From positions 372,001 to 436,000 of the forward strand of contig NZ_JRHH01000003.1 in the NCBI RefSeq assembly GCF_000757385.1: a DNA stretch of 64,000 bases, read 5' to 3'. Below the pieces are notes generated by a model, which made no database searches, was not told where the DNA came from, and worked only from the letters and a program-made list of their open reading frames with translations. Origin of the DNA: Flavobacterium aquatile LMG 4008 = ATCC 11947. GTDB lineage: Bacteria > Bacteroidota > Bacteroidia > Flavobacteriales > Flavobacteriaceae. Numbering within the stretch: position 1 is the first letter of the stretch; the number at the start of each line of letters is the position of its first letter. The position numbers and the translations under genes were made by a program. Below, one piece after another: positions 1 through 64,000 of the stretch.

Positions 1-518
1 ATGTGAAGAATAATTTCGGTACCACGTGAAGTTTTGTCAGAAGGTTCTAAAGTAAATTCTGGGCTTCCGTCGCATGTCCAATGTGCTGCTGGTTCGTCTT
101 TGAATGATTTTGTTATGATTTCAACTTTTTCTGCAACCATAAACGCCGAGTAGAATCCTAATCCGAAATGACCGATAATTCCTGAATCTTTGGCAGAATC
201 TTTATATTTTTCTAAAAATTCTTCAGCTCCAGAAAATGCAACTTGATTGATGTATTTTTCAACTTCGTCAGATGTCATTCCTAAACCTTGATCAATAATG
301 TGAAGTTTTTTTCCTTCTTTATCGATTTTTACTTCAATTATTGGGTTGCCATATTCTACTTTGGCTTCACCAATACTTGTTAAATGTTTTAATTTTAAAG
401 TTGCATCTGTTGCATTTGAAACCAACTCACGAAGAAAAATCTCGTGGTCATTGTAAAGAAATTTCTTAATTAAAGGGAAAATGTTTTCTACTGAAACATT
501 AATTTTTCCTGTTGACAT
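1..518 (-). CDS. htpG: Molecular chaperone HtpG (Hsp90), N-terminal part, cut by window edge
   Basis: Reading the minus strand from the ATG at 518 gives an open frame to base 1, so about 172 N-terminal residues of an Hsp90 family ATPase are present and the rest lies outside the window. The GHKL ATP-binding site is visible: the N-box around E31, N35 and D38 (FLRELVSNATDA), the IDQGLGM motif that binds adenine, and the GHFGLGFYSAF lid motif. The protein is a cytoplasmic ATP-dependent chaperone. It is divergent from the lipoprotein gene at 693, and the 174-bp gap must hold both promoters. Family assignment is secure. Confidence 0.96.
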   Translation of the reverse strand, partial: MSTGKINVSVENIFPLIKKFLYNDHEIFLRELVSNATDATLKLKHLTSIGEAKVEYGNPIIEVKIDKEGKKLHIIDQGLGMTSDEVEKYINQVAFSGAEEFLEKYKDSAKDSGIIGHFGLGFYSAFMVAEKVEIITKSFKDEPAAHWTCDGSPEFTLEPSDKTSRGTEIILH

Positions 519-644
519 ATTTTGAACTTTTAAGTTAAACAATTTTCAAGTAGTAGTCAAATTCAATACCAAAACTTCTTTTCTGACAAAATGACGTAGT
601 AGTAATTCTACAATTTTTGAATATAATTGTATAAAAAGTTTCCG

Positions 645-664
645 TAAATTTGCAACTATATTTG
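645..664 (+). promoter_or_regulatory. Two overlapping candidate -7 elements upstream of lipoprotein gene
   Basis: TAAATTTG (645-652) and TATATTTG (657-664) both fit the Bacteroidota TAnnTTTG -7 consensus and lie 29-48 nt before the ATG at 693. I cannot tell which is used, and no clear -33 element stands out. Confidence 0.5.
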
Positions 665-692
665 TAGTATAAAATTCTAAAACTTAATTTAT

Positions 693-1166
693 ATGAAAAA
701 AAGTATTTTTTTAATGTTGTTTTCAATATTTATTATGGGTTGTAAATCTAAAACACCTGTAACAAGTACTGTAGTTGACAACAAAACAGAGCGAGCAATT
801 AAAGGTAATTACGTATTATCTTCTGTGAGTTATCCGGGTTCAGATTATATCAAGGTTTCATCATTTGATGTAGCCGATTCTAAATGTTTTGTGGGAAGTA
901 AATGGAAATTTGTTTCTAACAATAACAAAGGAAATTTCGCATTGGACAATGCAAGTTGCACTAGTTTTGTATCAGATATTACTTGGTACATTAATAAAGA
1001 CGGTAAATTTGTAATGAAAATTCTTAACGATAGCAAATCGAAAAAATTAAAAGAAGGTTATATTTTGAGAGTTCAAAATGTAACAGAATCTTCATTTCAA
1101 TTGGTTGATTTAGGCGATGTAGGTGGAAAATCGATAGATATAGTTTATCAATTTCAAAGAAATTAA
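693..1166 (+). CDS. Lipocalin-like lipoprotein
   Basis: A 157-residue protein with a lipoprotein signal peptide (hydrophobic stretch, then IMGCKS with the lipidated Cys at about residue 17), so it is expected on the outer membrane or periplasmic face. After the signal, the pattern GNYVLSSVSY ... WKFVSNNNKG ... I.W.I...G.F...I ... YQFQRN resembles the lipocalin-like small barrel lipoproteins common in Bacteroidota. It lies 21 bp upstream of the OmpA-family lipoprotein gene on the same strand, so the two are probably co-transcribed. The ligand is unknown. Family call is from pattern recognition and is moderate. Confidence 0.7.
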   Translation: MKKSIFLMLFSIFIMGCKSKTPVTSTVVDNKTERAIKGNYVLSSVSYPGSDYIKVSSFDVADSKCFVGSKWKFVSNNNKGNFALDNASCTSFVSDITWYINKDGKFVMKILNDSKSKKLKEGYILRVQNVTESSFQLVDLGDVGGKSIDIVYQFQRN

Positions 1167-1187
1167 TAATTTAAATAATAAATAGAT

Positions 1188-1883
1188 ATGAAAAAAGGTA
1201 CGATATATTTTTTAGTAAGTGTTTTTGCTTTCGGTACAGTTTTTACAAGTTGTGAGGCTGTAAAAAATACAAACAACACACAACGTGGTGCTGGAATTGG
1301 TGCTGTTGCCGGTGGAGTTCTGGGAGCAGTTCTAGGAAATAACCTTGGAAAAGGTGGTAACGGAGCAATGGGTGCCGTTCTTGGTGGCGTTATTGGTGGT
1401 GTTGCTGGTGGAGTAATTGGTAACAAAATGGATAAACAAGCGAGAGAAATTCAAACTGCTTTGCCTGGTGCACAAGTAGAGCGTGTTGGTGAAGGTATTC
1501 GTTTAGTACTGGGTGAAAACGCAGTACGTTTTGATACTAATAAATCTACGTTGACAACTGCTGCTAAAGCAAATTTAGATAAATTGGTTCCTGTATTTCA
1601 AAGTTATGCAGATACTGATATTGTAATTTATGGTTATACAGATATTACTGGAAAACCTGAATATAACTTGACTTTATCTGAGCAAAGAGCAGCTTCTGTA
1701 AAAGCCTATTTAGCTGGTAAAGGATTAAATACTTCACGTATTAATACAACTGGTTTAGGTATTGCAGATCCAATTGCAACTAACGATACTCCAGAAGGAA
1801 GAAGCCAAAACCGTCGTGTAGAATTTGCAATTACTGCAAATGCTAAAATGGTGGAAGAAGCTAAAAAAGAAGCAGGAAACTAA
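1188..1883 (+). CDS. OmpA-family lipoprotein with glycine-zipper domain (YiaD-like)
   Basis: A 231-residue protein. Residues 1-22 are a lipoprotein signal ending at TSCEA. Residues about 33-83 are a glycine zipper (repeated GAVAGGVLGAVLG / GGVIGGVAGGVIG), expected to insert in or associate with membrane. Residues about 110-222 are an OmpA C-terminal peptidoglycan-binding domain (YGYTD, LSEQRA, GLGIADPIATNDTPEGRSQNRRVE). The predicted role is linking the outer membrane to peptidoglycan. It follows the lipocalin-like gene closely and is followed by a hairpin terminator at 1905. Confidence 0.93.
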   Translation: MKKGTIYFLVSVFAFGTVFTSCEAVKNTNNTQRGAGIGAVAGGVLGAVLGNNLGKGGNGAMGAVLGGVIGGVAGGVIGNKMDKQAREIQTALPGAQVERVGEGIRLVLGENAVRFDTNKSTLTTAAKANLDKLVPVFQSYADTDIVIYGYTDITGKPEYNLTLSEQRAASVKAYLAGKGLNTSRINTTGLGIADPIATNDTPEGRSQNRRVEFAITANAKMVEEAKKEAGN

Positions 1884-1904
1884 AGAAAATAGTTTACATA
1901 AATG

Positions 1905-1936
1905 AAAGCGTTCCTAGAAATTAGGAGCGCTTTTTT
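1905..1936 (+). terminator. Rho-independent terminator after OmpA-family gene
   Basis: A 12-bp stem (AAAGCGTTCCTA / TAGGAGCGCTTT, one G-U pair) with a 5-nt loop is followed by a T tract. It ends the 693-1883 transcription unit. Confidence 0.85.
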
Positions 1937-2033
1937 GTTTTCAAATATTTTGAACGACATTTAACAAATATTTTTGTTTACTTTATTTCTCTATTAGTTA
2001 AACAATAACTAACTTTACATCAAATTCAATAAA

Positions 2034-2705
2034 ATGGAAACTACAAAGAAAACAACTGCAAAGAAGAAACTGATTGATGATAATCAAATCATTTCTAAGT
2101 ACATGGATTATGTGTTGGAAAAAAATGAAGAACCAAAAAATGTTTTTTCGTTTTGTAAGGAGCATAAAATTGAGGAAAAAGATTTTTATACTTTCTTCGG
2201 ATCAATTGATTCTTTAAAACAAGAAATTTGGGTGAAATTTTTCGAAAATGCTGTAGAAACTATATCTAAGGAAGAAGCATTTGAAACATACACCGATAAA
2301 AATAAATTGCTAACGTTGTATTTCACTTTGTTTGAATTACTTACACTAAATAGAAGTTTTATCTTATTTAACTTGAAGGATAATAAGGAAGGTTTAAAGA
2401 ATTTGAAAAATTTAAAACTTTTTAGAAACCATTTTAAAGATTTTATCGTAAATATCATTAATAACAACGAAACTATAGTTAGTGATAAAGTTACCAAAAT
2501 CACTAAACCTGTATTTTCTGAAGGTGCATGGATTCAGTTCTTATTTTTATTGAAATTTTGGATGGATGATACTTCAAAAGGTTTTGAAAAAACGGATGTT
2601 TTAATTGAAAAATCGGTGAATACAGTAGTCGATTTATTAGATACAAAACCATTAGAAAGTTTATTCGATTTAGGTAAATTCCTTTGGAAAGAAAAAATGA
2701 ATTAG
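2034..2705 (+). CDS. TetR-family transcriptional regulator
   Basis: A 223-residue cytoplasmic protein without signal peptide. After a lysine/threonine-rich start, residues about 17-70 have the TetR helix-turn-helix layout in a weakly conserved form (FCKEHKIEEKDFYTFFGSIDSLKQEIW). The rest is an all-helical ligand or dimer domain. It lies 3 bp upstream of the AarF/UbiB-type gene, and this pairing suggests it either regulates that gene or acts with it. Ligand and targets are unknown. The HTH is recognisable but divergent. Confidence 0.72.
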   Translation: METTKKTTAKKKLIDDNQIISKYMDYVLEKNEEPKNVFSFCKEHKIEEKDFYTFFGSIDSLKQEIWVKFFENAVETISKEEAFETYTDKNKLLTLYFTLFELLTLNRSFILFNLKDNKEGLKNLKNLKLFRNHFKDFIVNIINNNETIVSDKVTKITKPVFSEGAWIQFLFLLKFWMDDTSKGFEKTDVLIEKSVNTVVDLLDTKPLESLFDLGKFLWKEKMN

Positions 2706-2708
2706 TAC

Positions 2709-4019
2709 ATGAAAACATTAGATAAAATTCCAACAGGAAAAATAGAGCGCGCCAGTCAATTAGTAAAAACCGGATTTAAAGTTGGAGGAAATTATGTTGC
2801 TTATTATGGTGAGAAAATTGTAAATCCGTCTTTAAATCGTGATAAATTAAACGAAAGTAATGCCGAAGATATTTATGACGGATTAAAGAATTTAAAAGGA
2901 AGTGCGTTGAAAGTTGCTCAAATGTTGAGTATGGACAAAAGCATTATGCCGCAGCAATATGTAGACAAGTTTTCGTTGTCGCAGTTTTCGGTTCCGCCAT
3001 TGTCTGCGCCATTAGTTAGAAAAACATTTAAAAAATATTTAGGTCAATATCCAGAGAACTTATACGATTCATTTACGCCAGATGCTATGAACGCTGCGAG
3101 TATCGGTCAGGTACATAAAGCGACCAAAGATGGGAAAAATCTTGCTGTGAAAATCCAATATCCAGGTGTAGCTGATAGTATAAGTTCGGATTTGGCTTTA
3201 GTAAAACCGTTTGCCATCAGAATGTTTAACATTAAAGGAAAAGATTCTGATAAATATTTTAAAGAAGTTGAAGATAAATTATTAGAAGAAACCGATTATA
3301 ACTTAGAATTAAAACAAAGTTTAGAAGTTTCAGAATGGTGTAAGCATATTACGAATTTACGTTTTCCAAAATACTATCCAGAATTATCTTCTGAGAAAAT
3401 ATTGACAATGGAATGGATAGATGGAGAACATTTATCAGAATTTGCAGCACAGAATGAAGATAGAGAAAAAGGAGATAAAATCGGTCAGGCACTTTGGGAT
3501 TTTTATATGTATCAAATGCATCATTTAAAACAAGTTCATGCCGATCCGCATCCTGGAAATTTCTTGATTGACAAAAATGATATGTTAGTTGCAATAGATT
3601 TTGGTTGTATAAAACACGTTCCGTTAGAATTTTATGTTCCGTATTTTGAATTGGCAAAACCAGAAGTAATTGATAATTCGAAGTTGTTCAATGAGAAATT
3701 GTACGAATTAGAGATTTTAAGATTAGACGATTCAAAAGAAGAAATCGTATATTTTACAAAGTTATTTCATGATTTATTGAGTTTGTTTACCAAACCATTT
3801 CATGGCGATTATTTTGATTTTTCAGATGATGATTTCTTTGGACAAATTGCCACAATGGGTGAAGAATTTGCAAAAGACACGCAATTAAGAAAAATGAATG
3901 GGAACAGAGGTTCCAAACATTTTTTATACATAAATAGAACCTTTTTTGGTTTGTATAATTTACTTCATGATTTAAAGGTTAGAGTAGATACCAAAGCTTA
4001 TGAGAAGTACATTAATTAA
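2709..4019 (+). CDS. AarF/UbiB/ABC1-family atypical kinase
   Basis: A 436-residue protein of the ABC1/ADCK/UbiB family. Visible family motifs are the KxGQ-like helix replaced here by KGSALKVAQMLSMD, the AASIGQVHKA nucleotide-loop motif, AVKIQYPGV with the conserved lysine, MEWIDG, the catalytic-loop VHADPHPGNF and the metal-binding VAIDFGC. The family supports ubiquinone or isoprenoid-lipid metabolism as an ATPase/kinase-like protein; in a menaquinone-using flavobacterium the exact substrate is open. Translation is probably coupled to the TetR gene 3 bp upstream. A strong terminator follows at 4046. Confidence 0.9.
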   Translation: MKTLDKIPTGKIERASQLVKTGFKVGGNYVAYYGEKIVNPSLNRDKLNESNAEDIYDGLKNLKGSALKVAQMLSMDKSIMPQQYVDKFSLSQFSVPPLSAPLVRKTFKKYLGQYPENLYDSFTPDAMNAASIGQVHKATKDGKNLAVKIQYPGVADSISSDLALVKPFAIRMFNIKGKDSDKYFKEVEDKLLEETDYNLELKQSLEVSEWCKHITNLRFPKYYPELSSEKILTMEWIDGEHLSEFAAQNEDREKGDKIGQALWDFYMYQMHHLKQVHADPHPGNFLIDKNDMLVAIDFGCIKHVPLEFYVPYFELAKPEVIDNSKLFNEKLYELEILRLDDSKEEIVYFTKLFHDLLSLFTKPFHGDYFDFSDDDFFGQIATMGEEFAKDTQLRKMNGNRGSKHFLYINRTFFGLYNLLHDLKVRVDTKAYEKYIN

Positions 4020-4045
4020 TGATTAGTTTGTTTATTGGTTAGGTT

Positions 4046-4088
4046 GAAAGAGCGGTTCTCTACTTTAGAATCGCTCTTTCTTTTTTTT
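4046..4088 (+). terminator. Rho-independent terminator after aarF-like gene
   Basis: A 14-bp stem (GAAAGAGCGGTTCT / AGAATCGCTCTTTC, one G-U) with a 7-nt loop and eight Ts. Because it lies inside the longest possible reading frame of the next gene, it shows that the ABC gene starts downstream, at 4125. Confidence 0.92.
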
Positions 4089-4095
4089 AAATTAC

Positions 4096-4103
4096 TACTT
4101 TTG
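4096..4103 (+). promoter_or_regulatory. -7 promoter element of the ABC ATPase gene
   Basis: TACTTTTG matches TAnnTTTG and lies 22 nt before the ATG at 4125, just after the upstream terminator. It supports the shorter start of the ABC gene. Confidence 0.7.
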
Positions 4104-4124
4104 CAGTATAGAATCATCAAGAAA

Positions 4125-5045
4125 ATGCTCCAAGTAAAATCCATCTCCTTTTCGTATTTAAAAGAAAAAACCATTCTAAATGCTTCATTTTCGCTAGAAA
4201 AAGGAAAATCACTTGCTATAATTGGCGAAAGTGGTTGCGGAAAAAGTACGCTTTTAAAATTAGTTTACGGTTTGTATGACTTAGATGAAGGAGCCATTTT
4301 TTGGGAAGATACCGAAGTTTTAGGTCCGAAATATAATCTTATTCCAGGAATGGATTTTATGAAATACCTCGCACAAGATTTTGATTTAATGCCTTACATA
4401 ACTGTTGCAGAAAATGTTGGAAAATATTTATCCAATATCGATTCTGATAAAAAATGGAATAGGGTAAAGGAGCTTTTAGAAATTGTAGAAATGGAAGATT
4501 TCTTTGATGTAAAGGCCAAATATTTAAGTGGCGGACAAATGCAAAGAGTCGCCATTGCTAGAGTTTTAGCGCTGGAGCCAGAAGTTTTATTATTCGACGA
4601 ACCTTTTAGTCACATCGATAATTTCAGAAAAAATAGTTTGCGAAGAAAGTTGTTTGCTTACTTAAAAGAAAAGCAAATTACTTGTCTGGTTGCCACTCAC
4701 GACAGCACCGATGTTTTATCATTTGCAGATGAGGTTTTGGTAATGAAAAATGGTGAAATCACAGAATACGGAACTCCAAAAACATTATACCAAAATCCAA
4801 AATCCAAATATATTGCCTCACTTTTTGGTGATGTAAATGAGTTGAAAATTGATGGAAAACAAAAATATATTTATCCGCATCAATTCGAAATTGTCGATAA
4901 ATCGGATATAAAAGTCGAAGTTCTAAATTCCTATTTCAGAGGAAGTCATTATTTGATTGAAGCAAAATTGAATAATGAAATTCTATTTTTCGAAAATAAT
5001 TCTGAAATTAAAAAAGCAACGCAGGTTCATCTAAAAATAAAATAG
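4125..5045 (+). CDS. ABC transporter ATP-binding protein (orphan, FbpC/PotA-like)
   Basis: The chosen start gives 306 residues (MLQVKSISFSY). Walker A is GESGCGKST, the signature is LSGGQMQRVAIAR, Walker B is VLLFDEPFSH, and the switch is VATHD. After about residue 235 there is a short extra domain like the TOBE-type regulatory region of iron, molybdate or polyamine importers. No permease or binding-protein gene is adjacent, so the transporter partner must be elsewhere or the ATPase has another role. The longer frame from 4035 is rejected because it runs through a terminator and promoter. The stop codon lies inside the next hairpin. Confidence 0.88.
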   Translation: MLQVKSISFSYLKEKTILNASFSLEKGKSLAIIGESGCGKSTLLKLVYGLYDLDEGAIFWEDTEVLGPKYNLIPGMDFMKYLAQDFDLMPYITVAENVGKYLSNIDSDKKWNRVKELLEIVEMEDFFDVKAKYLSGGQMQRVAIARVLALEPEVLLFDEPFSHIDNFRKNSLRRKLFAYLKEKQITCLVATHDSTDVLSFADEVLVMKNGEITEYGTPKTLYQNPKSKYIASLFGDVNELKIDGKQKYIYPHQFEIVDKSDIKVEVLNSYFRGSHYLIEAKLNNEILFFENNSEIKKATQVHLKIK

Positions 5046-5072
5046 ACCTTTAAAAATGATTAAAGGTCTATT
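5041..5072. terminator. Bidirectional terminator between convergent genes
   Basis: A perfect 12-bp stem (AATAGACCTTTA / TAAAGGTCTATT) with an 8-nt loop. It includes the stop codon of the ABC gene and serves the convergent S9 peptidase gene as well. Confidence 0.85.
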
Positions 5073-5094
5073 CTCTATTTTCTATTCTCTCTTT

Positions 5095-7503
5095 TTAGTT
5101 TTTCAAATATTTTTCTAAGAACTGATCTTGTTCCCAAAGCAAGTGCAAAATGTTTTCTTTAGCAGCATAACCATGTGATTCTTTTGGTAAAATCACCATT
5201 CTTGTCGGTGCGCCCAAATTTTTCAATGCTTGAAAGTAACGCTCTGTTTGCAAAGTAAAAGTTCCCGGATTATTATCGGCTTCACCGTGAACTAAAAGTA
5301 AAGGTGTCTTCATTTTATCGGCATTCATAAAAGGCGACATTCCGTTGTAAATGGCTGGAACATCCCAATAATTACGTTGCTCGCTTTGAAATCCGAAAGG
5401 CGTTAAAGTTCTGTTGTATGCACCACTTCTTGCAATTCCGCAAGCAAATAAATTAGAGTGTGTAAGTAAATTTGCGGTCATAAAAGCACCATACGAATGT
5501 CCGCCAACAGCTACTTTTTTACGATTGATGTATCCTAAATTATCGACAGCATTTATTGCAGCTTCGGCATCATCAACCAATTGCGTAATAAAAGTATCAT
5601 TTGGTTCTGTTGTTCCTTCACCGATGATAGGAAACGATGCATCGTCAAGAACGGCATAACCTTTAGTAACCCAATATACAAACGACCCATAATTCGGAAA
5701 TGTAAATTCATTCGGATTTTTGTCGTTTTGTCCAGCCGAGTTTTTGTCTTTAAATTCTGCAGGATAAGCCCAAATTAACAACGGTAATTTCTCTTTTTTA
5801 GTTCGGTCATAATTTGCAGGCAAATATAAAGTTCCCGATAAATCTACACCGTCTTTTCTTTTGTACTTAATCACTTCTTTGTACACATTTTTGATACTTT
5901 CAAACGGATTTTGAAAAGCAGTAATAGGCGTCAATTTACCCGATTTAATATTTCTGAAATAGTAATTCGGATAATCATTTTTAGATTGAATCATAACCAA
6001 AACATCACCTTTTTTAAAATCTTCAATCGACATCAAATCTTCTTTTTTGTCTTTAATTTTTGAGGTGTAAAGTCGTTTCGTTTTTAATGTTTTCAAATTC
6101 ATTTCATCAATAAAAGGAAACTGACCTTCTTTGGTATGTCCATCACCAATTAAATAAGCATTTCCGTTTTCTGTTGCAATAACGTATCTTCCAAATTCAT
6201 TTTTCTTGGTTTCAAAATTTCCTGGATCAGAATAAATATCTTGCGAATTTCTATCCGAAATTACTTTTGGAACTTCATTTGGATTGGATGGATTTAGCAA
6301 ATAAGTTTTCGTATTTCTTGTATCGTACCAACTGTCATAAGCAATTGCAAACGAATCATTTCCCCAAGTTATACCACCAAAACGTTGTTGTGTCTTCATC
6401 ATTGAAGTTGGAGCCGAATTAAAAGGTGCATTCCACTGAAAAACTTCATCTCTGTAATCTACTTTTTTAGCTTGGTCACCTTCATCAAGTGCTTCAACGT
6501 AAACCAAAGTTGCTGGTTTGTCTGCTCGCCAACTCATGCTTCTTTTTCCTTTTCTAACCGATGAAAAACCTTTTGGCATAATTTCGGTTAGCGGAACTTC
6601 GTTTACTTGTTTCACCTCTTTTCCAGTCAAATCATAAACTACAGATTTCTGAGGAAAACGGCTCAAAGGAACAATGTAAGAATAAGGTTTCTGGATGGTT
6701 GTTAGCATCAAATAATTTCCATCTGGCGAAAAACTTTCTCCGGCATAAATATCGGCCGATTTAAATAAACTCGCTGTTCCAGAAGTAGTGATTTTATACA
6801 ATTCAGAAGTTACTAATGCATCAAAATTTGCTTCATCCGATTTATTTTTCAGCAAATCTTGATACGTTCTATTTTGCGATTTTGAACCATCACTTACAGA
6901 AACTGTTGGTCCTTTTGGCAAATCTTTTTTCTCATCAATTAAAGCTGGTCGGTTTTTAGGCAATACTTTTACTAATAAAGTTTCGTTGTCTTTCATCCAG
7001 CTAAATGGACTTCCTAAATTGGCATTTAGATTATCAGAAGTTATTTTTTTTGCAGCAGCAGAAGCTACATCAATAATCCAAAGTTCTACTCCAGAATTAG
7101 TCGTGTTGGTAAAAGCAATTTTCTTTTCGTTTTGCGACCAAGCTACATTCGAAATCTTAGCATTTGATGGTAATCCACTAACTTGAGTTTCATTTTTATC
7201 GCTAATTTTTCTAAGTTTCAAATTGTTAACATACGTAACCGTACTCGAAATATTAGTCACAGGATTAATACGTAATCCACCCAAACGCATTTCTTCTTGA
7301 TTCAAATCGTCTAGCGTTTTGTAAGTGTTTCTGTAACTCAATAGCATGTATTCTTTTTTAGAATCCATACTTACAGACGGTGCTCTTTCATAATCGGCAA
7401 GTGCCATAATTTCGGACGAAGGCTTTTTATAAGTAAGATTCTCTTGTGCAAAACTTGAAAATCCTAACCCAATTAAAAACAATGATAAAATTCTTATTTT
7501 CAT
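5095..7503 (-). CDS. S9-family prolyl oligopeptidase-like serine peptidase, exported
   Basis: An 802-residue protein with a signal peptide (FLIGLGFSSFAQE, cleavage near residue 19). Residues about 30-530 are a beta-propeller-like region. Residues about 560-802 are the alpha/beta-hydrolase domain with nucleophile S670 in GGHSYGAF, acid in VHGEADNN and histidine in KESHGYAAKE. The layout resembles the S9C-like, glutamyl or dipeptidyl peptidase group of Bacteroidota. It probably trims peptides in the periplasm or at the cell surface. It is monocistronic, with a terminator downstream. Exact specificity cannot be read from sequence. Confidence 0.92.
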   Translation of the reverse strand: MKIRILSLFLIGLGFSSFAQENLTYKKPSSEIMALADYERAPSVSMDSKKEYMLLSYRNTYKTLDDLNQEEMRLGGLRINPVTNISSTVTYVNNLKLRKISDKNETQVSGLPSNAKISNVAWSQNEKKIAFTNTTNSGVELWIIDVASAAAKKITSDNLNANLGSPFSWMKDNETLLVKVLPKNRPALIDEKKDLPKGPTVSVSDGSKSQNRTYQDLLKNKSDEANFDALVTSELYKITTSGTASLFKSADIYAGESFSPDGNYLMLTTIQKPYSYIVPLSRFPQKSVVYDLTGKEVKQVNEVPLTEIMPKGFSSVRKGKRSMSWRADKPATLVYVEALDEGDQAKKVDYRDEVFQWNAPFNSAPTSMMKTQQRFGGITWGNDSFAIAYDSWYDTRNTKTYLLNPSNPNEVPKVISDRNSQDIYSDPGNFETKKNEFGRYVIATENGNAYLIGDGHTKEGQFPFIDEMNLKTLKTKRLYTSKIKDKKEDLMSIEDFKKGDVLVMIQSKNDYPNYYFRNIKSGKLTPITAFQNPFESIKNVYKEVIKYKRKDGVDLSGTLYLPANYDRTKKEKLPLLIWAYPAEFKDKNSAGQNDKNPNEFTFPNYGSFVYWVTKGYAVLDDASFPIIGEGTTEPNDTFITQLVDDAEAAINAVDNLGYINRKKVAVGGHSYGAFMTANLLTHSNLFACGIARSGAYNRTLTPFGFQSEQRNYWDVPAIYNGMSPFMNADKMKTPLLLVHGEADNNPGTFTLQTERYFQALKNLGAPTRMVILPKESHGYAAKENILHLLWEQDQFLEKYLKN

Positions 7504-7652
7504 GGACGTTTGGTTTTAGTAAAAAATATTGGTCTAAATTACTATAATTGTGTTACAAATTGAACGAAGTTTTAGTTAAAAATTAAAATCAAAAAAGAAG
7601 TTGTAATCGTTCATAGTAATCCAATTTTTTCTAATTTTATAAAAAAATTGAA

Positions 7653-8915
7653 ATGAAAAAAATTACTTTCTTGATTGTGTTGTTTACCAATATTCTAGTA
7701 GCGCAATACACATGGAATCCATTAACTTCAATTCCTGCTAATGGTGGCGGACAGCGATTTGACGATGTTTTTTTTCTCGATGAAAACTTGGGTTGGGCTG
7801 CCAATGGCGGATTTGCAGCAGTTTATAAAACTACAGATGGAGGTGCTAATTGGACGCTTCAAGCCAATAATACAACTTTAGGAAGCAGTCATTATTTTAG
7901 AAATATTGAATTTCTAAACAGTAACATTGGTTTTTTAGGAACGCTAAATAATAAATTTTACAAAACTGTTGATGGAGGAACCAACTGGACTTTGGTCAAC
8001 AACATTACACCCAATCCGCAAGCAATATGTGGTTTAGATTGCGTAGGAACTTCTACCGTTTATGGTTGTGGCGCCTATTTTTCTCCAGCGTATGTTATAA
8101 AATCTACCGATAGCGGCGCAACTTGGCAATACATCGATATGAGTGCTTATGCCAATGCGTTGGTCGAAGTTTTATTCGTAGACGAAAACATCGGTTACGT
8201 ATCTGGGAATAATAATTCTGGAGCTGTAATTTTAAAAACCACGAATGGCGGATCAACTTGGACGACAATTTACAACGGAACAATTCCGGGTGAATATGTT
8301 TGGAAACTTCAAATTTTGGCTAGTAATCCCAATGTGTTTTTTGGTTCAATAGAATCGATTGCACCCAATTCGGGAAAAATGATAAAATCTACCGATGCTG
8401 GAGTTACGTGGATAAGCAAGAATTTTCCAGATGTCGATGTTCAAGCCATTGGTTTTGTTACTGAAAATCATGGTTGGATGGGCGGACACAATTCGGGATT
8501 TTACGAAACTTTCGATGCTGGAACCACTTGGACCAATACGTCTGTTGGAAGCAATTTAAATAGAATTTTCTTCATCGGAGATATTGCTTATGCTTCGGGT
8601 ACAACCATTTATAAAATGTCAAATGCCTTGTCCAATGGCGATTTTCAAGAAGTAGATAGAATTCCTTTAAAAGTTAGAGTTGCTCCAAATCCAATCAAAG
8701 ATAAATTGAATTTAGAAATTGATTTTCTTGGAACCGATCATTTACTTCTAGGCTTATATTCCATCGACGGAAAATTAATCAAGCAATGGAAACCAGAAGA
8801 AATTACCACAGCTGGAATAAGAAAATACACCTTTGATTTTCCTTATCCAAAAGGAGTTTACATTCTAAACTTACACACCAATACAGGAAGACAATCGGTT
8901 AAAGTAATAAAATAA
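7653..8915 (+). CDS. Secreted beta-propeller (BNR/YCF48-like) protein with T9SS type A sorting domain
   Basis: A 420-residue protein with a signal peptide ending at VAQ. Residues about 30-330 hold repeated blades of the form KTTDGGANWTL, KTVDGGTNWTL, KSTDSGATWQY, KTTNGGSTWTT, KSTDAGVTWIS and TFDAGTTWTN, the T.DGG..W signature of BNR/YCF48 propellers. The last about 75 residues (VAPNPIKDKLNLEI ... GVYILNL ... KVIK) are a T9SS type A sorting domain, so export to the cell surface or medium is expected. Substrate or partner is unknown. Confidence 0.9.
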   Translation: MKKITFLIVLFTNILVAQYTWNPLTSIPANGGGQRFDDVFFLDENLGWAANGGFAAVYKTTDGGANWTLQANNTTLGSSHYFRNIEFLNSNIGFLGTLNNKFYKTVDGGTNWTLVNNITPNPQAICGLDCVGTSTVYGCGAYFSPAYVIKSTDSGATWQYIDMSAYANALVEVLFVDENIGYVSGNNNSGAVILKTTNGGSTWTTIYNGTIPGEYVWKLQILASNPNVFFGSIESIAPNSGKMIKSTDAGVTWISKNFPDVDVQAIGFVTENHGWMGGHNSGFYETFDAGTTWTNTSVGSNLNRIFFIGDIAYASGTTIYKMSNALSNGDFQEVDRIPLKVRVAPNPIKDKLNLEIDFLGTDHLLLGLYSIDGKLIKQWKPEEITTAGIRKYTFDFPYPKGVYILNLHTNTGRQSVKVIK

Positions 8916-8935
8916 CGGAACACTTTTTCAAGTAG

Positions 8936-9077
8936 CTATTTCCTGCTTTCCACTACAAGTCCTCAGTACAACAACAATTTTTCTAAGCTGTAAAAAGAGC
9001 TTCCGTTGGTCGCTTTTTTACAGCAAGAAAAATAAGTTGTTGTACTTCCGGGCTTTTCGTTGCAATCAGGGCTAGGC
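8936..9077. repeat. Hairpin repeat element, copy 1 (TTTCCTGCTTTCC ... CAATCAGGGCTA)
   Basis: This fills most of the 331-bp gap after 8915. The ends TTTCCTGCTTTCC (8939-8951) and CAATCAGGGCTA (9063-9074) recur at 41525-41597. Between them lies a long imperfect inverted repeat: TACAACAAC (8967) pairs with GTTGTTGTA (9036), and GCTGTAAAAAGAGC (8987) with GCTTTTTTACAGC (9012), leaving an 11-nt loop. The interior differs in sequence from copy 2 but keeps the hairpin, which suggests a structured RNA or a REP-like mobile repeat. No gene is seen here; 9078-9232 shows nothing I recognise. Confidence 0.7.
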
Positions 9078-9232
9078 TTTTACGTAGTAAAAAACTATTT
9101 TTTTTAAAAGATATTCTGTTTTAAAGTTTAAAATAAAATTTGGAAAGTAAGAGATGTTTTGGGGTTTTTGAATAGTTTACACTTTTTGTATTATTCTTTT
9201 TGTGTGCACCAAAATGAAGATTGAGCTAGCTA

Positions 9233-9254
9233 TACGTTGGCTCAGATTATAATT
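9233..9254. repeat. Direct repeat, left copy, flanking small membrane-protein gene
   Basis: TATACGTTGGCTCAGATT closely matches TACACGTTAGCCCAGATT at 9457 (15 of 18 positions), 224 bp away in the same orientation. The pair brackets the gene at 9247-9438. Confidence 0.55.
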
Positions 9255-9438
9255 TTAAGATTTCATAAAGGATAATCATGATGCCAAACATCGCTAATAC
9301 TAACGCTCCTAAAAAAACTTGAAGCTTTGTCGCGAATAACATATCACTAGTTTTATATTTATAAAATTTATATTTTCTTAATAGAAAGATAGCAATAATT
9401 AACGAAATAATTCCAATTAGTAAAAAGTTATAGCTCAT
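9247..9438 (-). CDS. Small two-helix membrane protein, unknown function
   Basis: A 63-residue protein with two hydrophobic helices (about residues 4-20 and 40-60) and a basic, aromatic linker (RKYKFYKYKTSD). I do not recognise the family; small two-helix proteins of this kind are sometimes immunity proteins or envelope stress proteins, but nothing here proves that. The gene stands alone between imperfect direct repeats, and its stop codon overlaps the left repeat. It has the look of a mobile or cassette-like insertion. Confidence 0.55.
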   Translation of the reverse strand: MSYNFLLIGIISLIIAIFLLRKYKFYKYKTSDMLFATKLQVFLGALVLAMFGIMIILYEILKL

Positions 9439-9456
9439 AATTAATTCTTTTTTATT

Positions 9457-9480
9457 TACACGTTAGCCCAGATTTACAAT
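9457..9480. repeat. Direct repeat, right copy, flanking small membrane-protein gene
   Basis: TACACGTTAGCCCAGATT is the partner of the repeat at 9233. It lies 18 nt upstream of the start codon of the minus-strand gene. 9481-9625 holds only AT-rich sequence and presumably the promoter of the next gene. Confidence 0.55.
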
Positions 9481-9625
9481 CCGTTCCTAATAAAACATCA
9501 TCAACAAATCTAACAAAATAATCCTCAATAGATTTACAAATCTTGTAGAATTAATTCGATTAATTTGCTACTTATAAATTGTTTTCTTAATTTTATTATC
9601 CAATTAATAATCAAACAAATACACT

Positions 9626-9958
9626 ATGGGAAAATTTGTAATTACAACTCGTAAAAATGGAGAATTTCAATTCAATTTAAAAGCTGGAAACGGTCAAACT
9701 ATTCTTGCAAGTGAAGGTTATTCAACAAAAGCTGCTTGCGAAAACGGAATAGAATCGGTTAGAAAAAATTCACAAGATGATGCTCGTTATGATCGTCTTG
9801 AAGCTAAAAGTGGTCAAGTTTATTTTAATCTAAAAGCTGGAAACGGTCAAGCCATCGGAAACAGTGAAATGTACGAAAGTGCAGCTTCAAGAGAAAACGG
9901 AATCGAATCGGTAAAGAAAAATGCACCAGATGCAACTGTAGAAGATCAATCGGCATAA
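9626..9958 (+). CDS. YegP/DUF1508-family protein (tandem repeat)
   Basis: A 110-residue cytoplasmic protein made of two DUF1508 units. Residues about 5-50 (FQFNLKAGNGQTILASEGY ... ENGIESVRKN) and about 60-102 (VYFNLKAGNGQAIGNSEMY ... ENGIESVKKN) are near copies. The family folds as a small beta-alpha unit and is widely conserved without an assigned function. It is monocistronic with a terminator at 9977. Confidence 0.93.
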   Translation: MGKFVITTRKNGEFQFNLKAGNGQTILASEGYSTKAACENGIESVRKNSQDDARYDRLEAKSGQVYFNLKAGNGQAIGNSEMYESAASRENGIESVKKNAPDATVEDQSA

Positions 9959-9976
9959 TATTTATAAATAGCTTAT

Positions 9977-10007
9977 AAAAACCATCTTTTTTAGGATGGT
10001 TTTTTTA
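9977..10007 (+). terminator. Rho-independent terminator after YegP-family gene
   Basis: A 10-bp stem (AAAAACCATC / GATGGTTTTT) with an 8-nt loop and T tract. Confidence 0.88.
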
Positions 10008-10080
10008 TTTTTACACTGCATTGTCAATTAACAAATCTAAAATTTAAGCCAATATTTAATCGTATTTTTTAAAAGATAAC

Positions 10081-10088
10081 TAAATTTG
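10081..10088 (+). promoter_or_regulatory. -7 promoter element of fabH
   Basis: TAAATTTG fits TAnnTTTG and lies 30 nt before the fabH start codon. Confidence 0.65.
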
Positions 10089-10117
10089 TGCTGTCAATTT
10101 TGCTAAAAATATAATAT

Positions 10118-11125
10118 ATGTATCATTCAAAAATATCGGGATTAGGATTTTATGTTCCTGAAAATGTGGTTACTAATGATGATTTATCCAAACTTATGGA
10201 TACCAATGACGAGTGGATTCAAGAACGAACCGGAATTAAAGAAAGACGTCATATTATTCGTGGTGAAGATACCACAACATCCATGGGTGTAAAAGCCGCC
10301 GAAATAGCTATAAAAAGATCTGGTGTTGCTAAAGAAGACATCGACTTTATTGTTTTCGCTACATTAAGTCCAGATTATTATTTTCCTGGTCCAGGAGTTT
10401 TGGTACAACGTGATTTAGGTTTAAAAACCGTTGGCGCATTGGATGTTAGAAATCAATGTTCTGGATTTATTTATGCTTTGTCGGTTGCCGATCAGTATAT
10501 TAAAACCGGAATGTATAAAAATATTTTGATTATTGGTTCAGAAGTACATTCCACAGGTCTTGACATGACCGATAGAGGTAGAGGCGTTTCTGTAATTTTT
10601 GGTGATGGAGCAGGTGCGGCTGTCTTGAGTAGAGAAGAAGATTTATCGAAAGGAATTTTGTCAACTCATTTACATTCAGAAGGATTGCATGCTGAGGAAT
10701 TGATTGTAAAAGCACCAGGAATGGGCGATCGTTGGGTTACCGATATTATTGCAGATAATGATCCAAGTGATGACAGTTATTTTCCTTACATGAACGGACA
10801 ATTTGTTTTTAAAAATGCCGTGGTGCGTTTTAGTGAAGTTATTATGGAAGGATTAACTGCCAACAATTTGCAAGTATCAGATATTGACATGTTGGTACCA
10901 CATCAAGCCAATTTGAGAATCTCGCAATTCATTCAGCATAAGTTCAAACTGTCTGATGATCAAGTTTTTAACAACATTCAAAAATACGGTAATACAACTG
11001 CAGCTTCCATTCCAATTGCTTTAACAGAAGCTTGGGAACAAGGAAAAATTAAAGAAGGCGACACACTTGTTTTGGCTGCTTTTGGTAGCGGATTTACGTG
11101 GGCAAGTGCTATCATTAAATGGTAA
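10118..11125 (+). CDS. fabH: 3-oxoacyl-ACP synthase III (FabH-type)
   Basis: A 335-residue thiolase-fold enzyme that starts fatty-acid synthesis by condensing acyl-CoA with malonyl-ACP. The Cys-His-Asn triad is visible: C114 in RNQCSGF, H262 in PHQANLRI and N292 in YGNTTAAS. The N-terminal NDEWIQERTGIKERR is typical of FabH. Flavobacteria often carry several FabH paralogues and this one stands alone, not next to plsX or rpmF, so it may be an accessory or starter-specific copy. Confidence 0.9.
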   Translation: MYHSKISGLGFYVPENVVTNDDLSKLMDTNDEWIQERTGIKERRHIIRGEDTTTSMGVKAAEIAIKRSGVAKEDIDFIVFATLSPDYYFPGPGVLVQRDLGLKTVGALDVRNQCSGFIYALSVADQYIKTGMYKNILIIGSEVHSTGLDMTDRGRGVSVIFGDGAGAAVLSREEDLSKGILSTHLHSEGLHAEELIVKAPGMGDRWVTDIIADNDPSDDSYFPYMNGQFVFKNAVVRFSEVIMEGLTANNLQVSDIDMLVPHQANLRISQFIQHKFKLSDDQVFNNIQKYGNTTAASIPIALTEAWEQGKIKEGDTLVLAAFGSGFTWASAIIKW

Positions 11126-11150
11126 TAATTCAAATTAATTTATAAATTCA

Positions 11151-11180
11151 AAACTCGGAAAGTAATTTTCGAGTTTTTTT
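11151..11180 (+). terminator. Terminator after fabH
   Basis: AAACTCGGAAA pairs with TTTTCGAGTTT (one G-U) over a short loop and is followed by Ts. Confidence 0.82.
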
Positions 11181-11271
11181 ATTTTTAGAATAACATCAAT
11201 TAAATCTATCACATTAAGTTGAAATTCGTGCAATCTGTATCGAAAATTCGTTCATTTTTCCAATAAAATCC

Positions 11272-11279
11272 TATCTTTG
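11272..11279 (+). promoter_or_regulatory. -7 promoter element of argS
   Basis: TATCTTTG matches TAnnTTTG, 22 nt before the argS ATG. Confidence 0.72.
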
Positions 11280-11300
11280 CAACCTTAAAAAAATAACAAA

Positions 11301-13076
11301 ATGTCACTACAAGAAATTCTAAATCCGAGTATTAAAGAAGCTGTTCAAAAAACATTCGATATCGCTATCGAAAAAATTGAATTTCAAGCTACTAGGAAAG
11401 ATTTTGAAGGTGATATTACAATGGTGATTTTTCCATTATTGAAAATTATCAAAGGAAATCCGGTTGAAATCGGAACTAAAATCGGGAATTATTTGGTTGA
11501 AAATGTTGCACAAGTGGAGAAATTCAATGTGGTTGCAGGATTTTTAAACATCGTAATTTCGGATGCTTATTATGTCAATTTCTTTAACGAAATTCAATCC
11601 AATGACAAGTTCGGATTTGGTACTGCTTCCGCAAATGATAAAGCGGTTATGGTAGAATATTCGTCTCCAAACACCAATAAACCCTTGCATCTTGGTCACG
11701 TTCGAAACAATTTATTAGGCTATTCTGTTGCTGAAATTATCAAAGCATCAGGAAAAAAAGTATATAAAACGCAAATCATCAACGATAGAGGAATTCACAT
11801 TTGTAAATCGATGTTGGCTTGGCAGAAATTTGGAAACGGACAAACTCCAGAAAACTCAGGTTTGAAAGGCGATAAATTGGTTGGAAATTTTTATGTAGAA
11901 TTTGATAAAGTTTACAAAACCGAAATTGCGGCTTTAATGGCCGAAGGAAAATCAGAAGAAGAAGCTAAAAAACAAGCGCCAATTATTCAAGAAGCACAAC
12001 AAATGCTACTAGATTGGGAAGCTGGAAAACCAGAAGTTATAGAACTTTGGAAAACTATGAACCAATGGGTTTACGATGGTTTTGCTCAAACGTATAAAAG
12101 TTTAGGCGTTGATTTTGATAGTTATTACTACGAATCAAATACGTATTTGCTTGGGAAAGAAGTTGTTCAATTTGGACTAGAAAAAGGTATTTTCGAAAAA
12201 GATGCTGATGGTTCGGTTTGGATTGATTTAACGCCAGACGGATTGGATAGGAAAATCGTGCTTCGATCTGATGGAACTGCGGTTTATATGACGCAAGATA
12301 TTGGAACCGCTATTCAACGTGTGAAAGATTTCCCAGATGTTGGCGGAATGGTTTATACCGTTGGAAACGAGCAAGATTACCATTTTAAAGTTTTGTTTTT
12401 AATTCTGAAAAAATTAGGTTTTGAATGGGCAGAAAACTTGTATCATTTGTCTTATGGAATGGTAGAATTGCCATCAGGAAAAATGAAATCTCGTGAAGGA
12501 ACTGTGGTTGATGCCGACGATTTAATGGAAGAAATGACTACAACGGCAAAATCAATTTCGGAAGAATTAGGAAAATTAGACGGGTATTCTGATGAAGAAA
12601 AAGCCAATTTATACAAAACCATCGGACTAGGAGCTTTAAAATATTTTATGTTGAAAGTAGATCCAAAGAAATCGATGATGTTCAATCCAGAAGAATCGGT
12701 TGATTTTGCTGGAAATACTGGACCATTTATTCAATATACTTATGCGCGAATTCAGTCTATTTTGCGTAAAGCTACCTTTGATACCACTCAAAAAGTAACT
12801 ATCGAATTGCATCCGAAAGAAAAAGAATTAATCAAACAAATTGAGTTGTTTCCAGAAATAATTCAGAATGCTGCTCACAATCATAGTCCGGCTTTAGTTG
12901 CCAATTACACTTATGATTTGGTGAAAGAATTCAATTCGTTTTATCAAAATGTATCTATTCTTGGTGAAGAAAATCAAGATAAAAAAGTATTCAGAGTTCA
13001 ATTGTCTAAAAAAGTAGCCGATACTATAAAACTAGCATTTGGACTATTAGGAATTGAAGTTCCTGAACGAATGTAA
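11301..13076 (+). CDS. argS: Arginine--tRNA ligase
   Basis: A 591-residue class I aminoacyl-tRNA synthetase. The N-terminal Add-1 tRNA-binding domain spans about residues 1-100, the HIGH signature is HLGHVRNN (about 129-136), and the KMSKS equivalent is KMKSREG (about 394-400). The C-terminal DALR anticodon-binding domain ends in LLGIEVPERM, the usual ArgRS terminus. It charges tRNA-Arg in the cytoplasm. It has its own promoter and terminator. Confidence 0.98.
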   Translation: MSLQEILNPSIKEAVQKTFDIAIEKIEFQATRKDFEGDITMVIFPLLKIIKGNPVEIGTKIGNYLVENVAQVEKFNVVAGFLNIVISDAYYVNFFNEIQSNDKFGFGTASANDKAVMVEYSSPNTNKPLHLGHVRNNLLGYSVAEIIKASGKKVYKTQIINDRGIHICKSMLAWQKFGNGQTPENSGLKGDKLVGNFYVEFDKVYKTEIAALMAEGKSEEEAKKQAPIIQEAQQMLLDWEAGKPEVIELWKTMNQWVYDGFAQTYKSLGVDFDSYYYESNTYLLGKEVVQFGLEKGIFEKDADGSVWIDLTPDGLDRKIVLRSDGTAVYMTQDIGTAIQRVKDFPDVGGMVYTVGNEQDYHFKVLFLILKKLGFEWAENLYHLSYGMVELPSGKMKSREGTVVDADDLMEEMTTTAKSISEELGKLDGYSDEEKANLYKTIGLGALKYFMLKVDPKKSMMFNPEESVDFAGNTGPFIQYTYARIQSILRKATFDTTQKVTIELHPKEKELIKQIELFPEIIQNAAHNHSPALVANYTYDLVKEFNSFYQNVSILGEENQDKKVFRVQLSKKVADTIKLAFGLLGIEVPERM

Positions 13077-13081
13077 ATACC

Positions 13082-13117
13082 AAACCCGATCAGTAAAATT
13101 ACTCATCGGGTTTTTTT
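13082..13117. terminator. Terminator after argS, between convergent genes
   Basis: AAACCCGAT pairs with ATCGGGTTT, with an inner AGT/ACT pairing extending the stem, followed by seven Ts. Confidence 0.85.
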
Positions 13118-13147
13118 AAACAAAAACAAAAACTAAAATAAAACTAA

Positions 13148-13696
13148 CTAACTTTCTCCTAATATAAATTGGGTAGATAATTTAACTTCTTTAGAAATTT
13201 TGTCTTTTACCAAACTAGGAATTTCTATATTGTAATCGGAAAGTTTAACTGAAAAATCTGATTGTGCATTCACTTTGTTGGCATCTTTACTCAAATAAAT
13301 TTTGGTTTTTATTTTTTTTGTGATACCGTGAATGGTTAAATCTCCTTCAAGTTCATAAGCGGTTTTAGAAGTTGTAAGCTTAGATTTATCGAAATTCAGA
13401 ACTTTTCCTTTAAAGGTTGATTTTGGAAATTTAGAAGATTCTAAGTAGTTTTCATTGAAATGTTCTTCCATTAAAGGCGATTTAAATTTGAATCCTTTTA
13501 CAAGAACTAATGTTACAAAATCTCCTGTTGTTTCATTGAAAATGCAAGAAGCTGTTGCATTAGAACCTGCTATTTCCTCAAGAGCGGATGGCATTGTTGC
13601 TTCAAATTTTACTGCTCCATTTCGCGTCAATAATTTTTGCGAGAAAACAGTAGTTCCTGCTAAAAAGCATAGTGTAATAATTGCTATTTTTTTCAT
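13148..13696 (-). CDS. YceI-family exported protein (copy A)
   Basis: The start at 13696 gives 182 residues (MKKIAIITLC); the longer frame overlaps the upstream gene and lacks a signal at its end. A signal peptide ends near VFSQ and the rest is a YceI-type beta-barrel, a fold that binds isoprenoid or other lipids. LMEEHFNENY and KSTFKGK are shared almost exactly with the copy at 32411, so the two are paralogues. It is the last gene of the run DUF2271, OB-fold, DUF5777, CxxCH lipoprotein, YceI. Role in that set is unknown; quinone or lipid carriage is an inference. Confidence 0.88.
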   Translation of the reverse strand: MKKIAIITLCFLAGTTVFSQKLLTRNGAVKFEATMPSALEEIAGSNATASCIFNETTGDFVTLVLVKGFKFKSPLMEEHFNENYLESSKFPKSTFKGKVLNFDKSKLTTSKTAYELEGDLTIHGITKKIKTKIYLSKDANKVNAQSDFSVKLSDYNIEIPSLVKDKISKEVKLSTQFILGES

Positions 13697-13709
13697 TTTG
13701 TGTTTTAAT

Positions 13710-14075
13710 TTAGTTAACATATCCTTGCGTTTTCCATAGTTTAATCATATCAATTGTGGTTTGTGGCATTCTACCAGTTGGCGGCATAATGTTGTCACTA
13801 AAACATTGCGACGGATTATCAATATAGCACAAAACACCACCTTCGGCTGGATTAGTGTCAACGCTTAGTTTCACTTCGTCATAAGTTGTTAAATTTGGAA
13901 ATTGATCATCGTTTTTATGACAAGTAACACACTGAGAATCAAAAAGCGGCTTAATGTTTTTTGTATAAGTAGGATTGGTTACAGTGGAAATCTCGGAGTA
14001 GGTATTTGATTCACAAGAAGTTGCTGCAAATACGCATAATAGTATAATCGCCAGTAATATTGTTATTTTTTTCAT
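13710..14075 (-). CDS. Small CxxCH lipoprotein, cytochrome c-like (copy A)
   Basis: A 121-residue lipoprotein (ATSCESN lipobox, Cys near residue 21). One heme c site, CVTCH, follows IKPLFDSQ, and MPPTGRMPQ supplies a possible distal methionine. The C-terminal TTIDMIKLWKTQGY matches the last helix of small c-type cytochrome domains found in Bacteroidota. Predicted to sit on the periplasmic or outer face and carry electrons. It lies 13 bp upstream of the YceI gene and is a counterpart of 32985-33347. Confidence 0.8.
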   Translation of the reverse strand: MKKITILLAIILLCVFAATSCESNTYSEISTVTNPTYTKNIKPLFDSQCVTCHKNDDQFPNLTTYDEVKLSVDTNPAEGGVLCYIDNPSQCFSDNIMPPTGRMPQTTIDMIKLWKTQGYVN

Positions 14076-14093
14076 TTTTAAATTATTTTAGTA

Positions 14094-14966
14094 TTAAAAA
14101 ACTCGGTACATGTTAAATCCAAAATAGATGCCACCACCTTTTGTTAAACTCCAATCTCCTTTAGTATTTGAAAATACGGCAACGTCATTCATAGGTTGAC
14201 TATTAGAGAAAATCATTTGAAAAACATGGCCACCAGTTTCAATATCAAATCCTACAGAAAGAGGATTATTATAAGGAGAATCGAAATCTTTAGAAGTATT
14301 TAATCGCGCTGCATATTCCATATTTAAACTTATTCTTTTTGATAGTTTATATCTTCCTCCAGCACCAATTAAAAATAAATCTTTTTGCTCCGTGAAGTCA
14401 TCATATAAGTTTTTGTGAACATAGATAGGAGCAACTTCAAATGAAAATGATTCAGAAAATTTTCTAGATATAATTAGTTGAGAAGTATACGCTAATCGGT
14501 TAGAAAATTTTAATCCTGGATTAACCTCTTTTTTCAATTCACTGTTGATGTCCATTGTGTTATAACCAACAATTGTAAAAGGAAATCCTTGGTCAATTTG
14601 GTTTACCAATTTATATTTTGCAGCCAATTCATAGGTTTTATTATTTCTATGTCTCGATGCACCAATTGACAACCAGTTAGTTGCGCCATAAATTGCACCA
14701 ATTTTTGTAATGGCTTCGTCTAGTCCAAAGAAGTTTTCAAATCCGTTGGTTACATCACCAAATCGATGTGAAATTAGGATATACCATTCTCCTTTTACAG
14801 GCAACTTTGTTGATTGCATGTTGCAAATTTGTAATGCTTTAAAAGCGTACGGAGTAATTGTCTTTTCTTTGGTTTTTAATGAATCTAGTTCATTTAGTAA
14901 ATCATCTTGTGCGATTGCAGTTCCAGTAAATAGAAATACTAAAGCAATAGTTAAAAAGTTTTTCAT
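14094..14966 (-). CDS. DUF5777-family beta-barrel protein (copy A)
   Basis: A 290-residue protein with signal peptide (TGTAIAQDD). The sequence is rich in alternating beta strands and ends in an aromatic residue pattern (FGFNMYRVF) typical of outer-membrane barrels. Family landmarks are STKLPVKGEWYILISHRFG, ENFFGLDEA and ETGGHVFQMIFSNSQ. The paralogue at 35207 shares all of them. Function of DUF5777 is not established; it recurs with small cytochromes and YceI in this window. It sits between the OB-fold and CxxCH genes with gaps of 5 and 18 bp. Confidence 0.88.
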   Translation of the reverse strand: MKNFLTIALVFLFTGTAIAQDDLLNELDSLKTKEKTITPYAFKALQICNMQSTKLPVKGEWYILISHRFGDVTNGFENFFGLDEAITKIGAIYGATNWLSIGASRHRNNKTYELAAKYKLVNQIDQGFPFTIVGYNTMDINSELKKEVNPGLKFSNRLAYTSQLIISRKFSESFSFEVAPIYVHKNLYDDFTEQKDLFLIGAGGRYKLSKRISLNMEYAARLNTSKDFDSPYNNPLSVGFDIETGGHVFQMIFSNSQPMNDVAVFSNTKGDWSLTKGGGIYFGFNMYRVF

Positions 14967-14971
14967 GTGTT

Positions 14972-15364
14972 TTATTTATTAATTATTTGGCATTGGTCAA
15001 GTTTTACTTCTCCCATTAAATCATCAAATCCAACAATTCTACCTTTGATAGTTACTTCTTTGTTTTGTTTTATTGTTGCATTACTTTCTTTTAAATTGCA
15101 GATTACGGTGTTATCAAGAATGACTTCTAATTCAGAGATGTTTGTAATTTTACCTGAAATTGCGACCGCTTTTTCTAAATACTTTTTATTAGATATTTCA
15201 GTGGTATTGATAAATTCGTTAGTTATATTTTTTGCTGTTGTTGTAAAAACGGTCTCTTCAGAAGATACATCTCTTGCTCCGCCATGCATGACATAATTGT
15301 AGCCGAGAATACCTATAAAAAATAGTATAAAAAGGCCGATTGATAGTTTTTTAAATTTACTCAT
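14972..15364 (-). CDS. Membrane-anchored OB-fold (tRNA_anti-like) protein (copy A)
   Basis: A 130-residue protein with one N-terminal membrane helix (about residues 7-26) followed by a soluble domain. The segment KYLEKAVAISGKITNI ... VTIKGRIVGFDDLMGEVKLDQCQI has the spacing of the tRNA_anti-like OB fold. The RDVSSEE motif after the helix is shared exactly with the copy at 33420. Nucleic-acid binding is unlikely for an anchored periplasmic-facing domain, so the ligand is unknown. It lies in the probable operon starting at 16334. Confidence 0.8.
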   Translation of the reverse strand: MSKFKKLSIGLFILFFIGILGYNYVMHGGARDVSSEETVFTTTAKNITNEFINTTEISNKKYLEKAVAISGKITNISELEVILDNTVICNLKESNATIKQNKEVTIKGRIVGFDDLMGEVKLDQCQIINK

Positions 15365-15443
15365 AGTTGTTAAATAGGAATTGTTAAGTTATTTGAAAAT
15401 AGTATGATTTGCAGTTGTTATCTTGAAGATATCAAGTGATAAA

Positions 15444-16334
15444 TTATTTATCAATAATCACTTCATAGTTAGAAATTCCATAATCGTTTTCTAAACTAAT
15501 AACATAATTTCCATTACTTAAATTAGTAAGGTCGAGTATTTTTATTGTTTGATAAGAAGGCGTAATATTGTTTTCAGAATAAACAATTTGTCCTAGAAGA
15601 TTAAAGACTTTTATGTTTTTTAAATCATTTTTCAGACTTAAATTAAAAATTCCAGAAGATGGAACAGGATAAATTACAACAGATGGTTCTTGGAATTGAA
15701 CATCTGCAACAGAAAGCGCGGATGGAACCCAATCTATAACCACACCATTTATATAAGTGTCGCCAGTTGGTGTTAAATGCACACTTGCTGGACCTTTTGT
15801 AAAAGTAAAACCAATTAATTCGTTATGATTATTAGACCCAGAATCTACCCAAGAGCTTTCAACCCAGACTTTATAAGTTCCGTCTGCGACTGTTGTTCCA
15901 TTAATTGTTCCAACTACATTTTTTCCATCCCAAGTTATTGTTTTAGTTCCAAATGCGGTTGGTCTAATTGAACCTGCAGGAATCGTTCCTGCTGTAGTTG
16001 CTGTTGCCGTGCAAGTCGCTCCAGAAATAGCATCGGTAGTATTGCAAGTTGCTGTAGTCGCATTTGTTAACGCACCACCAGATTTTACTGCCCACGTTGG
16101 TAAATGGTCTTTAGTTGAATTCGATACAAACCTGTATTTGGTTTTTATAAAAGTTCCAGTGCCATTCTCAATCCAAACGGCTAAAACGTTTTTAATTCCT
16201 GCATTTGGTGCAGGACTTGTAGGTTGCGGTTGATTGTAAGTAAAGGTTAAAGTTCCCGGAGTTTGTGCATAAGCACTAAATGTAACTAAAAAAAGTGCTG
16301 TACAATTGATAGCTTTTAACAAAGTTTTTTTCAT
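15444..16334 (-). CDS. DUF2271-like secreted protein with T9SS type A sorting domain
   Basis: A 296-residue protein with signal peptide ending at AYAQ. Residues about 25-190 resemble DUF2271 (LAVWIENGTGTFIKTKY ... TITWDGKNV ... GTYKVWVESSW), a family often linked with flavin-transferase or PepSY-type redox modules. Residues about 220-296 (VIYPVPSSGIFNLSL ... GNYVISLENDYG ... IIDK) are a T9SS type A domain. It heads the envelope gene set running down to 13148, and a candidate ECF-sigma promoter lies 75 nt upstream. Confidence 0.82.
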   Translation of the reverse strand: MKKTLLKAINCTALFLVTFSAYAQTPGTLTFTYNQPQPTSPAPNAGIKNVLAVWIENGTGTFIKTKYRFVSNSTKDHLPTWAVKSGGALTNATTATCNTTDAISGATCTATATTAGTIPAGSIRPTAFGTKTITWDGKNVVGTINGTTVADGTYKVWVESSWVDSGSNNHNELIGFTFTKGPASVHLTPTGDTYINGVVIDWVPSALSVADVQFQEPSVVIYPVPSSGIFNLSLKNDLKNIKVFNLLGQIVYSENNITPSYQTIKILDLTNLSNGNYVISLENDYGISNYEVIIDK

Positions 16335-16408
16335 AATTAGAAAGATTAAATTTTAGAAATAGGTTTTATTGTGCGACTAAATTTTAACGTATTTAGTTGC
16401 TACTACTT

Positions 16409-16437
16409 AAAAACATTTCCATTAATTTTAACCCTAC
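16409..16437 (-). promoter_or_regulatory. Candidate ECF-sigma promoter (GTAGGGT-N15-TGTTTTT)
   Basis: On the minus strand GTAGGGT (16431-16437) is followed after 15 nt by TGTTTTT (16409-16415), 75 nt before the ATG at 16334. The same two boxes with identical spacing occur at 21616, 22213 and 29439. Confidence 0.72.
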
Positions 16438-16485
16438 TAAGTATTGCTTAAGATTGTATTAAGATCGTTTAACGACACATTTCAT

Positions 16486-19032
16486 TTAAAAATTGTACCT
16501 TAAAAAAGCATTAAAAGTTCTTTCTAAGGCAAAAGTATTTACTTGTTCAATAGAATTCGTATTGGTATTTACGCGGTAATTTTGATTGATTATAATTTTA
16601 GAATCCAATAAATTTTGGACAGAGAATCCGAAAAGTAAATTCGATTTTTCACTGATTGAAATTTTATAACTACTGGAGAAATTCATTTGAAAATAGTCTT
16701 CAAGATTAGTAGAATTTGGTTCTTGATAGCCAATTTGGGGATTGTCTGGCGTGTTAAATATTGGTAATGAACTTGAGGGAAGCGTGTTGGGTTTTCCGGT
16801 AAACCATCTTGAACCAAGAGCTATTTTTAGTTTTTGATAATCATAAATGACTGCCATTCCTACATTGTGATTGATTTCATAATTATTCGGAAAAGCATTA
16901 GTTGAAAAACTTTCGAAATTGTAATTGTTATTCGTGTAAGTGTAACTTAGCCACGCTGTGAAATTGTAAAACTGCTTTTGAATTAAAAATTCTGAACCTA
17001 GAACGGTATATTTTCCGTTAATTCTTGAAAATTCCAATTGGTTTTGAAATCCTTGACTCATGCTGGTAATTCCGTTTACCGATTTGTAAAAATTGTCTAA
17101 AGTTAGTAGCCAATTGTTCTTTTTAAAAGTAAATCCAACCGAAACCTGATTGCTTTTTACTACAGGAATTGTTTCGTTATTTGCTAAAATCCAACGACGT
17201 TTTTCTACACCAAGAAAATCTTGCTGCAAATCGACAATTTGTGAAGTTACTTGGCTTTTTCTCTCGGCTAAAATTTCTGCAAAAAACGATTTAGAAAATG
17301 AATAATTAAATTGTAATCTTGGTTCAAATAAATATTCTTCGAGTTGCGTAATGTAGGTTTGACGTAAACCAACAGCAGTTCTAAGTTTTTTATTTTGAGA
17401 GGAATACTGTAGTTCTCCAATTAACGAATGACTGTGTAAAACATCTTTAATTCTTCTTGAAAAAATGGGGCTGTTGATTCGGTCAAAATTTCTAATTCCG
17501 ATTTCGTTGAATTGATAACCGTTGTTGAATTTCCAATTTGTAGCGATTTGATGACTATTTTTAATTTTAATTCCAGTATCTAAAATAGTATTTTCTTGAT
17601 TCAAAATTTGATTACTTTGTATCGATTCATTTTCAGATTCAATAGTGTAATACGAAGTATAAACATTTATTTCTGATTGGTTTTTCTTATTCCAATTCAC
17701 TTTTAAAGTAACATTTCCTCCAAGAGTATGTTGTTCTAAAGAACTATTTTTAGCAATTAAAATAGCGTTTTCTTGCTTGGATTCATTAAACTCTAAAAGA
17801 TTATTAATTGAAATTAAATCGATGTTGAGATCCATTTTCGAATTAATTTTTTGGTCAAATTGTAATGAGAAATCGTAAAAATAAAAATCTTCATTGTTCA
17901 TGTAATTAATTACTTCATCGTTGGTAAGATTGGTTACGGCTGTATTTTGAAAAATTCTATTGTAATAGTTTTTGTAAGTTGGCGAATTGATAAAATCGGT
18001 ATGTGAACGGCGCGCACTTAATTCGAGATTTGAATTTTGTGAAATTTTAAATTTGGCGTTAACATCGGCACTAATCATATTTATTCCAATAGAACCGTTG
18101 GTTTCCTCAGATGTATTTTTGTGAGTAGAAATATCGACAACGCTTGAAACGCTTTCACCATAAAAAGGAGAGCTTCCGTTTTTAGTAATTTTAATGGTAT
18201 GCGCCAAATTCGGATTTAAAGCAGATATCAATCCGAAGAAATGTCCTGTTTGAAAAAGTCGAATTCCGTTCCATAAAAACAAATTTTGATCATGTGTTCC
18301 GCCACGAACGTTGAGGTTCGAGATGGTTTCGTCTGTACTTGCAATTCCGGGAATTTGTTTTAAAGTTTCAAATACATCTGGCTCAGTTAAGCCAGGAAGA
18401 AGTCCGAATTTTTTAGGTTTTATTTCAAAAGTTCCGTCTAGTTTTTTTGTAATTCCCTTAGTTAAATAGGTTTGAGTTACAACTTCAGATAATTCATTTA
18501 AAACAGGTTTTAATGTTAAAGTCGGACACTTATTTGTGTATAATTCAATAGATTGTATTGTGAGTTTTTCGTAATTTACGTGAGAAAACTCTATTGGATT
18601 TATTGATTTTATGTTTAATTCAAAATATCCATTTTCATTACTCGATGTTGAATAGTTTGTTCCAATTACTTTTATGTTTGCATATGCAATTGGTTGATTA
18701 GAAAAAACGTCTACAATAAAGCCGCATAAGGGTTTGTCAAGGTCTTTATTGTTAACAACAGCTATATAACTTTTAGATGTAAATTGAAATTTTAAGCGCG
18801 TTTTATCTGAAATATAATCGAGTTTTTCGTTTAAAGTTAGAGCGTTTTTTGGAGGAATAATTTTGAAAATAGCAATTTCTTCATCTATATAATTAAAATT
18901 CACACCATGTTGTTGCTCTATTTTTTCAAGAATTTTTATCAATAAAATGCTATCGCTTCTATCTTGAGCATTTGCACTCAAAACACAAACAAAGCACATC
19001 AACAAAGACGCAAAATACTTTTTTATTTTCAC
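16486..19032 (-). CDS. TonB-dependent receptor with STN signalling domain
   Basis: An 848-residue outer-membrane receptor. After the signal peptide (SANAQD) comes an STN/secretin-like N-terminal domain (about residues 28-95, ILLIKILEKIEQQHGVNF), then a carboxypeptidase-regulatory-like beta sandwich (about 100-180), the plug (about 220-320, KQIPGIASTDETISNLNVRGG) and a 22-strand barrel ending in FNAFLRYNF. The STN domain marks it as a transducer that signals through FecR to the ECF sigma. It overlaps fecR by 4 bp. The substrate is unknown; no SusD or siderophore gene is adjacent. Confidence 0.92.
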   Translation of the reverse strand: MKIKKYFASLLMCFVCVLSANAQDRSDSILLIKILEKIEQQHGVNFNYIDEEIAIFKIIPPKNALTLNEKLDYISDKTRLKFQFTSKSYIAVVNNKDLDKPLCGFIVDVFSNQPIAYANIKVIGTNYSTSSNENGYFELNIKSINPIEFSHVNYEKLTIQSIELYTNKCPTLTLKPVLNELSEVVTQTYLTKGITKKLDGTFEIKPKKFGLLPGLTEPDVFETLKQIPGIASTDETISNLNVRGGTHDQNLFLWNGIRLFQTGHFFGLISALNPNLAHTIKITKNGSSPFYGESVSSVVDISTHKNTSEETNGSIGINMISADVNAKFKISQNSNLELSARRSHTDFINSPTYKNYYNRIFQNTAVTNLTNDEVINYMNNEDFYFYDFSLQFDQKINSKMDLNIDLISINNLLEFNESKQENAILIAKNSSLEQHTLGGNVTLKVNWNKKNQSEINVYTSYYTIESENESIQSNQILNQENTILDTGIKIKNSHQIATNWKFNNGYQFNEIGIRNFDRINSPIFSRRIKDVLHSHSLIGELQYSSQNKKLRTAVGLRQTYITQLEEYLFEPRLQFNYSFSKSFFAEILAERKSQVTSQIVDLQQDFLGVEKRRWILANNETIPVVKSNQVSVGFTFKKNNWLLTLDNFYKSVNGITSMSQGFQNQLEFSRINGKYTVLGSEFLIQKQFYNFTAWLSYTYTNNNYNFESFSTNAFPNNYEINHNVGMAVIYDYQKLKIALGSRWFTGKPNTLPSSSLPIFNTPDNPQIGYQEPNSTNLEDYFQMNFSSSYKISISEKSNLLFGFSVQNLLDSKIIINQNYRVNTNTNSIEQVNTFALERTFNAFLRYNF

Positions 19033-19934
19033 TTTATTTCTTCAATAACATAGTTTGAATTAGTAGATTTTGAATACTTTAAGTGATAGATTGAGGTGAT
19101 TGTTTTTAATGCTATATCAATATTGTTCGTCGGAATTTTACCCGTAAACAATTGATCTGATTTGATGTTTTTAGCATCAATTGTAACATTATATTGTCGT
19201 TGAATTTCTTCTAAAACTGCCGTTAATTTTTCTTTTTCGAATGATAATTCTTTAGAAAGCCATACTGGTTTCGCATCGGAAATAGTCTTGCTTACAATTT
19301 TTTCATTGCCTTCAAATGAAACCATTTGACCTGGAGTTAAAATTACTTCTTGAGTGTTGAAGTTTACTTTTACTTTACCTTCGAAACAAACTACGTCAAA
19401 TCGATCTTTTCTTGCTTTAACATTAAATTGTGTGCCAAGGACACTTACCTTTCCAAGGTTGGTGTTGACTTCAAACTTTTTTCCTTTGGCAACTTTAAAG
19501 TAGGCTTCGCCATTTAATTTCAACTTTCGATTACTATCCCAGTTCCATTTTTTAAAATCAATTTGCGAACCAGAGTTTAATATTACTTCAGAATTATCTG
19601 GTAATAAGAAGGTGGTTTGTTTTCCATTTTCTGCCAATTCTGTTGTAGGAGTGAAAGTATTAAAAGCAAAAAATAATCCAAATCCTATTACTAAAACAGC
19701 AGCAATTCTCATGAACCAATTTGGTTTTAAAGTAACAACTTTTGGAGTTTGTTTTTTGGTTTCTAATACCGTGTTCAATATTTTATTTTCATCAAATTTA
19801 GGTGTTTCTAATTGTGATGAATATAATTTTATTTTTTCATATAATGGGAAGTCAGGATCAGCTTGAAATTCTTTCAATTCTGCATCAGTCATTTCTCCAT
19901 CAAGCCATTTTGCTAATTTATAATTTTCTTCCAT
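19029..19934 (-). CDS. FecR-family anti-sigma regulator
   Basis: A 301-residue protein. The short N-terminal cytoplasmic segment (KLAKWLDGEMTDAELKEF) would hold the sigma factor. A membrane helix lies at about residues 83-101 (IAAVLVIGFGLFFAFNTF). The periplasmic FecR domain follows (LPDNSEVILNSGSQI, GEAYFKVAKGKKFEV, VLGTQFNVKA), and the C-terminal DUF4974-like part (LEEIQRQYNV) would contact the STN domain of the receptor encoded next. The 4-bp overlap with the receptor gene implies translational coupling. Unusually, a T9SS protein gene separates it from the sigma gene. Confidence 0.93.
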   Translation of the reverse strand: MEENYKLAKWLDGEMTDAELKEFQADPDFPLYEKIKLYSSQLETPKFDENKILNTVLETKKQTPKVVTLKPNWFMRIAAVLVIGFGLFFAFNTFTPTTELAENGKQTTFLLPDNSEVILNSGSQIDFKKWNWDSNRKLKLNGEAYFKVAKGKKFEVNTNLGKVSVLGTQFNVKARKDRFDVVCFEGKVKVNFNTQEVILTPGQMVSFEGNEKIVSKTISDAKPVWLSKELSFEKEKLTAVLEEIQRQYNVTIDAKNIKSDQLFTGKIPTNNIDIALKTITSIYHLKYSKSTNSNYVIEEIK

Positions 19935-19989
19935 TTTTTTTCTTCCTTATTCGAAGGTATCGAATTGTTATTTAATTTACAAATTCAGC

Positions 19990-21570
19990 TTATTTTTTTA
20001 TAAGCTTTATTGTTTTTTGATTATTGTTTGAAACCAACCTACAAATGTACATTCCGCTATTTACGTTTGATAAATCAAGTTCATTATTAATTTTATTAAG
20101 TTTCTTTTCTAATATTAATTTTCCAGAGACATCATAAATTGATAGATTTGAATTATTTTCATTTTCGTAGAGTTGGATATTTACTTTATCTGAAAATGGA
20201 TTTGGATAAACTTTTGTATTCTTAAAAATGTCCTCTTGATTTGATAATACTACAGGATTGTAGTGGTATACAGTCATATTATGCTCACTTATTGCAAAAA
20301 GACTTTCGTCGTTAGCAATTTTGCAATATATTCCGCTTCCACCATAGATATTTGGTGTACTTATCCATTGTTGGACTCCATTGTTACTATATTTTAAAAC
20401 TACCATTTGAACTGTTGACATAGAAGTACTGGCTGTTGGTCCGCCTTTACCAATCACTATTGGTTCTCCAAGTGTATTAGTTGTTATAAAATAGGGAATT
20501 TCATCAACACTACTAACGGCGTCGTATACTGTATTCCATAATAAATTTCCATCGGTATCAATTTGTAATGTTCTCCAATTGGGTTCAAAACCATATGAAG
20601 CCGAAATAATGCTGACTTTATTTCCTCCGAGTGAAAATCGTTGAGGAAAATCGTTTCCTCCAAAATCGTAATTTTGTTGCCAAAGTAATGTTCCAGTTGA
20701 ACTTACTTTTTGAACTAAAATATCAATATTATTTGTTGGAACTGACATTGAATGATTGGTTCTTCCTAAAATATAAATATTTCCCGAATCGTCAACTTCT
20801 AAATCTTCACCAAAACCACTAAAAAAGCCAGGATTGATATTGTTAACATGAATGAATCCTGCGGAAAAAACTAGATTTCCCAAAGTATCCCAAACTACTA
20901 ATGGAGTTCCATGAACAGTATCTCCTGATCCGGTCATGTATATTTTGTCATTTTTTAATCGCATTGATCCAAAACCATAAGCACTATTTGTAGCATTACT
21001 TGTTTGAAATACTATTGTACCACTTGGATTTAGTTTTATCAAAGTTAAACCATATGGTGTTAATTGAGATGTTCCAATATATAAATTTCCATCAGCATCA
21101 ACTTCACTTCTTAAGGTGAAACTTGGAGAAATTCCAACAGTTGATGCTGTAACTGGAATAGTATTTTTCCACAGTAAAACTCCTGAAGGATTATATTTTA
21201 AAACTACAATTGCATTTGCATATTCTTGAATCCCAGACGATGTAGTACTAAATGTATATCTTTTTCCAACAACGTATACGTTTCCATTTGAATCACAATT
21301 GCTCCAAATAGGTTTTTGATAATTGCTAGCAATTCCTGACGCATCTGAAACTTCCCATAAAAAAGTCCCTGAAGGAGAATACTTTCGGGTATAAATGTTG
21401 CTATGAAGCCAATGACCTGTCACAAATGCATTATTAGAATTATCAATAGCCATCATTACAGCCGATTTATTATATTCTGATGCGTCTTGCATCCAATCAA
21501 AAGTATATTGAGCAGAAATTATCTGACTTGTAAATAGCGATAAAACAATAATAAGTAAAGTTTTTTTCAT
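19990..21570 (-). CDS. Secreted beta-propeller (SBBP-like) protein with T9SS type A domain
   Basis: A 526-residue protein with signal peptide (SQIISAQ). Residues about 35-430 contain repeated units of the form D-G-N-x-Y-V-x-G followed by hydrophobic strands ending in LLW (SNGNVYVVGKRY, ADGNLYIGTSQL, DSGNIYILGRTN), as in SBBP/WD-like propellers. The last 80 residues (VYPNPFSDKVNIQL ... GMYICRLVSNN ... KLIKK) are the T9SS sorting domain. It lies between the ECF sigma and fecR genes, so it is probably part of the same signalling unit, perhaps as a surface binding partner of the receptor. Confidence 0.85.
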   Translation of the reverse strand: MKKTLLIIVLSLFTSQIISAQYTFDWMQDASEYNKSAVMMAIDNSNNAFVTGHWLHSNIYTRKYSPSGTFLWEVSDASGIASNYQKPIWSNCDSNGNVYVVGKRYTFSTTSSGIQEYANAIVVLKYNPSGVLLWKNTIPVTASTVGISPSFTLRSEVDADGNLYIGTSQLTPYGLTLIKLNPSGTIVFQTSNATNSAYGFGSMRLKNDKIYMTGSGDTVHGTPLVVWDTLGNLVFSAGFIHVNNINPGFFSGFGEDLEVDDSGNIYILGRTNHSMSVPTNNIDILVQKVSSTGTLLWQQNYDFGGNDFPQRFSLGGNKVSIISASYGFEPNWRTLQIDTDGNLLWNTVYDAVSSVDEIPYFITTNTLGEPIVIGKGGPTASTSMSTVQMVVLKYSNNGVQQWISTPNIYGGSGIYCKIANDESLFAISEHNMTVYHYNPVVLSNQEDIFKNTKVYPNPFSDKVNIQLYENENNSNLSIYDVSGKLILEKKLNKINNELDLSNVNSGMYICRLVSNNNQKTIKLIKK

Positions 21571-21615
21571 GATTGAGCTAATTAAGTTAGGAACTAATTT
21601 GTTTGTTGCTAAGTT

Positions 21616-21644
21616 TATAACAAATCAAAATATAATTACCCTAC
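21616..21644 (-). promoter_or_regulatory. Candidate ECF-sigma promoter (GTAGGGT-N15-TGTTATA)
   Basis: GTAGGGT (21638-21644) and TGTTATA (21616-21622) on the minus strand, 15 nt apart, 46 nt before the ATG at 21570. The GTAGGGT box overlaps the TAG stop codon of the sigma gene, giving the propeller/FecR/TonB genes a promoter of their own. Confidence 0.72.
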
Positions 21645-22147
21645 TTAAAGTTTTCAAATTCTTTTCGTAATTCAACTAGAGCTAAATGAATACGTTTTTC
21701 TACAGCTTTTACACTAATATTTAGTTCCTCGGCAATTTGAGCATATTTTTTTCCGTCTATTCGGTGCATTAAAAAAGCGACACGCTGCGTTTCATTCAAT
21801 CGATCAATGGCATTTAATAATTTAGATTTAAATTGTTCTTCCTCTAATAAAAATTCTGGATTTTCATTGGATCTGTCATTTAGAGAATTATTCTTTTGAT
21901 AATTTACAACCACTTTTTGATGGGCAATTACATTTAGAGATGTATTATTTGCAATAGTGTAAATATAAGATTTGGCTTTTTCTAGAGGAACATCAGCACA
22001 ATTTTGCCATAGTTTAATGAAAGCTTCTTGTGTTGCATCTTCTGCCTGATCTTGGTTGCCAAATTTATAAAGCAGAAAATTTCGTAACTGTTTTACATGG
22101 TTTTTAAAGAATTCTGAAAAAACATTTTCTTGGCACGTATCACTCAT
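21641..22147 (-). CDS. ECF RNA polymerase sigma factor
   Basis: A 168-residue sigma-70 family protein with only regions 2 and 4. Region 2 is at about residues 12-80 (FLLYKFGNQDQAEDATQEAFIKLW). Region 4 is at about 110-165 (LNETQRVAFLMHRIDGKKYAQIAEELNISVKAVEKRI), with the HTH at the end. It belongs to the FecI-like group that works with FecR and a signalling TonB receptor, both encoded downstream. Its own upstream region has no GTAGGGT box in its orientation, so autoregulation through that motif is not indicated. Confidence 0.95.
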   Translation of the reverse strand: MSDTCQENVFSEFFKNHVKQLRNFLLYKFGNQDQAEDATQEAFIKLWQNCADVPLEKAKSYIYTIANNTSLNVIAHQKVVVNYQKNNSLNDRSNENPEFLLEEEQFKSKLLNAIDRLNETQRVAFLMHRIDGKKYAQIAEELNISVKAVEKRIHLALVELRKEFENFK

Positions 22148-22212
22148 TTTATTTCTATGGAATTTAATGATGTATAAAGTAGCGTAAATATAATTATTTT
22201 TTTTATTTTTCG

Positions 22213-22241
22213 GTAGGGTTTTATTTAAGTCAATTGTTTTT
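22213..22241 (+). promoter_or_regulatory. Candidate ECF-sigma promoter (GTAGGGT-N15-TGTTTTT)
   Basis: GTAGGGT (22213-22219), 15 nt, TGTTTTT (22235-22241) on the plus strand, 19 nt before the ATG at 22261. It points toward the acidic lipoprotein pair, divergent from the sigma gene. Confidence 0.72.
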
Positions 22242-22260
22242 AATTAAATACGTGCATATT

Positions 22261-23298
22261 ATGAAAGCGAGTCAATTTATTTTTCTAGGTTTTTTATCCA
22301 TTTTATTTTTCTCTTGCCAAAAAGAAGAAAACGAAGTGATACAAGATCCAACACAAAATCTAAATAAAACTTCACCATTAGTAAATTTATTATCGAGAGT
22401 TTCTCAAAATGCTACTTCGCAGGATAATGTTTTAGATAATTCTAGTTGTTTTAGTGTTCAATTGCCAGTAACAGTTATTGTTAATGGTGATAATGTAGTT
22501 GTTCAAACCGAAGCTGATTATCAAACGGTTCAAGATGCCATCGACGCTTTTTCTGATGATGATGATATTGTGAATTTTATTTATCCAATAACTATTCAGT
22601 ATCAAAATTTTTCTACTCAAGTTATAAATAATTCTGATGCTTTAGATGATGTTTTGGACGACTGTGAGGACAACGATGACGATTTTGACGAAATTGATTG
22701 TATTACTTTAAATTACCCTGTTGTTTTAAATATTTATGATAGTAATAATCAATTAGCTAGTACATTGACAATAACTAATGATGTTCAGTTTTATAATTTT
22801 ATTGAGAATTTAGATGATAACGAATTTATTGCAATCAATTATCCAATTTCTATTGTTGATTCCAACGGAAATAATATTGTCATTACTAGCAACAGTCAGT
22901 TAGAAGACATTATCGAAGAATCTATCGATGATTGCGATGATAATTCTGGTGGTGGCGGAAGTGCTGATTTCTCTGATGTTATTACAAATGGAACTTGGTA
23001 TGTTTCTTATTTTTTCGAAGGCGATGATAATGAAACAAGCGATTATGTCGGTTATAATTTTACCTTTTCTGCAACCGGAACGATTACTATTGTTAAAGCT
23101 TCAACAACAACCAATGGAAGTTGGAGTAATTATATTGACAGTGGTGATGATATATTAAGCTTAAATTTTGATGATTCCAATTTAGATGAATTAGAAGAAG
23201 ATTGGGAAATTACAGAATATTCTTCAACAGTAATAAAACTCAAACATATAAGTGGAGGAGATGGTGAAACCGATTATTTATATTTTACAAAAAACTAA
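22261..23298 (+). CDS. Acidic repeat lipoprotein with C-terminal lipocalin-like domain
   Basis: The start at 22261 gives 345 residues with a clean lipoprotein signal (FFSCQKEE); the frame from 22234 adds nine residues and runs through the candidate promoter leader. The N-terminal half holds two related units: CFSVQLPVTVIVNGD ... LDDVLDDCED, and CITLNYPVVLNIYDS ... LEDIIEESIDDCDD. Each begins with Cys-hydrophobic-P-V and ends in an acidic DDC cluster. The last about 110 residues (NGTWYVSYFFEGDDNETSDYVGYNF ... GGDGETDYLYFTKN) are paralogous to the next gene. The many Asp residues suggest divalent metal binding, which is inference. Confidence 0.75.
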   Translation: MKASQFIFLGFLSILFFSCQKEENEVIQDPTQNLNKTSPLVNLLSRVSQNATSQDNVLDNSSCFSVQLPVTVIVNGDNVVVQTEADYQTVQDAIDAFSDDDDIVNFIYPITIQYQNFSTQVINNSDALDDVLDDCEDNDDDFDEIDCITLNYPVVLNIYDSNNQLASTLTITNDVQFYNFIENLDDNEFIAINYPISIVDSNGNNIVITSNSQLEDIIEESIDDCDDNSGGGGSADFSDVITNGTWYVSYFFEGDDNETSDYVGYNFTFSATGTITIVKASTTTNGSWSNYIDSGDDILSLNFDDSNLDELEEDWEITEYSSTVIKLKHISGGDGETDYLYFTKN

Positions 23299-23324
23299 AA
23301 ACCAACAATAAATAAATTAATATT

Positions 23325-23840
23325 ATGAACACAAAAAAACTAAAAAAAAGTACCAATTATTTATTAGAAAAAGGAAAAAAAATCGCTATTATTCCTTTTT
23401 TATCGGTCGTATTTTTTATGAATATGGCATCGACTTGTAGTAGTGATGATGATAACAATAACTCTTCTTCAGATCCAACTCCAGTGGTTAATACTGTAAC
23501 TTCTGGAACATGGCGAGTAACCTATTATTTCGATACTGATTCTGATGAAACTAGTGATTTTGCAGGATACAATTTCACTTTTGGTTCGTCTAATGTATTA
23601 ACGGCAACCAATGGAACAAATACTTACACAGGTTCATGGTCGGTTACAAATGATGATAGTAGCGATGATGATAGTCCAAGTAGTGATTTAGATTTTAATA
23701 TTTTATTTTCATCACCAGCTAATTTTCAAGATTTATCAGATGATTGGGATATTGTTTCAAGAACTTCAACTAAAATAGAATTAATTGATGTAAGCGGAGG
23801 AAACGGTGGAACAGATTATCTAACTTTTGAAAAGAATTAA
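23325..23840 (+). CDS. Acidic lipocalin-like lipoprotein, paralogue of upstream gene
   Basis: A 171-residue lipoprotein with a long basic N-terminus and lipobox ASTCSSDDD near residue 38. The domain SGTWRVTYYF ... DETSDFAGYNFTF ... GGNGGTDYLTFEKN closely tracks the C-terminal domain of the gene 26 bp upstream, so this is a tandem duplication minus the repeat region. It is probably co-transcribed from the GTAGGGT promoter at 22213 and ends at the terminator at 23862. Confidence 0.78.
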   Translation: MNTKKLKKSTNYLLEKGKKIAIIPFLSVVFFMNMASTCSSDDDNNNSSSDPTPVVNTVTSGTWRVTYYFDTDSDETSDFAGYNFTFGSSNVLTATNGTNTYTGSWSVTNDDSSDDDSPSSDLDFNILFSSPANFQDLSDDWDIVSRTSTKIELIDVSGGNGGTDYLTFEKN

Positions 23841-23861
23841 ATTAACCTACATATGCATGCT

Positions 23862-23892
23862 AAAAACCATTCAAATTTTGAATGGTTTTTTT
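23862..23892. terminator. Terminator after acidic lipoprotein pair
   Basis: AAAAACCATTCAAA pairs with TTTGAATGGTTTTT and is followed by Ts. It may serve the convergent 23973 gene as well. Confidence 0.85.
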
Positions 23893-23972
23893 ATAAAATA
23901 AATCCGTCAAGTTTTTAAACAAGACGAATTCATTCAACCTAAACAAATAAACAAAATAATTTAATTTTGTAG

Positions 23973-24317
23973 TTAATTATAAATGATTTTATAATTAATT
24001 TCTCCTGATTTTAAAAGTTGTTTTAGTGTTTTAAAATCTAATAAAATTCGCAATTCATTCAATTCATTTCTATTCAATAAAATAATGAAGTTGGATTGCA
24101 AAGTCGGAATTGGAATTTTCTTTTCATAAATAGAATTCTCATATTCTTTTTCCCAATAGTTTGTGTCAATTTTATCCAAAAAACTAATAAAACTAAACAT
24201 TTCTGAAGGATCAAAATTGAATGTCAAATTGTTGAATGATACGTTGTAAAGATTCCTTTTCGGACAAAAAAGCAAAAATCCATTGCTCGTTCTGTTTATG
24301 ATTTTAAAATGGCACAT
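23973..24317 (-). CDS. DUF6686-like small protein in heme locus
   Basis: A 114-residue cytoplasmic protein without signal peptide. The pattern ISNG-like NRTSNGFLLFCPKRNLYNVSFNNL ... F..FI.FLDKID ... IPTLQSNFIILLNRNELNELR resembles the DUF6686 family seen beside heme-uptake genes in Bacteroidota. It lies 13 bp downstream of the DUF6607 gene, so the two form one unit. Function unknown. Family call is from memory of the pattern and moderate. Confidence 0.6.
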   Translation of the reverse strand: MCHFKIINRTSNGFLLFCPKRNLYNVSFNNLTFNFDPSEMFSFISFLDKIDTNYWEKEYENSIYEKKIPIPTLQSNFIILLNRNELNELRILLDFKTLKQLLKSGEINYKIIYN

Positions 24318-24330
24318 AATTATAATGGTT

Positions 24331-25245
24331 TTATTTTACTATAAAACGGTCAATAATTGCATCAACTTCTGCTTGTAACGCATCTGGTTTTAAATCGAAT
24401 AAATAAGAATAAAGTGGTTTTCCATCCACTAATTTTTGTAATGATAAATCGTTGTCTTTTTGGTAAACCAATTCCCATTTGTTTCTAACTTTTAACCAAA
24501 GCTCATTATTTTTTTTCCAATAATTTTTAGCAACTTGACATTTGCTATCATCTACTTTCGTGTAAACATCAATTCCTTTTTCTTGTGCTAATAACACATC
24601 GTTTCCTTTGTCATCTCTAACAATCTTGTCGTTATCTTGCTCGTGAATCCAGCCAAAGTTGGTAATTTCATGAATGTTTCTTCTTTTAAGAACATTATAA
24701 TCGTTACGAATGGTATGCTCTCTTCTTGGTAAAGGTGCGTCGGTAGTGTTTTTCCAATACGTACTTCCATCAACCATTACCCAACTTGCGGTTCCTTCAT
24801 ATCTCGGACTATCATCAACTTGATATACTTTTTGTGTCCATTGACCTTTTACGTTTTTAGCTGATAATTTTTCAAATTTCCAAGTTCTTTCTTTAAAGAA
24901 ATCGTAGAATTCAGTGTTTTCATACAACCAATCTTGACGCCAGTGTTTTACAATTGCATCGTCAGTTTTTCCAACAATTAGTAAATGTTGAAGCACAATT
25001 TTATTCGATTTGTCTTCAACTAATTCTACCCATTCTAATCCGGAATCGTGTTTGGTTTTAGATGGTTTGTAGCCAATTGAGTCTTTAGAATACTCGAAAG
25101 TTTCAGCAAAATTGAATTTTACTTCATAACAGCCACACATCGATTTAATGGCTTTAATGTCTTGTTGTTTTTTTAAATCTTGACTTTTTCCAGATAGGCT
25201 AGCCAACAAAAATGTAGTTAATAATAGAATGGATTTGATTCTCAT
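24331..25245 (-). CDS. DUF6607-family exported protein
   Basis: A 304-residue protein with signal peptide (ASLSGKSQD). The motif KSMCGCYEVKFNFAETF after the signal and the Trp-rich stretches (HWRQDWLYE, GTASWVMVDGSTYW, TNFGWIHEQDN) fit DUF6607, a family that accompanies hemin receptors in Bacteroidota. CGC and several His/Met residues could touch metal or heme, but that is speculative. It is divergent from the TonB receptor gene with a shared 113-bp control region containing palindromes. Confidence 0.8.
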   Translation of the reverse strand: MRIKSILLLTTFLLASLSGKSQDLKKQQDIKAIKSMCGCYEVKFNFAETFEYSKDSIGYKPSKTKHDSGLEWVELVEDKSNKIVLQHLLIVGKTDDAIVKHWRQDWLYENTEFYDFFKERTWKFEKLSAKNVKGQWTQKVYQVDDSPRYEGTASWVMVDGSTYWKNTTDAPLPRREHTIRNDYNVLKRRNIHEITNFGWIHEQDNDKIVRDDKGNDVLLAQEKGIDVYTKVDDSKCQVAKNYWKKNNELWLKVRNKWELVYQKDNDLSLQKLVDGKPLYSYLFDLKPDALQAEVDAIIDRFIVK

Positions 25246-25277
25246 AATGATATAATTTAGTTAAATAATAATTTCGA

Positions 25278-25285
25278 CAAAAATA
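25278..25285 (-). promoter_or_regulatory. -7 promoter element of DUF6607 gene
   Basis: On the minus strand TATTTTTG fits TAnnTTTG, 33 nt before the ATG at 25245. Confidence 0.55.
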
Positions 25286-25290
25286 TTAAA

Positions 25291-25309
25291 TTTATTTAGA
25301 ATAAATAAA
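25291..25309. promoter_or_regulatory. Palindrome between divergent heme-locus promoters (candidate operator)
   Basis: TTTATTTAGAATAAATAAA contains TTTATT-TAG-AATAAA and sits in the -33 regions of both divergent -7 elements, where one repressor could control both directions. An iron-responsive Fur-type regulator is the natural guess for a heme locus. Confidence 0.45.
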
Positions 25310-25318
25310 AATAACATA

Positions 25319-25326
25319 TATATTTG
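25319..25326 (+). promoter_or_regulatory. -7 promoter element of heme TonB receptor gene
   Basis: TATATTTG matches TAnnTTTG, 33 nt before the ATG at 25359. Confidence 0.65.
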
Positions 25327-25339
25327 CAAAAAAAAATTA

Positions 25340-25356
25340 TTAAGAACAATTCTAAA
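25340..25356. promoter_or_regulatory. Second palindrome just upstream of the TonB receptor start
   Basis: TTAAGAACAATTCTAAA is a near-palindrome (TTTAGAA-N3-TTCTTAA on the other strand). It lies between the expected transcription start and the start codon, where a bound repressor would block the receptor gene. It shares the TTTAGAA half-site with the palindrome at 25291. Confidence 0.45.
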
Positions 25357-25358
25357 CA

Positions 25359-27449
25359 ATGAGAAAATCATTTTATATATTGATCGGTTTATCTGTATTT
25401 TATTCTGTAACTGCACAAAAAAAAGTTACAGATTCTATAAAGGTAAATGAGTTGGACGAAGTTGTAATTACTGGGCAATTTGAACCTCAATCTATAAAGA
25501 AATCAGTTTTTAATGTGCGTGTAATTACTGCTAAGGATATCCAAAATTTAGCGGCTAATAATTTATCAGATGTATTAAATCAATACTTAAATATTACGGT
25601 TAGACCAAGTGGCAATGATGGACGTTCTACAGTTTCATTATTCGGACTTGATGCAAGATATTTTAAAATAATGATTGATAATGTTCCTTTAGTGAGCGAA
25701 GCTGGTTTAGGAAATAATACCGATCTGTCTCAAATAAATCTAAATGATGTAGAACAAATAGAAATTGTTGAAGGATCGATGGGTGTAACTCATGGAGCCA
25801 ATGCAGTAAGTGGAATTTTGAATATAATCACCAAAAAATCATCAAAAGATAAATGGAATATTTCTGCAACTGCACAAGAGGAAACAGTAGGAAAAGAGTT
25901 TGAACTTTTTGATAAAGGTCGTCATATTCAATCGTTAAAGGTTTCTAATTCTATAAACAAAAAATGGTTTGCAAGTGTTAGCGCAAATCGAAATGATTTT
26001 CAAGGTTTTTTAGACGGAAAACAAGGAAAAGATTATATTGAAAATGATGGGTTGCGTGGTTATCGTTGGCTTCCAAAAGAGCAACTTAACGGTACTGCTT
26101 TACTTGCTTACAGTAAAAATCAGTTTCGAATTTTCTACAAATTTGAATATTTAGACGAGAATATCGATTTCTATAACAGCACAGTTCAGTCTGGTTTTAA
26201 TACAGAGTTGGGTTCTTACAGATATGCAGATGATAGAAGATTTTTAAACAACAGGTATTTTCATAATTTGAATTCTACTGGTAAAATCTTAAATAAATTG
26301 AACTATAATGTTTCGGTTTCTCATCAAAAGCAAGAACGAATTATAGAAGATTTTAGATATTATTTGTTAACACAAAATGAAGCAAATAGTATTAAAGTTA
26401 AAGACCAATCAATGGAAACATTTTATTCAACAGGAACAATTAGTAATTTTTTCTCTGATAAAACCGTTGCATTGCAGTTAGGATATGAAATTGTAAACAA
26501 TAGAGGGTTTTCATTACCAGTTCATGAAACGTTAGAGAATTACGACTTTTTTGTTTCATCAGAAATCAATCCAGCCGAACGATTTTCTATTCGACCAGGA
26601 ATGCGATTTTCGGCTCAATCAAAATTTAAAGATCAATATGCATCGTCGTTAGGTTTACGCTATTTATTTAAAAATGATTTTGAACTTCGTGGTTCATATG
26701 GAAACTCATTTAGAACACCAACTTTTGAAGAGTTATATTATTTTTTTGTTAATGATAGTCATTTCTATATTGGAAACGAAAACTTAATTCCAGAAACAAG
26801 CACATCGTATGAAATTAGCATAAAAAAAGCAAAATCATTTGATTCAGGATTGCAAATTTCAACAAGTTTTGCAGGAAGTTTTCTTGATATAGATGATAAA
26901 ATTGATATGGCATTAATCAGAATTAATCCAAGTACATTAATTAGAGAATTTCAATATATCAACATTAGTAAATATCAAATGTGGAATTTTTCTACAATGA
27001 ATCAATTCAAAAAAGGAAATTGGAACTTAAATTTTGGCGCAGCATTGGTTGGAATTTCTCAAAAAATAGAAAATCAAATTTTTGCTTCAAACGAAAAATT
27101 TCTGTATTCATTTAATATAAACACCAATATTTCTTATTTACTTCCAAAATGGCAAACTACATTTTCTGCTTACTATAAATATAACGGAAAAACACAACAA
27201 TTTGTGGAAGGAAGTTCAGAATATATTATTTCAACAATTGATGATAGCAATTGGCTTGATGTTTCCACCAGAAAATCATTTTTCAAAAAACAACTTGAAG
27301 CAACCATCGGAGCAAGAAATATTTTGGATATAACCAACATCAATCAAACCAGAGCAAATGATGGCGCAGCACACGGAACATCGTCTAATGTAATGCTTGC
27401 TTATGGTCGTTCTTATTTTTTAAAACTAACGTATAATCTTAATTTTTAA
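25359..27449 (+). CDS. TonB-dependent receptor, probable heme/hemoprotein receptor
   Basis: A 696-residue outer-membrane receptor with signal peptide (SVTAQK). It lacks the regulatory-like N-terminal domain. The TonB box is close to the start (LDEVVITGQF), the plug follows (about residues 45-155, LSDVLNQYLNITVRPSGNDGRSTVSLFG ... GAVSGILNIITKKS), and the barrel shows the FRTPTFEELYY motif of heme and siderophore receptors. It is followed 12 bp later by an HmuY-like lipoprotein gene, which makes heme the most likely substrate. Expression is probably iron-controlled through the palindromes upstream. Confidence 0.88.
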   Translation: MRKSFYILIGLSVFYSVTAQKKVTDSIKVNELDEVVITGQFEPQSIKKSVFNVRVITAKDIQNLAANNLSDVLNQYLNITVRPSGNDGRSTVSLFGLDARYFKIMIDNVPLVSEAGLGNNTDLSQINLNDVEQIEIVEGSMGVTHGANAVSGILNIITKKSSKDKWNISATAQEETVGKEFELFDKGRHIQSLKVSNSINKKWFASVSANRNDFQGFLDGKQGKDYIENDGLRGYRWLPKEQLNGTALLAYSKNQFRIFYKFEYLDENIDFYNSTVQSGFNTELGSYRYADDRRFLNNRYFHNLNSTGKILNKLNYNVSVSHQKQERIIEDFRYYLLTQNEANSIKVKDQSMETFYSTGTISNFFSDKTVALQLGYEIVNNRGFSLPVHETLENYDFFVSSEINPAERFSIRPGMRFSAQSKFKDQYASSLGLRYLFKNDFELRGSYGNSFRTPTFEELYYFFVNDSHFYIGNENLIPETSTSYEISIKKAKSFDSGLQISTSFAGSFLDIDDKIDMALIRINPSTLIREFQYINISKYQMWNFSTMNQFKKGNWNLNFGAALVGISQKIENQIFASNEKFLYSFNINTNISYLLPKWQTTFSAYYKYNGKTQQFVEGSSEYIISTIDDSNWLDVSTRKSFFKKQLEATIGARNILDITNINQTRANDGAAHGTSSNVMLAYGRSYFLKLTYNLNF

Positions 27450-27461
27450 TATATAAATATC

Positions 27462-28547
27462 ATGAAAAAACAATTTTTAACTTTAGCTATTGCATTAGTA
27501 ACACTTGCTTCTTGTTCAAGCGATGATGATGGACCAACAATTGAAGTTCCTTCTGTTGGTGCAATTATTCAACCAACTGTTGGTGGGCCAAATCAGCCAA
27601 ACCAAGTTTATTTAGATTTAAGTTCAGAAGCATCTTCAGCTGTTAATAGAGCATCTTGGGATTTTGGATTTTCTACCGATACCGATTTTAGAGTTGTAAT
27701 CAATGGTTCTTTGAAGATGGCAGTTAAAAAACTTGAAACATCAGATATTACTTTAACTCAAGTATCAGATGATGCTGTTGCTGTTGGCGCAGGAACTAAT
27801 CCTTCAAGCAATGGTTATTGCGATAATCCTACAGGAGTTTTGGCTGGTTCTGGAGCTGGATTCGGAACTGCAATTGCCGAAGTTTCTGTCAATGATGCCG
27901 ATAATAAAGTATATTTAGTAAATCTTGGTTTTGCCGTTTCAACAACAACACCAACTGTTGGTTCTGTTAGTGTTGATGGAGAAGCTCGCGGATGGAAAAA
28001 AGTTAGAATTTTACGAAATGGAAATGGTTATAAAATTCAATATGCCGATTTAGCATCAACAACTTTTCAAGAGGAAACGATTTCTAAAAACGATGACTTC
28101 AACTTTATATTTTTTAGTTTAACATCAGGAACTACTATTGAGGTTGAACCTAAAAAAGACAAATGGGATTTGAATTTTACAACTTTCACCAACTATGTAA
28201 ATTTTGGAACTGAAGTAACTTATGGATATTCTGATTTTATCGTTTCAAATATGAAAGGTGGAACAAAAGTATATCAAGTTTTAGTTGCAGATGGTGGAAG
28301 TTATGAAAATTTCACGTTGAATAATGTTGTTGAAAATAACTTCATCGTTTCAGAAACAGATCAAAGAATTATTGGTTCAAACTGGAGAAATGGTGGTGGA
28401 CCAGGAACTTTGCCAAGTGTTAGAACTGATCGTTTTTATGTAATTAAAGATGTAGTAGGGAACTATTATAAAATTAGATTTCTTGCAATGACAAACGATG
28501 CAGGTGTGAGAGGAAATCCAACAATTGAATATTCAATTTTGAATTAA
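27462..28547 (+). CDS. HmuY-family heme-binding lipoprotein
   Basis: A 361-residue lipoprotein (lipobox LASCSSDDD). Two HmuY-type segments are visible: ASWDFGFSTDTDFRVVINGS at about residues 66-85 and KWDLNFTTFTNYVNFGT at about 231-247. Each has the W-D-x-x-F strand and glycine of the HmuY fold. HmuY proteins bind heme at the cell surface and pass it to the partner TonB receptor, here encoded upstream in the same operon. The length suggests an elongated or duplicated form. Heme ligands cannot be assigned with certainty. Confidence 0.85.
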   Translation: MKKQFLTLAIALVTLASCSSDDDGPTIEVPSVGAIIQPTVGGPNQPNQVYLDLSSEASSAVNRASWDFGFSTDTDFRVVINGSLKMAVKKLETSDITLTQVSDDAVAVGAGTNPSSNGYCDNPTGVLAGSGAGFGTAIAEVSVNDADNKVYLVNLGFAVSTTTPTVGSVSVDGEARGWKKVRILRNGNGYKIQYADLASTTFQEETISKNDDFNFIFFSLTSGTTIEVEPKKDKWDLNFTTFTNYVNFGTEVTYGYSDFIVSNMKGGTKVYQVLVADGGSYENFTLNNVVENNFIVSETDQRIIGSNWRNGGGPGTLPSVRTDRFYVIKDVVGNYYKIRFLAMTNDAGVRGNPTIEYSILN

Positions 28548-28576
28548 TAGCGAGTTAATTAATTACAAATTATCAC

Positions 28577-28617
28577 AAAAAAAGGTCCAAATGGTATTTC
28601 ATTTGGACCTTTTTAAA
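28577..28617. terminator. Bidirectional terminator after HmuY-family gene
   Basis: A perfect 13-bp stem (AAAGGTCCAAATG / CATTTGGACCTTT) flanked by an A run and a T run, serving the convergent genes at 28547 and 28631. Confidence 0.92.
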
Positions 28618-28630
28618 TTTAAAACGTTAT

Positions 28631-29410
28631 TTATTTTACTGATTTAATTCTGTCGTCATCATCGCTATCGTCATCGTCGTCATTTCCGTCATCATCATTA
28701 TCATCATACAAATCGGTTGCATCTTTAATTTTATCTTTAATTAAGTTAGCTAATCCGTTGTTTCCATCGGTATCAATTGGGCTAATTTCAATAAGACCAT
28801 CATTATTTCCATCAGTCGCCGAAGTTAAATCGACAGAAGCTAAAATTACATCCAAATTAAAATCAAAAACTATTGTAGCACTATTGTTTGTAATAGTTAG
28901 ATTTTGATTAGCATCATCGTAGTCAATTTCGAATTCTTCACTAATGTCATGCCAAAAAACAAAAGGGATATCATTAATTGTACCTTTTATTTGAACCGAT
29001 TTGTTAAATAAAGGACTGGCTGCATTGACACTTTTTTGCATGTTAAATTCTACTTCTTCATAAACTCCGTTTGGAATATCAAGAGTTGTAATTGTAGTAA
29101 CTCCATTCAATAAATCCAATTCAAATGGACCACTAAGTTTAAATTCATCGTCATCGCCATAAAAACCATCGCCGTAGTTTTCATCGTCATCATCATAAAA
29201 ATCGTCATCCAATTCAAATTCAATGTTTTTCAAATTGATTTTGAATTCTGTAATACTAACAGCGTTTGTTGTTTTAGCTGAAGTTCCAGAATAAGTAGCT
29301 TTTGCTTGAATTTTTAAATTATCAGATGACCGATTGTCATCGGTACTGCAAGAAGTTGTACTGGCCAAAATCACGGCAACAAGACCAAGTAATGTTTTTC
29401 TGTTTTTCAT
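28631..29410 (-). CDS. Acidic DUF4382-like lipoprotein with Asp-rich tail
   Basis: A 259-residue lipoprotein (lipobox TTSCSTDDN). The body (ITEFKINLKNIEFEL ... FELDLLNGVTTITTLDIPNGVYEEVEFNM) follows the DUF4382 pattern. It holds a long Asp/Tyr-rich insert (DDDFYDDDDENYGDGFYG) and a C-terminal tail of almost pure Asp/Asn. Such density of carboxylates suggests calcium or other divalent metal binding. A GTAGGGT-type promoter lies 29 nt upstream, tying it to the ECF sigma gene 7 kb away. Confidence 0.75.
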   Translation of the reverse strand: MKNRKTLLGLVAVILASTTSCSTDDNRSSDNLKIQAKATYSGTSAKTTNAVSITEFKINLKNIEFELDDDFYDDDDENYGDGFYGDDDEFKLSGPFELDLLNGVTTITTLDIPNGVYEEVEFNMQKSVNAASPLFNKSVQIKGTINDIPFVFWHDISEEFEIDYDDANQNLTITNNSATIVFDFNLDVILASVDLTSATDGNNDGLIEISPIDTDGNNGLANLIKDKIKDATDLYDDNDDDGNDDDDDSDDDDRIKSVK

Positions 29411-29438
29411 AATAGTATTTTTTTTATGTTTATGAGAC

Positions 29439-29467
29439 TAAAACATTTCATATTGAAATTACCCTAC
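29439..29467 (-). promoter_or_regulatory. Candidate ECF-sigma promoter (GTAGGGT-N15-TGTTTTA)
   Basis: GTAGGGT (29461-29467) and TGTTTTA (29439-29445) on the minus strand, 15 nt apart, 29 nt before the ATG at 29410. It is the fourth copy of the motif and the only one outside the sigma locus proper. Confidence 0.72.
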
Positions 29468-29522
29468 CAAATAGTTTTAAAAATTTGCATAAATCATTTT
29501 TTGATGCTCAAAACCTTTACCT

Positions 29523-29530
29523 TATATTTG
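29523..29530 (+). promoter_or_regulatory. -7 promoter element of ffh
   Basis: TATATTTG matches TAnnTTTG, 22 nt before the ffh ATG. Confidence 0.72.
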
Positions 29531-29552
29531 CAACTTAATAAAACAGAAAACT

Positions 29553-30890
29553 ATGTTCAATAATTTAAGCGATAAATTAGATAAAGCATTTCATATCCTA
29601 AAAGGACACGGAAAAATAACCGAAGTAAACGTTGCCGAAACTCTTAAAGAAGTTCGTCGTGCCTTACTTGATGCCGATGTTAACTTTAAAATTGCCAAAG
29701 ATTTTACTACAACTGTAAAAGAAAAAGCAATTGGACAAAACGTTTTAACTACACTTGAGCCAGGTCAATTACTTGTAAAAATTGTTAAGGACGAACTAGT
29801 AGAATTAATGGGTGGCGATGCTGCAGGAATCAACCTTTCTGGAACGCCAACTGTAATATTAATGTCGGGTTTACAAGGTTCGGGTAAAACTACGTTTTCT
29901 GGTAAATTGGCTAATTATTTAAAAACTAAAAAGAATAAAAAACCACTTTTGGTAGCTTGTGATATTTATCGTCCTGCGGCAATCAATCAGCTGCATGTTG
30001 TTGGAGATCAAATAGGAGTTGAGGTTTATTCTGAACCAGAAAACAAAAACCCAGTTTCAATTTCTCAAAATGCAATTGCTTATGCTAAAGCCAATGGGTT
30101 TAACGTAGTAATTGTCGATACTGCTGGTCGTTTAGCAGTTGATGAAGAAATGATGAACGAAATTGCCAATGTTCACAAAGCAATTCAACCACACGAAACC
30201 TTATTTGTTGTAGATTCTATGACAGGTCAAGATGCTGTAAATACTGCAAAAGCATTCAACGATAGATTAAATTTTGATGGAGTTATCCTAACAAAATTAG
30301 ATGGTGATACTCGTGGTGGAGCTGCAATTTCTATCAAATCGGTAGTAAACAAACCAATAAAATTCATCGGAACCGGTGAAAAAATGGATGCTATTGATGT
30401 GTTTTATCCGTCGCGTATGGCCGATAGAATTCTTGGTATGGGTGACGTTGTGTCGCTTGTAGAAAGAGCTCAAGAGCAATACGATGAAGAAGAAGCAAGA
30501 AAATTACAGAAGAAAATTGCTAAAAACGAATTCGGTTTTGATGATTTCTTAGTGCAAATCCAACAAATTAAAAAAATGGGTAGCATGAAAGATTTAGTTG
30601 GAATGATTCCTGGCGCAGGAAAAGTAATGAAAGATGTAGAAATTGAAGACGATGCTTTTAAACATATTGAGGCGATCATCCATTCAATGACGCCAGTTGA
30701 AAGAACAAAGCCAGCAATTTTAGATATGAAAAGAAAAACTAGAATTGCAAAAGGTTCTGGAACCAAAATAGAGCAAGTAAATCAGCTTTTAAAGCAGTTC
30801 GATCAAATGAGTAAAATGATGAAAATGATGCAAGGTCCAGGTGGAAAAAACATGATGCGCATGATGGGCAACATGAAAGGCATGAAATAA
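29553..30890 (+). CDS. ffh: Signal recognition particle protein Ffh
   Basis: A 445-residue SRP54 GTPase. The N domain spans about residues 1-90 (LREVRRALLDADVNF equivalent visible). The G domain has GLQGSGKTT (about 106-114), VDTAGRL (about 188-194) and TKLDGDTRGGA. The M domain is at about 300-445 and ends in a Met-rich run (MSKMMKMMQGPGGKNMMRMM) that binds signal sequences and 4.5S RNA. It targets inner-membrane and exported proteins to FtsY and the translocon. It has its own promoter and terminator. Confidence 0.98.
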   Translation: MFNNLSDKLDKAFHILKGHGKITEVNVAETLKEVRRALLDADVNFKIAKDFTTTVKEKAIGQNVLTTLEPGQLLVKIVKDELVELMGGDAAGINLSGTPTVILMSGLQGSGKTTFSGKLANYLKTKKNKKPLLVACDIYRPAAINQLHVVGDQIGVEVYSEPENKNPVSISQNAIAYAKANGFNVVIVDTAGRLAVDEEMMNEIANVHKAIQPHETLFVVDSMTGQDAVNTAKAFNDRLNFDGVILTKLDGDTRGGAAISIKSVVNKPIKFIGTGEKMDAIDVFYPSRMADRILGMGDVVSLVERAQEQYDEEEARKLQKKIAKNEFGFDDFLVQIQQIKKMGSMKDLVGMIPGAGKVMKDVEIEDDAFKHIEAIIHSMTPVERTKPAILDMKRKTRIAKGSGTKIEQVNQLLKQFDQMSKMMKMMQGPGGKNMMRMMGNMKGMK

Positions 30891-30896
30891 AAAATT

Positions 30897-30922
30897 AGAC
30901 GCGATGTACCGCGTCTTTTTTT
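30897..30922 (+). terminator. Terminator after ffh
   Basis: GACGCG / CGCGTC stem, 6-nt loop, then seven Ts. Confidence 0.88.
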
Positions 30923-31026
30923 ATTAAATAAATTATCATATTATCAATTTATTGCGACTTTTTTATTGAATTCATTTTATTGGATTTACAATTTTAAATA
31001 TCACACAACATAAATAACTACACAAA

Positions 31027-31911
31027 ATGCAAATTCTAGACGGAAAAAAAGTATCGGAAGATATTAAAAATGAAATAGCAGCCGAAGTCCAAAAGATGAA
31101 AGACAACGGTGAAAAAGTGCCACATCTTGCAGCAATTATTGTTGGAAACGATGGTGCAAGTTTAACCTATGTAGGAAGTAAAGTAAAAGCATGTGAACGT
31201 GTTGGTTTTGAATCAACTTTAGTGAAAATGCCAAGCACAACATCTGAAACGGAATTGCTTAAAAAAATTAAGGAACTCAATCAAAATGATGATATTGATG
31301 GTTTTATAGTGCAATTGCCTTTACCAAAACAAATTGATACTCAAAACATCATTATGTCAATCGATCCAAGCAAAGATGTTGACGGATTTCACCCAGAAAA
31401 TTTCGGAAAAATGGCTTTGGATATGAGTACTTTTATTCCAGCGACACCTTTTGGAATTCTAGAATTATTAGAACGTTACAATGTTACAACCGAAGGAAAA
31501 CACACCGTTGTAATTGGTAGAAGTCATATTGTTGGTCGTCCAATGAGTATTTTAATGGGAAGAAAAGGTTTTCCAGGAAATTCAACTGTTACTTTAACGC
31601 ACAGCCATACTAAAAACATCAACCAAATCACTTCTCAAGCCGATATTATAATTACTGCTCTTGGGGTTCCTAATTATTTAAAAGCCGAAATGATAAAAGA
31701 CGATGCTGTAATTATCGACGTTGGTATTACACGTGTTGTTGATGAAACTTCAGAAAAAGGATACCGAATTACAGGTGATGTAGATTTTGAAATGGTTTCT
31801 AAAAAAGCTTCTTTCATCACGCCAGTTCCAGGTGGAGTTGGACCAATGACAATCGCCATGTTGCTTAAAAACACACTTTTAGCAAGAGAACAAAAAAGAT
31901 TAAAAAAATAA
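31027..31911 (+). CDS. folD: Bifunctional methylenetetrahydrofolate dehydrogenase / cyclohydrolase
   Basis: A 294-residue cytoplasmic enzyme that interconverts methylene-, methenyl- and formyl-tetrahydrofolate with NADP. Visible family features are the catalytic lysine region YVGSKVKACERVGF, the substrate motif DGFIVQLPLP, the NADP loop VIGRSHIVGRPMS, and the C-terminal PVPGGVGPMTIAMLL. Its length is normal for FolD. The GNAT gene begins 1 bp after its stop codon, so the two are co-transcribed. Confidence 0.97.
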   Translation: MQILDGKKVSEDIKNEIAAEVQKMKDNGEKVPHLAAIIVGNDGASLTYVGSKVKACERVGFESTLVKMPSTTSETELLKKIKELNQNDDIDGFIVQLPLPKQIDTQNIIMSIDPSKDVDGFHPENFGKMALDMSTFIPATPFGILELLERYNVTTEGKHTVVIGRSHIVGRPMSILMGRKGFPGNSTVTLTHSHTKNINQITSQADIIITALGVPNYLKAEMIKDDAVIIDVGITRVVDETSEKGYRITGDVDFEMVSKKASFITPVPGGVGPMTIAMLLKNTLLAREQKRLKK

Positions 31912-31912
31912 A

Positions 31913-32410
31913 ATGACAATTTCAATTGCACAAAAAAGCCAACTCTCTATTATTAAGGAGTTGGCTTATACAATTTGGCCTGTTGCTTATGGAGAAATTC
32001 TTTCCAAAGAGCAGTTGGATTATATGTTGGATTTAATTTATAATATCGAGTCGCTTGAAAAACAAGTCGATAAAAATCACGTTTTCCTTTTGGTGGAAGA
32101 TGATAATCAATTCATCGGATTTGCTTCATATGAATTAAATTTCGAAAATTCGAATAAAACTAAGATTCAAAAGTTATATGTTTTACCAGAAATTCAAGGT
32201 AAAGGAATTGGAAAACAGTTGATAAATTATATCAAACAAATTGCAATTGACAATAAAAATTTAGGACTCATTTTAAATGTAAATCGATTCAATAAAGCCA
32301 AAGAATTCTACCTAAAATATGGTTTCGAAATCACGAAGGAAATCAAAATCGACATAGGAAATGATTATATAATGGACGATTATGTGATGGAATTTAATTT
32401 TTTTAAATAA
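31913..32410 (+). CDS. GNAT-family N-acetyltransferase
   Basis: A 165-residue cytoplasmic enzyme. The acetyl-CoA loop is VLPEIQGKGIGKQLINYI (Q/R-x-x-G-x-G/A motif), preceded by FIGFASYELN and KIQKLYVLP strands and followed by LNVNRFNKAKEFYLKYGF. The substrate is unknown. It lies 1 bp downstream of folD. Its stop codon abuts the stop of the convergent YceI gene with no bases between and no terminator, so transcripts must read into each other. Confidence 0.9.
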   Translation: MTISIAQKSQLSIIKELAYTIWPVAYGEILSKEQLDYMLDLIYNIESLEKQVDKNHVFLLVEDDNQFIGFASYELNFENSNKTKIQKLYVLPEIQGKGIGKQLINYIKQIAIDNKNLGLILNVNRFNKAKEFYLKYGFEITKEIKIDIGNDYIMDDYVMEFNFFK

Positions 32411-32950
32411 TTATTTTAAAGTTCCTTCTAATTTTACATTTACCTTTTTAGAAACTTTTTTGCTCACCACACTCGGAATTGTAATATCAAAATCATCTGT
32501 ATTTACAGTGAAATTGGATACTATAGAAACACCATTAGACGTTTTCTTGATAGAAGCTGTTATAGTAATATCTTTAGATTTTCCGTGAAGTTCTAACTTT
32601 CCTTTTACAGTATAACTTTTAGCATCTGAAGTCAATTTGGAATAATCGAAATTTTCAATCTTTCCTTTAAAAGTCGATTTTGGATATTTATCACTTTCAA
32701 TGTAGTTTTCATTAAAGTGTTCTTCCATTAAAGCTACTTTAAATTTGAATCCTTTTACCAAAGCAAGCGAAGCAATTTCGCCAGTTTTTGTATTAATGAT
32801 AATTGTTACACCATCATTTTTAGCTTTTATTTCTTCAAATGCCGGAACTGAAGCTTCAAATGCTATCGAACCGTTTTTAGTAACTATCTTATCTTGTGCA
32901 ACTATAATCGAACTAGTAAGTAAGAAAACTGCAATTAGTATATTTTTCAT
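32411..32950 (-). CDS. YceI-family exported protein (copy B)
   Basis: A 179-residue protein with signal peptide (SIIVAQD) and a YceI barrel. LVKGFKFKVALMEEHFNENY and YPKSTFKGKIENFD match the copy at 13148 nearly residue for residue in the core, so they are paralogues. It lies 34 bp downstream of the small CxxCH gene, in the same order as in copy A. A lipid or quinone ligand is inferred from the family only. Confidence 0.88.
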   Translation of the reverse strand: MKNILIAVFLLTSSIIVAQDKIVTKNGSIAFEASVPAFEEIKAKNDGVTIIINTKTGEIASLALVKGFKFKVALMEEHFNENYIESDKYPKSTFKGKIENFDYSKLTSDAKSYTVKGKLELHGKSKDITITASIKKTSNGVSIVSNFTVNTDDFDITIPSVVSKKVSKKVNVKLEGTLK

Positions 32951-32984
32951 GATATTTTATTTAAATTTTAAAAGTGTATTGCAA

Positions 32985-33347
32985 TTATTCAGCCAAACCT
33001 TCGCTGTTCCACTGACTTATTAAATTAATTGAAGCTTGCGGTAATCTTGGTCCGCCCAATGGCATAGCACCGCTTGCTCCTTCATTTCTGGAAATTCGAT
33101 CAATTAGTCCTCTGTTTAAAACCGCATCTCTAACATTTTCGTATGTTGTGAGAGACATTGGAGCACCATTCGTTGGTGTAGTTCCATGACATTGAATACA
33201 ATTGTTGTCAATAATGTTTTTTACAGCAGATGTGTAAGTAATTTCATCAATTGGTTGTGAGTCAATTAAATCATCGGTACTGCTGTCGGTACAGCTTGTA
33301 AAAGATAGTACAAGTAATGCTAAAAAAGGTAAGATTCTGGTTTTCAT
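32985..33347 (-). CDS. Small CxxCH lipoprotein, cytochrome c-like (copy B)
   Basis: A 120-residue lipoprotein (LSFTSCTDS). It has one heme c site, CIQCH, after VKNIIDNN, then MSLTTYENVRDAV and AMPLGGPRLPQASINLISQW, which align with the corresponding parts of copy A at 13710. A methionine in AMPLGG could be the distal ligand. It is divergent from the OB-fold gene, with a 72-bp gap. Electron-carrier function is inferred from the heme motif. Confidence 0.8.
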   Translation of the reverse strand: MKTRILPFLALLVLSFTSCTDSSTDDLIDSQPIDEITYTSAVKNIIDNNCIQCHGTTPTNGAPMSLTTYENVRDAVLNRGLIDRISRNEGASGAMPLGGPRLPQASINLISQWNSEGLAE

Positions 33348-33419
33348 CGATTTTTATTTAAATATGATTTAAATCATTTGTTAAAATTAAAAAAAAATTA
33401 TTAGTTTTGGTTAATTATT

Positions 33420-33806
33420 ATGAAAATGAAAAAAAAGTTATTAATTGTTTTAGTTGTTGTTGCTCTTTTTGGTTTTGCTGGTTATAAATATGTATACAAA
33501 GACCATCGTGATGTGAGCAGTGAAGAGGCTTCTTTTAAAATTACTTTAGCTGAATTAAAAGCAGATTTTGAAAAGAACGATATTATTGCAAACACTAAAT
33601 ACCTAGACAAAGCTATAGCTATTTACGGAGAAGTAACTAGTTTAGATTTAGCAACCAACGAAATTATTGTCGATTCTAATTTATCGGCAACAATAAAAGG
33701 TAAGGTAAATGTAAAAAAAGGAGATAAAGTAACAGTGAAAGGAAGATTTATTGGTTACGATGATTTGCTTGAAGAATATAAAATGGATGGTTGCGTAATT
33801 GAATAA
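33420..33806 (+). CDS. Membrane-anchored OB-fold (tRNA_anti-like) protein (copy B)
   Basis: A 128-residue protein with one N-terminal membrane helix and the same layout as 14972-15364: RDVSSEE after the helix, NTKYLDKAIAIYGEVTSL, then KVTVKGRFIGYDDLLEEYKMDGC. The start may be the ATG at 33420 or the in-frame ATG at 33426. Its stop overlaps the start of the ankyrin gene by one base (TAATG), so translation is coupled. Ligand unknown. Confidence 0.8.
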   Translation: MKMKKKLLIVLVVVALFGFAGYKYVYKDHRDVSSEEASFKITLAELKADFEKNDIIANTKYLDKAIAIYGEVTSLDLATNEIIVDSNLSATIKGKVNVKKGDKVTVKGRFIGYDDLLEEYKMDGCVIE

Positions 33807-34321
33807 TGATGAAAAAACTTTTAGTAATTTTCTTATTGAATTCTTTTTTAAGCTTTGCTCAAGATAAAGACATTTTTACAATTGCAAGATCAGGAACTGT
33901 CGCAGAAGCCGAACTGTTTTTGAAAAATAATAACGAAGCAATTAACAAAGTAAACGAATACGGATTTTCACCATTAATTTTAGCTTGTTATAAAGGAAAA
34001 TATGAGTTAGCTGAATTTTTTATAAATAACAAAGCTAATTTAGATTACGTTTCAGAAGAAGGAACAGCATTAATGGCAGCTACGGTAAAAGGTGATGTAA
34101 AATTAGCAGAATTATTATTAAGTAAAGGTGCAAATCCTAACTTAACCAATTTTGAAGGAATAACGGCATTAATGTATGCCTCGCAATTTAAAAACGAAGC
34201 GATTGTCAAATTACTATTACAATACAAAGCCGACAAAACGCTATTAGATAAACAAGGAAGAACGGCATTTGAGTTTGCTGTTTTTTCTAAAAACGAAAAT
34301 ATAATTAACCAATTAAAATAA
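33806..34321 (+). CDS. Exported ankyrin-repeat protein
   Basis: A 171-residue protein with signal peptide (SFLSFAQD). Three to four ankyrin repeats follow (NEYGFSPLILACYKGKYELAEFFINNKANLD, GTALMAATVKGDVKLAELLLSKGANPN and GITALMYASQFKNEAIVKLLLQYKAD in outline). A periplasmic ankyrin protein is best explained as a scaffold for other envelope proteins; small periplasmic ankyrin proteins elsewhere accompany catalase or redox enzymes. It overlaps the OB-fold gene and lies 6 bp before the DOMON gene. Copy A of the gene set has no ankyrin gene. Confidence 0.9.
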   Translation: MMKKLLVIFLLNSFLSFAQDKDIFTIARSGTVAEAELFLKNNNEAINKVNEYGFSPLILACYKGKYELAEFFINNKANLDYVSEEGTALMAATVKGDVKLAELLLSKGANPNLTNFEGITALMYASQFKNEAIVKLLLQYKADKTLLDKQGRTAFEFAVFSKNENIINQLK

Positions 34322-34327
34322 AACGCT

Positions 34328-35107
34328 ATGAAATTGAAAACTACTTTATTATTAACATTACTTAGTTTGGGTGCTTTTGCCCAAACAAAATCTACTGGGA
34401 ATATTGCCTTATCGACGAATATGGCAGCGACACTTACTTTAAACAATACTACATCAACTGTCACGTTGACTTTATCTGGACCAAATGACAGATGGTTTGC
34501 ATTGCAATTTGGTTCTTTTACGGGCGGTATGCAAGCAGGAACAGATGTTGTTTATTGGAACAATACTACTCTGGTAGATGCAAGACATATTGGTATTGGA
34601 TCGGCACCTTCTGTTGATGCAATTAATAATTGGACTTTGGTATCAAATACGAATAATTCTCCTGCTTCTGGGCAAAGAACAGTAGTTTTTACTCGTCCTT
34701 TCAATACAGGTGATGCAAACGATTATACTTTTAATTATGCCGATGCTAATATTGATTTGGCATGGGCAAGGGCAGATACGCCAACTTTTGCAGTGACTGT
34801 ATATCACGGCGGAGCAAACAGAGGTGTTTTGTTAAATACTGCAACAACTCTTGGAGTTGACAAATTCTCTTTAAACAACGCTCAAATATATCCTAATCCG
34901 TCTAATGGAGATTTTAATATTAAATCGGAAACCATTATCACTAAAGTTAACGTATATAGTCAAACAGGTGCTTTTGTAAAAACAGTTGAGGTAGAAAATA
35001 ATGCTGATAATGCAGCAATCAATATCAAAGGTTTATCTACAGGAGTTTATCTAATTGAATTAGTTAACGACACAGAAAAATCTTGGAAGAAAATTATTGT
35101 AAACTAG
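34328..35107 (+). CDS. DOMON-like secreted protein with T9SS type A sorting domain
   Basis: A 259-residue protein with signal peptide ending AFAQ. Residues about 25-175 have the DOMON pattern: WFALQFGSFTGGMQAGTDVV, then ARHIG, TVVFTRPFNTGDANDYTF and AVTVYHGGANRG. DOMON domains bind heme b or sugars in extracellular redox enzymes. The last about 75 residues (IYPNPSNGDFNI ... GVYLIELVNDT ... KIIVN) are a T9SS domain, so it should be displayed at the surface. In copy A the equivalent T9SS protein carries DUF2271 instead. Confidence 0.8.
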   Translation: MKLKTTLLLTLLSLGAFAQTKSTGNIALSTNMAATLTLNNTTSTVTLTLSGPNDRWFALQFGSFTGGMQAGTDVVYWNNTTLVDARHIGIGSAPSVDAINNWTLVSNTNNSPASGQRTVVFTRPFNTGDANDYTFNYADANIDLAWARADTPTFAVTVYHGGANRGVLLNTATTLGVDKFSLNNAQIYPNPSNGDFNIKSETIITKVNVYSQTGAFVKTVEVENNADNAAINIKGLSTGVYLIELVNDTEKSWKKIIVN

Positions 35108-35140
35108 GTTTAAAGTTTTACAGTTTTCCTAAAATTTATT

Positions 35141-35184
35141 AAACCGTGTTGTCTTTTTCAAAATGTAAGATAGCACGGTTTTTT
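35141..35184 (+). terminator. Terminator after DOMON/T9SS gene
   Basis: A 15-bp stem AAACCGTGTTGTCTT / AAGATAGCACGGTTT (two G-U pairs), 11-nt loop, T tract. It separates the 33420-35107 unit from the DUF5777 gene. Confidence 0.85.
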
Positions 35185-35206
35185 ATGTACAAATAATTAT
35201 AAAAAT

Positions 35207-36043
35207 ATGAGAAAGATTTTAGTTTTGTTATTGTTTCCTTTTACGCTTTTTGCACAAGATGATTTATTAAAAGAAATCGATTCGGTTGCTACCAATGAAA
35301 GAGTAGAATCGGCTTTTAAAGGTTTGAAAATCGTCAATATTGAATCTACAAAATTGGCTGCCAAAGGCGATTTGTATTTTATTGTTTCCCACAGATTTGG
35401 TTCGGTTAAAGATGGTTTTGAAGGTTTCTTCGGATTGGACAATGCTGCAACGCAATTAAAGTTTGTTTACGGTGTAAACGATTGGCTTACAATTAGCGGA
35501 GCAAGAAGCGAAATAGTTTATGATTTTGCTGCCAAAGTAATGCTTCAACCACAAATAAAAGATGGATTTCCAGTTGCAATTGTCGGATTTTCAAGCTTTG
35601 GAATCAACAATACTTTAAAGGAAAGCAATTATCCAAACATGGAATTTGAAGATAGATTAATCTATGTTTCTCAATTGTTAGTTTCAAGAAAATTCAGTAA
35701 TAAGTTCTCTTTAGAATTGGCTCCGACATATTTTCACGAGAATTTCGTAGAAGATGACAATCAAGAAAACAGCCAATTTGCAATAGGAATGGGCGGACGT
35801 TATAAACTTACTAATCGTTGGTCATTGAATGTTGATTATGCAGCTCATTTAAATCGTTCCGCAACATCAAGATTTAAAAATCCGTTATCAATTGGAGTGG
35901 ATTTAGAAACTGGCGGACACGTTTTTCAAATGCATTTTAGTAGTTCGCAAGGAATCCACGAATCGGGTTTCTTAGGAAATACCACTGGTGATTGGACCAA
36001 AGGCGACGTTTTCTTCGGATTTAATTTGTTGAGAGTTTTCTAA
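35207..36043 (+). CDS. DUF5777-family beta-barrel protein (copy B)
   Basis: A 278-residue protein with signal peptide (TLFAQDD), an alternating beta pattern and the C-terminal FFGFNLLRVF. The motifs STKLAAKGDLYFIVSHRFG, GFFGLDNAATQ and ETGGHVFQMHFSSSQ match copy A at 14094. It is the last member of the second gene set, separated from the DOMON gene by a terminator, so it either has its own promoter just before 35207 or depends on read-through. Confidence 0.88.
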   Translation: MRKILVLLLFPFTLFAQDDLLKEIDSVATNERVESAFKGLKIVNIESTKLAAKGDLYFIVSHRFGSVKDGFEGFFGLDNAATQLKFVYGVNDWLTISGARSEIVYDFAAKVMLQPQIKDGFPVAIVGFSSFGINNTLKESNYPNMEFEDRLIYVSQLLVSRKFSNKFSLELAPTYFHENFVEDDNQENSQFAIGMGGRYKLTNRWSLNVDYAAHLNRSATSRFKNPLSIGVDLETGGHVFQMHFSSSQGIHESGFLGNTTGDWTKGDVFFGFNLLRVF

Positions 36044-36050
36044 AAATAAA

Positions 36051-36084
36051 AATCCTGCATTTTCTTTTCAGAATTTGCAGGATT
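36051..36084. terminator. Bidirectional terminator between DUF5777 and convergent gene
   Basis: AATCCTGCA / TGCAGGATT stem with a 16-nt loop. It is followed by A-rich sequence on the plus strand and by T-rich sequence for the minus-strand gene. Confidence 0.75.
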
Positions 36085-36113
36085 AAAAAAAAACCTAATC
36101 AACCAATCAATCT

Positions 36114-36731
36114 TTATTTTTTGTCTTCTATTTTAGCTTTTGTACCATCAGCTTTATAGTAGTAGTAATCGTCGTTGCTGTTGTTGTAAGCATAAGCAGT
36201 GTTGTTTGTAGTTGGACCATAATAGTCGTTGGTAAACCCAGCGTTTCTTCTACCTTTTATACTTCCAATGGTGTCAACAATATCACCTCTTCTGTTGTAA
36301 ACTATTCGCATACCACCAATTTGCGTAAGCGCAGCTCTGTTGTATCTCATGTAAACCGTTCCAATTCTGCTTACTCTATCTTGACTATCATAGTTGATGA
36401 AGGTATTTCCAACTCTTCTAACTCTACCAAAACTATCGTGTTCTATTAAAGTTCCGTAGTTTACAGGTCTATTGTTTCTTGCTACTTCGGTACTTCTTCT
36501 TCCAGCGCTTTTAAAGAAATAATCTCCTTGAGAATCATCAGGACGTGTGTTAAAGTCGAAATCTCCATTTGGAAAAACAAAGAACTCAATACCGCGTTCT
36601 ACAAAAGATAATGGCTCATCGTTAAAGCTCGCTCTTGTTATTGTTCCTTCATCAGTACGTTTTAATTCTGATGCGTTCGCTACACTTCCAACTAGTAAAA
36701 TGCTAGCTACTAATAATGTAATTTTTTTCAT
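36114..36731 (-). CDS. Exported protein with RHS-like Y-D-x-x-x-R repeats, unknown function
   Basis: A 205-residue protein with signal peptide (SVANAS). Residues about 47-60 (GIEFFVFPNGDFDFN) are followed by short repeats: EHDSFGRVRRVGNTFI, NYDSQDRVSRIGTVYM, RYNRAALTQIGGMRI and VYNRRGDIVDTIG. The repeat is [EN]-x-D-x-x-x-R-V-x-R-[VI]-G, reminiscent of YD/RHS repeats but only four units. The C-terminus is Asn/Tyr-rich (AYNNSNDDYYYYK). I recognise the type from other flavobacteria but know no function. Tandem 11-bp repeats lie 110 bp upstream. Confidence 0.75.
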   Translation of the reverse strand: MKKITLLVASILLVGSVANASELKRTDEGTITRASFNDEPLSFVERGIEFFVFPNGDFDFNTRPDDSQGDYFFKSAGRRSTEVARNNRPVNYGTLIEHDSFGRVRRVGNTFINYDSQDRVSRIGTVYMRYNRAALTQIGGMRIVYNRRGDIVDTIGSIKGRRNAGFTNDYYGPTTNNTAYAYNNSNDDYYYYKADGTKAKIEDKK

Positions 36732-36840
36732 GATAATTAGAATTAATGTTTTGTACTTACTCTTTCGATTTTCAGTTTCTTCGACCAGATATTTTCTGAT
36801 ATTTGATACATTCCAAGATGTGTGCCAAAGCCAGTATAAT

Positions 36841-36873
36841 GATTTGTCAACGATTTGTTAACGATTATTAAGT
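36841..36873. repeat. Tandem 11-bp direct repeats upstream of 36731 gene
   Basis: GATTTGTCAAC (36841-36851) and GATTTGTTAAC (36852-36862) are followed by a degenerate third unit GATTATTAAGT (36863-36873). The 11-bp period is close to one helical turn and suggests a regulator-binding array in the divergent control region of 36731 and 36995. Confidence 0.5.
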
Positions 36874-36953
36874 AGTTGAATTACATTTGATTACTATAAA
36901 TTTTGAATAATTTAAAGTTTACTGTGTTTTATTATTAAGTAGTTATTTTTTTA

Positions 36954-36961
36954 TATTTTTG
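36954..36961 (+). promoter_or_regulatory. -7 promoter element of M28 peptidase gene
   Basis: TATTTTTG matches TAnnTTTG, 33 nt before the ATG at 36995. It overlaps the TTG that would begin the longer frame, so that start is unlikely. Confidence 0.7.
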
Positions 36962-36994
36962 TTGCCACAAATAAACCAAAATCAAAATTTTGTT

Positions 36995-38185
36995 ATGAAT
37001 TCTAATTCCAGAAGCACACTTTTATTTGCTTTTACACTTATAAGTTTCTTTACGGTTAAATCACAAACATTTATTCCGGCCTATCAAACAGTGGTGAATC
37101 AAACATCACAAACTAATATCACTACAAATCTTACCGAATTTGAAGCTTTAGGTATCAAACGAAGAGGAACTGCACCATTACAAAATACACTAAATTGGTT
37201 AAAAAATAAATACTTGAGTTACGGATATACAGCGAGTCAAATGCAAGAAGATTCTTTTACAAATGGAGCGTTTACTTGTAAAAATTTAATTCTAACTAAA
37301 GTCGGAACTTTATATCCAAACACCTACGTAATTGTTTGCGGTCACTATGATTCTGTTGTTGGAACAGGAACCAATGATAACGGAAGCGGTGTTGTTTCAA
37401 TTCTTGAAGTTGCCAGATTATTACAAAATATTCCTACCGAATATTCTATAAAATTTATAAATTTTAGTGGTGAAGAAGATGGACTTGTTGGAAGTCAACA
37501 TTATGTAGGTTCAGTCGTGAATTCTACAACACCAAAAATGGATATTAAATTGGTTTTTAATCTAGATGAAGTTGGTGGCGTTGCCGGAATGTTGAATAAC
37601 AATATAACTTGTGAACGAGATACTGGTAGTCCAACTTCTAATAATGCAGCATCAAATACAATGACAAATCAATTGATTAATTGTGTCGGATTATATACTT
37701 CTTTAAATACTACATTATCGTATGCGTATGCTTCAGATTATATGCCATTTGAAGATAATAATGAAGTGATAACTGGTTTTTTTGAAACGAATGAAACGTC
37801 CCACCGACATACTGCAACCGATTTATTAGTAAATATGGATCCAGTTTATAATTTTAATGTAGCCAAAGCAGCTGTTGGAGCCACGATGCATTTTGCAGTA
37901 GCAAGTACTTCGACTTTAGAAATGGAAAGTTTCAATACCAATTTTCAAGTCAGTTTTTATCCAAATCCAACCAAAGAAATTCTAAATATTAGTAAAGGAA
38001 ATATTCCAAGTCAAGATTACCAACTTTCAATAATTGATATTAATGGTAAAGTTGTTTTAAATAAAAAGTACGATAATGCAAAATATATCGAGCAAGTAAA
38101 TGTTAGCTCACTTTCTAAAGGATTGTATTTATGCGTATTGAATTTTGATAATCAATCGGTTTCTAAAAAAATCTTGATAGACTAA
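36995..38185 (+). CDS. M28-family zinc metallopeptidase with T9SS type A sorting domain
   Basis: The start at 36995 gives 396 residues with signal peptide (SFFTVKSQ). The M28 catalytic region shows zinc-binding residues in CGHYDSV, TNDNGSGVV, NFSGEEDGLVGSQHY (general base Glu and metal Glu), FNLDEVGG and a late ETSHRHTATD histidine. This is an aminopeptidase-type fold. The last about 75 residues (SFYPNPTKEILNIS ... GLYLCVLNFD ... KILID) form the T9SS domain, so it is a secreted peptidase. Monocistronic with terminator. Confidence 0.92.
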   Translation: MNSNSRSTLLFAFTLISFFTVKSQTFIPAYQTVVNQTSQTNITTNLTEFEALGIKRRGTAPLQNTLNWLKNKYLSYGYTASQMQEDSFTNGAFTCKNLILTKVGTLYPNTYVIVCGHYDSVVGTGTNDNGSGVVSILEVARLLQNIPTEYSIKFINFSGEEDGLVGSQHYVGSVVNSTTPKMDIKLVFNLDEVGGVAGMLNNNITCERDTGSPTSNNAASNTMTNQLINCVGLYTSLNTTLSYAYASDYMPFEDNNEVITGFFETNETSHRHTATDLLVNMDPVYNFNVAKAAVGATMHFAVASTSTLEMESFNTNFQVSFYPNPTKEILNISKGNIPSQDYQLSIIDINGKVVLNKKYDNAKYIEQVNVSSLSKGLYLCVLNFDNQSVSKKILID

Positions 38186-38213
38186 CTAATTTTAAACCTT
38201 ATAGTATTCAAAT

Positions 38214-38247
38214 AAAAATGCTTCCGTTTCTGGAAGCATTTTTTTAT
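38214..38247. terminator. Bidirectional terminator between convergent genes
   Basis: AAAAATGCTTCC / GGAAGCATTTTT stem with a 6-nt loop and T tract. Confidence 0.9.
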
Positions 38248-38267
38248 ATAAATTATAAGTTTATATC

Positions 38268-39464
38268 TTATTTTGAATTATAAACTTTAATTGCTTCTTT
38301 TAGAATTTCTACAGAACGAACTAAATCCTCTTTTTTCAATACATAAGCAATTCTAACTTCGTTCAAACCTACATTTGGAGTTGAATAAAATCCTGCCGCA
38401 GGAGCAACCATTACCGTTTCGCCATTAAAATCATATGATTCTAACAACCATTGTGCAAAAGCATCTGCGTTGTCGATTGGCAATTGGGCAATACAGTAAA
38501 AAGCACCTTTTGGAGTAGCGACTTTTACACCTTCAATTTTTTGTAATTCAGCAATTAAAGTATCGCGTCGGTCTTTATATTCTTCAATAACTTCGTCAAA
38601 ATAACTTTGTGGAGTTTCCAAAGCTGCTTCACTAGCAATTTGAGCAAATGTTGGCGGACTTAATCGCGCTTGTGCAAATTTCATTGCCGTTGCCATTACT
38701 TCTTTATTTTTAGAAACAATACAACCAATTCGAGCACCACACATACTGTATCTTTTAGAAACAGAATCAATCATAATGGCATTTTCCTCAATTCCAGGAA
38801 CGTTCATTACCGAGTAGTGTTTTTCAGTTTCATCATAAATAAACTCACGATAAACTTCATCGGCAATCAAGAATAAATCATGTTTTTTTACAAGATTTGC
38901 CAATTGCTGAATCTCCTCTTGAGAATATAAATATCCAGTTGGATTTCCAGGATTACAAATTAAAATTGCCTTAGTTTTTGAAGTAATTAATTTTTCAAAA
39001 TCTGAAATTGGAGGCAAAGCAAATCCAGTTTCAATGGTAGAAATTACTGGAACAACTTTTACGCCAGAAGCAGTTGAAAATCCGTTGTAATTAGCATAAA
39101 ATGGCTCTGGAATAATAATTTCATCATCAACATCCATTGTACTTCCCATAGCAAAAAGTAATGCTTCAGAACCTCCAGTTGTAATGATAATATCGGCTAC
39201 ATCTATTGGTAAACCATGATTTTTATAATATTGTGATAGTTTTGTTCTATAGCTTTCAAAACCAGCCGAATGACTGTATTCCAATACTTTGATGTCAATA
39301 TTTTTAACTGCGTTTATAGCAACTTCTGGCGTTTTAATATCGGGTTGACCAATATTTAAATGATATACTTTATGACCTTTTTTCTTAGCAATATCTGCAT
39401 ACGGAACCAATTTTCTAATTGGTGATTCCGGCATTTGCTTTCCTTTATTTGAAACTTTTGGCAT
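38268..39464 (-). CDS. PLP-dependent class I aminotransferase (aspartate-type)
   Basis: The ATG at 39464 gives 398 residues (MPKVSNKGKQMPESPIRKL); the longer frame adds ten non-conserved residues. Fold-type I aminotransferase motifs are LNIGQPDIKTPE near the start, the TTGGSEALLFAMG cofactor loop, ICNPGNPTG, the ADEVYREF aspartate, and the PLP lysine in SVSKRYSMCGARIG. The family transfers amino groups between aspartate or other amino acids and 2-oxo acids. Exact substrate is not deducible. Monocistronic. Confidence 0.93.
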   Translation of the reverse strand: MPKVSNKGKQMPESPIRKLVPYADIAKKKGHKVYHLNIGQPDIKTPEVAINAVKNIDIKVLEYSHSAGFESYRTKLSQYYKNHGLPIDVADIIITTGGSEALLFAMGSTMDVDDEIIIPEPFYANYNGFSTASGVKVVPVISTIETGFALPPISDFEKLITSKTKAILICNPGNPTGYLYSQEEIQQLANLVKKHDLFLIADEVYREFIYDETEKHYSVMNVPGIEENAIMIDSVSKRYSMCGARIGCIVSKNKEVMATAMKFAQARLSPPTFAQIASEAALETPQSYFDEVIEEYKDRRDTLIAELQKIEGVKVATPKGAFYCIAQLPIDNADAFAQWLLESYDFNGETVMVAPAAGFYSTPNVGLNEVRIAYVLKKEDLVRSVEILKEAIKVYNSK

Positions 39465-39569
39465 GATTGAAAATTTAGTTGTGCAAATTTGCAATTTTTT
39501 TATCGTATTATTTGTTAAAAATACATTTTCACTTATTTTTTTTCTTATTTTTAATCAAATTCTAATTAC

Positions 39570-40901
39570 ATGAGATTAAAATTACTTTATGTTTTTATTT
39601 TAGTAGTAGTTCAAGATGTCTATTCTCAATCTAGATTCGAATTCGAAGACAACAAAAACAAAGTCACTATACCTTTTAAATTCATCAATAATTTAATCAT
39701 AATATCTATAGAAGTAAATGGTATTCCGCTAAACTTCCTCTTGGATACAGGCGTAGAGGAATCTATTTTATTTAGTTTGGATGAAACAGATGAAATAAGT
39801 TTTGCTCAAGTAGAAAAAGTTAAGATTAAAGGTTTCGGAAAAAAAGAAGCTTTTGATGGCTATAAGTCTACTTTAAATGAAGTAAAAGCTAAAAGTTTCA
39901 TTGATAAAAATCACACACTATATTTGGTTTTAGATCAAGATATTAATATTTCATCCAATGTTGGCGTACCAGTAAACGGAATCATTGGCTATCATTTTTT
40001 TAAAAATAATTTGGTAAAAATTGATTTTGAATCTCAAAAAATCACAATCTTCAAGAATCAAAAAAAACAACTAAAAAAAATCACAAAATCATTCGATAAA
40101 GTACCATTAACTCTAAATGATGGAAAACCTTATTTTACAGCATCAATTCAATTTGAAAAAAGTACAGAAGACCTTAAAGCTAAATTGCTTATCGATACCG
40201 GAAATAGTGACGCTGTTTGGCTTTTCAAAGAAAAAAATACTCAAATAAAAGTTCCAGAAATTAATGTAGACGATTACCTCGGTAGAGGTTTTAGTGGTGA
40301 TGTTTTTGGGTGTCGAGGTAGAATTCCCAAATTTTCTATTAATGAAATCACTTTCAACTCGCCACTTATTGCCTTCCCAAATGCAGCTGAAACTACACAA
40401 ATTGATGCAATAGAAAACCGTTTAGGTTCAGTTGGCTCCGAAATAATGAAACGATTTACCTTATATTTTGACTATCAAAATAGCTCTATGTATTTAAGAA
40501 AGAACGATTTTTTTAACGATGAATTTAATTTCAACATGTCTGGAATCGACTTACAACACGAAGGTTTGCAATGGGTTAAAGAAGCTTATGAAGATAAACC
40601 CGCAATAGCAAACAATTTGACAGATAGTAATGGAGATAAAATTGCTAGTAATCTTCAGTACAGATTCGAATTAAAACCTGTTTACATCGTTACCAACGTC
40701 AGAAAAAATTCACCAGCAGACTTATCCGGAATCCAAAAAGACGACATCATTGTAAAGGTTAATAATCGTCCAGGTTATAATTATTCATTACAAAAGCTCA
40801 ATGAACTTTTAAAATCAGGTGATGGAAAAACCATCGAATTAATTGTTGACAGAAAAGGAAAACACCTCCGTTTTAAATTCCAACTAAAGAAAATTTTATA
40901 A
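39570..40901 (+). CDS. Retropepsin-like aspartic protease with C-terminal PDZ domain
   Basis: A 443-residue protein with signal peptide (QDVYSQS). Two aspartic-protease half-domains carry NFLLDTGVEES (about residues 54-64) and KLLIDTGNSDAVW (about 206-218), so both catalytic DTG motifs lie on one chain. A PDZ domain occupies about residues 360-440 (VYIVTNVRKNSPADLSGIQKDDIIVKVNN). Predicted to act in the periplasm, with PDZ guiding substrate choice. It may equally be a non-processive binding protein. Monocistronic with a terminator at 40904. Confidence 0.88.
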   Translation: MRLKLLYVFILVVVQDVYSQSRFEFEDNKNKVTIPFKFINNLIIISIEVNGIPLNFLLDTGVEESILFSLDETDEISFAQVEKVKIKGFGKKEAFDGYKSTLNEVKAKSFIDKNHTLYLVLDQDINISSNVGVPVNGIIGYHFFKNNLVKIDFESQKITIFKNQKKQLKKITKSFDKVPLTLNDGKPYFTASIQFEKSTEDLKAKLLIDTGNSDAVWLFKEKNTQIKVPEINVDDYLGRGFSGDVFGCRGRIPKFSINEITFNSPLIAFPNAAETTQIDAIENRLGSVGSEIMKRFTLYFDYQNSSMYLRKNDFFNDEFNFNMSGIDLQHEGLQWVKEAYEDKPAIANNLTDSNGDKIASNLQYRFELKPVYIVTNVRKNSPADLSGIQKDDIIVKVNNRPGYNYSLQKLNELLKSGDGKTIELIVDRKGKHLRFKFQLKKIL

Positions 40902-40903
40902 AA

Positions 40904-40926
40904 AAACGCTCCTATTTGGAGCGTTT
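40904..40926. terminator. Bidirectional terminator
   Basis: AAACGCTCC / GGAGCGTTT stem with a TATTT loop between convergent genes; A and T runs on both sides. Confidence 0.85.
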
Positions 40927-40931
40927 CAATA

Positions 40932-41357
40932 TTATTGCATCGGACTTGTTTTCTTCTTCTCTAAAGGATTCACTTCTTGTTTTACAATAACTTCTCCTTT
41001 AATTTTCAATGAAACTCTTCCGCCTTCAACATTTGCAGCATTACTTTCTACAGTAATCGTTTTTCTAATCGGACCAGGATTCATATTATATTTCACCTCA
41101 ATCTTGTCAGATTTTCCAGGCATAATCGGTTGTGTAGGTTTTGTCGGAACAGTACAACCACATGTAGATTGAACATTTGTAATAATCAACGGCTGATTTC
41201 CAGTGTTTGTAAATTCAAAAACACGAACTCCGTTATCTTGCTCCTTCGTAACAGTACCATAATCAATAGTATTGTCCTTTGCTTTAAATTCAATTTTGGC
41301 TTGAGCAAAACTCACAGCACTCACTAAAACAGAAACAAAAAGTATAATTTTTTTCAT
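40932..41357 (-). CDS. DUF1573-family exported protein
   Basis: A 141-residue protein with signal peptide (AVSFAQA). The DUF1573 immunoglobulin-like domain is clear: DYGTVTKEQDNGVRVFEFTNTG, then QPLIITNVQSTCGCTVP, and KIEVKYNMNPGPIRKTITVESN. The CGC motif is a family hallmark. Function is not established; these proteins are abundant and periplasmic in Bacteroidota. Monocistronic. Confidence 0.93.
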   Translation of the reverse strand: MKKIILFVSVLVSAVSFAQAKIEFKAKDNTIDYGTVTKEQDNGVRVFEFTNTGNQPLIITNVQSTCGCTVPTKPTQPIMPGKSDKIEVKYNMNPGPIRKTITVESNAANVEGGRVSLKIKGEVIVKQEVNPLEKKKTSPMQ

Positions 41358-41447
41358 TTTTTCTAAATTTGTTATGGGTAAAAATACTTACTTTAAATTA
41401 ATACACAAAAATTTAATTCTTAATTTTTTATAAAAGCACATAATAGT

Positions 41448-41455
41448 TACTTTTG
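41448..41455 (+). promoter_or_regulatory. -7 promoter element upstream of valS
   Basis: TACTTTTG matches TAnnTTTG. It is 226 nt before the valS ATG, so if it drives valS the mRNA has a long leader that contains the hairpin element at 41525. Confidence 0.55.
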
Positions 41456-41524
41456 CAGTAGTAATTACAAAAAGCATACCACGATTAATAAGAAGCGAAT
41501 GGCTTGGGCATTATCAGCAATCCA

Positions 41525-41597
41525 TTTTCCTGCTTTCCGCAATATCTTTTCCTTTTTAAAGAAAAAAGAAAAAGGATATTTGCTCCAATCAGGGCTA
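41525..41597. repeat. Hairpin repeat element, copy 2
   Basis: TTTTCCTGCTTTCC (41525-41538) and CAATCAGGGCTA (41586-41597) match the ends of the element at 8936. The interior is a shorter imperfect hairpin (AATATCTTTTCC ... AAAAAGGATATT). An outer pair ATACCAC (about 41476) / GTGGTAT (about 41604) may extend the stem. It occupies the 324-bp gap between DUF1573 and valS, in which I see no gene. Confidence 0.7.
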
Positions 41598-41681
41598 AAT
41601 AGTAGTGGTATTGATTACTTGTAATCTAGTTTGAAACAACTTTGAACTAAAATAAACGATAAACATTTTTAAACGATATAA

Positions 41682-44312
41682 ATGATTCCTGCACAATTCA
41701 ACGCTAAAGAAGTAGAACAAAAATGGTACGACTACTGGATGAAAAACGATTATTTTACATCCAAACCCGACCATAGAACGCCGTATACCATAGTAATTCC
41801 ACCACCAAACGTCACTGGAGTTTTACATATGGGACATATGTTGAATAACACTATTCAAGACGTATTAATTCGTCGTGCTCGTCTTAAAGGTTTCAACGCA
41901 TGTTGGGTTCCAGGAACCGATCATGCTTCAATTGCAACCGAAGCCAAAGTTGTAGCCAAACTAAAAAGCGAAGGAATCAACAAAAACGATTTAACAAGAG
42001 AAGAATTTCTAAAACACGCTTGGGATTGGACCAATAAATACGGAGGAACAATTCTAGAACAACTTAAGCAATTAGGATGTTCTTGCGATTGGAGTCGTAC
42101 AAAATTCACAATGGACGAAGATATGTCGGCGTCGGTAATTCACTCATTTGTAGATTTATACAACAAAGGATTGATTTATCGTGGTTACCGAATGGTAAAT
42201 TGGGATCCAGAAGCGAAAACGACTTTGTCTGACGAAGAAGTTATATTTGAAGAACGTCAAGGAAAACTTTATTTCATCAACTATAAAATCGAAGGTTCAG
42301 AAGATTTCTTAACCGTTGCAACAACACGTCCAGAAACTATTTTTGGGGATACTGCAATTTGTATCAATCCTACTGATGAACGTTTCACACATTTAAAAGG
42401 TAAAAAAGCCATCATTCCAATATCTGGAAGAGTTATTCCTATTATTGAAGACGAATATGTAGATGTAGAATTCGGAACTGGTTGTTTAAAAGTTACACCA
42501 GCTCACGACATGAACGACAAAACATTAGGAGAAAAACACAACCTAGAAATCATCGATATTTTCAATGAAGATGCCACTTTAAATTCTTTCGGATTGCATT
42601 ATCAAGGAAAAGACCGTTTTGTAGCTCGTGAAGAAATCGCAATCGAATTAGAAAATAATGGTTCGTTAGCTAAAACAGAAACACACCTTAATAAAGTAGG
42701 AACTTCAGAAAGAACCAAAGCCGTTATCGAACCTCGTTTGTCTGATCAATGGTTTTTGAGTATGGAAGAATTGGTAAAGCCAGCAATAAAAGCTGTTCTT
42801 GAAACCGAAGAAGTAAAATTATACCCAAGTCGTTTCAATAATACTTACAAACATTGGTTAGAAAACATTAGAGATTGGAACATTTCGCGTCAACTTTGGT
42901 GGGGACAACAAATTCCGGCTTATTTCTATGGCGATGGAAAAGAAGATTTTGTAGTTGCAAAAAACATTGAAGAAGCTTTAAAACTTGCTCAAGAAAAAAC
43001 TTCCAACTTCCAACTTCAAGCTTCCGATTTAATACAAGATGCTGATGCGCTTGATACTTGGTTTTCTTCATGGTTATGGCCAATAGCCGTTTTTGGTGGA
43101 ATTCTTGATCCTGAAAATGAAGATTACAAATACTATTATCCAACTAACGATTTGGTTACTGGTCCAGATATTTTATTCTTTTGGGTGGCTCGTATGATTA
43201 TTGCAGGTTATGAATATGCTGGTGAAAAACCATTTACAAATGTATATTTAACAGGTTTAGTTCGTGATAAACAACGTCGTAAGATGTCTAAATCACTTGG
43301 AAATTCTCCTGAACCATTAGAATTAATAGAGAAATTTGGTGCCGATGGTGTTCGTGTTGGATTACTTTTAAGCGCTTCTGCAGGAAACGACATCATGTTC
43401 GACGAAGAATTGTGCAACCAAGGAAAAGCATTTTCTAACAAAATCTGGAATGCCTTTAAATTGATAAAAGGTTGGGAAGTTTCAGATGCAATTCCGCAAC
43501 CAGAATCGTCTAAAGTGGCTATCGAATGGTATGAAACTAAGTTGCAAAGAACCTTAATTGAAATCGAAGAAAACTTTGATAAATATAGAATTTCAGATGC
43601 GTTAATGGCAATTTACAAATTGGTTTGGGACGATTTTTGTTCGTGGTTTTTAGAAATGATAAAACCGGCTTATCAACAACCAATTGATAAAGCTACGTTT
43701 GATAAAGCGATTGAAATGCTTGAAAATAATTTGAAATTATTACATCCATTTATGCCGTTTTTAACGGAAGAAATTTGGCAATATATTGCAGAACGAACTC
43801 CAGAGCAAGCTTTAATTGTTGGAGAATGGCCAGTTGCAAAATCGTATAACGAAAAGTTAATCAGCGATTTCGATTTTACAATTGAAGTAATTTCGGGAAT
43901 TAGAACCATCAGAAAAGATAAAAACATTCCGATGAAAGATGCCATCGATTTGAAAGTGGTTAATAACGAAAAAACAGCAACTTACTTCGATTCTGTAATT
44001 ATGAAATTAGGAAACATTACTTCATTAGAATATGTTTCAGATAAAGTAGACGGAGCGTTATCTTACAGAGTAAAATCGAATGAATATTTTATTCCAATTA
44101 CTGGAAATATTGATGTTGAAGCAGAAATTGCTAAACTATCAGAAGAGTTGACTTATACAATTGGTTTCCTAAAATCGGTACAAGTAAAATTATCAAATGA
44201 GAAGTTTGTTGCCAATGCCAAACCAGAAATCATTGAAAACGAACGCAAAAAAGAAGCCGATGCGCTTGCTAAGATTGCAACAATCGAGCAAAGTATTGCA
44301 AGTTTGAAATAA
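41682..44312 (+). CDS. valS: Valine--tRNA ligase
   Basis: An 876-residue class I aminoacyl-tRNA synthetase. The HIGH motif is HMGHMLNN (about residues 48-55, after PPPNVTG), the editing (CP1) domain holds TTRPETIFGDTA, and the KMSKS motif is KMSKSLGNSPEPLE (about 533). The anticodon-binding domain follows, and the C-terminal coiled coil is visible (LSEELTYTIGFLKSVQVKL). It charges tRNA-Val. At about residue 440 a short CTTCCAA micro-repeat encodes a small variable insert (KTSNFQLQASD), harmless to the frame. Confidence 0.98.
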   Translation: MIPAQFNAKEVEQKWYDYWMKNDYFTSKPDHRTPYTIVIPPPNVTGVLHMGHMLNNTIQDVLIRRARLKGFNACWVPGTDHASIATEAKVVAKLKSEGINKNDLTREEFLKHAWDWTNKYGGTILEQLKQLGCSCDWSRTKFTMDEDMSASVIHSFVDLYNKGLIYRGYRMVNWDPEAKTTLSDEEVIFEERQGKLYFINYKIEGSEDFLTVATTRPETIFGDTAICINPTDERFTHLKGKKAIIPISGRVIPIIEDEYVDVEFGTGCLKVTPAHDMNDKTLGEKHNLEIIDIFNEDATLNSFGLHYQGKDRFVAREEIAIELENNGSLAKTETHLNKVGTSERTKAVIEPRLSDQWFLSMEELVKPAIKAVLETEEVKLYPSRFNNTYKHWLENIRDWNISRQLWWGQQIPAYFYGDGKEDFVVAKNIEEALKLAQEKTSNFQLQASDLIQDADALDTWFSSWLWPIAVFGGILDPENEDYKYYYPTNDLVTGPDILFFWVARMIIAGYEYAGEKPFTNVYLTGLVRDKQRRKMSKSLGNSPEPLELIEKFGADGVRVGLLLSASAGNDIMFDEELCNQGKAFSNKIWNAFKLIKGWEVSDAIPQPESSKVAIEWYETKLQRTLIEIEENFDKYRISDALMAIYKLVWDDFCSWFLEMIKPAYQQPIDKATFDKAIEMLENNLKLLHPFMPFLTEEIWQYIAERTPEQALIVGEWPVAKSYNEKLISDFDFTIEVISGIRTIRKDKNIPMKDAIDLKVVNNEKTATYFDSVIMKLGNITSLEYVSDKVDGALSYRVKSNEYFIPITGNIDVEAEIAKLSEELTYTIGFLKSVQVKLSNEKFVANAKPEIIENERKKEADALAKIATIEQSIASLK

Positions 44313-44319
44313 AAATAAA

Positions 44320-44354
44320 AATCCCGAGTTAGTAAATTAACTCGGGATTTTTTA
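44320..44354. terminator. Terminator after valS
   Basis: Perfect 12-bp stem AATCCCGAGTTA / TAACTCGGGATT with a 6-nt loop and T tract; it also ends the convergent gene at 44352. Confidence 0.92.
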
Positions 44355-44744
44355 ATTATCAAGAATTTTTTGTAAATCTCCTGTTAATTCCATTCCTTCA
44401 AACTTAGTAAAATAAGTCATTACATTTCCTTCAATTTTCAAGATTTTTACTGGCATTTCTTTTCCAGTCATGTTTTTCTTTAATCTTTTAGTACTTGGAT
44501 TTATTATTTTTTTGTAAGTTAGTGTGTACTCACATTCAGAAATCCAATCGATGTAAAGATGGACTTCTTCTCCGGTTTCTTCATAGCGTTCAATCTGTAA
44601 TTTTTCAGTTCGAATAACAATAATTCCAGATAAATTAGGATCTGTATATCTAAATTCGCCAGTTCTAAAATCAGTACAATCTAAATCTTGTGAAAAAGCA
44701 ATAGAGGATGCAATCAAAAAAAATGTAACTAGATATTTGAGCAT
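44352..44744 (-). CDS. Small exported protein of unknown function
   Basis: A 130-residue protein with signal peptide (ASSIAFSQD). The mature start is DLDCTDFRTGEFRY, followed by strands with charged residues (IIVIRTEKLQIERYEETG ... WISECEYTLTYKKI). Two cysteines (in DCTDF and SECEY) could pair. I do not recognise a named family, though similar short secreted proteins are frequent in flavobacteria. It lies 8 bp downstream of the DUF1456 gene, so it is probably co-transcribed with it. Confidence 0.7.
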   Translation of the reverse strand: MLKYLVTFFLIASSIAFSQDLDCTDFRTGEFRYTDPNLSGIIVIRTEKLQIERYEETGEEVHLYIDWISECEYTLTYKKIINPSTKRLKKNMTGKEMPVKILKIEGNVMTYFTKFEGMELTGDLQKILDN

Positions 44745-44752
44745 AGTTTTAA

Positions 44753-45196
44753 TTATCCTTTAGGATTTTTACCATTTTTGTAGTTTACTTTTTCTACAAT
44801 TTCAATTTTTTTAGTTGGCTTTTTATCTTTAAATTTTGGTTTAGCAGCAGTACTTTTCTTGAAATCACCTGCTTTAAATTCTTTCGGTGGAGCCGTAGCT
44901 TTTTCTGATTTTGTAAATTCTTTTGGGCGTGCTTCTTGCTTGTGAACGGCAATTACATCCATAGGTATTTTCGGATTTTCTTTTGTTCCACGCAAGTGAA
45001 TTACCAATCCATTTAGGAAATTACGCAGTACTTGATCGCCACATTCTACATATTTAGGATGATCGGCATTGCGAAAGAAATTCCCAATTTCACCTTTAGA
45101 CATTCTAAAATCTACCAACATTAAAATTTGTTCTATTTGGTCGTCACGAAGCATTAATGCTACACGTAGTTTCTTGAAAATATCGTTATTTGTCAT
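44753..45196 (-). CDS. DUF1456-family (YehS-like) cytoplasmic protein
   Basis: A 147-residue protein. Residues 1-75 are one DUF1456 unit: MTNNDIFKKLRVALMLRDDQ, RMSKGEIGNFFRN, and LRNFLNGLVIHLRG. YehS itself carries two such units; here the second is replaced by a lysine-rich, low-complexity tail (about residues 95-147, with KPKFKDKKPTKK). Function is unknown; the basic tail could bind RNA. It is followed by the small exported protein gene. Confidence 0.88.
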   Translation of the reverse strand: MTNNDIFKKLRVALMLRDDQIEQILMLVDFRMSKGEIGNFFRNADHPKYVECGDQVLRNFLNGLVIHLRGTKENPKIPMDVIAVHKQEARPKEFTKSEKATAPPKEFKAGDFKKSTAAKPKFKDKKPTKKIEIVEKVNYKNGKNPKG

Positions 45197-45234
45197 TTTT
45201 TCTGTATTAAATATTTTGTTTTATTCTTCCAGCT

Positions 45235-46035
45235 TTAGAAAAGCCAAAGATACGCCTTTTTGAAACCTTCTCGCCATAATTTTTCATTGTGTTGTCCGCC
45301 TTCAACAATGATTTTTTTATTTAAATTTTTGCAATAACAACGTTTTGAATTTACTTGTGACTCCATATTATTTAAATCCCGCACCATATCATCATCGCCT
45401 TCCTTGTCGCCACACAATAAATATACTTTTGTTTTGAATGTTTCCGTTTTTTCCATCAATTCAAAAATTTCTTTTCTGTTGAACCAAAAAGCAGGTGAGA
45501 AGCAACCCACTTTACCAAATACTTTTGGATATTTTAAGGCACCATAAAACGAAACTAATCCGCCAAGAGAACTCCCAAAAAGAGCCGTATTAAAGGCGTT
45601 TGTTTTGGTTCTATACTTTTTATCAACATACGGCTTTAATGTTGAAACTATAAAATCTAAATAATTATCGGCATTTCCACCACCATATTTTTCATGTTTA
45701 AAAGGCGTCAATTCTTCCATTCGTTTTTCGCCTCCATGTTCAATTCCGATGACAATTACTTGAGCCGAAATACTATCAAGAGTTTCATCAATATTCCATT
45801 CGCCTACGTAAGAAGTTTTTGCATCAAATAAATTTTGAGCATCGTGCATGTAAATTACAGGAAATTTTTTATCAGAACTGGAGTAATTTTTAGGAAGGTA
45901 AACCCAGATTTTTTTAGTTGTTTTTAATTGAGGTGCATCAATTGTAAATGTTGAAACTTGCTTGCTAGCAGTACTTTGCTGCGCATTGGAACTCCAAAAA
46001 AACAAAATTGATAAAAGCGCTAAAATAAATTTCAC
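45235..46035 (-). CDS. Exported esterase D-like alpha/beta hydrolase
   Basis: A 266-residue protein with signal peptide (FFWSSNAQQ). The fold and catalytic residues match the putative esterase (Esterase D / Fes-like) family: VYLPKNYSSSDKKFPVIYMHDAQN, nucleophile Ser in FGSSLGGLVS, acid in LCGDKEGDDD, and His in VEGGQHNEKLW. Some relatives release iron from siderophores or cleave carbohydrate esters; the substrate here is unknown. Monocistronic, divergent from the TerB-like gene. Confidence 0.9.
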   Translation of the reverse strand: MKFILALLSILFFWSSNAQQSTASKQVSTFTIDAPQLKTTKKIWVYLPKNYSSSDKKFPVIYMHDAQNLFDAKTSYVGEWNIDETLDSISAQVIVIGIEHGGEKRMEELTPFKHEKYGGGNADNYLDFIVSTLKPYVDKKYRTKTNAFNTALFGSSLGGLVSFYGALKYPKVFGKVGCFSPAFWFNRKEIFELMEKTETFKTKVYLLCGDKEGDDDMVRDLNNMESQVNSKRCYCKNLNKKIIVEGGQHNEKLWREGFKKAYLWLF

Positions 46036-46095
46036 GAGATTTAATTTTTAAATTTTAACAAAATTTAATATTTTAGCTGAAAATACTCCATTTTG

Positions 46096-46497
46096 ATGAA
46101 CACAAAGGAACAAAAAATTAGTTTATTATCAGACATGATTGCTTTTGCAATTGTTGATGGTGAATTGCACGAAAGAGAATATCTGTTTTTGTCTATAATT
46201 GCAGTGGAATTAGGCATAAATAAAGACGAATTGAACCAGCTTTTTCATGAAGAAAACCGTAGTGAAATTATCAAAAGTGATTTTGAACGAATTCAACAAT
46301 TTTACAGATTGGCTTTATTGATGCATTGTGACGGCATACTTCATGAACGGGAGTTGAATAAAATTTATGAAATTGGAATCAACATGGGATTAAATCCGTT
46401 TGCAATGAAACGCGTTTTAAAAGCTATGGAACAATCGCCAACACGAATGGTTCATCCTGACTATTTACTCGAAGTTTTTCAAGAACAACTTAATTAA
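46096..46497 (+). CDS. TerB-like helical protein
   Basis: The ATG at 46096 gives 133 residues. The all-helical pattern LLSDMIAFAIVDGELHEREYLFLSIIAVELGI ... LALLMHCDGILHERELNKIYEIG carries two D-G-x-x-[HS]-x-x-E repeats, the TerB/DjlA-N signature that may bind metal. There is no signal, so it is cytoplasmic. No other tellurite-type ter gene is near. Function unknown. Confidence 0.82.
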   Translation: MNTKEQKISLLSDMIAFAIVDGELHEREYLFLSIIAVELGINKDELNQLFHEENRSEIIKSDFERIQQFYRLALLMHCDGILHERELNKIYEIGINMGLNPFAMKRVLKAMEQSPTRMVHPDYLLEVFQEQLN

Positions 46498-46505
46498 TAT
46501 AAAGA

Positions 46506-46531
46506 AAGGTTTGCTTTTTACAGCAAACCTT
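46506..46531. terminator. Hairpin between TerB-like gene and secreted cluster
   Basis: AAGGTTTGCT / AGCAAACCTT stem with a 6-nt loop. The T tract is weak in both directions, so it is a likely but not strong bidirectional terminator. Confidence 0.6.
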
Positions 46532-46555
46532 CATCTGGTATAAATATCTCGATAT

Positions 46556-46711
46556 CTATTTTTTTTTAAATGTAGTTTTTTTAATTAATTTATTTTGGTT
46601 AATAATATTGAGTTCATAATCGCCTTTTTCCATTTGATTTATATTTAAATAAATTTTATTGGATGGTAATTGCTCAATTTTAGACTCATATTTAATTTTC
46701 TTTGGTGGCAT
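46556..46711 (-). CDS. Small 51-residue ORF, in frame after the upstream stop
   Basis: The ATG at 46711 opens a 51-codon frame ending at TAG 46556. Its protein (MPPKKIKYESKIEQLPSN ... LNINQMEKGDYELNII ... KKTTFKKK) resembles the end of a sorting or beta-sandwich domain (x-K-G-D-Y-x-L-x-I-I). It is in the same frame as the preceding gene, separated only by TAA and three codons. It could be a separate tiny gene or the tail of a gene broken by a nonsense mutation. It has no signal peptide of its own. Confidence 0.45.
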   Translation of the reverse strand: MPPKKIKYESKIEQLPSNKIYLNINQMEKGDYELNIINQNKLIKKTTFKKK

Positions 46712-46720
46712 TAGAAGTAG

Positions 46721-47227
46721 TTACATCTTTTTATAATAAATTGCTGTTTTATCTTTCAAAAAACAAGTTTTATCTCCAATTTTAACTAGAATTGTAGCTT
46801 TTGTTTCAGTTTCATCCTCTGGTTCTATTGCTGTAGAATTGGTATCAAATTCAAATTCATATAGATATACCGAACCATCATCAGCTTTTTCAAAATTTTG
46901 TTTTCTCATTGAGGTCATCGGTACCAATCGATGTCCTATCCAGTTGAGACTGAAAAATTTAATTGGGCAATTTTTTTTATTTTCAAAATCAATAAGTTGT
47001 AGTTTATATGTTCGTTTGGGTTTGATAGAATTGAGTTTTATAATTCTAATTTTGAAATCGATAGAATTGCAATCGCAAGTAGAATTGGTATTTGGAAGCA
47101 CTTTAATACCTTTATTTATAGTTGCAGTTTGTGTGTTTTTTTGTGAAAATGAAAGTTGTGTTACTAGTAAAATGAGTAAAAATAGTGTGCTTTTTAGGTT
47201 TGATATTTTGATGCTATTTGCTTTCAT
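46721..47227 (-). CDS. Exported protein of unknown function, secreted cluster
   Basis: A 168-residue protein with an N-terminal hydrophobic signal (LFLLILLVTQLSFSQ). The mature part includes STCDCNSIDFKIRIIKL and KNCPIKFFSLNWIG strands, a beta-rich pattern with four cysteines. I recognise no family. It is the last full gene of the minus-strand run from 52002, with a 2-bp gap to the gene before it. The frame stays open after its stop for three codons into the 51-residue ORF. Confidence 0.65.
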   Translation of the reverse strand: MKANSIKISNLKSTLFLLILLVTQLSFSQKNTQTATINKGIKVLPNTNSTCDCNSIDFKIRIIKLNSIKPKRTYKLQLIDFENKKNCPIKFFSLNWIGHRLVPMTSMRKQNFEKADDGSVYLYEFEFDTNSTAIEPEDETETKATILVKIGDKTCFLKDKTAIYYKKM

Positions 47228-47229
47228 AG

Positions 47230-48003
47230 TTATTGTTTCTTTAGATTTTTCATCATTTCTTCTACTGCTTGATCCATTCCTTCCATTTCTTCTTTTTTAA
47301 ATTCAGATGCGTTGAAGTTTATGGCTACACCTTCAATTTTAGTAAGCGTAATGATATTTCCGTTGTTTTCGATACTTGTACTTAAAACAGTTTTTCCATC
47401 TATTTGATAAAATCCTAAACCTGCAAAACTCAATTGATTTTTGAATTGGTTTTTGCCCGAAATGCTGTTGTCGTTGAGATACACAATTACTTTGTCTTTT
47501 TCTGATGTTTTGGAGTTGTTGTAAGGATATCCAACAATATTTTGATTCGTGAATTTTTTAGATGGATTGCTGTCTTTCTTAAGTGTAACATTATCCATTT
47601 TAAAATCGTTTTTCGGATTTATTGGAATAGACATCACTGTTTTTTTACCTTTTCTATCTGTAGAATAAATATAATTTTTTAGTGAATGACTGTATACCAT
47701 GAAGTTGAAGTTTTTATCATTTGGATTGAATGTTTCGCTTCCTTTTTTAGAATTTAGAACTCCAAAATAACCATGCTTTGTATTGAAATAAGTTGAGGTT
47801 TCAATGGTTTTTCCACTTTTGTCTTTCATAGTGTAAGTTAATTTTACATTGAAAAAAAGTTTTTGTTTCGTAGAAATTTCTTTCGGTTTGAACTTACTAA
47901 AAATTCCTTTCGAACCAAGAAGTGTGTCGATTTTTATTGGTTTTGTTTGTGCAAAATTAACGCAGCAAACCAGAGCCAAAATCATTGTAATTAATTTTTT
48001 CAT
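47230..48003 (-). CDS. Exported protein of unknown function (DUF4412-like pattern)
   Basis: A 257-residue protein with signal peptide (CCVNFAQT). Strand patterns (FNVKLTYTMKDKSGKTIE ... YFGVLNSKK ... YIYSTDRKGKKTVMSI) and a Met/Glu-rich C-terminal helix (EEMEGMDQAVEEMMKNL) recall DUF4412/GLPGLI-type secreted proteins but I would not assign it. In the same run as its neighbours, gaps 2 and 18 bp. Confidence 0.65.
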   Translation of the reverse strand: MKKLITMILALVCCVNFAQTKPIKIDTLLGSKGIFSKFKPKEISTKQKLFFNVKLTYTMKDKSGKTIETSTYFNTKHGYFGVLNSKKGSETFNPNDKNFNFMVYSHSLKNYIYSTDRKGKKTVMSIPINPKNDFKMDNVTLKKDSNPSKKFTNQNIVGYPYNNSKTSEKDKVIVYLNDNSISGKNQFKNQLSFAGLGFYQIDGKTVLSTSIENNGNIITLTKIEGVAINFNASEFKKEEMEGMDQAVEEMMKNLKKQ

Positions 48004-48021
48004 GATTTTTAATTTTATAGA

Positions 48022-48531
48022 TTATTCGATTCCTTCGTTGATGCAACGAATTCCTTTGGTTTCAATTTTTTCAAAGCGAATGTCTTTGAGAACGTAAGCA
48101 TTCTTAACAAACTTGACTATCCTCTTTGATCCAGAAAACACAATTGCAACGATATTTTCGTTTGATTTTCCATTTTTCCTAGAACAATCATAAGTTCTTA
48201 TTTCGTAATTTTTAGGAATAGAAATTACTTTTAGAACATCTATTATTCGATATTGGTCTGGGTTTGTTTTAATTTTTTTGCTCAGTAAAACAACAGCAGT
48301 TTTTCCTTTTCGAAAGACTTCAATTGATGATAAAAACGGACCCTCATTTGGATTTCCAATAACAATTCCTTGTTCGTATTTATAATTTTTTAGTGCTTCA
48401 ATTTGATTTTCTGATGTATAAGTTTTTCCAATAATGGTTTTGAAATCTGCGGCCAATTTGCCTTGAGCGAGAGCTTTTTGCGTAATTAAAAACAAAGTAA
48501 TAATTGCAATTACAAATAAATTTTTAATCAT
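48022..48531 (-). CDS. Exported protein of unknown function, secreted cluster
   Basis: A 169-residue protein with signal peptide (TQKALAQGK). The mature part is mixed alpha/beta with KTAVVLLSKKIKTNPDQYRIIDVLKV in outline and two late cysteines (TYDCSRK and GIRCINE). No family recognised. Gaps of 18 and 15 bp to its neighbours support an operon. Confidence 0.62.
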   Translation of the reverse strand: MIKNLFVIAIITLFLITQKALAQGKLAADFKTIIGKTYTSENQIEALKNYKYEQGIVIGNPNEGPFLSSIEVFRKGKTAVVLLSKKIKTNPDQYRIIDVLKVISIPKNYEIRTYDCSRKNGKSNENIVAIVFSGSKRIVKFVKNAYVLKDIRFEKIETKGIRCINEGIE

Positions 48532-48546
48532 TTTGTTTTTTTTAGA

Positions 48547-48846
48547 TTATTTTGGAGTTCTACCTGTATTGTTATTTCGTTCTCTTTCTTTTCTAATTCG
48601 TTCTCGCTTAGCTTGTTGACTATTTATGTCGCTATTTTTGTCTCTTTTTTGATTTTCTGTTTCCAATTTTTTGCAATCCAAGTAAGCTCTCATTATTTTT
48701 AATTGCTCCTTTTGTGTTTTTCCTTTCATTTCATCCTTTGGATATTTGCACTTTGAAGACGATGCTGGATTATCTGAAGCTTTTTTTTGACCAAAGCAAA
48801 CCATCACATTAAGACTTAAAACAACTACGATTATTATTTTTTTCAT
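48547..48846 (-). CDS. Small exported charged protein, secreted cluster
   Basis: A 99-residue protein with signal peptide (NVMVCFGQKK). The mature chain is highly charged and probably helical (KTQKEQLKIMRAYLDCKKLE ... QQAKRERIRKERERNNN) with two cysteines (SSKCKYP and LDCKK). No family recognised. It lies 12 bp downstream of the 497-residue protein gene. Confidence 0.6.
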   Translation of the reverse strand: MKKIIIVVVLSLNVMVCFGQKKASDNPASSSKCKYPKDEMKGKTQKEQLKIMRAYLDCKKLETENQKRDKNSDINSQQAKRERIRKERERNNNTGRTPK

Positions 48847-48858
48847 ATCTACTTTTAT

Positions 48859-50352
48859 TTATTCAACTATAAATTTTTTGCTTCTGGAATCGCCAGTAAA
48901 CATGTGAATTGGCGCGCCAACTCGATCAACTAAAATTTTTGACTGACCGTTTTTTGTAATTGTGATTTTTATTTTATCTACGTGCCAATTATCTGCAAAC
49001 ATTCCGCCACCGCCAGTGTGTCTAATTTCTACCTCTTTTATATCATTTATATCAATTTCTGTTGAGTTTGGAATCGCTTTAGTAACTGAATTTTCTGTAA
49101 AATTGTTCCACTTTGCAGTATCGTTTATATTGTTTAAACTTACAGTTTTACTAGAATTTTTGAAAGTTAATTTGATATTGACATTATTTCCGCTACCGCC
49201 TTCAAGATTATCACCACCAGTTCCAAAAACACAATTTAGAGAGGCATTTTTATTAGAATTTGATGTACTTGCAACGTTATTTTGTGCTGGGCAAAGTCCG
49301 TTTATTTTTAAGGATAATGATGTTCCGGTGGTGTTGTTACTGTCTCTGTTTTCATAAACAAATCGGTATAAATTCTCGTTTGAACCGCTGGGACTCATAT
49401 AATTCATTGTGGCAGATTTCATTATTCCATCGACTTTAATTCTAGAAGTTATTGTTACTTTATTTAAATTCCAGTTGTCACCTACAATTGCAGTTATATT
49501 ATTTGCAGAACCACCTTTTGGAATTCTACTGACTATGACTTCTTGAATGTCTTGGCAATTGACATCTGCTGGAAGATTAAGCGTAACTCTTCGGATGGAA
49601 TTGTTTGGCCATTCGCGTCCTTCATTGGCATTTTCCTTTACTAAATCGGTTTTGTTTTTTATTTTTAAAGTAATTTTTACTCCTTCCATAAAATCTTTTG
49701 GGTCTAAATTATCGTTACCGGTTTTAAAATCGATGTCCAATTTATTATCTGATTTTGGAGTGACAAAAACCGATGGACTTTTAACAGGTTGTGCGACTTG
49801 GGTGACTTGAACTGATGACGTTGTAGCAACTGGTGAGAAAGTAAAAAGTGAACGATGTTGTGTATTGGTTTGATCACCACTAATTTTAAGATACGATTCT
49901 GGTCTAGTCAATTCTTCTTCAGATACTGTAAGTTTTGCATCGTAATCCTTATTTGAAACACTAGGTTGGATAAAATATTTCCCAGATGTATATTCTTTAA
50001 TAATAAATGATTGTGTTTGAATTGATGCTAATGGTTTTTGATTTTCTAGATATAAAAATTCTAAAACACCTTTTCCGTTTGGTGTTAATTTATAAGTAAT
50101 ACATTTTTTTCGTTGTACCGATTGGATGTAATATAAATTATCTGAATTTCTAACCTTTTTTACATCCCAATATTGGTACTCGCAATAGGTGTTGGGTGCG
50201 CATGTTTCTTTTAACACAAATCCTTCAAAACCATTTAGCTGCATTGCTTTTTGATTTAAATCAAGTTTGATAATGTATCTTCCTGGAATGATTTGTGAGT
50301 GCATCAAACTTTGAAATCCTATAAAAAGAAAAAATATTTTTAAAATTTTCAT
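48859..50352 (-). CDS. Secreted protein with ricin-like N-terminus and two PLAT/LH2-like domains
   Basis: A 497-residue protein with signal peptide (QSLMHSQ). Residues about 20-170 have a beta-trefoil-like look (GRYIIKLDLNQKAMQL ... YYIQSVQRKKCITY ... GKYFIQPSV). Then come two units that look like PLAT/LH2: DIDFKTGNDNLDPKDF ... WPNNSIRRVTLNL ... VGDNWNLNKVTI at about 208-340, and CVFGTGGDNLEGGSGNNVNI ... VEIRHTGGGGMFADNWHVD at about 375-497. The TG-x-D and DNW motifs are the PLAT hallmarks. These domains bind lipids, proteins or sugars. No catalytic domain is seen. Confidence 0.65.
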   Translation of the reverse strand: MKILKIFFLFIGFQSLMHSQIIPGRYIIKLDLNQKAMQLNGFEGFVLKETCAPNTYCEYQYWDVKKVRNSDNLYYIQSVQRKKCITYKLTPNGKGVLEFLYLENQKPLASIQTQSFIIKEYTSGKYFIQPSVSNKDYDAKLTVSEEELTRPESYLKISGDQTNTQHRSLFTFSPVATTSSVQVTQVAQPVKSPSVFVTPKSDNKLDIDFKTGNDNLDPKDFMEGVKITLKIKNKTDLVKENANEGREWPNNSIRRVTLNLPADVNCQDIQEVIVSRIPKGGSANNITAIVGDNWNLNKVTITSRIKVDGIMKSATMNYMSPSGSNENLYRFVYENRDSNNTTGTSLSLKINGLCPAQNNVASTSNSNKNASLNCVFGTGGDNLEGGSGNNVNIKLTFKNSSKTVSLNNINDTAKWNNFTENSVTKAIPNSTEIDINDIKEVEIRHTGGGGMFADNWHVDKIKITITKNGQSKILVDRVGAPIHMFTGDSRSKKFIVE

Positions 50353-50357
50353 AATAA

Positions 50358-51374
50358 TTATTTTATTGATGAGTAGTCAACCAACCATTGAATTCGATCA
50401 TCCATATTATTATCTTGCCATGTTATTGGTGCATCATGTGTACCTCGTTGTCCAGGAAATGTATTAATTCCATTTAGATGAATACCCATTCCTAACAAAT
50501 GATGGTCAGAATTGTTAAATCGTAATGTGAAACCTCTGTATGCAAGTTGATACCAATTTGGAATTTGACCTTGCATTGCACTTTTAGAGCGACTTGTTCC
50601 GCTTACAGAACCATTTGCGATTATCCTAGAATTTGGTATATAAGCATATTGAATTGTTGCTACATATGGTCTTGCAGTGCTTTTATCATTTGACATGCCT
50701 TTTAAAATTCCATCAATAGTTAGTCCCGTTTCTATTATTGTTCCGAATGGTGCAATTGCTAATATACCTGTAGCTACTGGATCTACAACAGAACGATAAT
50801 CTTCTCGTTGGTCGTCAATAAAACTTACTTGAGCCAATGCGTTATCTTGATCCATTTTAATAGACATTGTTCTTATATTATTATCTGTTCCTGCAAGTCT
50901 TTCAAATGAAAATCCAGAAATAACAAGAGTAGTATTGGCTGGTTTTGCCGGAAGCTGAATGTTAAATGTTCCTGACCCAGCAGCAGTAATTGTACCACCA
51001 GTTGCATCAGGAATATTTAACCATTTCGCCTCAACACGAAATGGATCATCACCATTCTGATCACTATATTTTGCGTTCATTGATCCTTGATCGTGTAAAA
51101 TACCAATTGTTCTTACTTTGTGATCGCCATTGTTATACCAAAGACGGAAATCACTCAAAGCTGGAGCTGAAGAAATTTTTATATCTGATGCTGTAACCAG
51201 ATATTCATTACTAGTTCCAGAGGCTCGTGACGTCGTAATCTCTTTTTTTGTAAAAGTTGACGTAAGTTTTGAATTTTTTGCTATTGTTGAAGTTTTTGGC
51301 GTTGTCAATTTTGGTGCTTGAGCTAAAATGATGTTTGCAAAAAATAAACATATAGCTAAAATAATTTTTTTCAT
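50358..51374 (-). CDS. Secreted protein with internal duplication, unknown function
   Basis: A 338-residue protein with signal peptide (IILAQAP). Two segments mirror each other: DFRLWYNNGDHKVRTIGI near residue 77 and GFTLRFNNSDHHLLGMGI near residue 286, both [DG]-F-x-L-x-[YF]-N-N-x-D-H. The conserved Asp-His pair could bind metal or sugar. Between them are beta-rich stretches (STFNIQL-like) and a hydrophobic helix (VATGILAIAPFGTIIETGL). No named family recognised. It is the second gene of the cluster, 5 bp before the PLAT-like gene. Confidence 0.65.
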   Translation of the reverse strand: MKKIILAICLFFANIILAQAPKLTTPKTSTIAKNSKLTSTFTKKEITTSRASGTSNEYLVTASDIKISSAPALSDFRLWYNNGDHKVRTIGILHDQGSMNAKYSDQNGDDPFRVEAKWLNIPDATGGTITAAGSGTFNIQLPAKPANTTLVISGFSFERLAGTDNNIRTMSIKMDQDNALAQVSFIDDQREDYRSVVDPVATGILAIAPFGTIIETGLTIDGILKGMSNDKSTARPYVATIQYAYIPNSRIIANGSVSGTSRSKSAMQGQIPNWYQLAYRGFTLRFNNSDHHLLGMGIHLNGINTFPGQRGTHDAPITWQDNNMDDRIQWLVDYSSIK

Positions 51375-51402
51375 GATATCAAGGTTTTAGAATTATTAAG
51401 TA

Positions 51403-52002
51403 TTAAAGTTTTTCGATTACGATGTTGTCTATGTAAAATTCTGCTCCATCTTTTGTGACATCACTTGCCCATTTCGAATAAATAGTGACATTATCTATTG
51501 GGTTTTTATATTCAAATGATAAATATTCCCATTTGCATGTAGTTTGCGAGGTTACTACATTTTGTAAGGCATTATTTCCAGAATTAATTACTCCAAAGTT
51601 TACGTTTCCACGAATAACATAAACCCAACAACTGGCTTTAACGCCTTTGTTTTTAGGAAGTGGATTTTGAGCAAATCCCGAATGACCAATTGTACTTGTG
51701 ATGTGCATTGCGTTTCCGCTTACTAAACTTTTTAATGGAGGTTTAGGAACATTACATTTATTATTCAAATTCACCACTTCCATAATCATACAAGAATTTT
51801 CTGTTGGATTATTTATCCATGCGCTCCAATTATTTGCTGGAGTTGCATCTGACCAATGATCTGATTTTGGAGTATGACAATATCCTTTTGGGTTGGGAAC
51901 AGTTTTACTAATATCATCAAAATTTGAATTGATAATAATGTTTTGAGACTGCAATGCAAATGACACGAATGTTATTGCAATAGATAGAAGTAATCGTTTC
52001 AT
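51403..52002 (-). CDS. Secreted jelly-roll (carbohydrate-binding-like) protein
   Basis: A 199-residue protein with signal peptide (FALQSQN). NIIINSNFDD after cleavage, then WSDATPANNWSAWIN, VSGNAMHITSTIGHSGFAQN, KASCWVYVIRGNVNFGVIN and the end GAEFYIDNIVIEKL are the layout of CBM-type jelly rolls. It probably binds polysaccharide or another surface ligand. It is the first gene after the hybrid regulator, and two 21-bp direct repeats lie 60-101 bp before its start. Confidence 0.68.
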   Translation of the reverse strand: MKRLLLSIAITFVSFALQSQNIIINSNFDDISKTVPNPKGYCHTPKSDHWSDATPANNWSAWINNPTENSCMIMEVVNLNNKCNVPKPPLKSLVSGNAMHITSTIGHSGFAQNPLPKNKGVKASCWVYVIRGNVNFGVINSGNNALQNVVTSQTTCKWEYLSFEYKNPIDNVTIYSKWASDVTKDGAEFYIDNIVIEKL

Positions 52003-52061
52003 AATGGGATTTGTTTTTGATTGTTAAACAAGTCAAATGTCTAACAAACAAATTCTAATCA

Positions 52062-52103
52062 TTATGAGTAATGTAACAACAGTTATGACTTATGTAACAA
52101 GAG
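52062..52103. promoter_or_regulatory. Two 21-bp direct repeats, candidate AraC-type operator
   Basis: TTATGASTWATGTAACAA occurs at 52062 and again at 52083, exactly 21 bp apart (two helical turns), in the gap between the regulator stop and the first secreted gene. AraC-family outputs usually bind paired direct repeats with this spacing. Confidence 0.6.
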
Positions 52104-52141
52104 GTTATAAGCCAGTGAAATCAATGGTTTTAATGCGTAAA

Positions 52142-54901
52142 TTATTTATTTTCTGCATATTCTGTTGGAGTACAATGATACATTTCTTTAAAACATTTAG
52201 AGAAATAAGACACATCATTAAAGCCAACAGAGTAGGCAATTTCAGATATATTTCCGTTGCCTTTTTTAAGTAGTTCGGCAGCAATTTTTAATCGTTCATT
52301 TCTTAAAAATTCGGTCGATGTAACACCAAGAAGTGATTTTAGTTTTCGATGCAATTGCATTCTACTCATACCAACTTCTGCTGCAAAATCTTCTGAAGAA
52401 AACTCAGAATTGGAAATTTTTTTGTCTAAAATGACTTGAAGTTTTTTAATAAATTTCTCTTCTTGAGAGTTAATGACGATATCAATAGGACGCAAAACTA
52501 ACTCTTGGCTGTAGCGAGTGTGTAGCTTTTTGCGTTCGGCAATTAATTGATTTACTGTCGATTTTACAATTTCATTATTAAATGGTTTGGTTAAAAAAGC
52601 ATCTGCATAATTCTTCAATCCTTCTAGATGTGATTCTTGAGATGTTTTTGCTGTAAGTAAAACTACTGGTATAAATGAGGTTAATTCATTAGTTTTTATT
52701 TGTTTAGTAAATTCAAATCCATTCATTTTTGGCATCATAATATCAGAAATAATACAATCTGGAATTTCTTTTTGAGCTAATTTTAGTGCTTCCTCGCCAT
52801 TTTTTGCTTCAAGAATTTGATAGTTATTTTTAAATATATCTTTTAGAATAGTTCTTATATCTGAATTATCATCGACAAGCAATAAAACCGGCATTTCTAT
52901 TTCTTTATTAATAGCATTTTTATTGGTTATGTTAGTTGATTTTGAACTAATAACAACTGCATTTTCATTTGAAATTGATAAACGTAGTTTAACAATAAAC
53001 GATAATTTATTGTTTACTAAAGTTGTTTCAATAGTTCCTTTGTATAAATCTACCAATTCTTTTACTAAAGCTAAACCAATTCCAACGCCTTGATTATTAT
53101 CGTTTTTTTGATAAAATCGTTCGAATAATTTAGGTAAATCTTCCTTTTTTAAATCGCTTCCTGTGTTGGAAATTACTAATATTAAATTTGATTCTTCTGT
53201 AGAGGAATTAAATCCGATTGTCTCATTTTTACTCGAATATTTAAAGGCATTCGAAACTAAATTTGTCACAATTTTTTCGATGACATCTTTGTCAAATAAA
53301 TGATTTATAGTGTTTTTTTGAATAGTTGAAATAAAATGCAATCCTTTATCTTTGGCTTCAAATTCAAAAGGCTCCATAATTGAATTTAAAAACGTACCAA
53401 TATTTCCATCCTTTAAAATTAGCTTCAAATTGCCACTATCAATTTTAGAAAGTTGTAATAACTGATCTACTAATTCGAGCATTCTTGTTGAATTGGCATC
53501 TATTAATTGTAATTTATTTTTCTGATCTTCATCGGTAATTTCGTCTTGTAAGCTTTGAACTGGACTTTTTATCAGTGTTAACGGCGTTCTAAATTCGTGT
53601 GAAATATTAGCGAAAAAACGCGATTTTATAGAACTTAAATTTTCTAATATAATTTTTTCTTTAACAAGTTCAGACGACTTAATGTAAAGTGCATAACTGA
53701 AAAGTGAGATTTCAATTAAGGTTCCAATTAATATAGATACATTAGTTCTTACAAATAATTTTGAAAAATCTCTACTAAAATAAATTTCATCTAGATAGTC
53801 AAGAATTTCCTGTAAAATGTAAGAGCCAATTAGAAAAGAACTACCTATAAAAATGTATTTTATAAATTTAGTTTTTCTCTTTTTATATAATTGAAATACC
53901 ATTAATAGTATAAAACTTAATGATAAAAATTTGAAAAAAGTAATAATAATTAGCGTTGATTCGTCAAATGTATATGGATTTGTGTAAAATGTTGTGGTTA
54001 GGAAAAGTAAATAGATAATTATTAATGAAAAGTATAATTTCATTACTCTATTTAAATTTACACTAACTGATTTTAAAACTGATTTCACAAAGAAGCCATA
54101 AAAAAGTATGGATAACATATATGAAACTTCTTTTACTAAATCGTAATGCAGCATTATTTTTGCAATAAAAGTATTTCTATTTCTATCAATAACTAGAAGG
54201 ATAAATATAAATGTGCATAAAATATAAAGAGAATAATTTAAGTAACTTCGTGCTTTAGATCTATAAAACATTAATAAATTATAGAAAAAAAGAAGTAAAA
54301 GACTGCCAGAAAGAATTCCCAATAAAAATCTATTTTCTTGATAATAGCGATAGTTTTTTAAGGTCACAATGTTATAAATGTCTTTTGTAATTAGATTGAA
54401 TTTAAAGATTAATTCAAATTTTAAATGTACTTCTTGATGAAGAATAATCGTTTTTTCTTCCAATGGCATTATTTTAAAGTTTAATGCATTAACCATTTCC
54501 TTTGAAAAAAGACTATCGGTATCTTGAACGTAACCAATCGTTTTTTTTAGGGTATCGTTTTTAGAAATTATATAGGAAGTTACTTCTTGCGAATTGGAAG
54601 TGTAGAATACAAAATCAAGAGTATCTTTTGTTTCATTTTTAATTTTTCCAATCAACCAGATATCTTTTGGGAGATTATCCACATCTTTTTTTTCACAACC
54701 ACAGTATTTTTTTTGTAATTGGTTTTGAATTTTTAAGATCTTATTTGGTGTATAACTTTTATCACTTGTAAATAAATAAGAAAAGTGTTCTGTGATATCT
54801 TCGCCAACGTCATTAGAAGTTATATAAAAAGGGACAATTGAATCTTGTTGAGCAAATGAAAATGACGAGTAAATTAGAAAAAGGAAAACTAATTTTTTCA
54901 T
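52142..54901 (-). CDS. Hybrid two-component sensor/response regulator with AraC output (7TMR-DISM type)
   Basis: The ATG at 54901 gives 919 residues with a signal peptide (YSSFSFAQQ); upstream residues of the longer frame are not signal-like. The order is an extracellular 7TMR-DISM-like sensor (about 20-180), seven membrane helices (about 185-400), HisKA with ANISHEFRTPLTL, HATPase (GVGIGLALVKELV), a receiver with LLVDDNSD and SDIMMPKMNG, and an AraC HTH at the end (FAAEVGMSRMQLHRKLKSLLG ... SEIAYSVGFNDVSYFSKCF in outline). One polypeptide senses, phosphorylates and binds DNA. It probably controls the downstream secreted cluster. Confidence 0.93.
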   Translation of the reverse strand: MKKLVFLFLIYSSFSFAQQDSIVPFYITSNDVGEDITEHFSYLFTSDKSYTPNKILKIQNQLQKKYCGCEKKDVDNLPKDIWLIGKIKNETKDTLDFVFYTSNSQEVTSYIISKNDTLKKTIGYVQDTDSLFSKEMVNALNFKIMPLEEKTIILHQEVHLKFELIFKFNLITKDIYNIVTLKNYRYYQENRFLLGILSGSLLLLFFYNLLMFYRSKARSYLNYSLYILCTFIFILLVIDRNRNTFIAKIMLHYDLVKEVSYMLSILFYGFFVKSVLKSVSVNLNRVMKLYFSLIIIYLLFLTTTFYTNPYTFDESTLIIITFFKFLSLSFILLMVFQLYKKRKTKFIKYIFIGSSFLIGSYILQEILDYLDEIYFSRDFSKLFVRTNVSILIGTLIEISLFSYALYIKSSELVKEKIILENLSSIKSRFFANISHEFRTPLTLIKSPVQSLQDEITDEDQKNKLQLIDANSTRMLELVDQLLQLSKIDSGNLKLILKDGNIGTFLNSIMEPFEFEAKDKGLHFISTIQKNTINHLFDKDVIEKIVTNLVSNAFKYSSKNETIGFNSSTEESNLILVISNTGSDLKKEDLPKLFERFYQKNDNNQGVGIGLALVKELVDLYKGTIETTLVNNKLSFIVKLRLSISNENAVVISSKSTNITNKNAINKEIEMPVLLLVDDNSDIRTILKDIFKNNYQILEAKNGEEALKLAQKEIPDCIISDIMMPKMNGFEFTKQIKTNELTSFIPVVLLTAKTSQESHLEGLKNYADAFLTKPFNNEIVKSTVNQLIAERKKLHTRYSQELVLRPIDIVINSQEEKFIKKLQVILDKKISNSEFSSEDFAAEVGMSRMQLHRKLKSLLGVTSTEFLRNERLKIAAELLKKGNGNISEIAYSVGFNDVSYFSKCFKEMYHCTPTEYAENK

Positions 54902-55189
54902 AACAAGAGATTTAGTAAGTAAAATTATACAATAATAGTCAATTATTACTTCCAAAAGTAAAACAATTGTAACATTTTCATGATACATAATTTGTTGCGA
55001 AATATAATAAATCTTCCAGCTTACGACTGAAAATTAGTCAGTTAACGAGTTGTTAAATCAGTCATTTTTTCATTTTTCACTTTTTTTTCTGTTAATAAAA
55101 ATGTCAATTTGACTTAAATTTTACACTGGTATGTAATTTGTTTTTTAGGAAAACATAACTAAAAAATGTTTAATTTAAAATATATAATT

Positions 55190-55615
55190 ATGAACTTAAT
55201 TAAAAGAAACACAGTACCATTTCCATCAATTATCGATGAATTATTAAAGCCAGATTGGCTAGGCGGAATGCAAAATTTTAATGCAAATGTTCCAGCAGTA
55301 AACATCAAGGAAACCGACACAAGTTTTGCTATTGAATTAGCTGCGCCAGGAAAAAATAAGGAGGATTTCAATATCGAAATTGATCACAATGTACTAACTA
55401 TTTCTTCTGAAAATAAATCTGAAAAAGAAGAAACTGAAGGAAAATATACTAGAAGAGAATTTAGTTATTCTTCCTTTAGAAGAGCATTCACTTTGCCAGA
55501 CACTGTAAATACTGAGAACATTAATGCTAATTATGAAAATGGAGTTTTACACATTGCACTTCCAAAAAGAGAAGAAGCATTACCAAAACCAAAACGCCTA
55601 ATTGAAATTGGTTAA
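55190..55615 (+). CDS. Hsp20/alpha-crystallin small heat-shock protein
   Basis: The ATG at 55190 gives 141 residues (MNLIKRNTVPFPSIIDELL), the usual length; the ATG at 55166 adds eight AT-coded residues and is less likely. The alpha-crystallin domain (about 35-130) shows VNIKETDTSFAIELAAPGKNKEDF, RREFSYSSFRRAFTLPD and ENGVLHIALPKRE with the G-V-L motif. It is an ATP-independent holdase. The region 54902-55189 before it has AT-rich sequence with inverted TTAGTCAGTT-like repeats but no element I can name. Confidence 0.95.
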   Translation: MNLIKRNTVPFPSIIDELLKPDWLGGMQNFNANVPAVNIKETDTSFAIELAAPGKNKEDFNIEIDHNVLTISSENKSEKEETEGKYTRREFSYSSFRRAFTLPDTVNTENINANYENGVLHIALPKREEALPKPKRLIEIG

Positions 55616-55638
55616 TTAATTTGTTGAATTGAATGAAA

Positions 55639-55668
55639 AGCGCAACCCAAAAAGTTGCGTTTTTTTTT
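55639..55668. terminator. Terminator after hsp20, overlapping end of uvrB
   Basis: CGCAAC / GTTGCG stem with a 7-nt loop and eight Ts, between convergent genes. Confidence 0.85.
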
Positions 55669-57655
55669 ATATTTTTTCTTGTAACGATTTAATTTCATCA
55701 CGATATTTTGCAGCTTGCATAAAATCTAATTCTTTGGCTGCTTTTTCCATTGCTTTTTTAGCTTCACGAATTTTCTTTTCAATTTCTGGTTTGGTTAAGT
55801 ACAAACTTTCTGGTTCGGCGGCTTTTAAAACTTGATTTTCATAATATTTTGTAGAAACCGAGTTGTTTCCTAACGCGCTTCCTAAACTTTTATTTAATGC
55901 TTTTGGTTCCAATCCATGTTTAGCGTTGTAAGCAGATTGTTTTTCTCTTCGATAATTAGTTTCGTCAATCGTTTTTTGCATCGAAGCAGTAATTTTATCG
56001 GCATATAAAATAGCTTTTCCGTTTACATTTCTTGCGGCACGACCAACTGTTTGCGTAAGCGATCGATGGCTTCTCAAAAATCCTTCTTTATCGGCATCCA
56101 AAATGGCAACCAAAGAAACTTCGGGTAAATCCAAACCTTCACGAAGTAAATTTACACCAATCAAAACATCAAACAATCCTTTTCTTAAATCTTGCATGAT
56201 TTCTACTCGCTCCAAAGTATCAACATCAGAGTGAATGTAACGGCAACGAATGGAGACTTTCGTCAAATATTTTGTCAATTCTTCGGCCATTCTTTTTGTT
56301 AAAGTGGTTACTAGAACACGTTCGTCTAATTCGCATCGTACCTGAATTTCTTCGATTAAATCATCAATTTGATTTAAACTCGGACGCACTTCTATAATTG
56401 GATCTAATAATCCCGTTGGTCGAATAACTTGCTCGACATAAATTCCTTCTGATTTTTCCAATTCATAATCGGCTGGAGTTGCAGAAACATAAATAACTTG
56501 ATTCTGCATGCCTTCAAATTCTTCAAATTTCAACGGACGATTGTCCATCGCTGCTGGAAGACGAAAACCATATTCAACCAAATTCTCTTTTCTACTTCTA
56601 TCGCCACCATACATGGCATGAACTTGCGAAATCGTGACGTGACTTTCATCAACAACCATCAAGAAATCTTCTGGAAAATAATCTAACAAACAGAAAGGTC
56701 GCGTTCCTGGCAATCGTCTATCTAAATAACGCGAATAATTCTCAATTCCTGAGCAGTAACCGAGTTCACGAATCATTTCTAAATCGAAATTTGTTCGTTC
56801 TTCCAATCTTTTTGCTTCTAAATGTTTTCCTATTTCTTTAAAATAATCGACTTGTTTTACCAAATCTTGCTGAATATCCCAAATCGCTGCTTGCAAAACA
56901 TCGGGTGAAGTCACAAACATATTGGCAGGATAAACGGTAAGTTTTTCATATTTTTCTAGAACTTTCGAACTTCTTGCATCGAAAGCTTCAATATCTTCGA
57001 TTTCATCTCCAAAAAAATGAATTCTAAAAGGTTCATCGCCATAACTTGGAAAAATATCAACCGTATCACCTTTAATTCTAAAAGTTCCCGGAGTAAATTC
57101 GGCTTCGGTTCTTGAATATAAACTTTGAACCAATCGATGTAATAATTTAGTTCTAGAAATCACTTGATTTTTCTCCACCGTAACAACATTCTTTTGAAAT
57201 TCAACAGGATTTCCAATTCCGTAAAGGCAGGAAACAGATGAAATTACAATGATGTCTCGACGACCAGAAAGTAGAGCAGAGGTTGTGCTTAAACGAAGTT
57301 TTTCAAGTTCTTCGTTAATAGATAAATCTTTTTCAATATAAGTTCCAGTAACAGGAATAAAGGCTTCGGGTTGATAATAATCGTAGTAAGAAACAAAATA
57401 TTGCACCGAATTGTTTGGGAAAAACTGCTTAAATTCGGAGTATAATTGCGCTGCTAAAGTTTTGTTGTGTGCCAAAACTAGCGTCGGTTTTTCTACATTC
57501 TGAATTACATTGGCAACGGTAAATGTCTTTCCCGAACCAGTAACTCCTAATAAAGTTTGGTATTTTTCTCCATTGAGAATTCCGTTTGAAAGTTTTTCAA
57601 TAGCTTGCGGCTGATCGCCTGTTGGTTTGTAATCGGATACGACTTGGAATTTCAT
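55667..57655 (-). CDS. uvrB: Excinuclease ABC subunit B
   Basis: A 662-residue helicase-like nucleotide-excision-repair protein. Walker A is GVTGSGKTF (about 38-46), the beta-hairpin region is YYDYYQPEAF (about 93), then DESHVTI, VSATPADYE, ILDADKEGF and the arginine-finger QTVGRAARN. The C-terminal UVR domain (about 625-660, ELDFMQAAKYRDEIKSL) contacts UvrC. It loads onto damage with UvrA. Monocistronic, own promoter at 57680. Confidence 0.98.
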   Translation of the reverse strand: MKFQVVSDYKPTGDQPQAIEKLSNGILNGEKYQTLLGVTGSGKTFTVANVIQNVEKPTLVLAHNKTLAAQLYSEFKQFFPNNSVQYFVSYYDYYQPEAFIPVTGTYIEKDLSINEELEKLRLSTTSALLSGRRDIIVISSVSCLYGIGNPVEFQKNVVTVEKNQVISRTKLLHRLVQSLYSRTEAEFTPGTFRIKGDTVDIFPSYGDEPFRIHFFGDEIEDIEAFDARSSKVLEKYEKLTVYPANMFVTSPDVLQAAIWDIQQDLVKQVDYFKEIGKHLEAKRLEERTNFDLEMIRELGYCSGIENYSRYLDRRLPGTRPFCLLDYFPEDFLMVVDESHVTISQVHAMYGGDRSRKENLVEYGFRLPAAMDNRPLKFEEFEGMQNQVIYVSATPADYELEKSEGIYVEQVIRPTGLLDPIIEVRPSLNQIDDLIEEIQVRCELDERVLVTTLTKRMAEELTKYLTKVSIRCRYIHSDVDTLERVEIMQDLRKGLFDVLIGVNLLREGLDLPEVSLVAILDADKEGFLRSHRSLTQTVGRAARNVNGKAILYADKITASMQKTIDETNYRREKQSAYNAKHGLEPKALNKSLGSALGNNSVSTKYYENQVLKAAEPESLYLTKPEIEKKIREAKKAMEKAAKELDFMQAAKYRDEIKSLQEKI

Positions 57656-57679
57656 TTTATAGCAAAAATTTCAGAAAAG

Positions 57680-57687
57680 CAAAGTTA
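57680..57687 (-). promoter_or_regulatory. -7 promoter element of uvrB
   Basis: On the minus strand TAACTTTG fits TAnnTTTG, 25 nt before the uvrB ATG. Confidence 0.65.
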
Positions 57688-57700
57688 CAAAGATTGTCTT

Positions 57701-58654
57701 CTAATCAATGTTAAACTTCCATTCTTTCTGTTGCTTTTCGCTGAGAAAAGTCCAAGCTACAAAACGGCTTGTTTTTTGACCTTGAGCCATTTCGATAGTT
57801 TTTATTTCAACGGCTCCAACTTTATTTAAGGTTTTATAAATACTTTTTAGATTGTCCTTTTTAGAAACTAAAGTAGTGAACCAAAAAACCTGTAAAGGAT
57901 ATTTTACACTTTCATAAATCATTTGAGTAATAAAACCGATTTCGCCACCGCTGCACCAAAGTTCGGCATTGTGTCCGCTAAAATTTAATAATGGTTTAAT
58001 GGATTTTTTGTCTTCTAGATTATTTACTTTTCTTAAAGATTGTTTTGTAGCTTCGTCTTGCGATGCATGAAATGGAGAATTACAAATTGTAAAAGCAAAT
58101 TTATCTTCGGGTAAAATGATATTTTTAAAAATAAATCTTGGTTCAACTTGTAACTGTAAACTGATAGCATCAATCAATTTTGGGTTTTCTGAAATTATTT
58201 TTTTACAATTCTGAATCGCTTTTTCATCAATATCGGTTCCAACGAAACTCCATTGATAACTTTCATTTCCAATTATGGGATATATACAATTGGCACCAAT
58301 TCCGATGTCTAAACCTACAACATTTTCTCCTTCTGGAATAGTTTCGTTGTTGGATTTGGCCAGTAAATCGGCTATGTAGTGAATATAATCTGCTCTTCCA
58401 GGAATTGGTGGACATAAATAGTTGGTTGGAATATCCCAATTTTGAATGTCATAATCTGATATTAAAATAGCTTTATTTAATGCTTTTACGGCATCAGGAT
58501 TTGCAAAATCAATTGTTTCTGAATTGTGTTCATTAGTAAAAACAAATTGTTCTAACTCAGGAAAATTTGGAATTAATTTTTCAAAATTATATCTAAATCG
58601 GTGAGGATTTCTTGGATGTAATGTAGTTTTTTCGGAATTTATTTTGTTCTTCAT
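57701..58654 (-). CDS. rlmF: 23S rRNA (adenine(1618)-N(6))-methyltransferase RlmF
   Basis: A 317-residue SAM-dependent methyltransferase. The N-terminal family block LHPRNPHRFRYNFEKL is followed by YLCPPIPGRADYIHYIADLL, the SAM loop VVGLDIGIGANCIYPIIG, and the catalytic ICNSPFHAS (N-S-P-F, in place of NPPF). It modifies A1618 of 23S rRNA in the cytoplasm. Length is typical. It is downstream of, and possibly co-transcribed with, the thiamine diphosphokinase gene. Confidence 0.93.
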   Translation of the reverse strand: MKNKINSEKTTLHPRNPHRFRYNFEKLIPNFPELEQFVFTNEHNSETIDFANPDAVKALNKAILISDYDIQNWDIPTNYLCPPIPGRADYIHYIADLLAKSNNETIPEGENVVGLDIGIGANCIYPIIGNESYQWSFVGTDIDEKAIQNCKKIISENPKLIDAISLQLQVEPRFIFKNIILPEDKFAFTICNSPFHASQDEATKQSLRKVNNLEDKKSIKPLLNFSGHNAELWCSGGEIGFITQMIYESVKYPLQVFWFTTLVSKKDNLKSIYKTLNKVGAVEIKTIEMAQGQKTSRFVAWTFLSEKQQKEWKFNID

Positions 58655-58705
58655 TTTGTCATTTCTATATCAAATATATGAAAATCAATGAAGACTGCAA
58701 AGGTT

Positions 58706-59368
58706 TTAATCAAAACATTCCATCAGAATTAAATCGCCTTGCGAATGTTCGATTTTTACAATTCCGTCTTCTGTTACATGGTTGCTACTTCCAGTTCTGT
58801 AACCTATTGTAAGCTCTTCATTATTTAATGAATAAAATAGATTTTGAGTAGTAATTCCAGAAACTTTTCCAATAGGAATTAATGAAATAGGAGTGTTTTT
58901 AGTGTACCATTTTTCAAATTTATTGGGCAATAAAAAAATCGTAGAATGGTCGTCAAGTAGTACAATTTTGAGTTTGTTGCGATAACTTACAATATTTGTA
59001 ATATTTGTAATGGTGTGATCGGCGCGTTTTCCTGTTGCCCAAACCACGTTTACCGCTTTATGACCTTTTTCAATAAGATAATCAAAAGCTTTTTCTAAAT
59101 CGGTTTTGTCTTGATTTGGTGTATGAACAATTTCAAGCGGAAACTGCTTTTCTTTATAAATTTCGGGATTAAAATCGCCATCAAAATCGCCTAGTAAAAC
59201 ATCAATTTTAATGTCTAATTGCAAAACGCGTTCTATTGCATTGTCTAAAACAACTACGATTGGAGACCATTCTAGAAGTTGTCCGAGTAAATCAAAACTA
59301 CACGAAGCTCCATTTGCAATAATTAATGCAGGTTCTTGATCGTCGCGAACAATGTGATGTGATGACAT
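58706..59368 (-). CDS. thiN: Thiamine diphosphokinase
   Basis: A 220-residue cytoplasmic enzyme that makes thiamine diphosphate from thiamine and ATP. ThiN-type motifs are IIANGASCSFDLL, VLLGDFDGDF with acidic metal ligands, PNQDKTDLEKAF, and GKRADHTITNI; the C-terminal domain has GYRTGSSNHVTEDG. It starts 2 bp after the stop of the T9SS type B gene, which reads the same way; the pairing has no obvious functional logic. Confidence 0.92.
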   Translation of the reverse strand: MSSHHIVRDDQEPALIIANGASCSFDLLGQLLEWSPIVVVLDNAIERVLQLDIKIDVLLGDFDGDFNPEIYKEKQFPLEIVHTPNQDKTDLEKAFDYLIEKGHKAVNVVWATGKRADHTITNITNIVSYRNKLKIVLLDDHSTIFLLPNKFEKWYTKNTPISLIPIGKVSGITTQNLFYSLNNEELTIGYRTGSSNHVTEDGIVKIEHSQGDLILMECFD

Positions 59369-59370
59369 TA

Positions 59371-61728
59371 TTATCTTTTTAAACTGAAATGACCTTTAAA
59401 TTCTCTACCATCAATTAATTTTGCAGAGAACCAATAATCAGTAGCAGGCATTTGCAGTCCATTATAAGTTCCATCCCAACCTGAAGAATAGGGTTTGTGA
59501 TAGTACAATAGCTTACCAAAGCGATCAAAAATTTTAAGATCTTTTAAAGTTTGAAAACTTCCAGTTATATTCCAGTTATCATTTGTTCCATCTCCATTCG
59601 GCGTAAAAAAATTAGGATATCCAATAACTGAAAATGTTGTGTATGCAATTCCACAATCGTTGGTATCTTTAACATAAATTATATGTTGTCCAGGAGTAAT
59701 ATTTTGAAAAACATTGCTTGATTGGTATGTTCCAAATTGATTGTCTAAAGCATAAATGTAATTTCCAAGACCTGTTGTGTCAACGATTAGACTATAATTA
59801 CCTACATTTCCTTCAATTGTATAGTTTATTGTTGCGGTTTCAGAATTGGTAATTGTTATTGTTCTAATTGAAGAACATCCATTAACATTTGTTGCAGTAA
59901 CTGTATATATTCCAGCAGCATTTACTTCTATTGATTCAGAAATTTCACCTGTTGACCAAATATAACTTAATGAATTTGAAGGATTTAGGTTTCCAGCTGA
60001 CAAAGTGATGCTATCGGGATAATTATTTAAACAATAAAATGCGGATTCATCAGACTTTAAGTTTGGGTTATTATTAACAACTAGATTAAAATTTGTGATA
60101 TCAAAACATTGGTCACTGCTAACAGGTTGAATTCGTGCATAAATTATTTGAGGATTTGAAATGTTTGTATAACTATCGAGAAGTTGATTTTCATTATTGA
60201 ATGCATTATCATATGATGAAAAATAGGATACTTCATAATTTAATGACGATTGACTTCCTAATATTTCTAAGGTATTGTTTGAAAGTGTAAAGTTTGAAAA
60301 CGAATCATTTCCACAAGAGACTAAATCTTGAGGTTGATTCGCAATTGGTGTTTCAACTATTGTAACATTTCTAGTGAAGGTCTTAGTTGATGAAGTGGTT
60401 TGTAATGTAAGAGTCACAGCATACGTACCAGCAGATGTAAATGAATGAGAAGGATTTTCAAGTGAAGATGTGTTTGAAGCAGATAAAGGATCTCCGAAAT
60501 TCCAGTTAACAGAAACGATATTGTTGATTTCTGGAATTTCGAATTGGGTTGTACTTCCTTCACAAATGTTTGAATATCTGTATGAAATATCAAATAACGA
60601 AGTTATAAATGCAGGTAAGCCATAATAGCAACTTTTGGAACCAAGTGAGAAACCATTTGCATTAAACGCGCAACCAGAACCAGATATGTCTGGATTATTA
60701 ATAACACCCAAATAATTGACATTATTTCGAGCAAGATATATTTTTTTGTTTGGCGCTAATTGAAGAGCTCCAAAAGTTCCATTAAAAACGTTGTCACTAT
60801 AGAATTCATCTAATAACAGTAGTGAATTGTTAATTATAGTTTCATTTTGACTTTCAATATTTAATTGAAATAATTGTGATTTCGTATTTTCATTATCAAT
60901 ATTTGTTACGTAAAGTAAATTACTATCATTAGAAAATTCTACTCCATAAATTCCAATTCCAACATTGTCGTTTTCAAAACTTGTAGTGCTTATCAAACTG
61001 ATAGCACCTGTTGTTGTATTAAAATTAAAAAGCTGAAGATTACTATTGTTTGCTTTTGAATTTGCACATGCTATAAATTTTCCATCAGGCGATGATTTTA
61101 AATAACCTAGAGTGTTTTGATTACTTCCATTTACAATTTCACCAACGCTAGATATTATTGGAGAATTTAATCCAGTAGAAGTTATTTTGTAGGCATAAAA
61201 TTGATTGTTACCAAATTTATGTGATATGAGCCAATAATCATTTTCATTTGAATGTTTAACAACATTAATCTTTTCTAAAGTAGGTGTTAATATTGGTACA
61301 TTTTTAGTTATTACATCACCATATTCATTATCAAGACTCATGTCTACAATACTGTAGTTTAGTCCATTAGGTTTAGCAAGTTCATCTACAGTAAAAATAT
61401 AATAAAGTGTTGTGCTATTAGGGAAAGGAACAATAATTGCAGATTGTGTACTAGATGAATCTCCAAATAAACCAGTACCATTTGGCATTTCATCATGGTT
61501 TCTATTCCAAACAGTTATACCATCAGTATAAAATAATAACGTTCCAAAATCATTGCATAGTGTTGCACAACCTTCAAAGGTTTTCATTTTGCTATCAAGT
61601 AGTACAACTGGATTAGTTCCTAAGTTAAAGTTTATTCCAGCCTCATTTCCAAAATACCAAACACCAGCTGGACTTTGTGAAAAACTTAAATTACTGATGA
61701 AAATTAAAATTACTACTATTTGTTTCAT
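59371..61728 (-). CDS. Large secreted protein with PKD domain and T9SS type B (CHU_C) sorting domain
   Basis: A 785-residue protein with signal peptide (SNLSFSQSP). Residues about 20-370 form a WD40-like propeller (GVWYFGNEAGINFN, LGYLKSSPDGKFIACANSK). A PKD domain lies at about 400-460 (VNWNFGDPLSASN ... HSFTSAGTYAVTLTL), then further Ig-like repeats. The last about 90 residues (FFTPNGDGTNDNWNI ... LKIFDRFGKLLYYHK ... WDGTYNGLQMPATDYWF ... GHFSLKR) are the type B, gliding-associated C-terminal domain. It is exported by T9SS and probably anchored at the surface. Ligand unknown. Confidence 0.93.
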   Translation of the reverse strand: MKQIVVILIFISNLSFSQSPAGVWYFGNEAGINFNLGTNPVVLLDSKMKTFEGCATLCNDFGTLLFYTDGITVWNRNHDEMPNGTGLFGDSSSTQSAIIVPFPNSTTLYYIFTVDELAKPNGLNYSIVDMSLDNEYGDVITKNVPILTPTLEKINVVKHSNENDYWLISHKFGNNQFYAYKITSTGLNSPIISSVGEIVNGSNQNTLGYLKSSPDGKFIACANSKANNSNLQLFNFNTTTGAISLISTTSFENDNVGIGIYGVEFSNDSNLLYVTNIDNENTKSQLFQLNIESQNETIINNSLLLLDEFYSDNVFNGTFGALQLAPNKKIYLARNNVNYLGVINNPDISGSGCAFNANGFSLGSKSCYYGLPAFITSLFDISYRYSNICEGSTTQFEIPEINNIVSVNWNFGDPLSASNTSSLENPSHSFTSAGTYAVTLTLQTTSSTKTFTRNVTIVETPIANQPQDLVSCGNDSFSNFTLSNNTLEILGSQSSLNYEVSYFSSYDNAFNNENQLLDSYTNISNPQIIYARIQPVSSDQCFDITNFNLVVNNNPNLKSDESAFYCLNNYPDSITLSAGNLNPSNSLSYIWSTGEISESIEVNAAGIYTVTATNVNGCSSIRTITITNSETATINYTIEGNVGNYSLIVDTTGLGNYIYALDNQFGTYQSSNVFQNITPGQHIIYVKDTNDCGIAYTTFSVIGYPNFFTPNGDGTNDNWNITGSFQTLKDLKIFDRFGKLLYYHKPYSSGWDGTYNGLQMPATDYWFSAKLIDGREFKGHFSLKR

Positions 61729-61768
61729 AAAAAAATAATAACAAATATAGTTATAAAAAGTTTGTTAT

Positions 61769-62593
61769 TTATTCAATTGTGTAATTTATGCCGTCAATTT
61801 CAGATAAATGAAAATAACCTAGAGGATGGTTTTCTTGATCTGTTTGATTTACAATATTTCCACGTAAAGTTGCTGGCGGAGTTGCAAAAGGGCTACCGCC
61901 GCTACTTCCAGCAATTGTTATAAGTTTATTCATGTAGTTAAAATAGCGTTCATCAACTCCTTGTAAGCTCATAAATAATTCATCATCAGATTCAAAATCT
62001 GCACTTCTATATAGCCCGAACATTTCATTTCCTTGAAAAAATTCATCTTCTACAACCCCATATTCAGGAAAAGTATTAATACTATTTTTAAATCCTATAA
62101 GGTAAAAATTATCTACCAATCCGTTATCTTGAAAAAAGAATTTTACTTGAGTTTCTTCTCCTTCAAATCCATCAACAACCGTTTGTTCGATACTTTCAAT
62201 TACTGGAGTTGCCATTAATTTTTGAGTGGAAGTGTATGTATTTCCACCAACTTGAACGGTTAATACATAAGTTTCATTTATAACAGGGTTAAAATTGGAA
62301 CAAATATATTCGCCAGTTGAAGGCGTTTCAATAAAATCAAAAACAGTATTTGAACTATCTGTAATAAAGACAATTGCGCCAGAAACAGGTGGAATTACAT
62401 TACTAAAATAATCGGTAGTTGTTGTAAGTTTTATTTTTTGCTCATTGCCCGATGTTCCTTTCTGCCATTTAATAGAAGCATCAATTACTAATCTTGGAGC
62501 AGCTGTATCTAAATCGACATCAATAACATCTTCACAACTTGAAAATGAAATTGTAAAAAGGATTAAAGCTAAATATTGAATTATATTTTTCAT
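61769..62593 (-). CDS. DUF4249-family lipoprotein
   Basis: A 274-residue lipoprotein (lipobox FSSCEDVID). The DUF4249 pattern is clear: VIDVDLDTAAPRLVIDASI after the lipobox, AIVFITDSSNTVFDF, GEYICSNFNPVINETY, and a C-terminal GNIVNQTDQENHPLGYFH. Proteins of this family are encoded just after TonB receptors with a regulatory-like domain and probably act as their extracellular partner. Here it lies 4 bp after the receptor gene. Confidence 0.9.
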   Translation of the reverse strand: MKNIIQYLALILFTISFSSCEDVIDVDLDTAAPRLVIDASIKWQKGTSGNEQKIKLTTTTDYFSNVIPPVSGAIVFITDSSNTVFDFIETPSTGEYICSNFNPVINETYVLTVQVGGNTYTSTQKLMATPVIESIEQTVVDGFEGEETQVKFFFQDNGLVDNFYLIGFKNSINTFPEYGVVEDEFFQGNEMFGLYRSADFESDDELFMSLQGVDERYFNYMNKLITIAGSSGGSPFATPPATLRGNIVNQTDQENHPLGYFHLSEIDGINYTIE

Positions 62594-62597
62594 ATTA

Positions 62598-64000
62598 TTA
62601 AAATTTAAAGTTATAAGAAACCGATGGAACTAATCCGAAAATTGATAATCGAAGCGCTTCATTATCACCTGAATCTTGATTTTGTCTAAAACTTATTGAA
62701 GCGGCATTTTTCCGACCATATAAATTGTAAATACTAAAAACCCATTCGCCTTTCCATTTTTTAGTTTCGCTTTGTTTTGGTGTTAAAGTGGCAGAAATAT
62801 CTAAGTGATGGTATAATGGCAAATTGTTTTCATTACGTAAACCATAACTTGGAACAGTGATTCCTTGGTACTCATATTGTCCATTAGGATAAGTTACTGG
62901 TTGACCTGTTTGCAAAGTGAAATTGGCACCAAAATTCCATTTTTTATTCAGTTTGTAAGAACTGGTCACTGCCAAATTATGCATTTTATCATAAGCAGAT
63001 CGATACCAATCACCATTATTAATTCCGGATTCTTCTGGAGTTCTACCCGGTGTTTTTTGCTCCGATCGTGACAAAGTATAAGCAATCCATCCGCTTAATT
63101 TACCTGTATTTTTTCTGAATAAAATTTCCAAACCATAAGATCTCATTTTTCCATTTAAAACCACTTGTTCGATGGCTTCATTGGCAATTAAATCGGCACC
63201 ATCAATATAATCCATTCGGTTTTTAATGGTTTTATAAAAGCTTTCGATTTCTAACGAATAAGCGTCGTCTTTTAAATTTGCAAAATAACCAACAGCTACT
63301 TGATCTGCAATTTGCGGTTTTATGAAATTATCACTTGGTGTCCAAACGTCTAATGGAGTAGGCGAAGCAGTATTAGAAACCAATTGTAAATATTGAACCA
63401 TTCTATTATAACTTGCTTTTACCGATTTATTGTCGCTAATTTCATAAGCAATCGCAAAACGTGGTTCAAAATTATTATAATCGGCTATAGTTTTATTTGA
63501 ACCAAAATATTGAGTTCCAATTGGGTCAGCTTTTTCGTAAATTTCAAATTCGGTATTGTAGGTAACAGGTTGATTATTCGCATAAATATTTTGTGTAAAT
63601 TTCCCTAATCTGTAAAATAAGCTATAACGTAAACCATATTCGATATTGATTTTATCAGTTACTTTTTGATCTAAACCAACATAAAAAGCTGGTTCGATGG
63701 CATATTTTCTTTCTAGTTGACGAAAATTTATCCCAGAATCACTTCTTGAAGGTTCAATTGTACCCGGATTGAATTCGTAATAATTGGCATTGGCACCATA
63801 ATTCAATTTGATTTTATCCGATAAATAATATTTGAAATCATATTTTAAATTATAGTTTCTAATGCCAGAATCCCAATTGAATCCAACAAAATCCAGGTTT
63901 AATCCGTAGTAATAATCACTATAAATCATTGACAAATTTGAAAATAATTTATCAGAAAATAAGTGATTCCATCGAAGGTTTAAAGTGGAGTTTCCGTAGG
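62598..64000 (-). CDS. TonB-dependent receptor, C-terminal part, cut by window end
   Basis: The frame runs from the stop at 62598 through 64000 without interruption; bases 63936-64000 still encode barrel strands (YGNSTLNLRWNHLFSD), so the N-terminus with signal, regulatory-like domain and plug is outside the window. Visible barrel motifs include FEPRFAIAYEISDNKSVKASYNRM, a TGKLSGWIAYTLSRSE loop and the terminal VPSVSYNFKF. It is paired with DUF4249, 4 bp downstream. Substrate unknown. Confidence 0.92.
   Translation of the reverse strand, partial: YGNSTLNLRWNHLFSDKLFSNLSMIYSDYYYGLNLDFVGFNWDSGIRNYNLKYDFKYYLSDKIKLNYGANANYYEFNPGTIEPSRSDSGINFRQLERKYAIEPAFYVGLDQKVTDKINIEYGLRYSLFYRLGKFTQNIYANNQPVTYNTEFEIYEKADPIGTQYFGSNKTIADYNNFEPRFAIAYEISDNKSVKASYNRMVQYLQLVSNTASPTPLDVWTPSDNFIKPQIADQVAVGYFANLKDDAYSLEIESFYKTIKNRMDYIDGADLIANEAIEQVVLNGKMRSYGLEILFRKNTGKLSGWIAYTLSRSEQKTPGRTPEESGINNGDWYRSAYDKMHNLAVTSSYKLNKKWNFGANFTLQTGQPVTYPNGQYEYQGITVPSYGLRNENNLPLYHHLDISATLTPKQSETKKWKGEWVFSIYNLYGRKNAASISFRQNQDSGDNEALRLSIFGLVPSVSYNFKF

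Follow-up and report, generated by a model that had tools for sequence, protein, structure and literature searches.

A GTAGGGT-N15-TGTTWTW promoter signal probably read by a FecR-associated ECF sigma factor in Flavobacterium

The systems closest to the locus described here are FecI/FecR/FecA, FpvA, FoxA and PupB/PupR, which likewise combine an ECF sigma factor and a FecR-type anti-sigma factor with a TonB receptor bearing the same signalling-domain fold; the likeness extends to a sigma gene devoid of an ECF site of its own, a trait ascribed to FecI-like ECF factors in the accessible text of PMC8103513. The locus differs from FecI systems in its sigma factor, which falls far under the FecI ortholog model NF041727 (62.1 bits, cut-off 260), in its -35 and -10 boxes, in the position of FecR inside the putatively sigma-dependent operon, and in its candidate lipoprotein and DUF5777/YceI targets. 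The hallmark of ECF promoters has been a -35 element with AAC and a -10 element with CGT, a requirement that later classifications drop (PMC8103513). One -10 base, T in Mtb SigH and C in E. coli RpoE, is flipped and recognised by a specificity loop of sigma2 (PMC6411747, PMC8103513). For Bacteroidetes, PMC7366714 refers to EcfO as the only ECF factor with a known promoter motif, with none for B. thetaiotaomicron. F. psychrophilum SM6, of the same genus, has an ECF-type promoter motif, but with a CGT box at -10 and in front of type IX secretion genes (PMC9723704); the main text of that paper contains no word starting with GTAG, its logos being placed in figures. SigW-1 of B. thetaiotaomicron has TGTT near -10 at two promoters, although the motif derived by its authors did not reach significance and its regulon consists of sulfatase/SusCD genes (PMC12596196). 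Among the papers listed, our literature search found no report of GTAGGGT-N15-TGTTWTW; the ECF reclassification and EcfO papers lay outside its reach, and an earlier report is possible.

The window, that is, the whole stretch of 64,000 nt analysed from Flavobacterium aquatile LMG 4008 (NZ_JRHH01000003.1; whole genome 3.49 Mb), encodes on its minus strand a sigma factor of 168 aa (21641..22147) that contains sigma2 and sigma4 only (Pfam Sigma70_r2, Sigma70_r4_2 and Sigma70_r4), which defines ECF factors, and that matches the sigma70-ECF family TIGR02937 (85.7 bits, cut-off 42.9). It stays below the cut-off of the Bacteroides-type sigma-70 subfamily TIGR02985 (119.2 bits, cut-off 126.4). On the same strand follow genes for a secreted beta-propeller protein with a type IX sorting tail (19990..21570; Pfam Por_Secre_tail and SBBP), a FecR-type membrane anti-sigma factor (19029..19934; Pfam FecR and FecR_C) and a TonB-dependent receptor (16486..19032; Pfam Plug and CarbopepD_reg_2). 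The adjoining FecR, a neighbour of the sigma gene also in 80 of 83 loci outside the genus, is a mark of cell-surface signalling, and so is the N-terminal domain of the receptor, the predicted model of which matches the signalling domains of FoxA, FpvA, FecA and PupB with probabilities of 0.98-1.00, but at E values of at least 0.016.

The window contains four copies of GTAGGGT-N15-TGTTWTW, without a mismatch and at the positions and strands given by an earlier sequence-only reading, which had taken the two boxes for the -35 and -10 elements of the neighbouring sigma factor; 100 dinucleotide-preserving shuffles yielded no copy. One site (GTAGGGT-N15-TGTTATA, 21616..21644, minus strand) overlaps the last codons and the stop codon of the sigma gene and ends 45 nt before the ATG of the propeller/FecR/receptor genes. 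A second (GTAGGGT-N15-TGTTTTT, 16409..16437, minus strand; 74 nt) precedes the gene of a secreted protein with a type IX sorting tail (15444..16334, minus strand; Pfam Por_Secre_tail), in which the DUF2271 domain named earlier fell short of the Pfam threshold (18.7 bits, cut-off 27.3). The genes after it (13148..15364, minus strand), likely on the same transcript to judge from spacing and strand, encode a tRNA_anti-like protein (14972-15364), a DUF5777 barrel (14094-14966), a possible cytochrome c (13710-14075; CxxCH motif, below cut-off) and a YceI protein (13148-13720). The third site (GTAGGGT-N15-TGTTTTT, 22213..22241, plus strand; 19 nt) is divergent from the sigma gene and precedes two acidic lipoproteins encoded on the plus strand by open frames with no Pfam match (22261..23298 and 23325..23840); the first has a lipocalin-like part, its predicted model (pLDDT 84.8) being nearest to the solved fold DUF4847 (E 1.1e-4) and then to lipocalins. 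The fourth (GTAGGGT-N15-TGTTTTA, 29439..29467, minus strand; 28 nt) lies before an open frame for an acidic lipoprotein (28631..29410, minus strand) that had been called DUF4382-like, a label not borne out by Pfam, which gives no match at E<=5. These distances, measured between the last base of TGTTWTW and the ATG, agree with the 19-75 nt reported beforehand, and the -10 half, TGTTWTW, is indeed unlike the housekeeping -7 box TAnnTTTG.

GTAGGGT alone is unremarkable, with four occurrences in the window against 1.6 expected and at least four in 6 of 100 shuffles; since all four are paired, the signal is carried by the pair at fixed spacing, as the sequence-only reading had argued, and its eye scan had rightly seen no further heptamer. 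The whole genome holds six copies of the pair, the four of the window and two on contig C6, and none of the reversed pattern. One of the C6 copies (C6:97401), 23 nt upstream of a 462-aa secreted-looking protein, may be a real site. The other (C6:50483) was dropped as a regulon member because it sits within a 215-aa reading frame, which presumably resembles a pyridoxamine-phosphate oxidase; given about 0.4 reversed-control copies per genome, one of the two could be due to chance. The notion of a local regulon holds for this genome, where four of six copies cluster, but not in general: related sigma genes from across the bacterial family also have the signal next to them.

Among 199 Flavobacterium genomes, 80 encode a sigma ortholog (at least 55% identity) and 119 do not. 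A search of the genome and its relatives had been proposed earlier, and it found the motif in 76 of the 80 genomes with the ortholog versus 19 of the 119 without it, the latter figure being near the rate of the reversed control (27 of 80 and 35 of 119, respectively); p values from these mutually related genomes are too small. An exact copy stands at fixed places in 75 of the 80 sigma loci, and the other five have near-consensus copies according to a weight matrix run on the same loci used to train it. Three places recur: one heads the lipoprotein gene that diverges from the sigma gene, another sits at the 3' end of the sigma gene in front of FecR and the receptor, and the third precedes the DUF5777/YceI operon (39 of 40 relatives). 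In the F. johnsoniae CI04 genome (L068), the locus has its copies at -66, +500 and +4056 relative to the sigma start. Of eight homologs examined for the 29439 site, only two have retained it. Over the 80 sigma loci, the spacer measures 15 bp in 147 copies, any other length from 5 to 30 occurring at most five times, and the consensus is RGTAGGGTAA followed by TGTTWTA. It has neither AAC nor CGT and thereby departs from SigH and RpoE, since the usual ECF -35 element has AAC where GTAGGGT stands here. An origin by chance or as a by-product of coding sequence, for which one could invoke the commonplace heptamer and the 7 of 25 examined copies away from the sigma locus that lie within reading frames (this genome has one such copy), is scarcely conceivable given the empty shuffles, the absence of reversed copies in the genome, the fixed places and the one spacer, and it is refuted for the four sites of the window taken together.

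The operator of an ordinary transcription factor travelling with the cluster could likewise be a conserved site of two parts at a constant distance. We consider this very unlikely, because the sites face the downstream gene, with the -10 box ending 18-21 nt before the ATG in 49 of 53 FecR-side cases, because one half is AT-rich and -10-like, because the site varies with the sigma branch, and because the sigma factor with its FecR is the only regulator constantly adjoining the sites.

This variation concerns both boxes. A second sigma branch, represented in this genome by a 48%-identical paralog, uses GTAGGGT-N15-TGTCTTA, and a third uses GTAGGA. With sigma types assigned by identity alone, genomes having only the first type contain TGTT in 65 of 67 cases and TGTC in 4 of 67, whereas of the 20 having only the second, 2 contain TGTT and 17 TGTC. 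TGTC was counted as TGTCTTA only, since TGTCTWA matches include a coding-looking family (GTAGGGTCNCCNACNGG...), and second-type genomes with TGTCTAA or TGTCCTA were thereby lost. Two of the four first-type-only genomes with TGTC (G043, G099, G129 and G190), namely G129 and G190, have these sites beside a second sigma factor that is 55-56% identical. Such partitioning makes it highly improbable that the promoters serve several of the cell's ECF factors, with the neighbouring one not the main reader, even though ECF regulons that overlap have been described elsewhere (PMC9723704) and genome G000 has 19 first-look candidates for the sigma factor, two of them at E<=1e-20. Related branches appear to keep the N15 spacer and to read TGTC for TGTT or GTAGGA for GTAGGG, the association being observed in the sequences and its cause presumed. 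Co-occurrence with the ortholog, fixed places, a single spacer length and a -10 base that follows the branch support well the original proposal that the boxes are the -35 and -10 elements of the adjacent sigma factor, and we assign a probability of roughly 0.87 to the whole reading, in which they belong to a FecI/FecR/FecA-like cell-surface signalling chain.

Unlike SigH and RpoE, T-reading and C-reading branches here occur within one sigma family. The change between T and C goes along with the loop by which known ECF factors read the flipped -10 base, the independent events being too few for significance. The proposed -10 specificity loop (codons 52-59, DVPLEKAK; 21971..21994, minus strand), located by translation and SigW alignment between the FIKLWQN and SYIYTIANN helices, differs between the TGTT and TGTC branches. 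Its E/D56-K/R57 feature was chosen post hoc, after inspecting the loops and before the comparison with SigH, whose mapping used two anchors and no structural alignment; the pair is not required, since position 56 is S, N and S in loci L171, L184 and L191, which still have TGTT, and column 34 distinguishes T from C no less well than column 54. The branch set comprised 208 proteins from 215 loci, identical sigma factors and those shorter than 150 aa having been dropped; 19 of the 208 lacked a single -10 class in the column test and 18 a single -35 class, and 15 had no GTAGG-type site in the scanned stretches.

Judging from its parts, the chain would begin with ligand binding by the outer-membrane receptor, whose N-terminal signalling domain would act on the membrane anti-sigma factor FecR, which would then free the sigma factor. 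Transcription directed by the freed sigma factor would cover the operon of its anti-sigma factor and receptor, the divergently oriented lipoprotein operon, the DUF5777/YceI operon and perhaps one or two more exported proteins. No GTAGGGT-N15-TGTTWTW promoter precedes the sigma gene itself, which probably depends on a housekeeping promoter of the TAnnTTTG type; this box is present upstream of the gene in 51 of 77 loci, its reversed form in 20. In the window, the proposed -7 box, TATATTTA (22185..22192, minus strand), lies 20 nt from the divergent -35 and is an imperfect version of TAnnTTTG, which stands at this place in relatives. The -33 zone of this promoter would coincide with the divergent ECF -35, so that the sigma factor would not be autoregulated and may dampen its own gene. 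More tentatively, and with slightly less than an even chance of being right in all its parts, the Flavobacteriaceae may possess a natural modular promoter code in which one ECF sigma family keeps a fixed 15-bp spacer while the choice between GTAGGG and GTAGGA falls to sigma4 and that between TGTT and TGTC to the specificity loop of sigma2, with several switches in evolution, a single flipped base insulating paralogous signalling systems in one cell, and a divergent ECF promoter overlapping the housekeeping promoter of the sigma gene as a built-in brake.

Known promoters are scarce for the numerous ECF factors of Bacteroidetes, and the motif would provide the target signal for one widespread branch, so that its regulons may be read from genomes. 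The TGTT/TGTC and GGG/GGA alternatives are natural pairs for testing base choice by the ECF loop and recognition helix, as well as candidate insulated sigma-promoter pairs for Flavobacterium genetics.

The four copies of GTAGGGT-N15-TGTTWTW from which the sequence-only reading had proposed a local ECF-sigma regulon lie where it had placed them, at 16409-16437 (minus strand), 21616-21644 (minus), 22213-22241 (plus) and 29439-29467 (minus), and 100 shuffles yielded none. GTAGGGT by itself is not unusual in the window (4 observed, 1.6 expected), and all four occurrences belong to the paired copies. The complete assembly (3,490,856 bases, 7 contigs) contains six copies of the motif and none of the reversed pattern, four of the six falling within a single 13-kb stretch of the window.

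The association of these boxes with the ECF sigma factor encoded at 21641-22147 (minus) extends to its relatives. Among the best 80 of 281 sigma-relative loci (72-83% identity, up to 10 kb fetched on either side), 75 carry at least one exact copy and the remaining five have sites about one base off the motif at unchanged positions. One usual site is located on the opposite strand, ~66 bp ahead of the sigma start; others lie ~500 bp past that start (namely, at the 3' end of the sigma gene) and, in many of the 80 loci, ~4055 bp past it. Scanning spacers of 5 to 30 in these loci gave 147 copies for N15, five for N5 and none or one for every other length. A weight matrix, trained on sites of the same loci that it scored, reached 16 or more at 216 places in the sigma loci versus 5 in the reversed loci, and the extended consensus of the sites reads RGTAGGGTAA...TGTTWTA. 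Across 199 genomes of the genus, 95 have the motif and 80 a sigma ortholog (at least 55% identity); the motif occurs in 76 of the 80 genomes with the ortholog versus 19 of the 119 without it (Fisher p = 2.8e-31, a value too small because the genomes are related), with means of 2.68 versus 0.19 copies per genome, while the reversed pattern was found in 27/80 and 35/119, respectively. In the four ortholog-bearing genomes devoid of an exact copy, GTAGGGT-N15-TGTT adjoins the sigma gene and continues with TAA, TTG, TAT or TCA. Positional conservation and spacer evidence are independent of this p value.

The anti-sigma gene encodes clear FecR and FecR_C domains (Pfam). The modelled N-domain of the receptor (pLDDT 82.9) matches the signalling domains of FoxA, FpvA, FecA, and PupB (best E-value 0.016, probabilities near 1), and the modelled lipoprotein (pLDDT 84.8) has a DUF4847 protein as its match (E 1.1e-4), with weaker matches to lipocalins. 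On the FecR side, 18-21 nt separate the -10 box from the ATG in 49 of 53 sites, 18 of the 53 overlapping the end of the sigma gene; on the lipoprotein side this distance is variable (median 122 nt, n = 59). Of 77 loci, 51 have TAnnTTTG 5' of the sigma gene, compared with 20 for reversed sequence (at least 41 matches lie 45-53 nt ahead of the sigma start), and the divergent -35, which on the strand of the sigma gene appears as ACCCTAC, is 12-19 nt from this box in 41 of 76 loci (reversed, 0/76) and exactly 16 nt in 28 of those 41, many of the loci in these counts being close relatives. This placement of a TAnnTTTG box beside the divergent -35 is directly observed; in the window the housekeeping-type box is imperfect (TATATTTA) and 20 nt from the divergent -35. 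The sigma gene would be read by the housekeeping polymerase, and ECF polymerase at the divergent promoter may hinder that transcription.

The genome also encodes a 48%-identical paralog (contig C3:344258-344785), which is accompanied by a lipoprotein, a FecR and a receptor of its own; this lipoprotein is preceded by GTAGGGT-N15-TGTCTTA. The lipoprotein-sigma-FecR-receptor cluster spans C3:343054-348002 (L116:7055-12003), outside the window. Paralog loci in other genomes mostly show TGTCTTA or TGTCTAA. With sigma types assigned by identity alone in the 199 genomes, TGTTWTW and TGTCTTA occur, respectively, in 65 and 4 of the 67 genomes having only the first type, in 2 and 17 of the 20 having only the second, in 11 and 3 of the 13 having both, and in 17 and 0 of the 99 having neither. 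TGTCTTA is thus present in 20/33 genomes with a second-type sigma versus 4/166 without (p = 3e-15), the misses among the former including genomes with TGTCTAA or TGTCCTA sites.

On sigma trees built leaving out the loop columns, the T/C label of the -10 box requires 3 or 4 changes and the G/A label of the -35 box 2. Positions 54 and 56-57 belong to the loop that connects FIKLWQN with SYIYTIANN, and E/D56-K/R57 occurs in 140/159 TGTT proteins versus 0/30 TGTC proteins. In three loci forming a small TGTC branch (L153, L155, and L130), the specificity loop is shorter by two residues than its TGTT-type counterpart. According to the accessible part of PMC6411747, the specificity loop of Mycobacterium tuberculosis SigH comprises residues 72-79, with the flipped T bonded by T76 and N77, followed by W81 and N88. 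Y61 and N68 of the window sigma align with W and N of SigW; if they correspond to W81 and N88, its residues 56/57 would, by our own mapping of the sequences, be equivalent to SigH 76/77. In RpoE, swapping loops redirects -10 specificity (available text of PMC8103513). On the -35 side, Y154 is found in 19/19 GTAGGA proteins, and GTAGGG proteins have H or S in 167/171 and Y in one. Among 2-3 independent pairs, the 56-57 feature never runs in the opposite direction and no residue association reaches significance; column 34 divides T from C equally well.

Sigma relatives (E <= 1e-25) occur in 178/249 genomes of a family sample, and a phylum sample yielded them in 30/296 genomes, 26 of these from the same genus or family. 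Among the best 28 other-genus loci, GTAGGGT-N15-TGTT or TGTC adjoins the sigma gene in 23 and GTAGGGA in one; neither form is present in four, three of which have GTAGGAA, GTAGGAG or GTAGGAT, and in the fourth, L165, no site of the GTAGGGT or GTAGGA kind was found. Of 83 loci from other genera, 80 include FecR-like genes and 68 a related lipoprotein. The 208 distinct sigma proteins divide into 137 with GTAGGG+TGTT, 30 with GTAGGG+TGTC, 19 with GTAGGA+TGTT, 15 without a site under this classification and 7 mixed or unclear. In another family of the phylum, two loci with 42-48%-identical sigma relatives (L217 and L218) have one GTAGGGT-N15-TGTTTTA less than 2 kb from the sigma gene.

The window sigma falls short of the FecI model (62.1 against 260 bits) and, by a small margin, of the TIGR02985 cut-off (119.2 against 126.4). 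In contrast with the AAC hallmark of ECF -35 elements (PMC8103513, accessible sections), the GTAGGGT box lacks AAC. Bacteroides thetaiotaomicron SigW-1 promoters have TGTT in the vicinity of the -10 (PMC12596196, in the portion available). The accessible text of a Flavobacterium psychrophilum start-site study (PMC9723704) describes motifs SM1-SM6, SM6 being an ECF CGT motif, and its main text, figure logos aside, has no word starting with GTAG. Our literature search, with many subscription papers outside its reach, found no report of the motif.

As for the predicted targets, relatives' loci with a DUF5777 homolog and the receptor have a same-strand site (matrix score of at least 14) no more than 3 kb upstream in 39/40 cases (reversed, 0/40). 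The site at 29439 is kept in only 2 of the 8 homologs examined, so this lipoprotein is less certain as a conserved target. Between regulon members, a TonB-dependent receptor adjoining an HmuY protein (Pfam; 25359-28547) is without the motif, and the search of the window likewise found none at a second YceI/possible cytochrome c/tRNA_anti-like set (32411-34321), partly paralogous to 13148-15364. Of 25 copies examined away from sigma loci, two of them in this genome, seven fall within reading frames. Three genomes (L005/L117, at C6:50483 in this one; L161; L269) have a copy inside a similar 214-215-aa frame, and a small lipoprotein gene starts 364-414 nt after it; these copies could reflect either an intragenic promoter or coding constraint. 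Most other distal copies precede proteins with signal-peptide-like starts, as judged by eye, and a few lie 269-298 nt ahead of cytoplasmic-looking proteins. The shared theme of the targets is exported envelope proteins, and the system, by analogy, appears to operate like FecI/FecR/FecA signalling.
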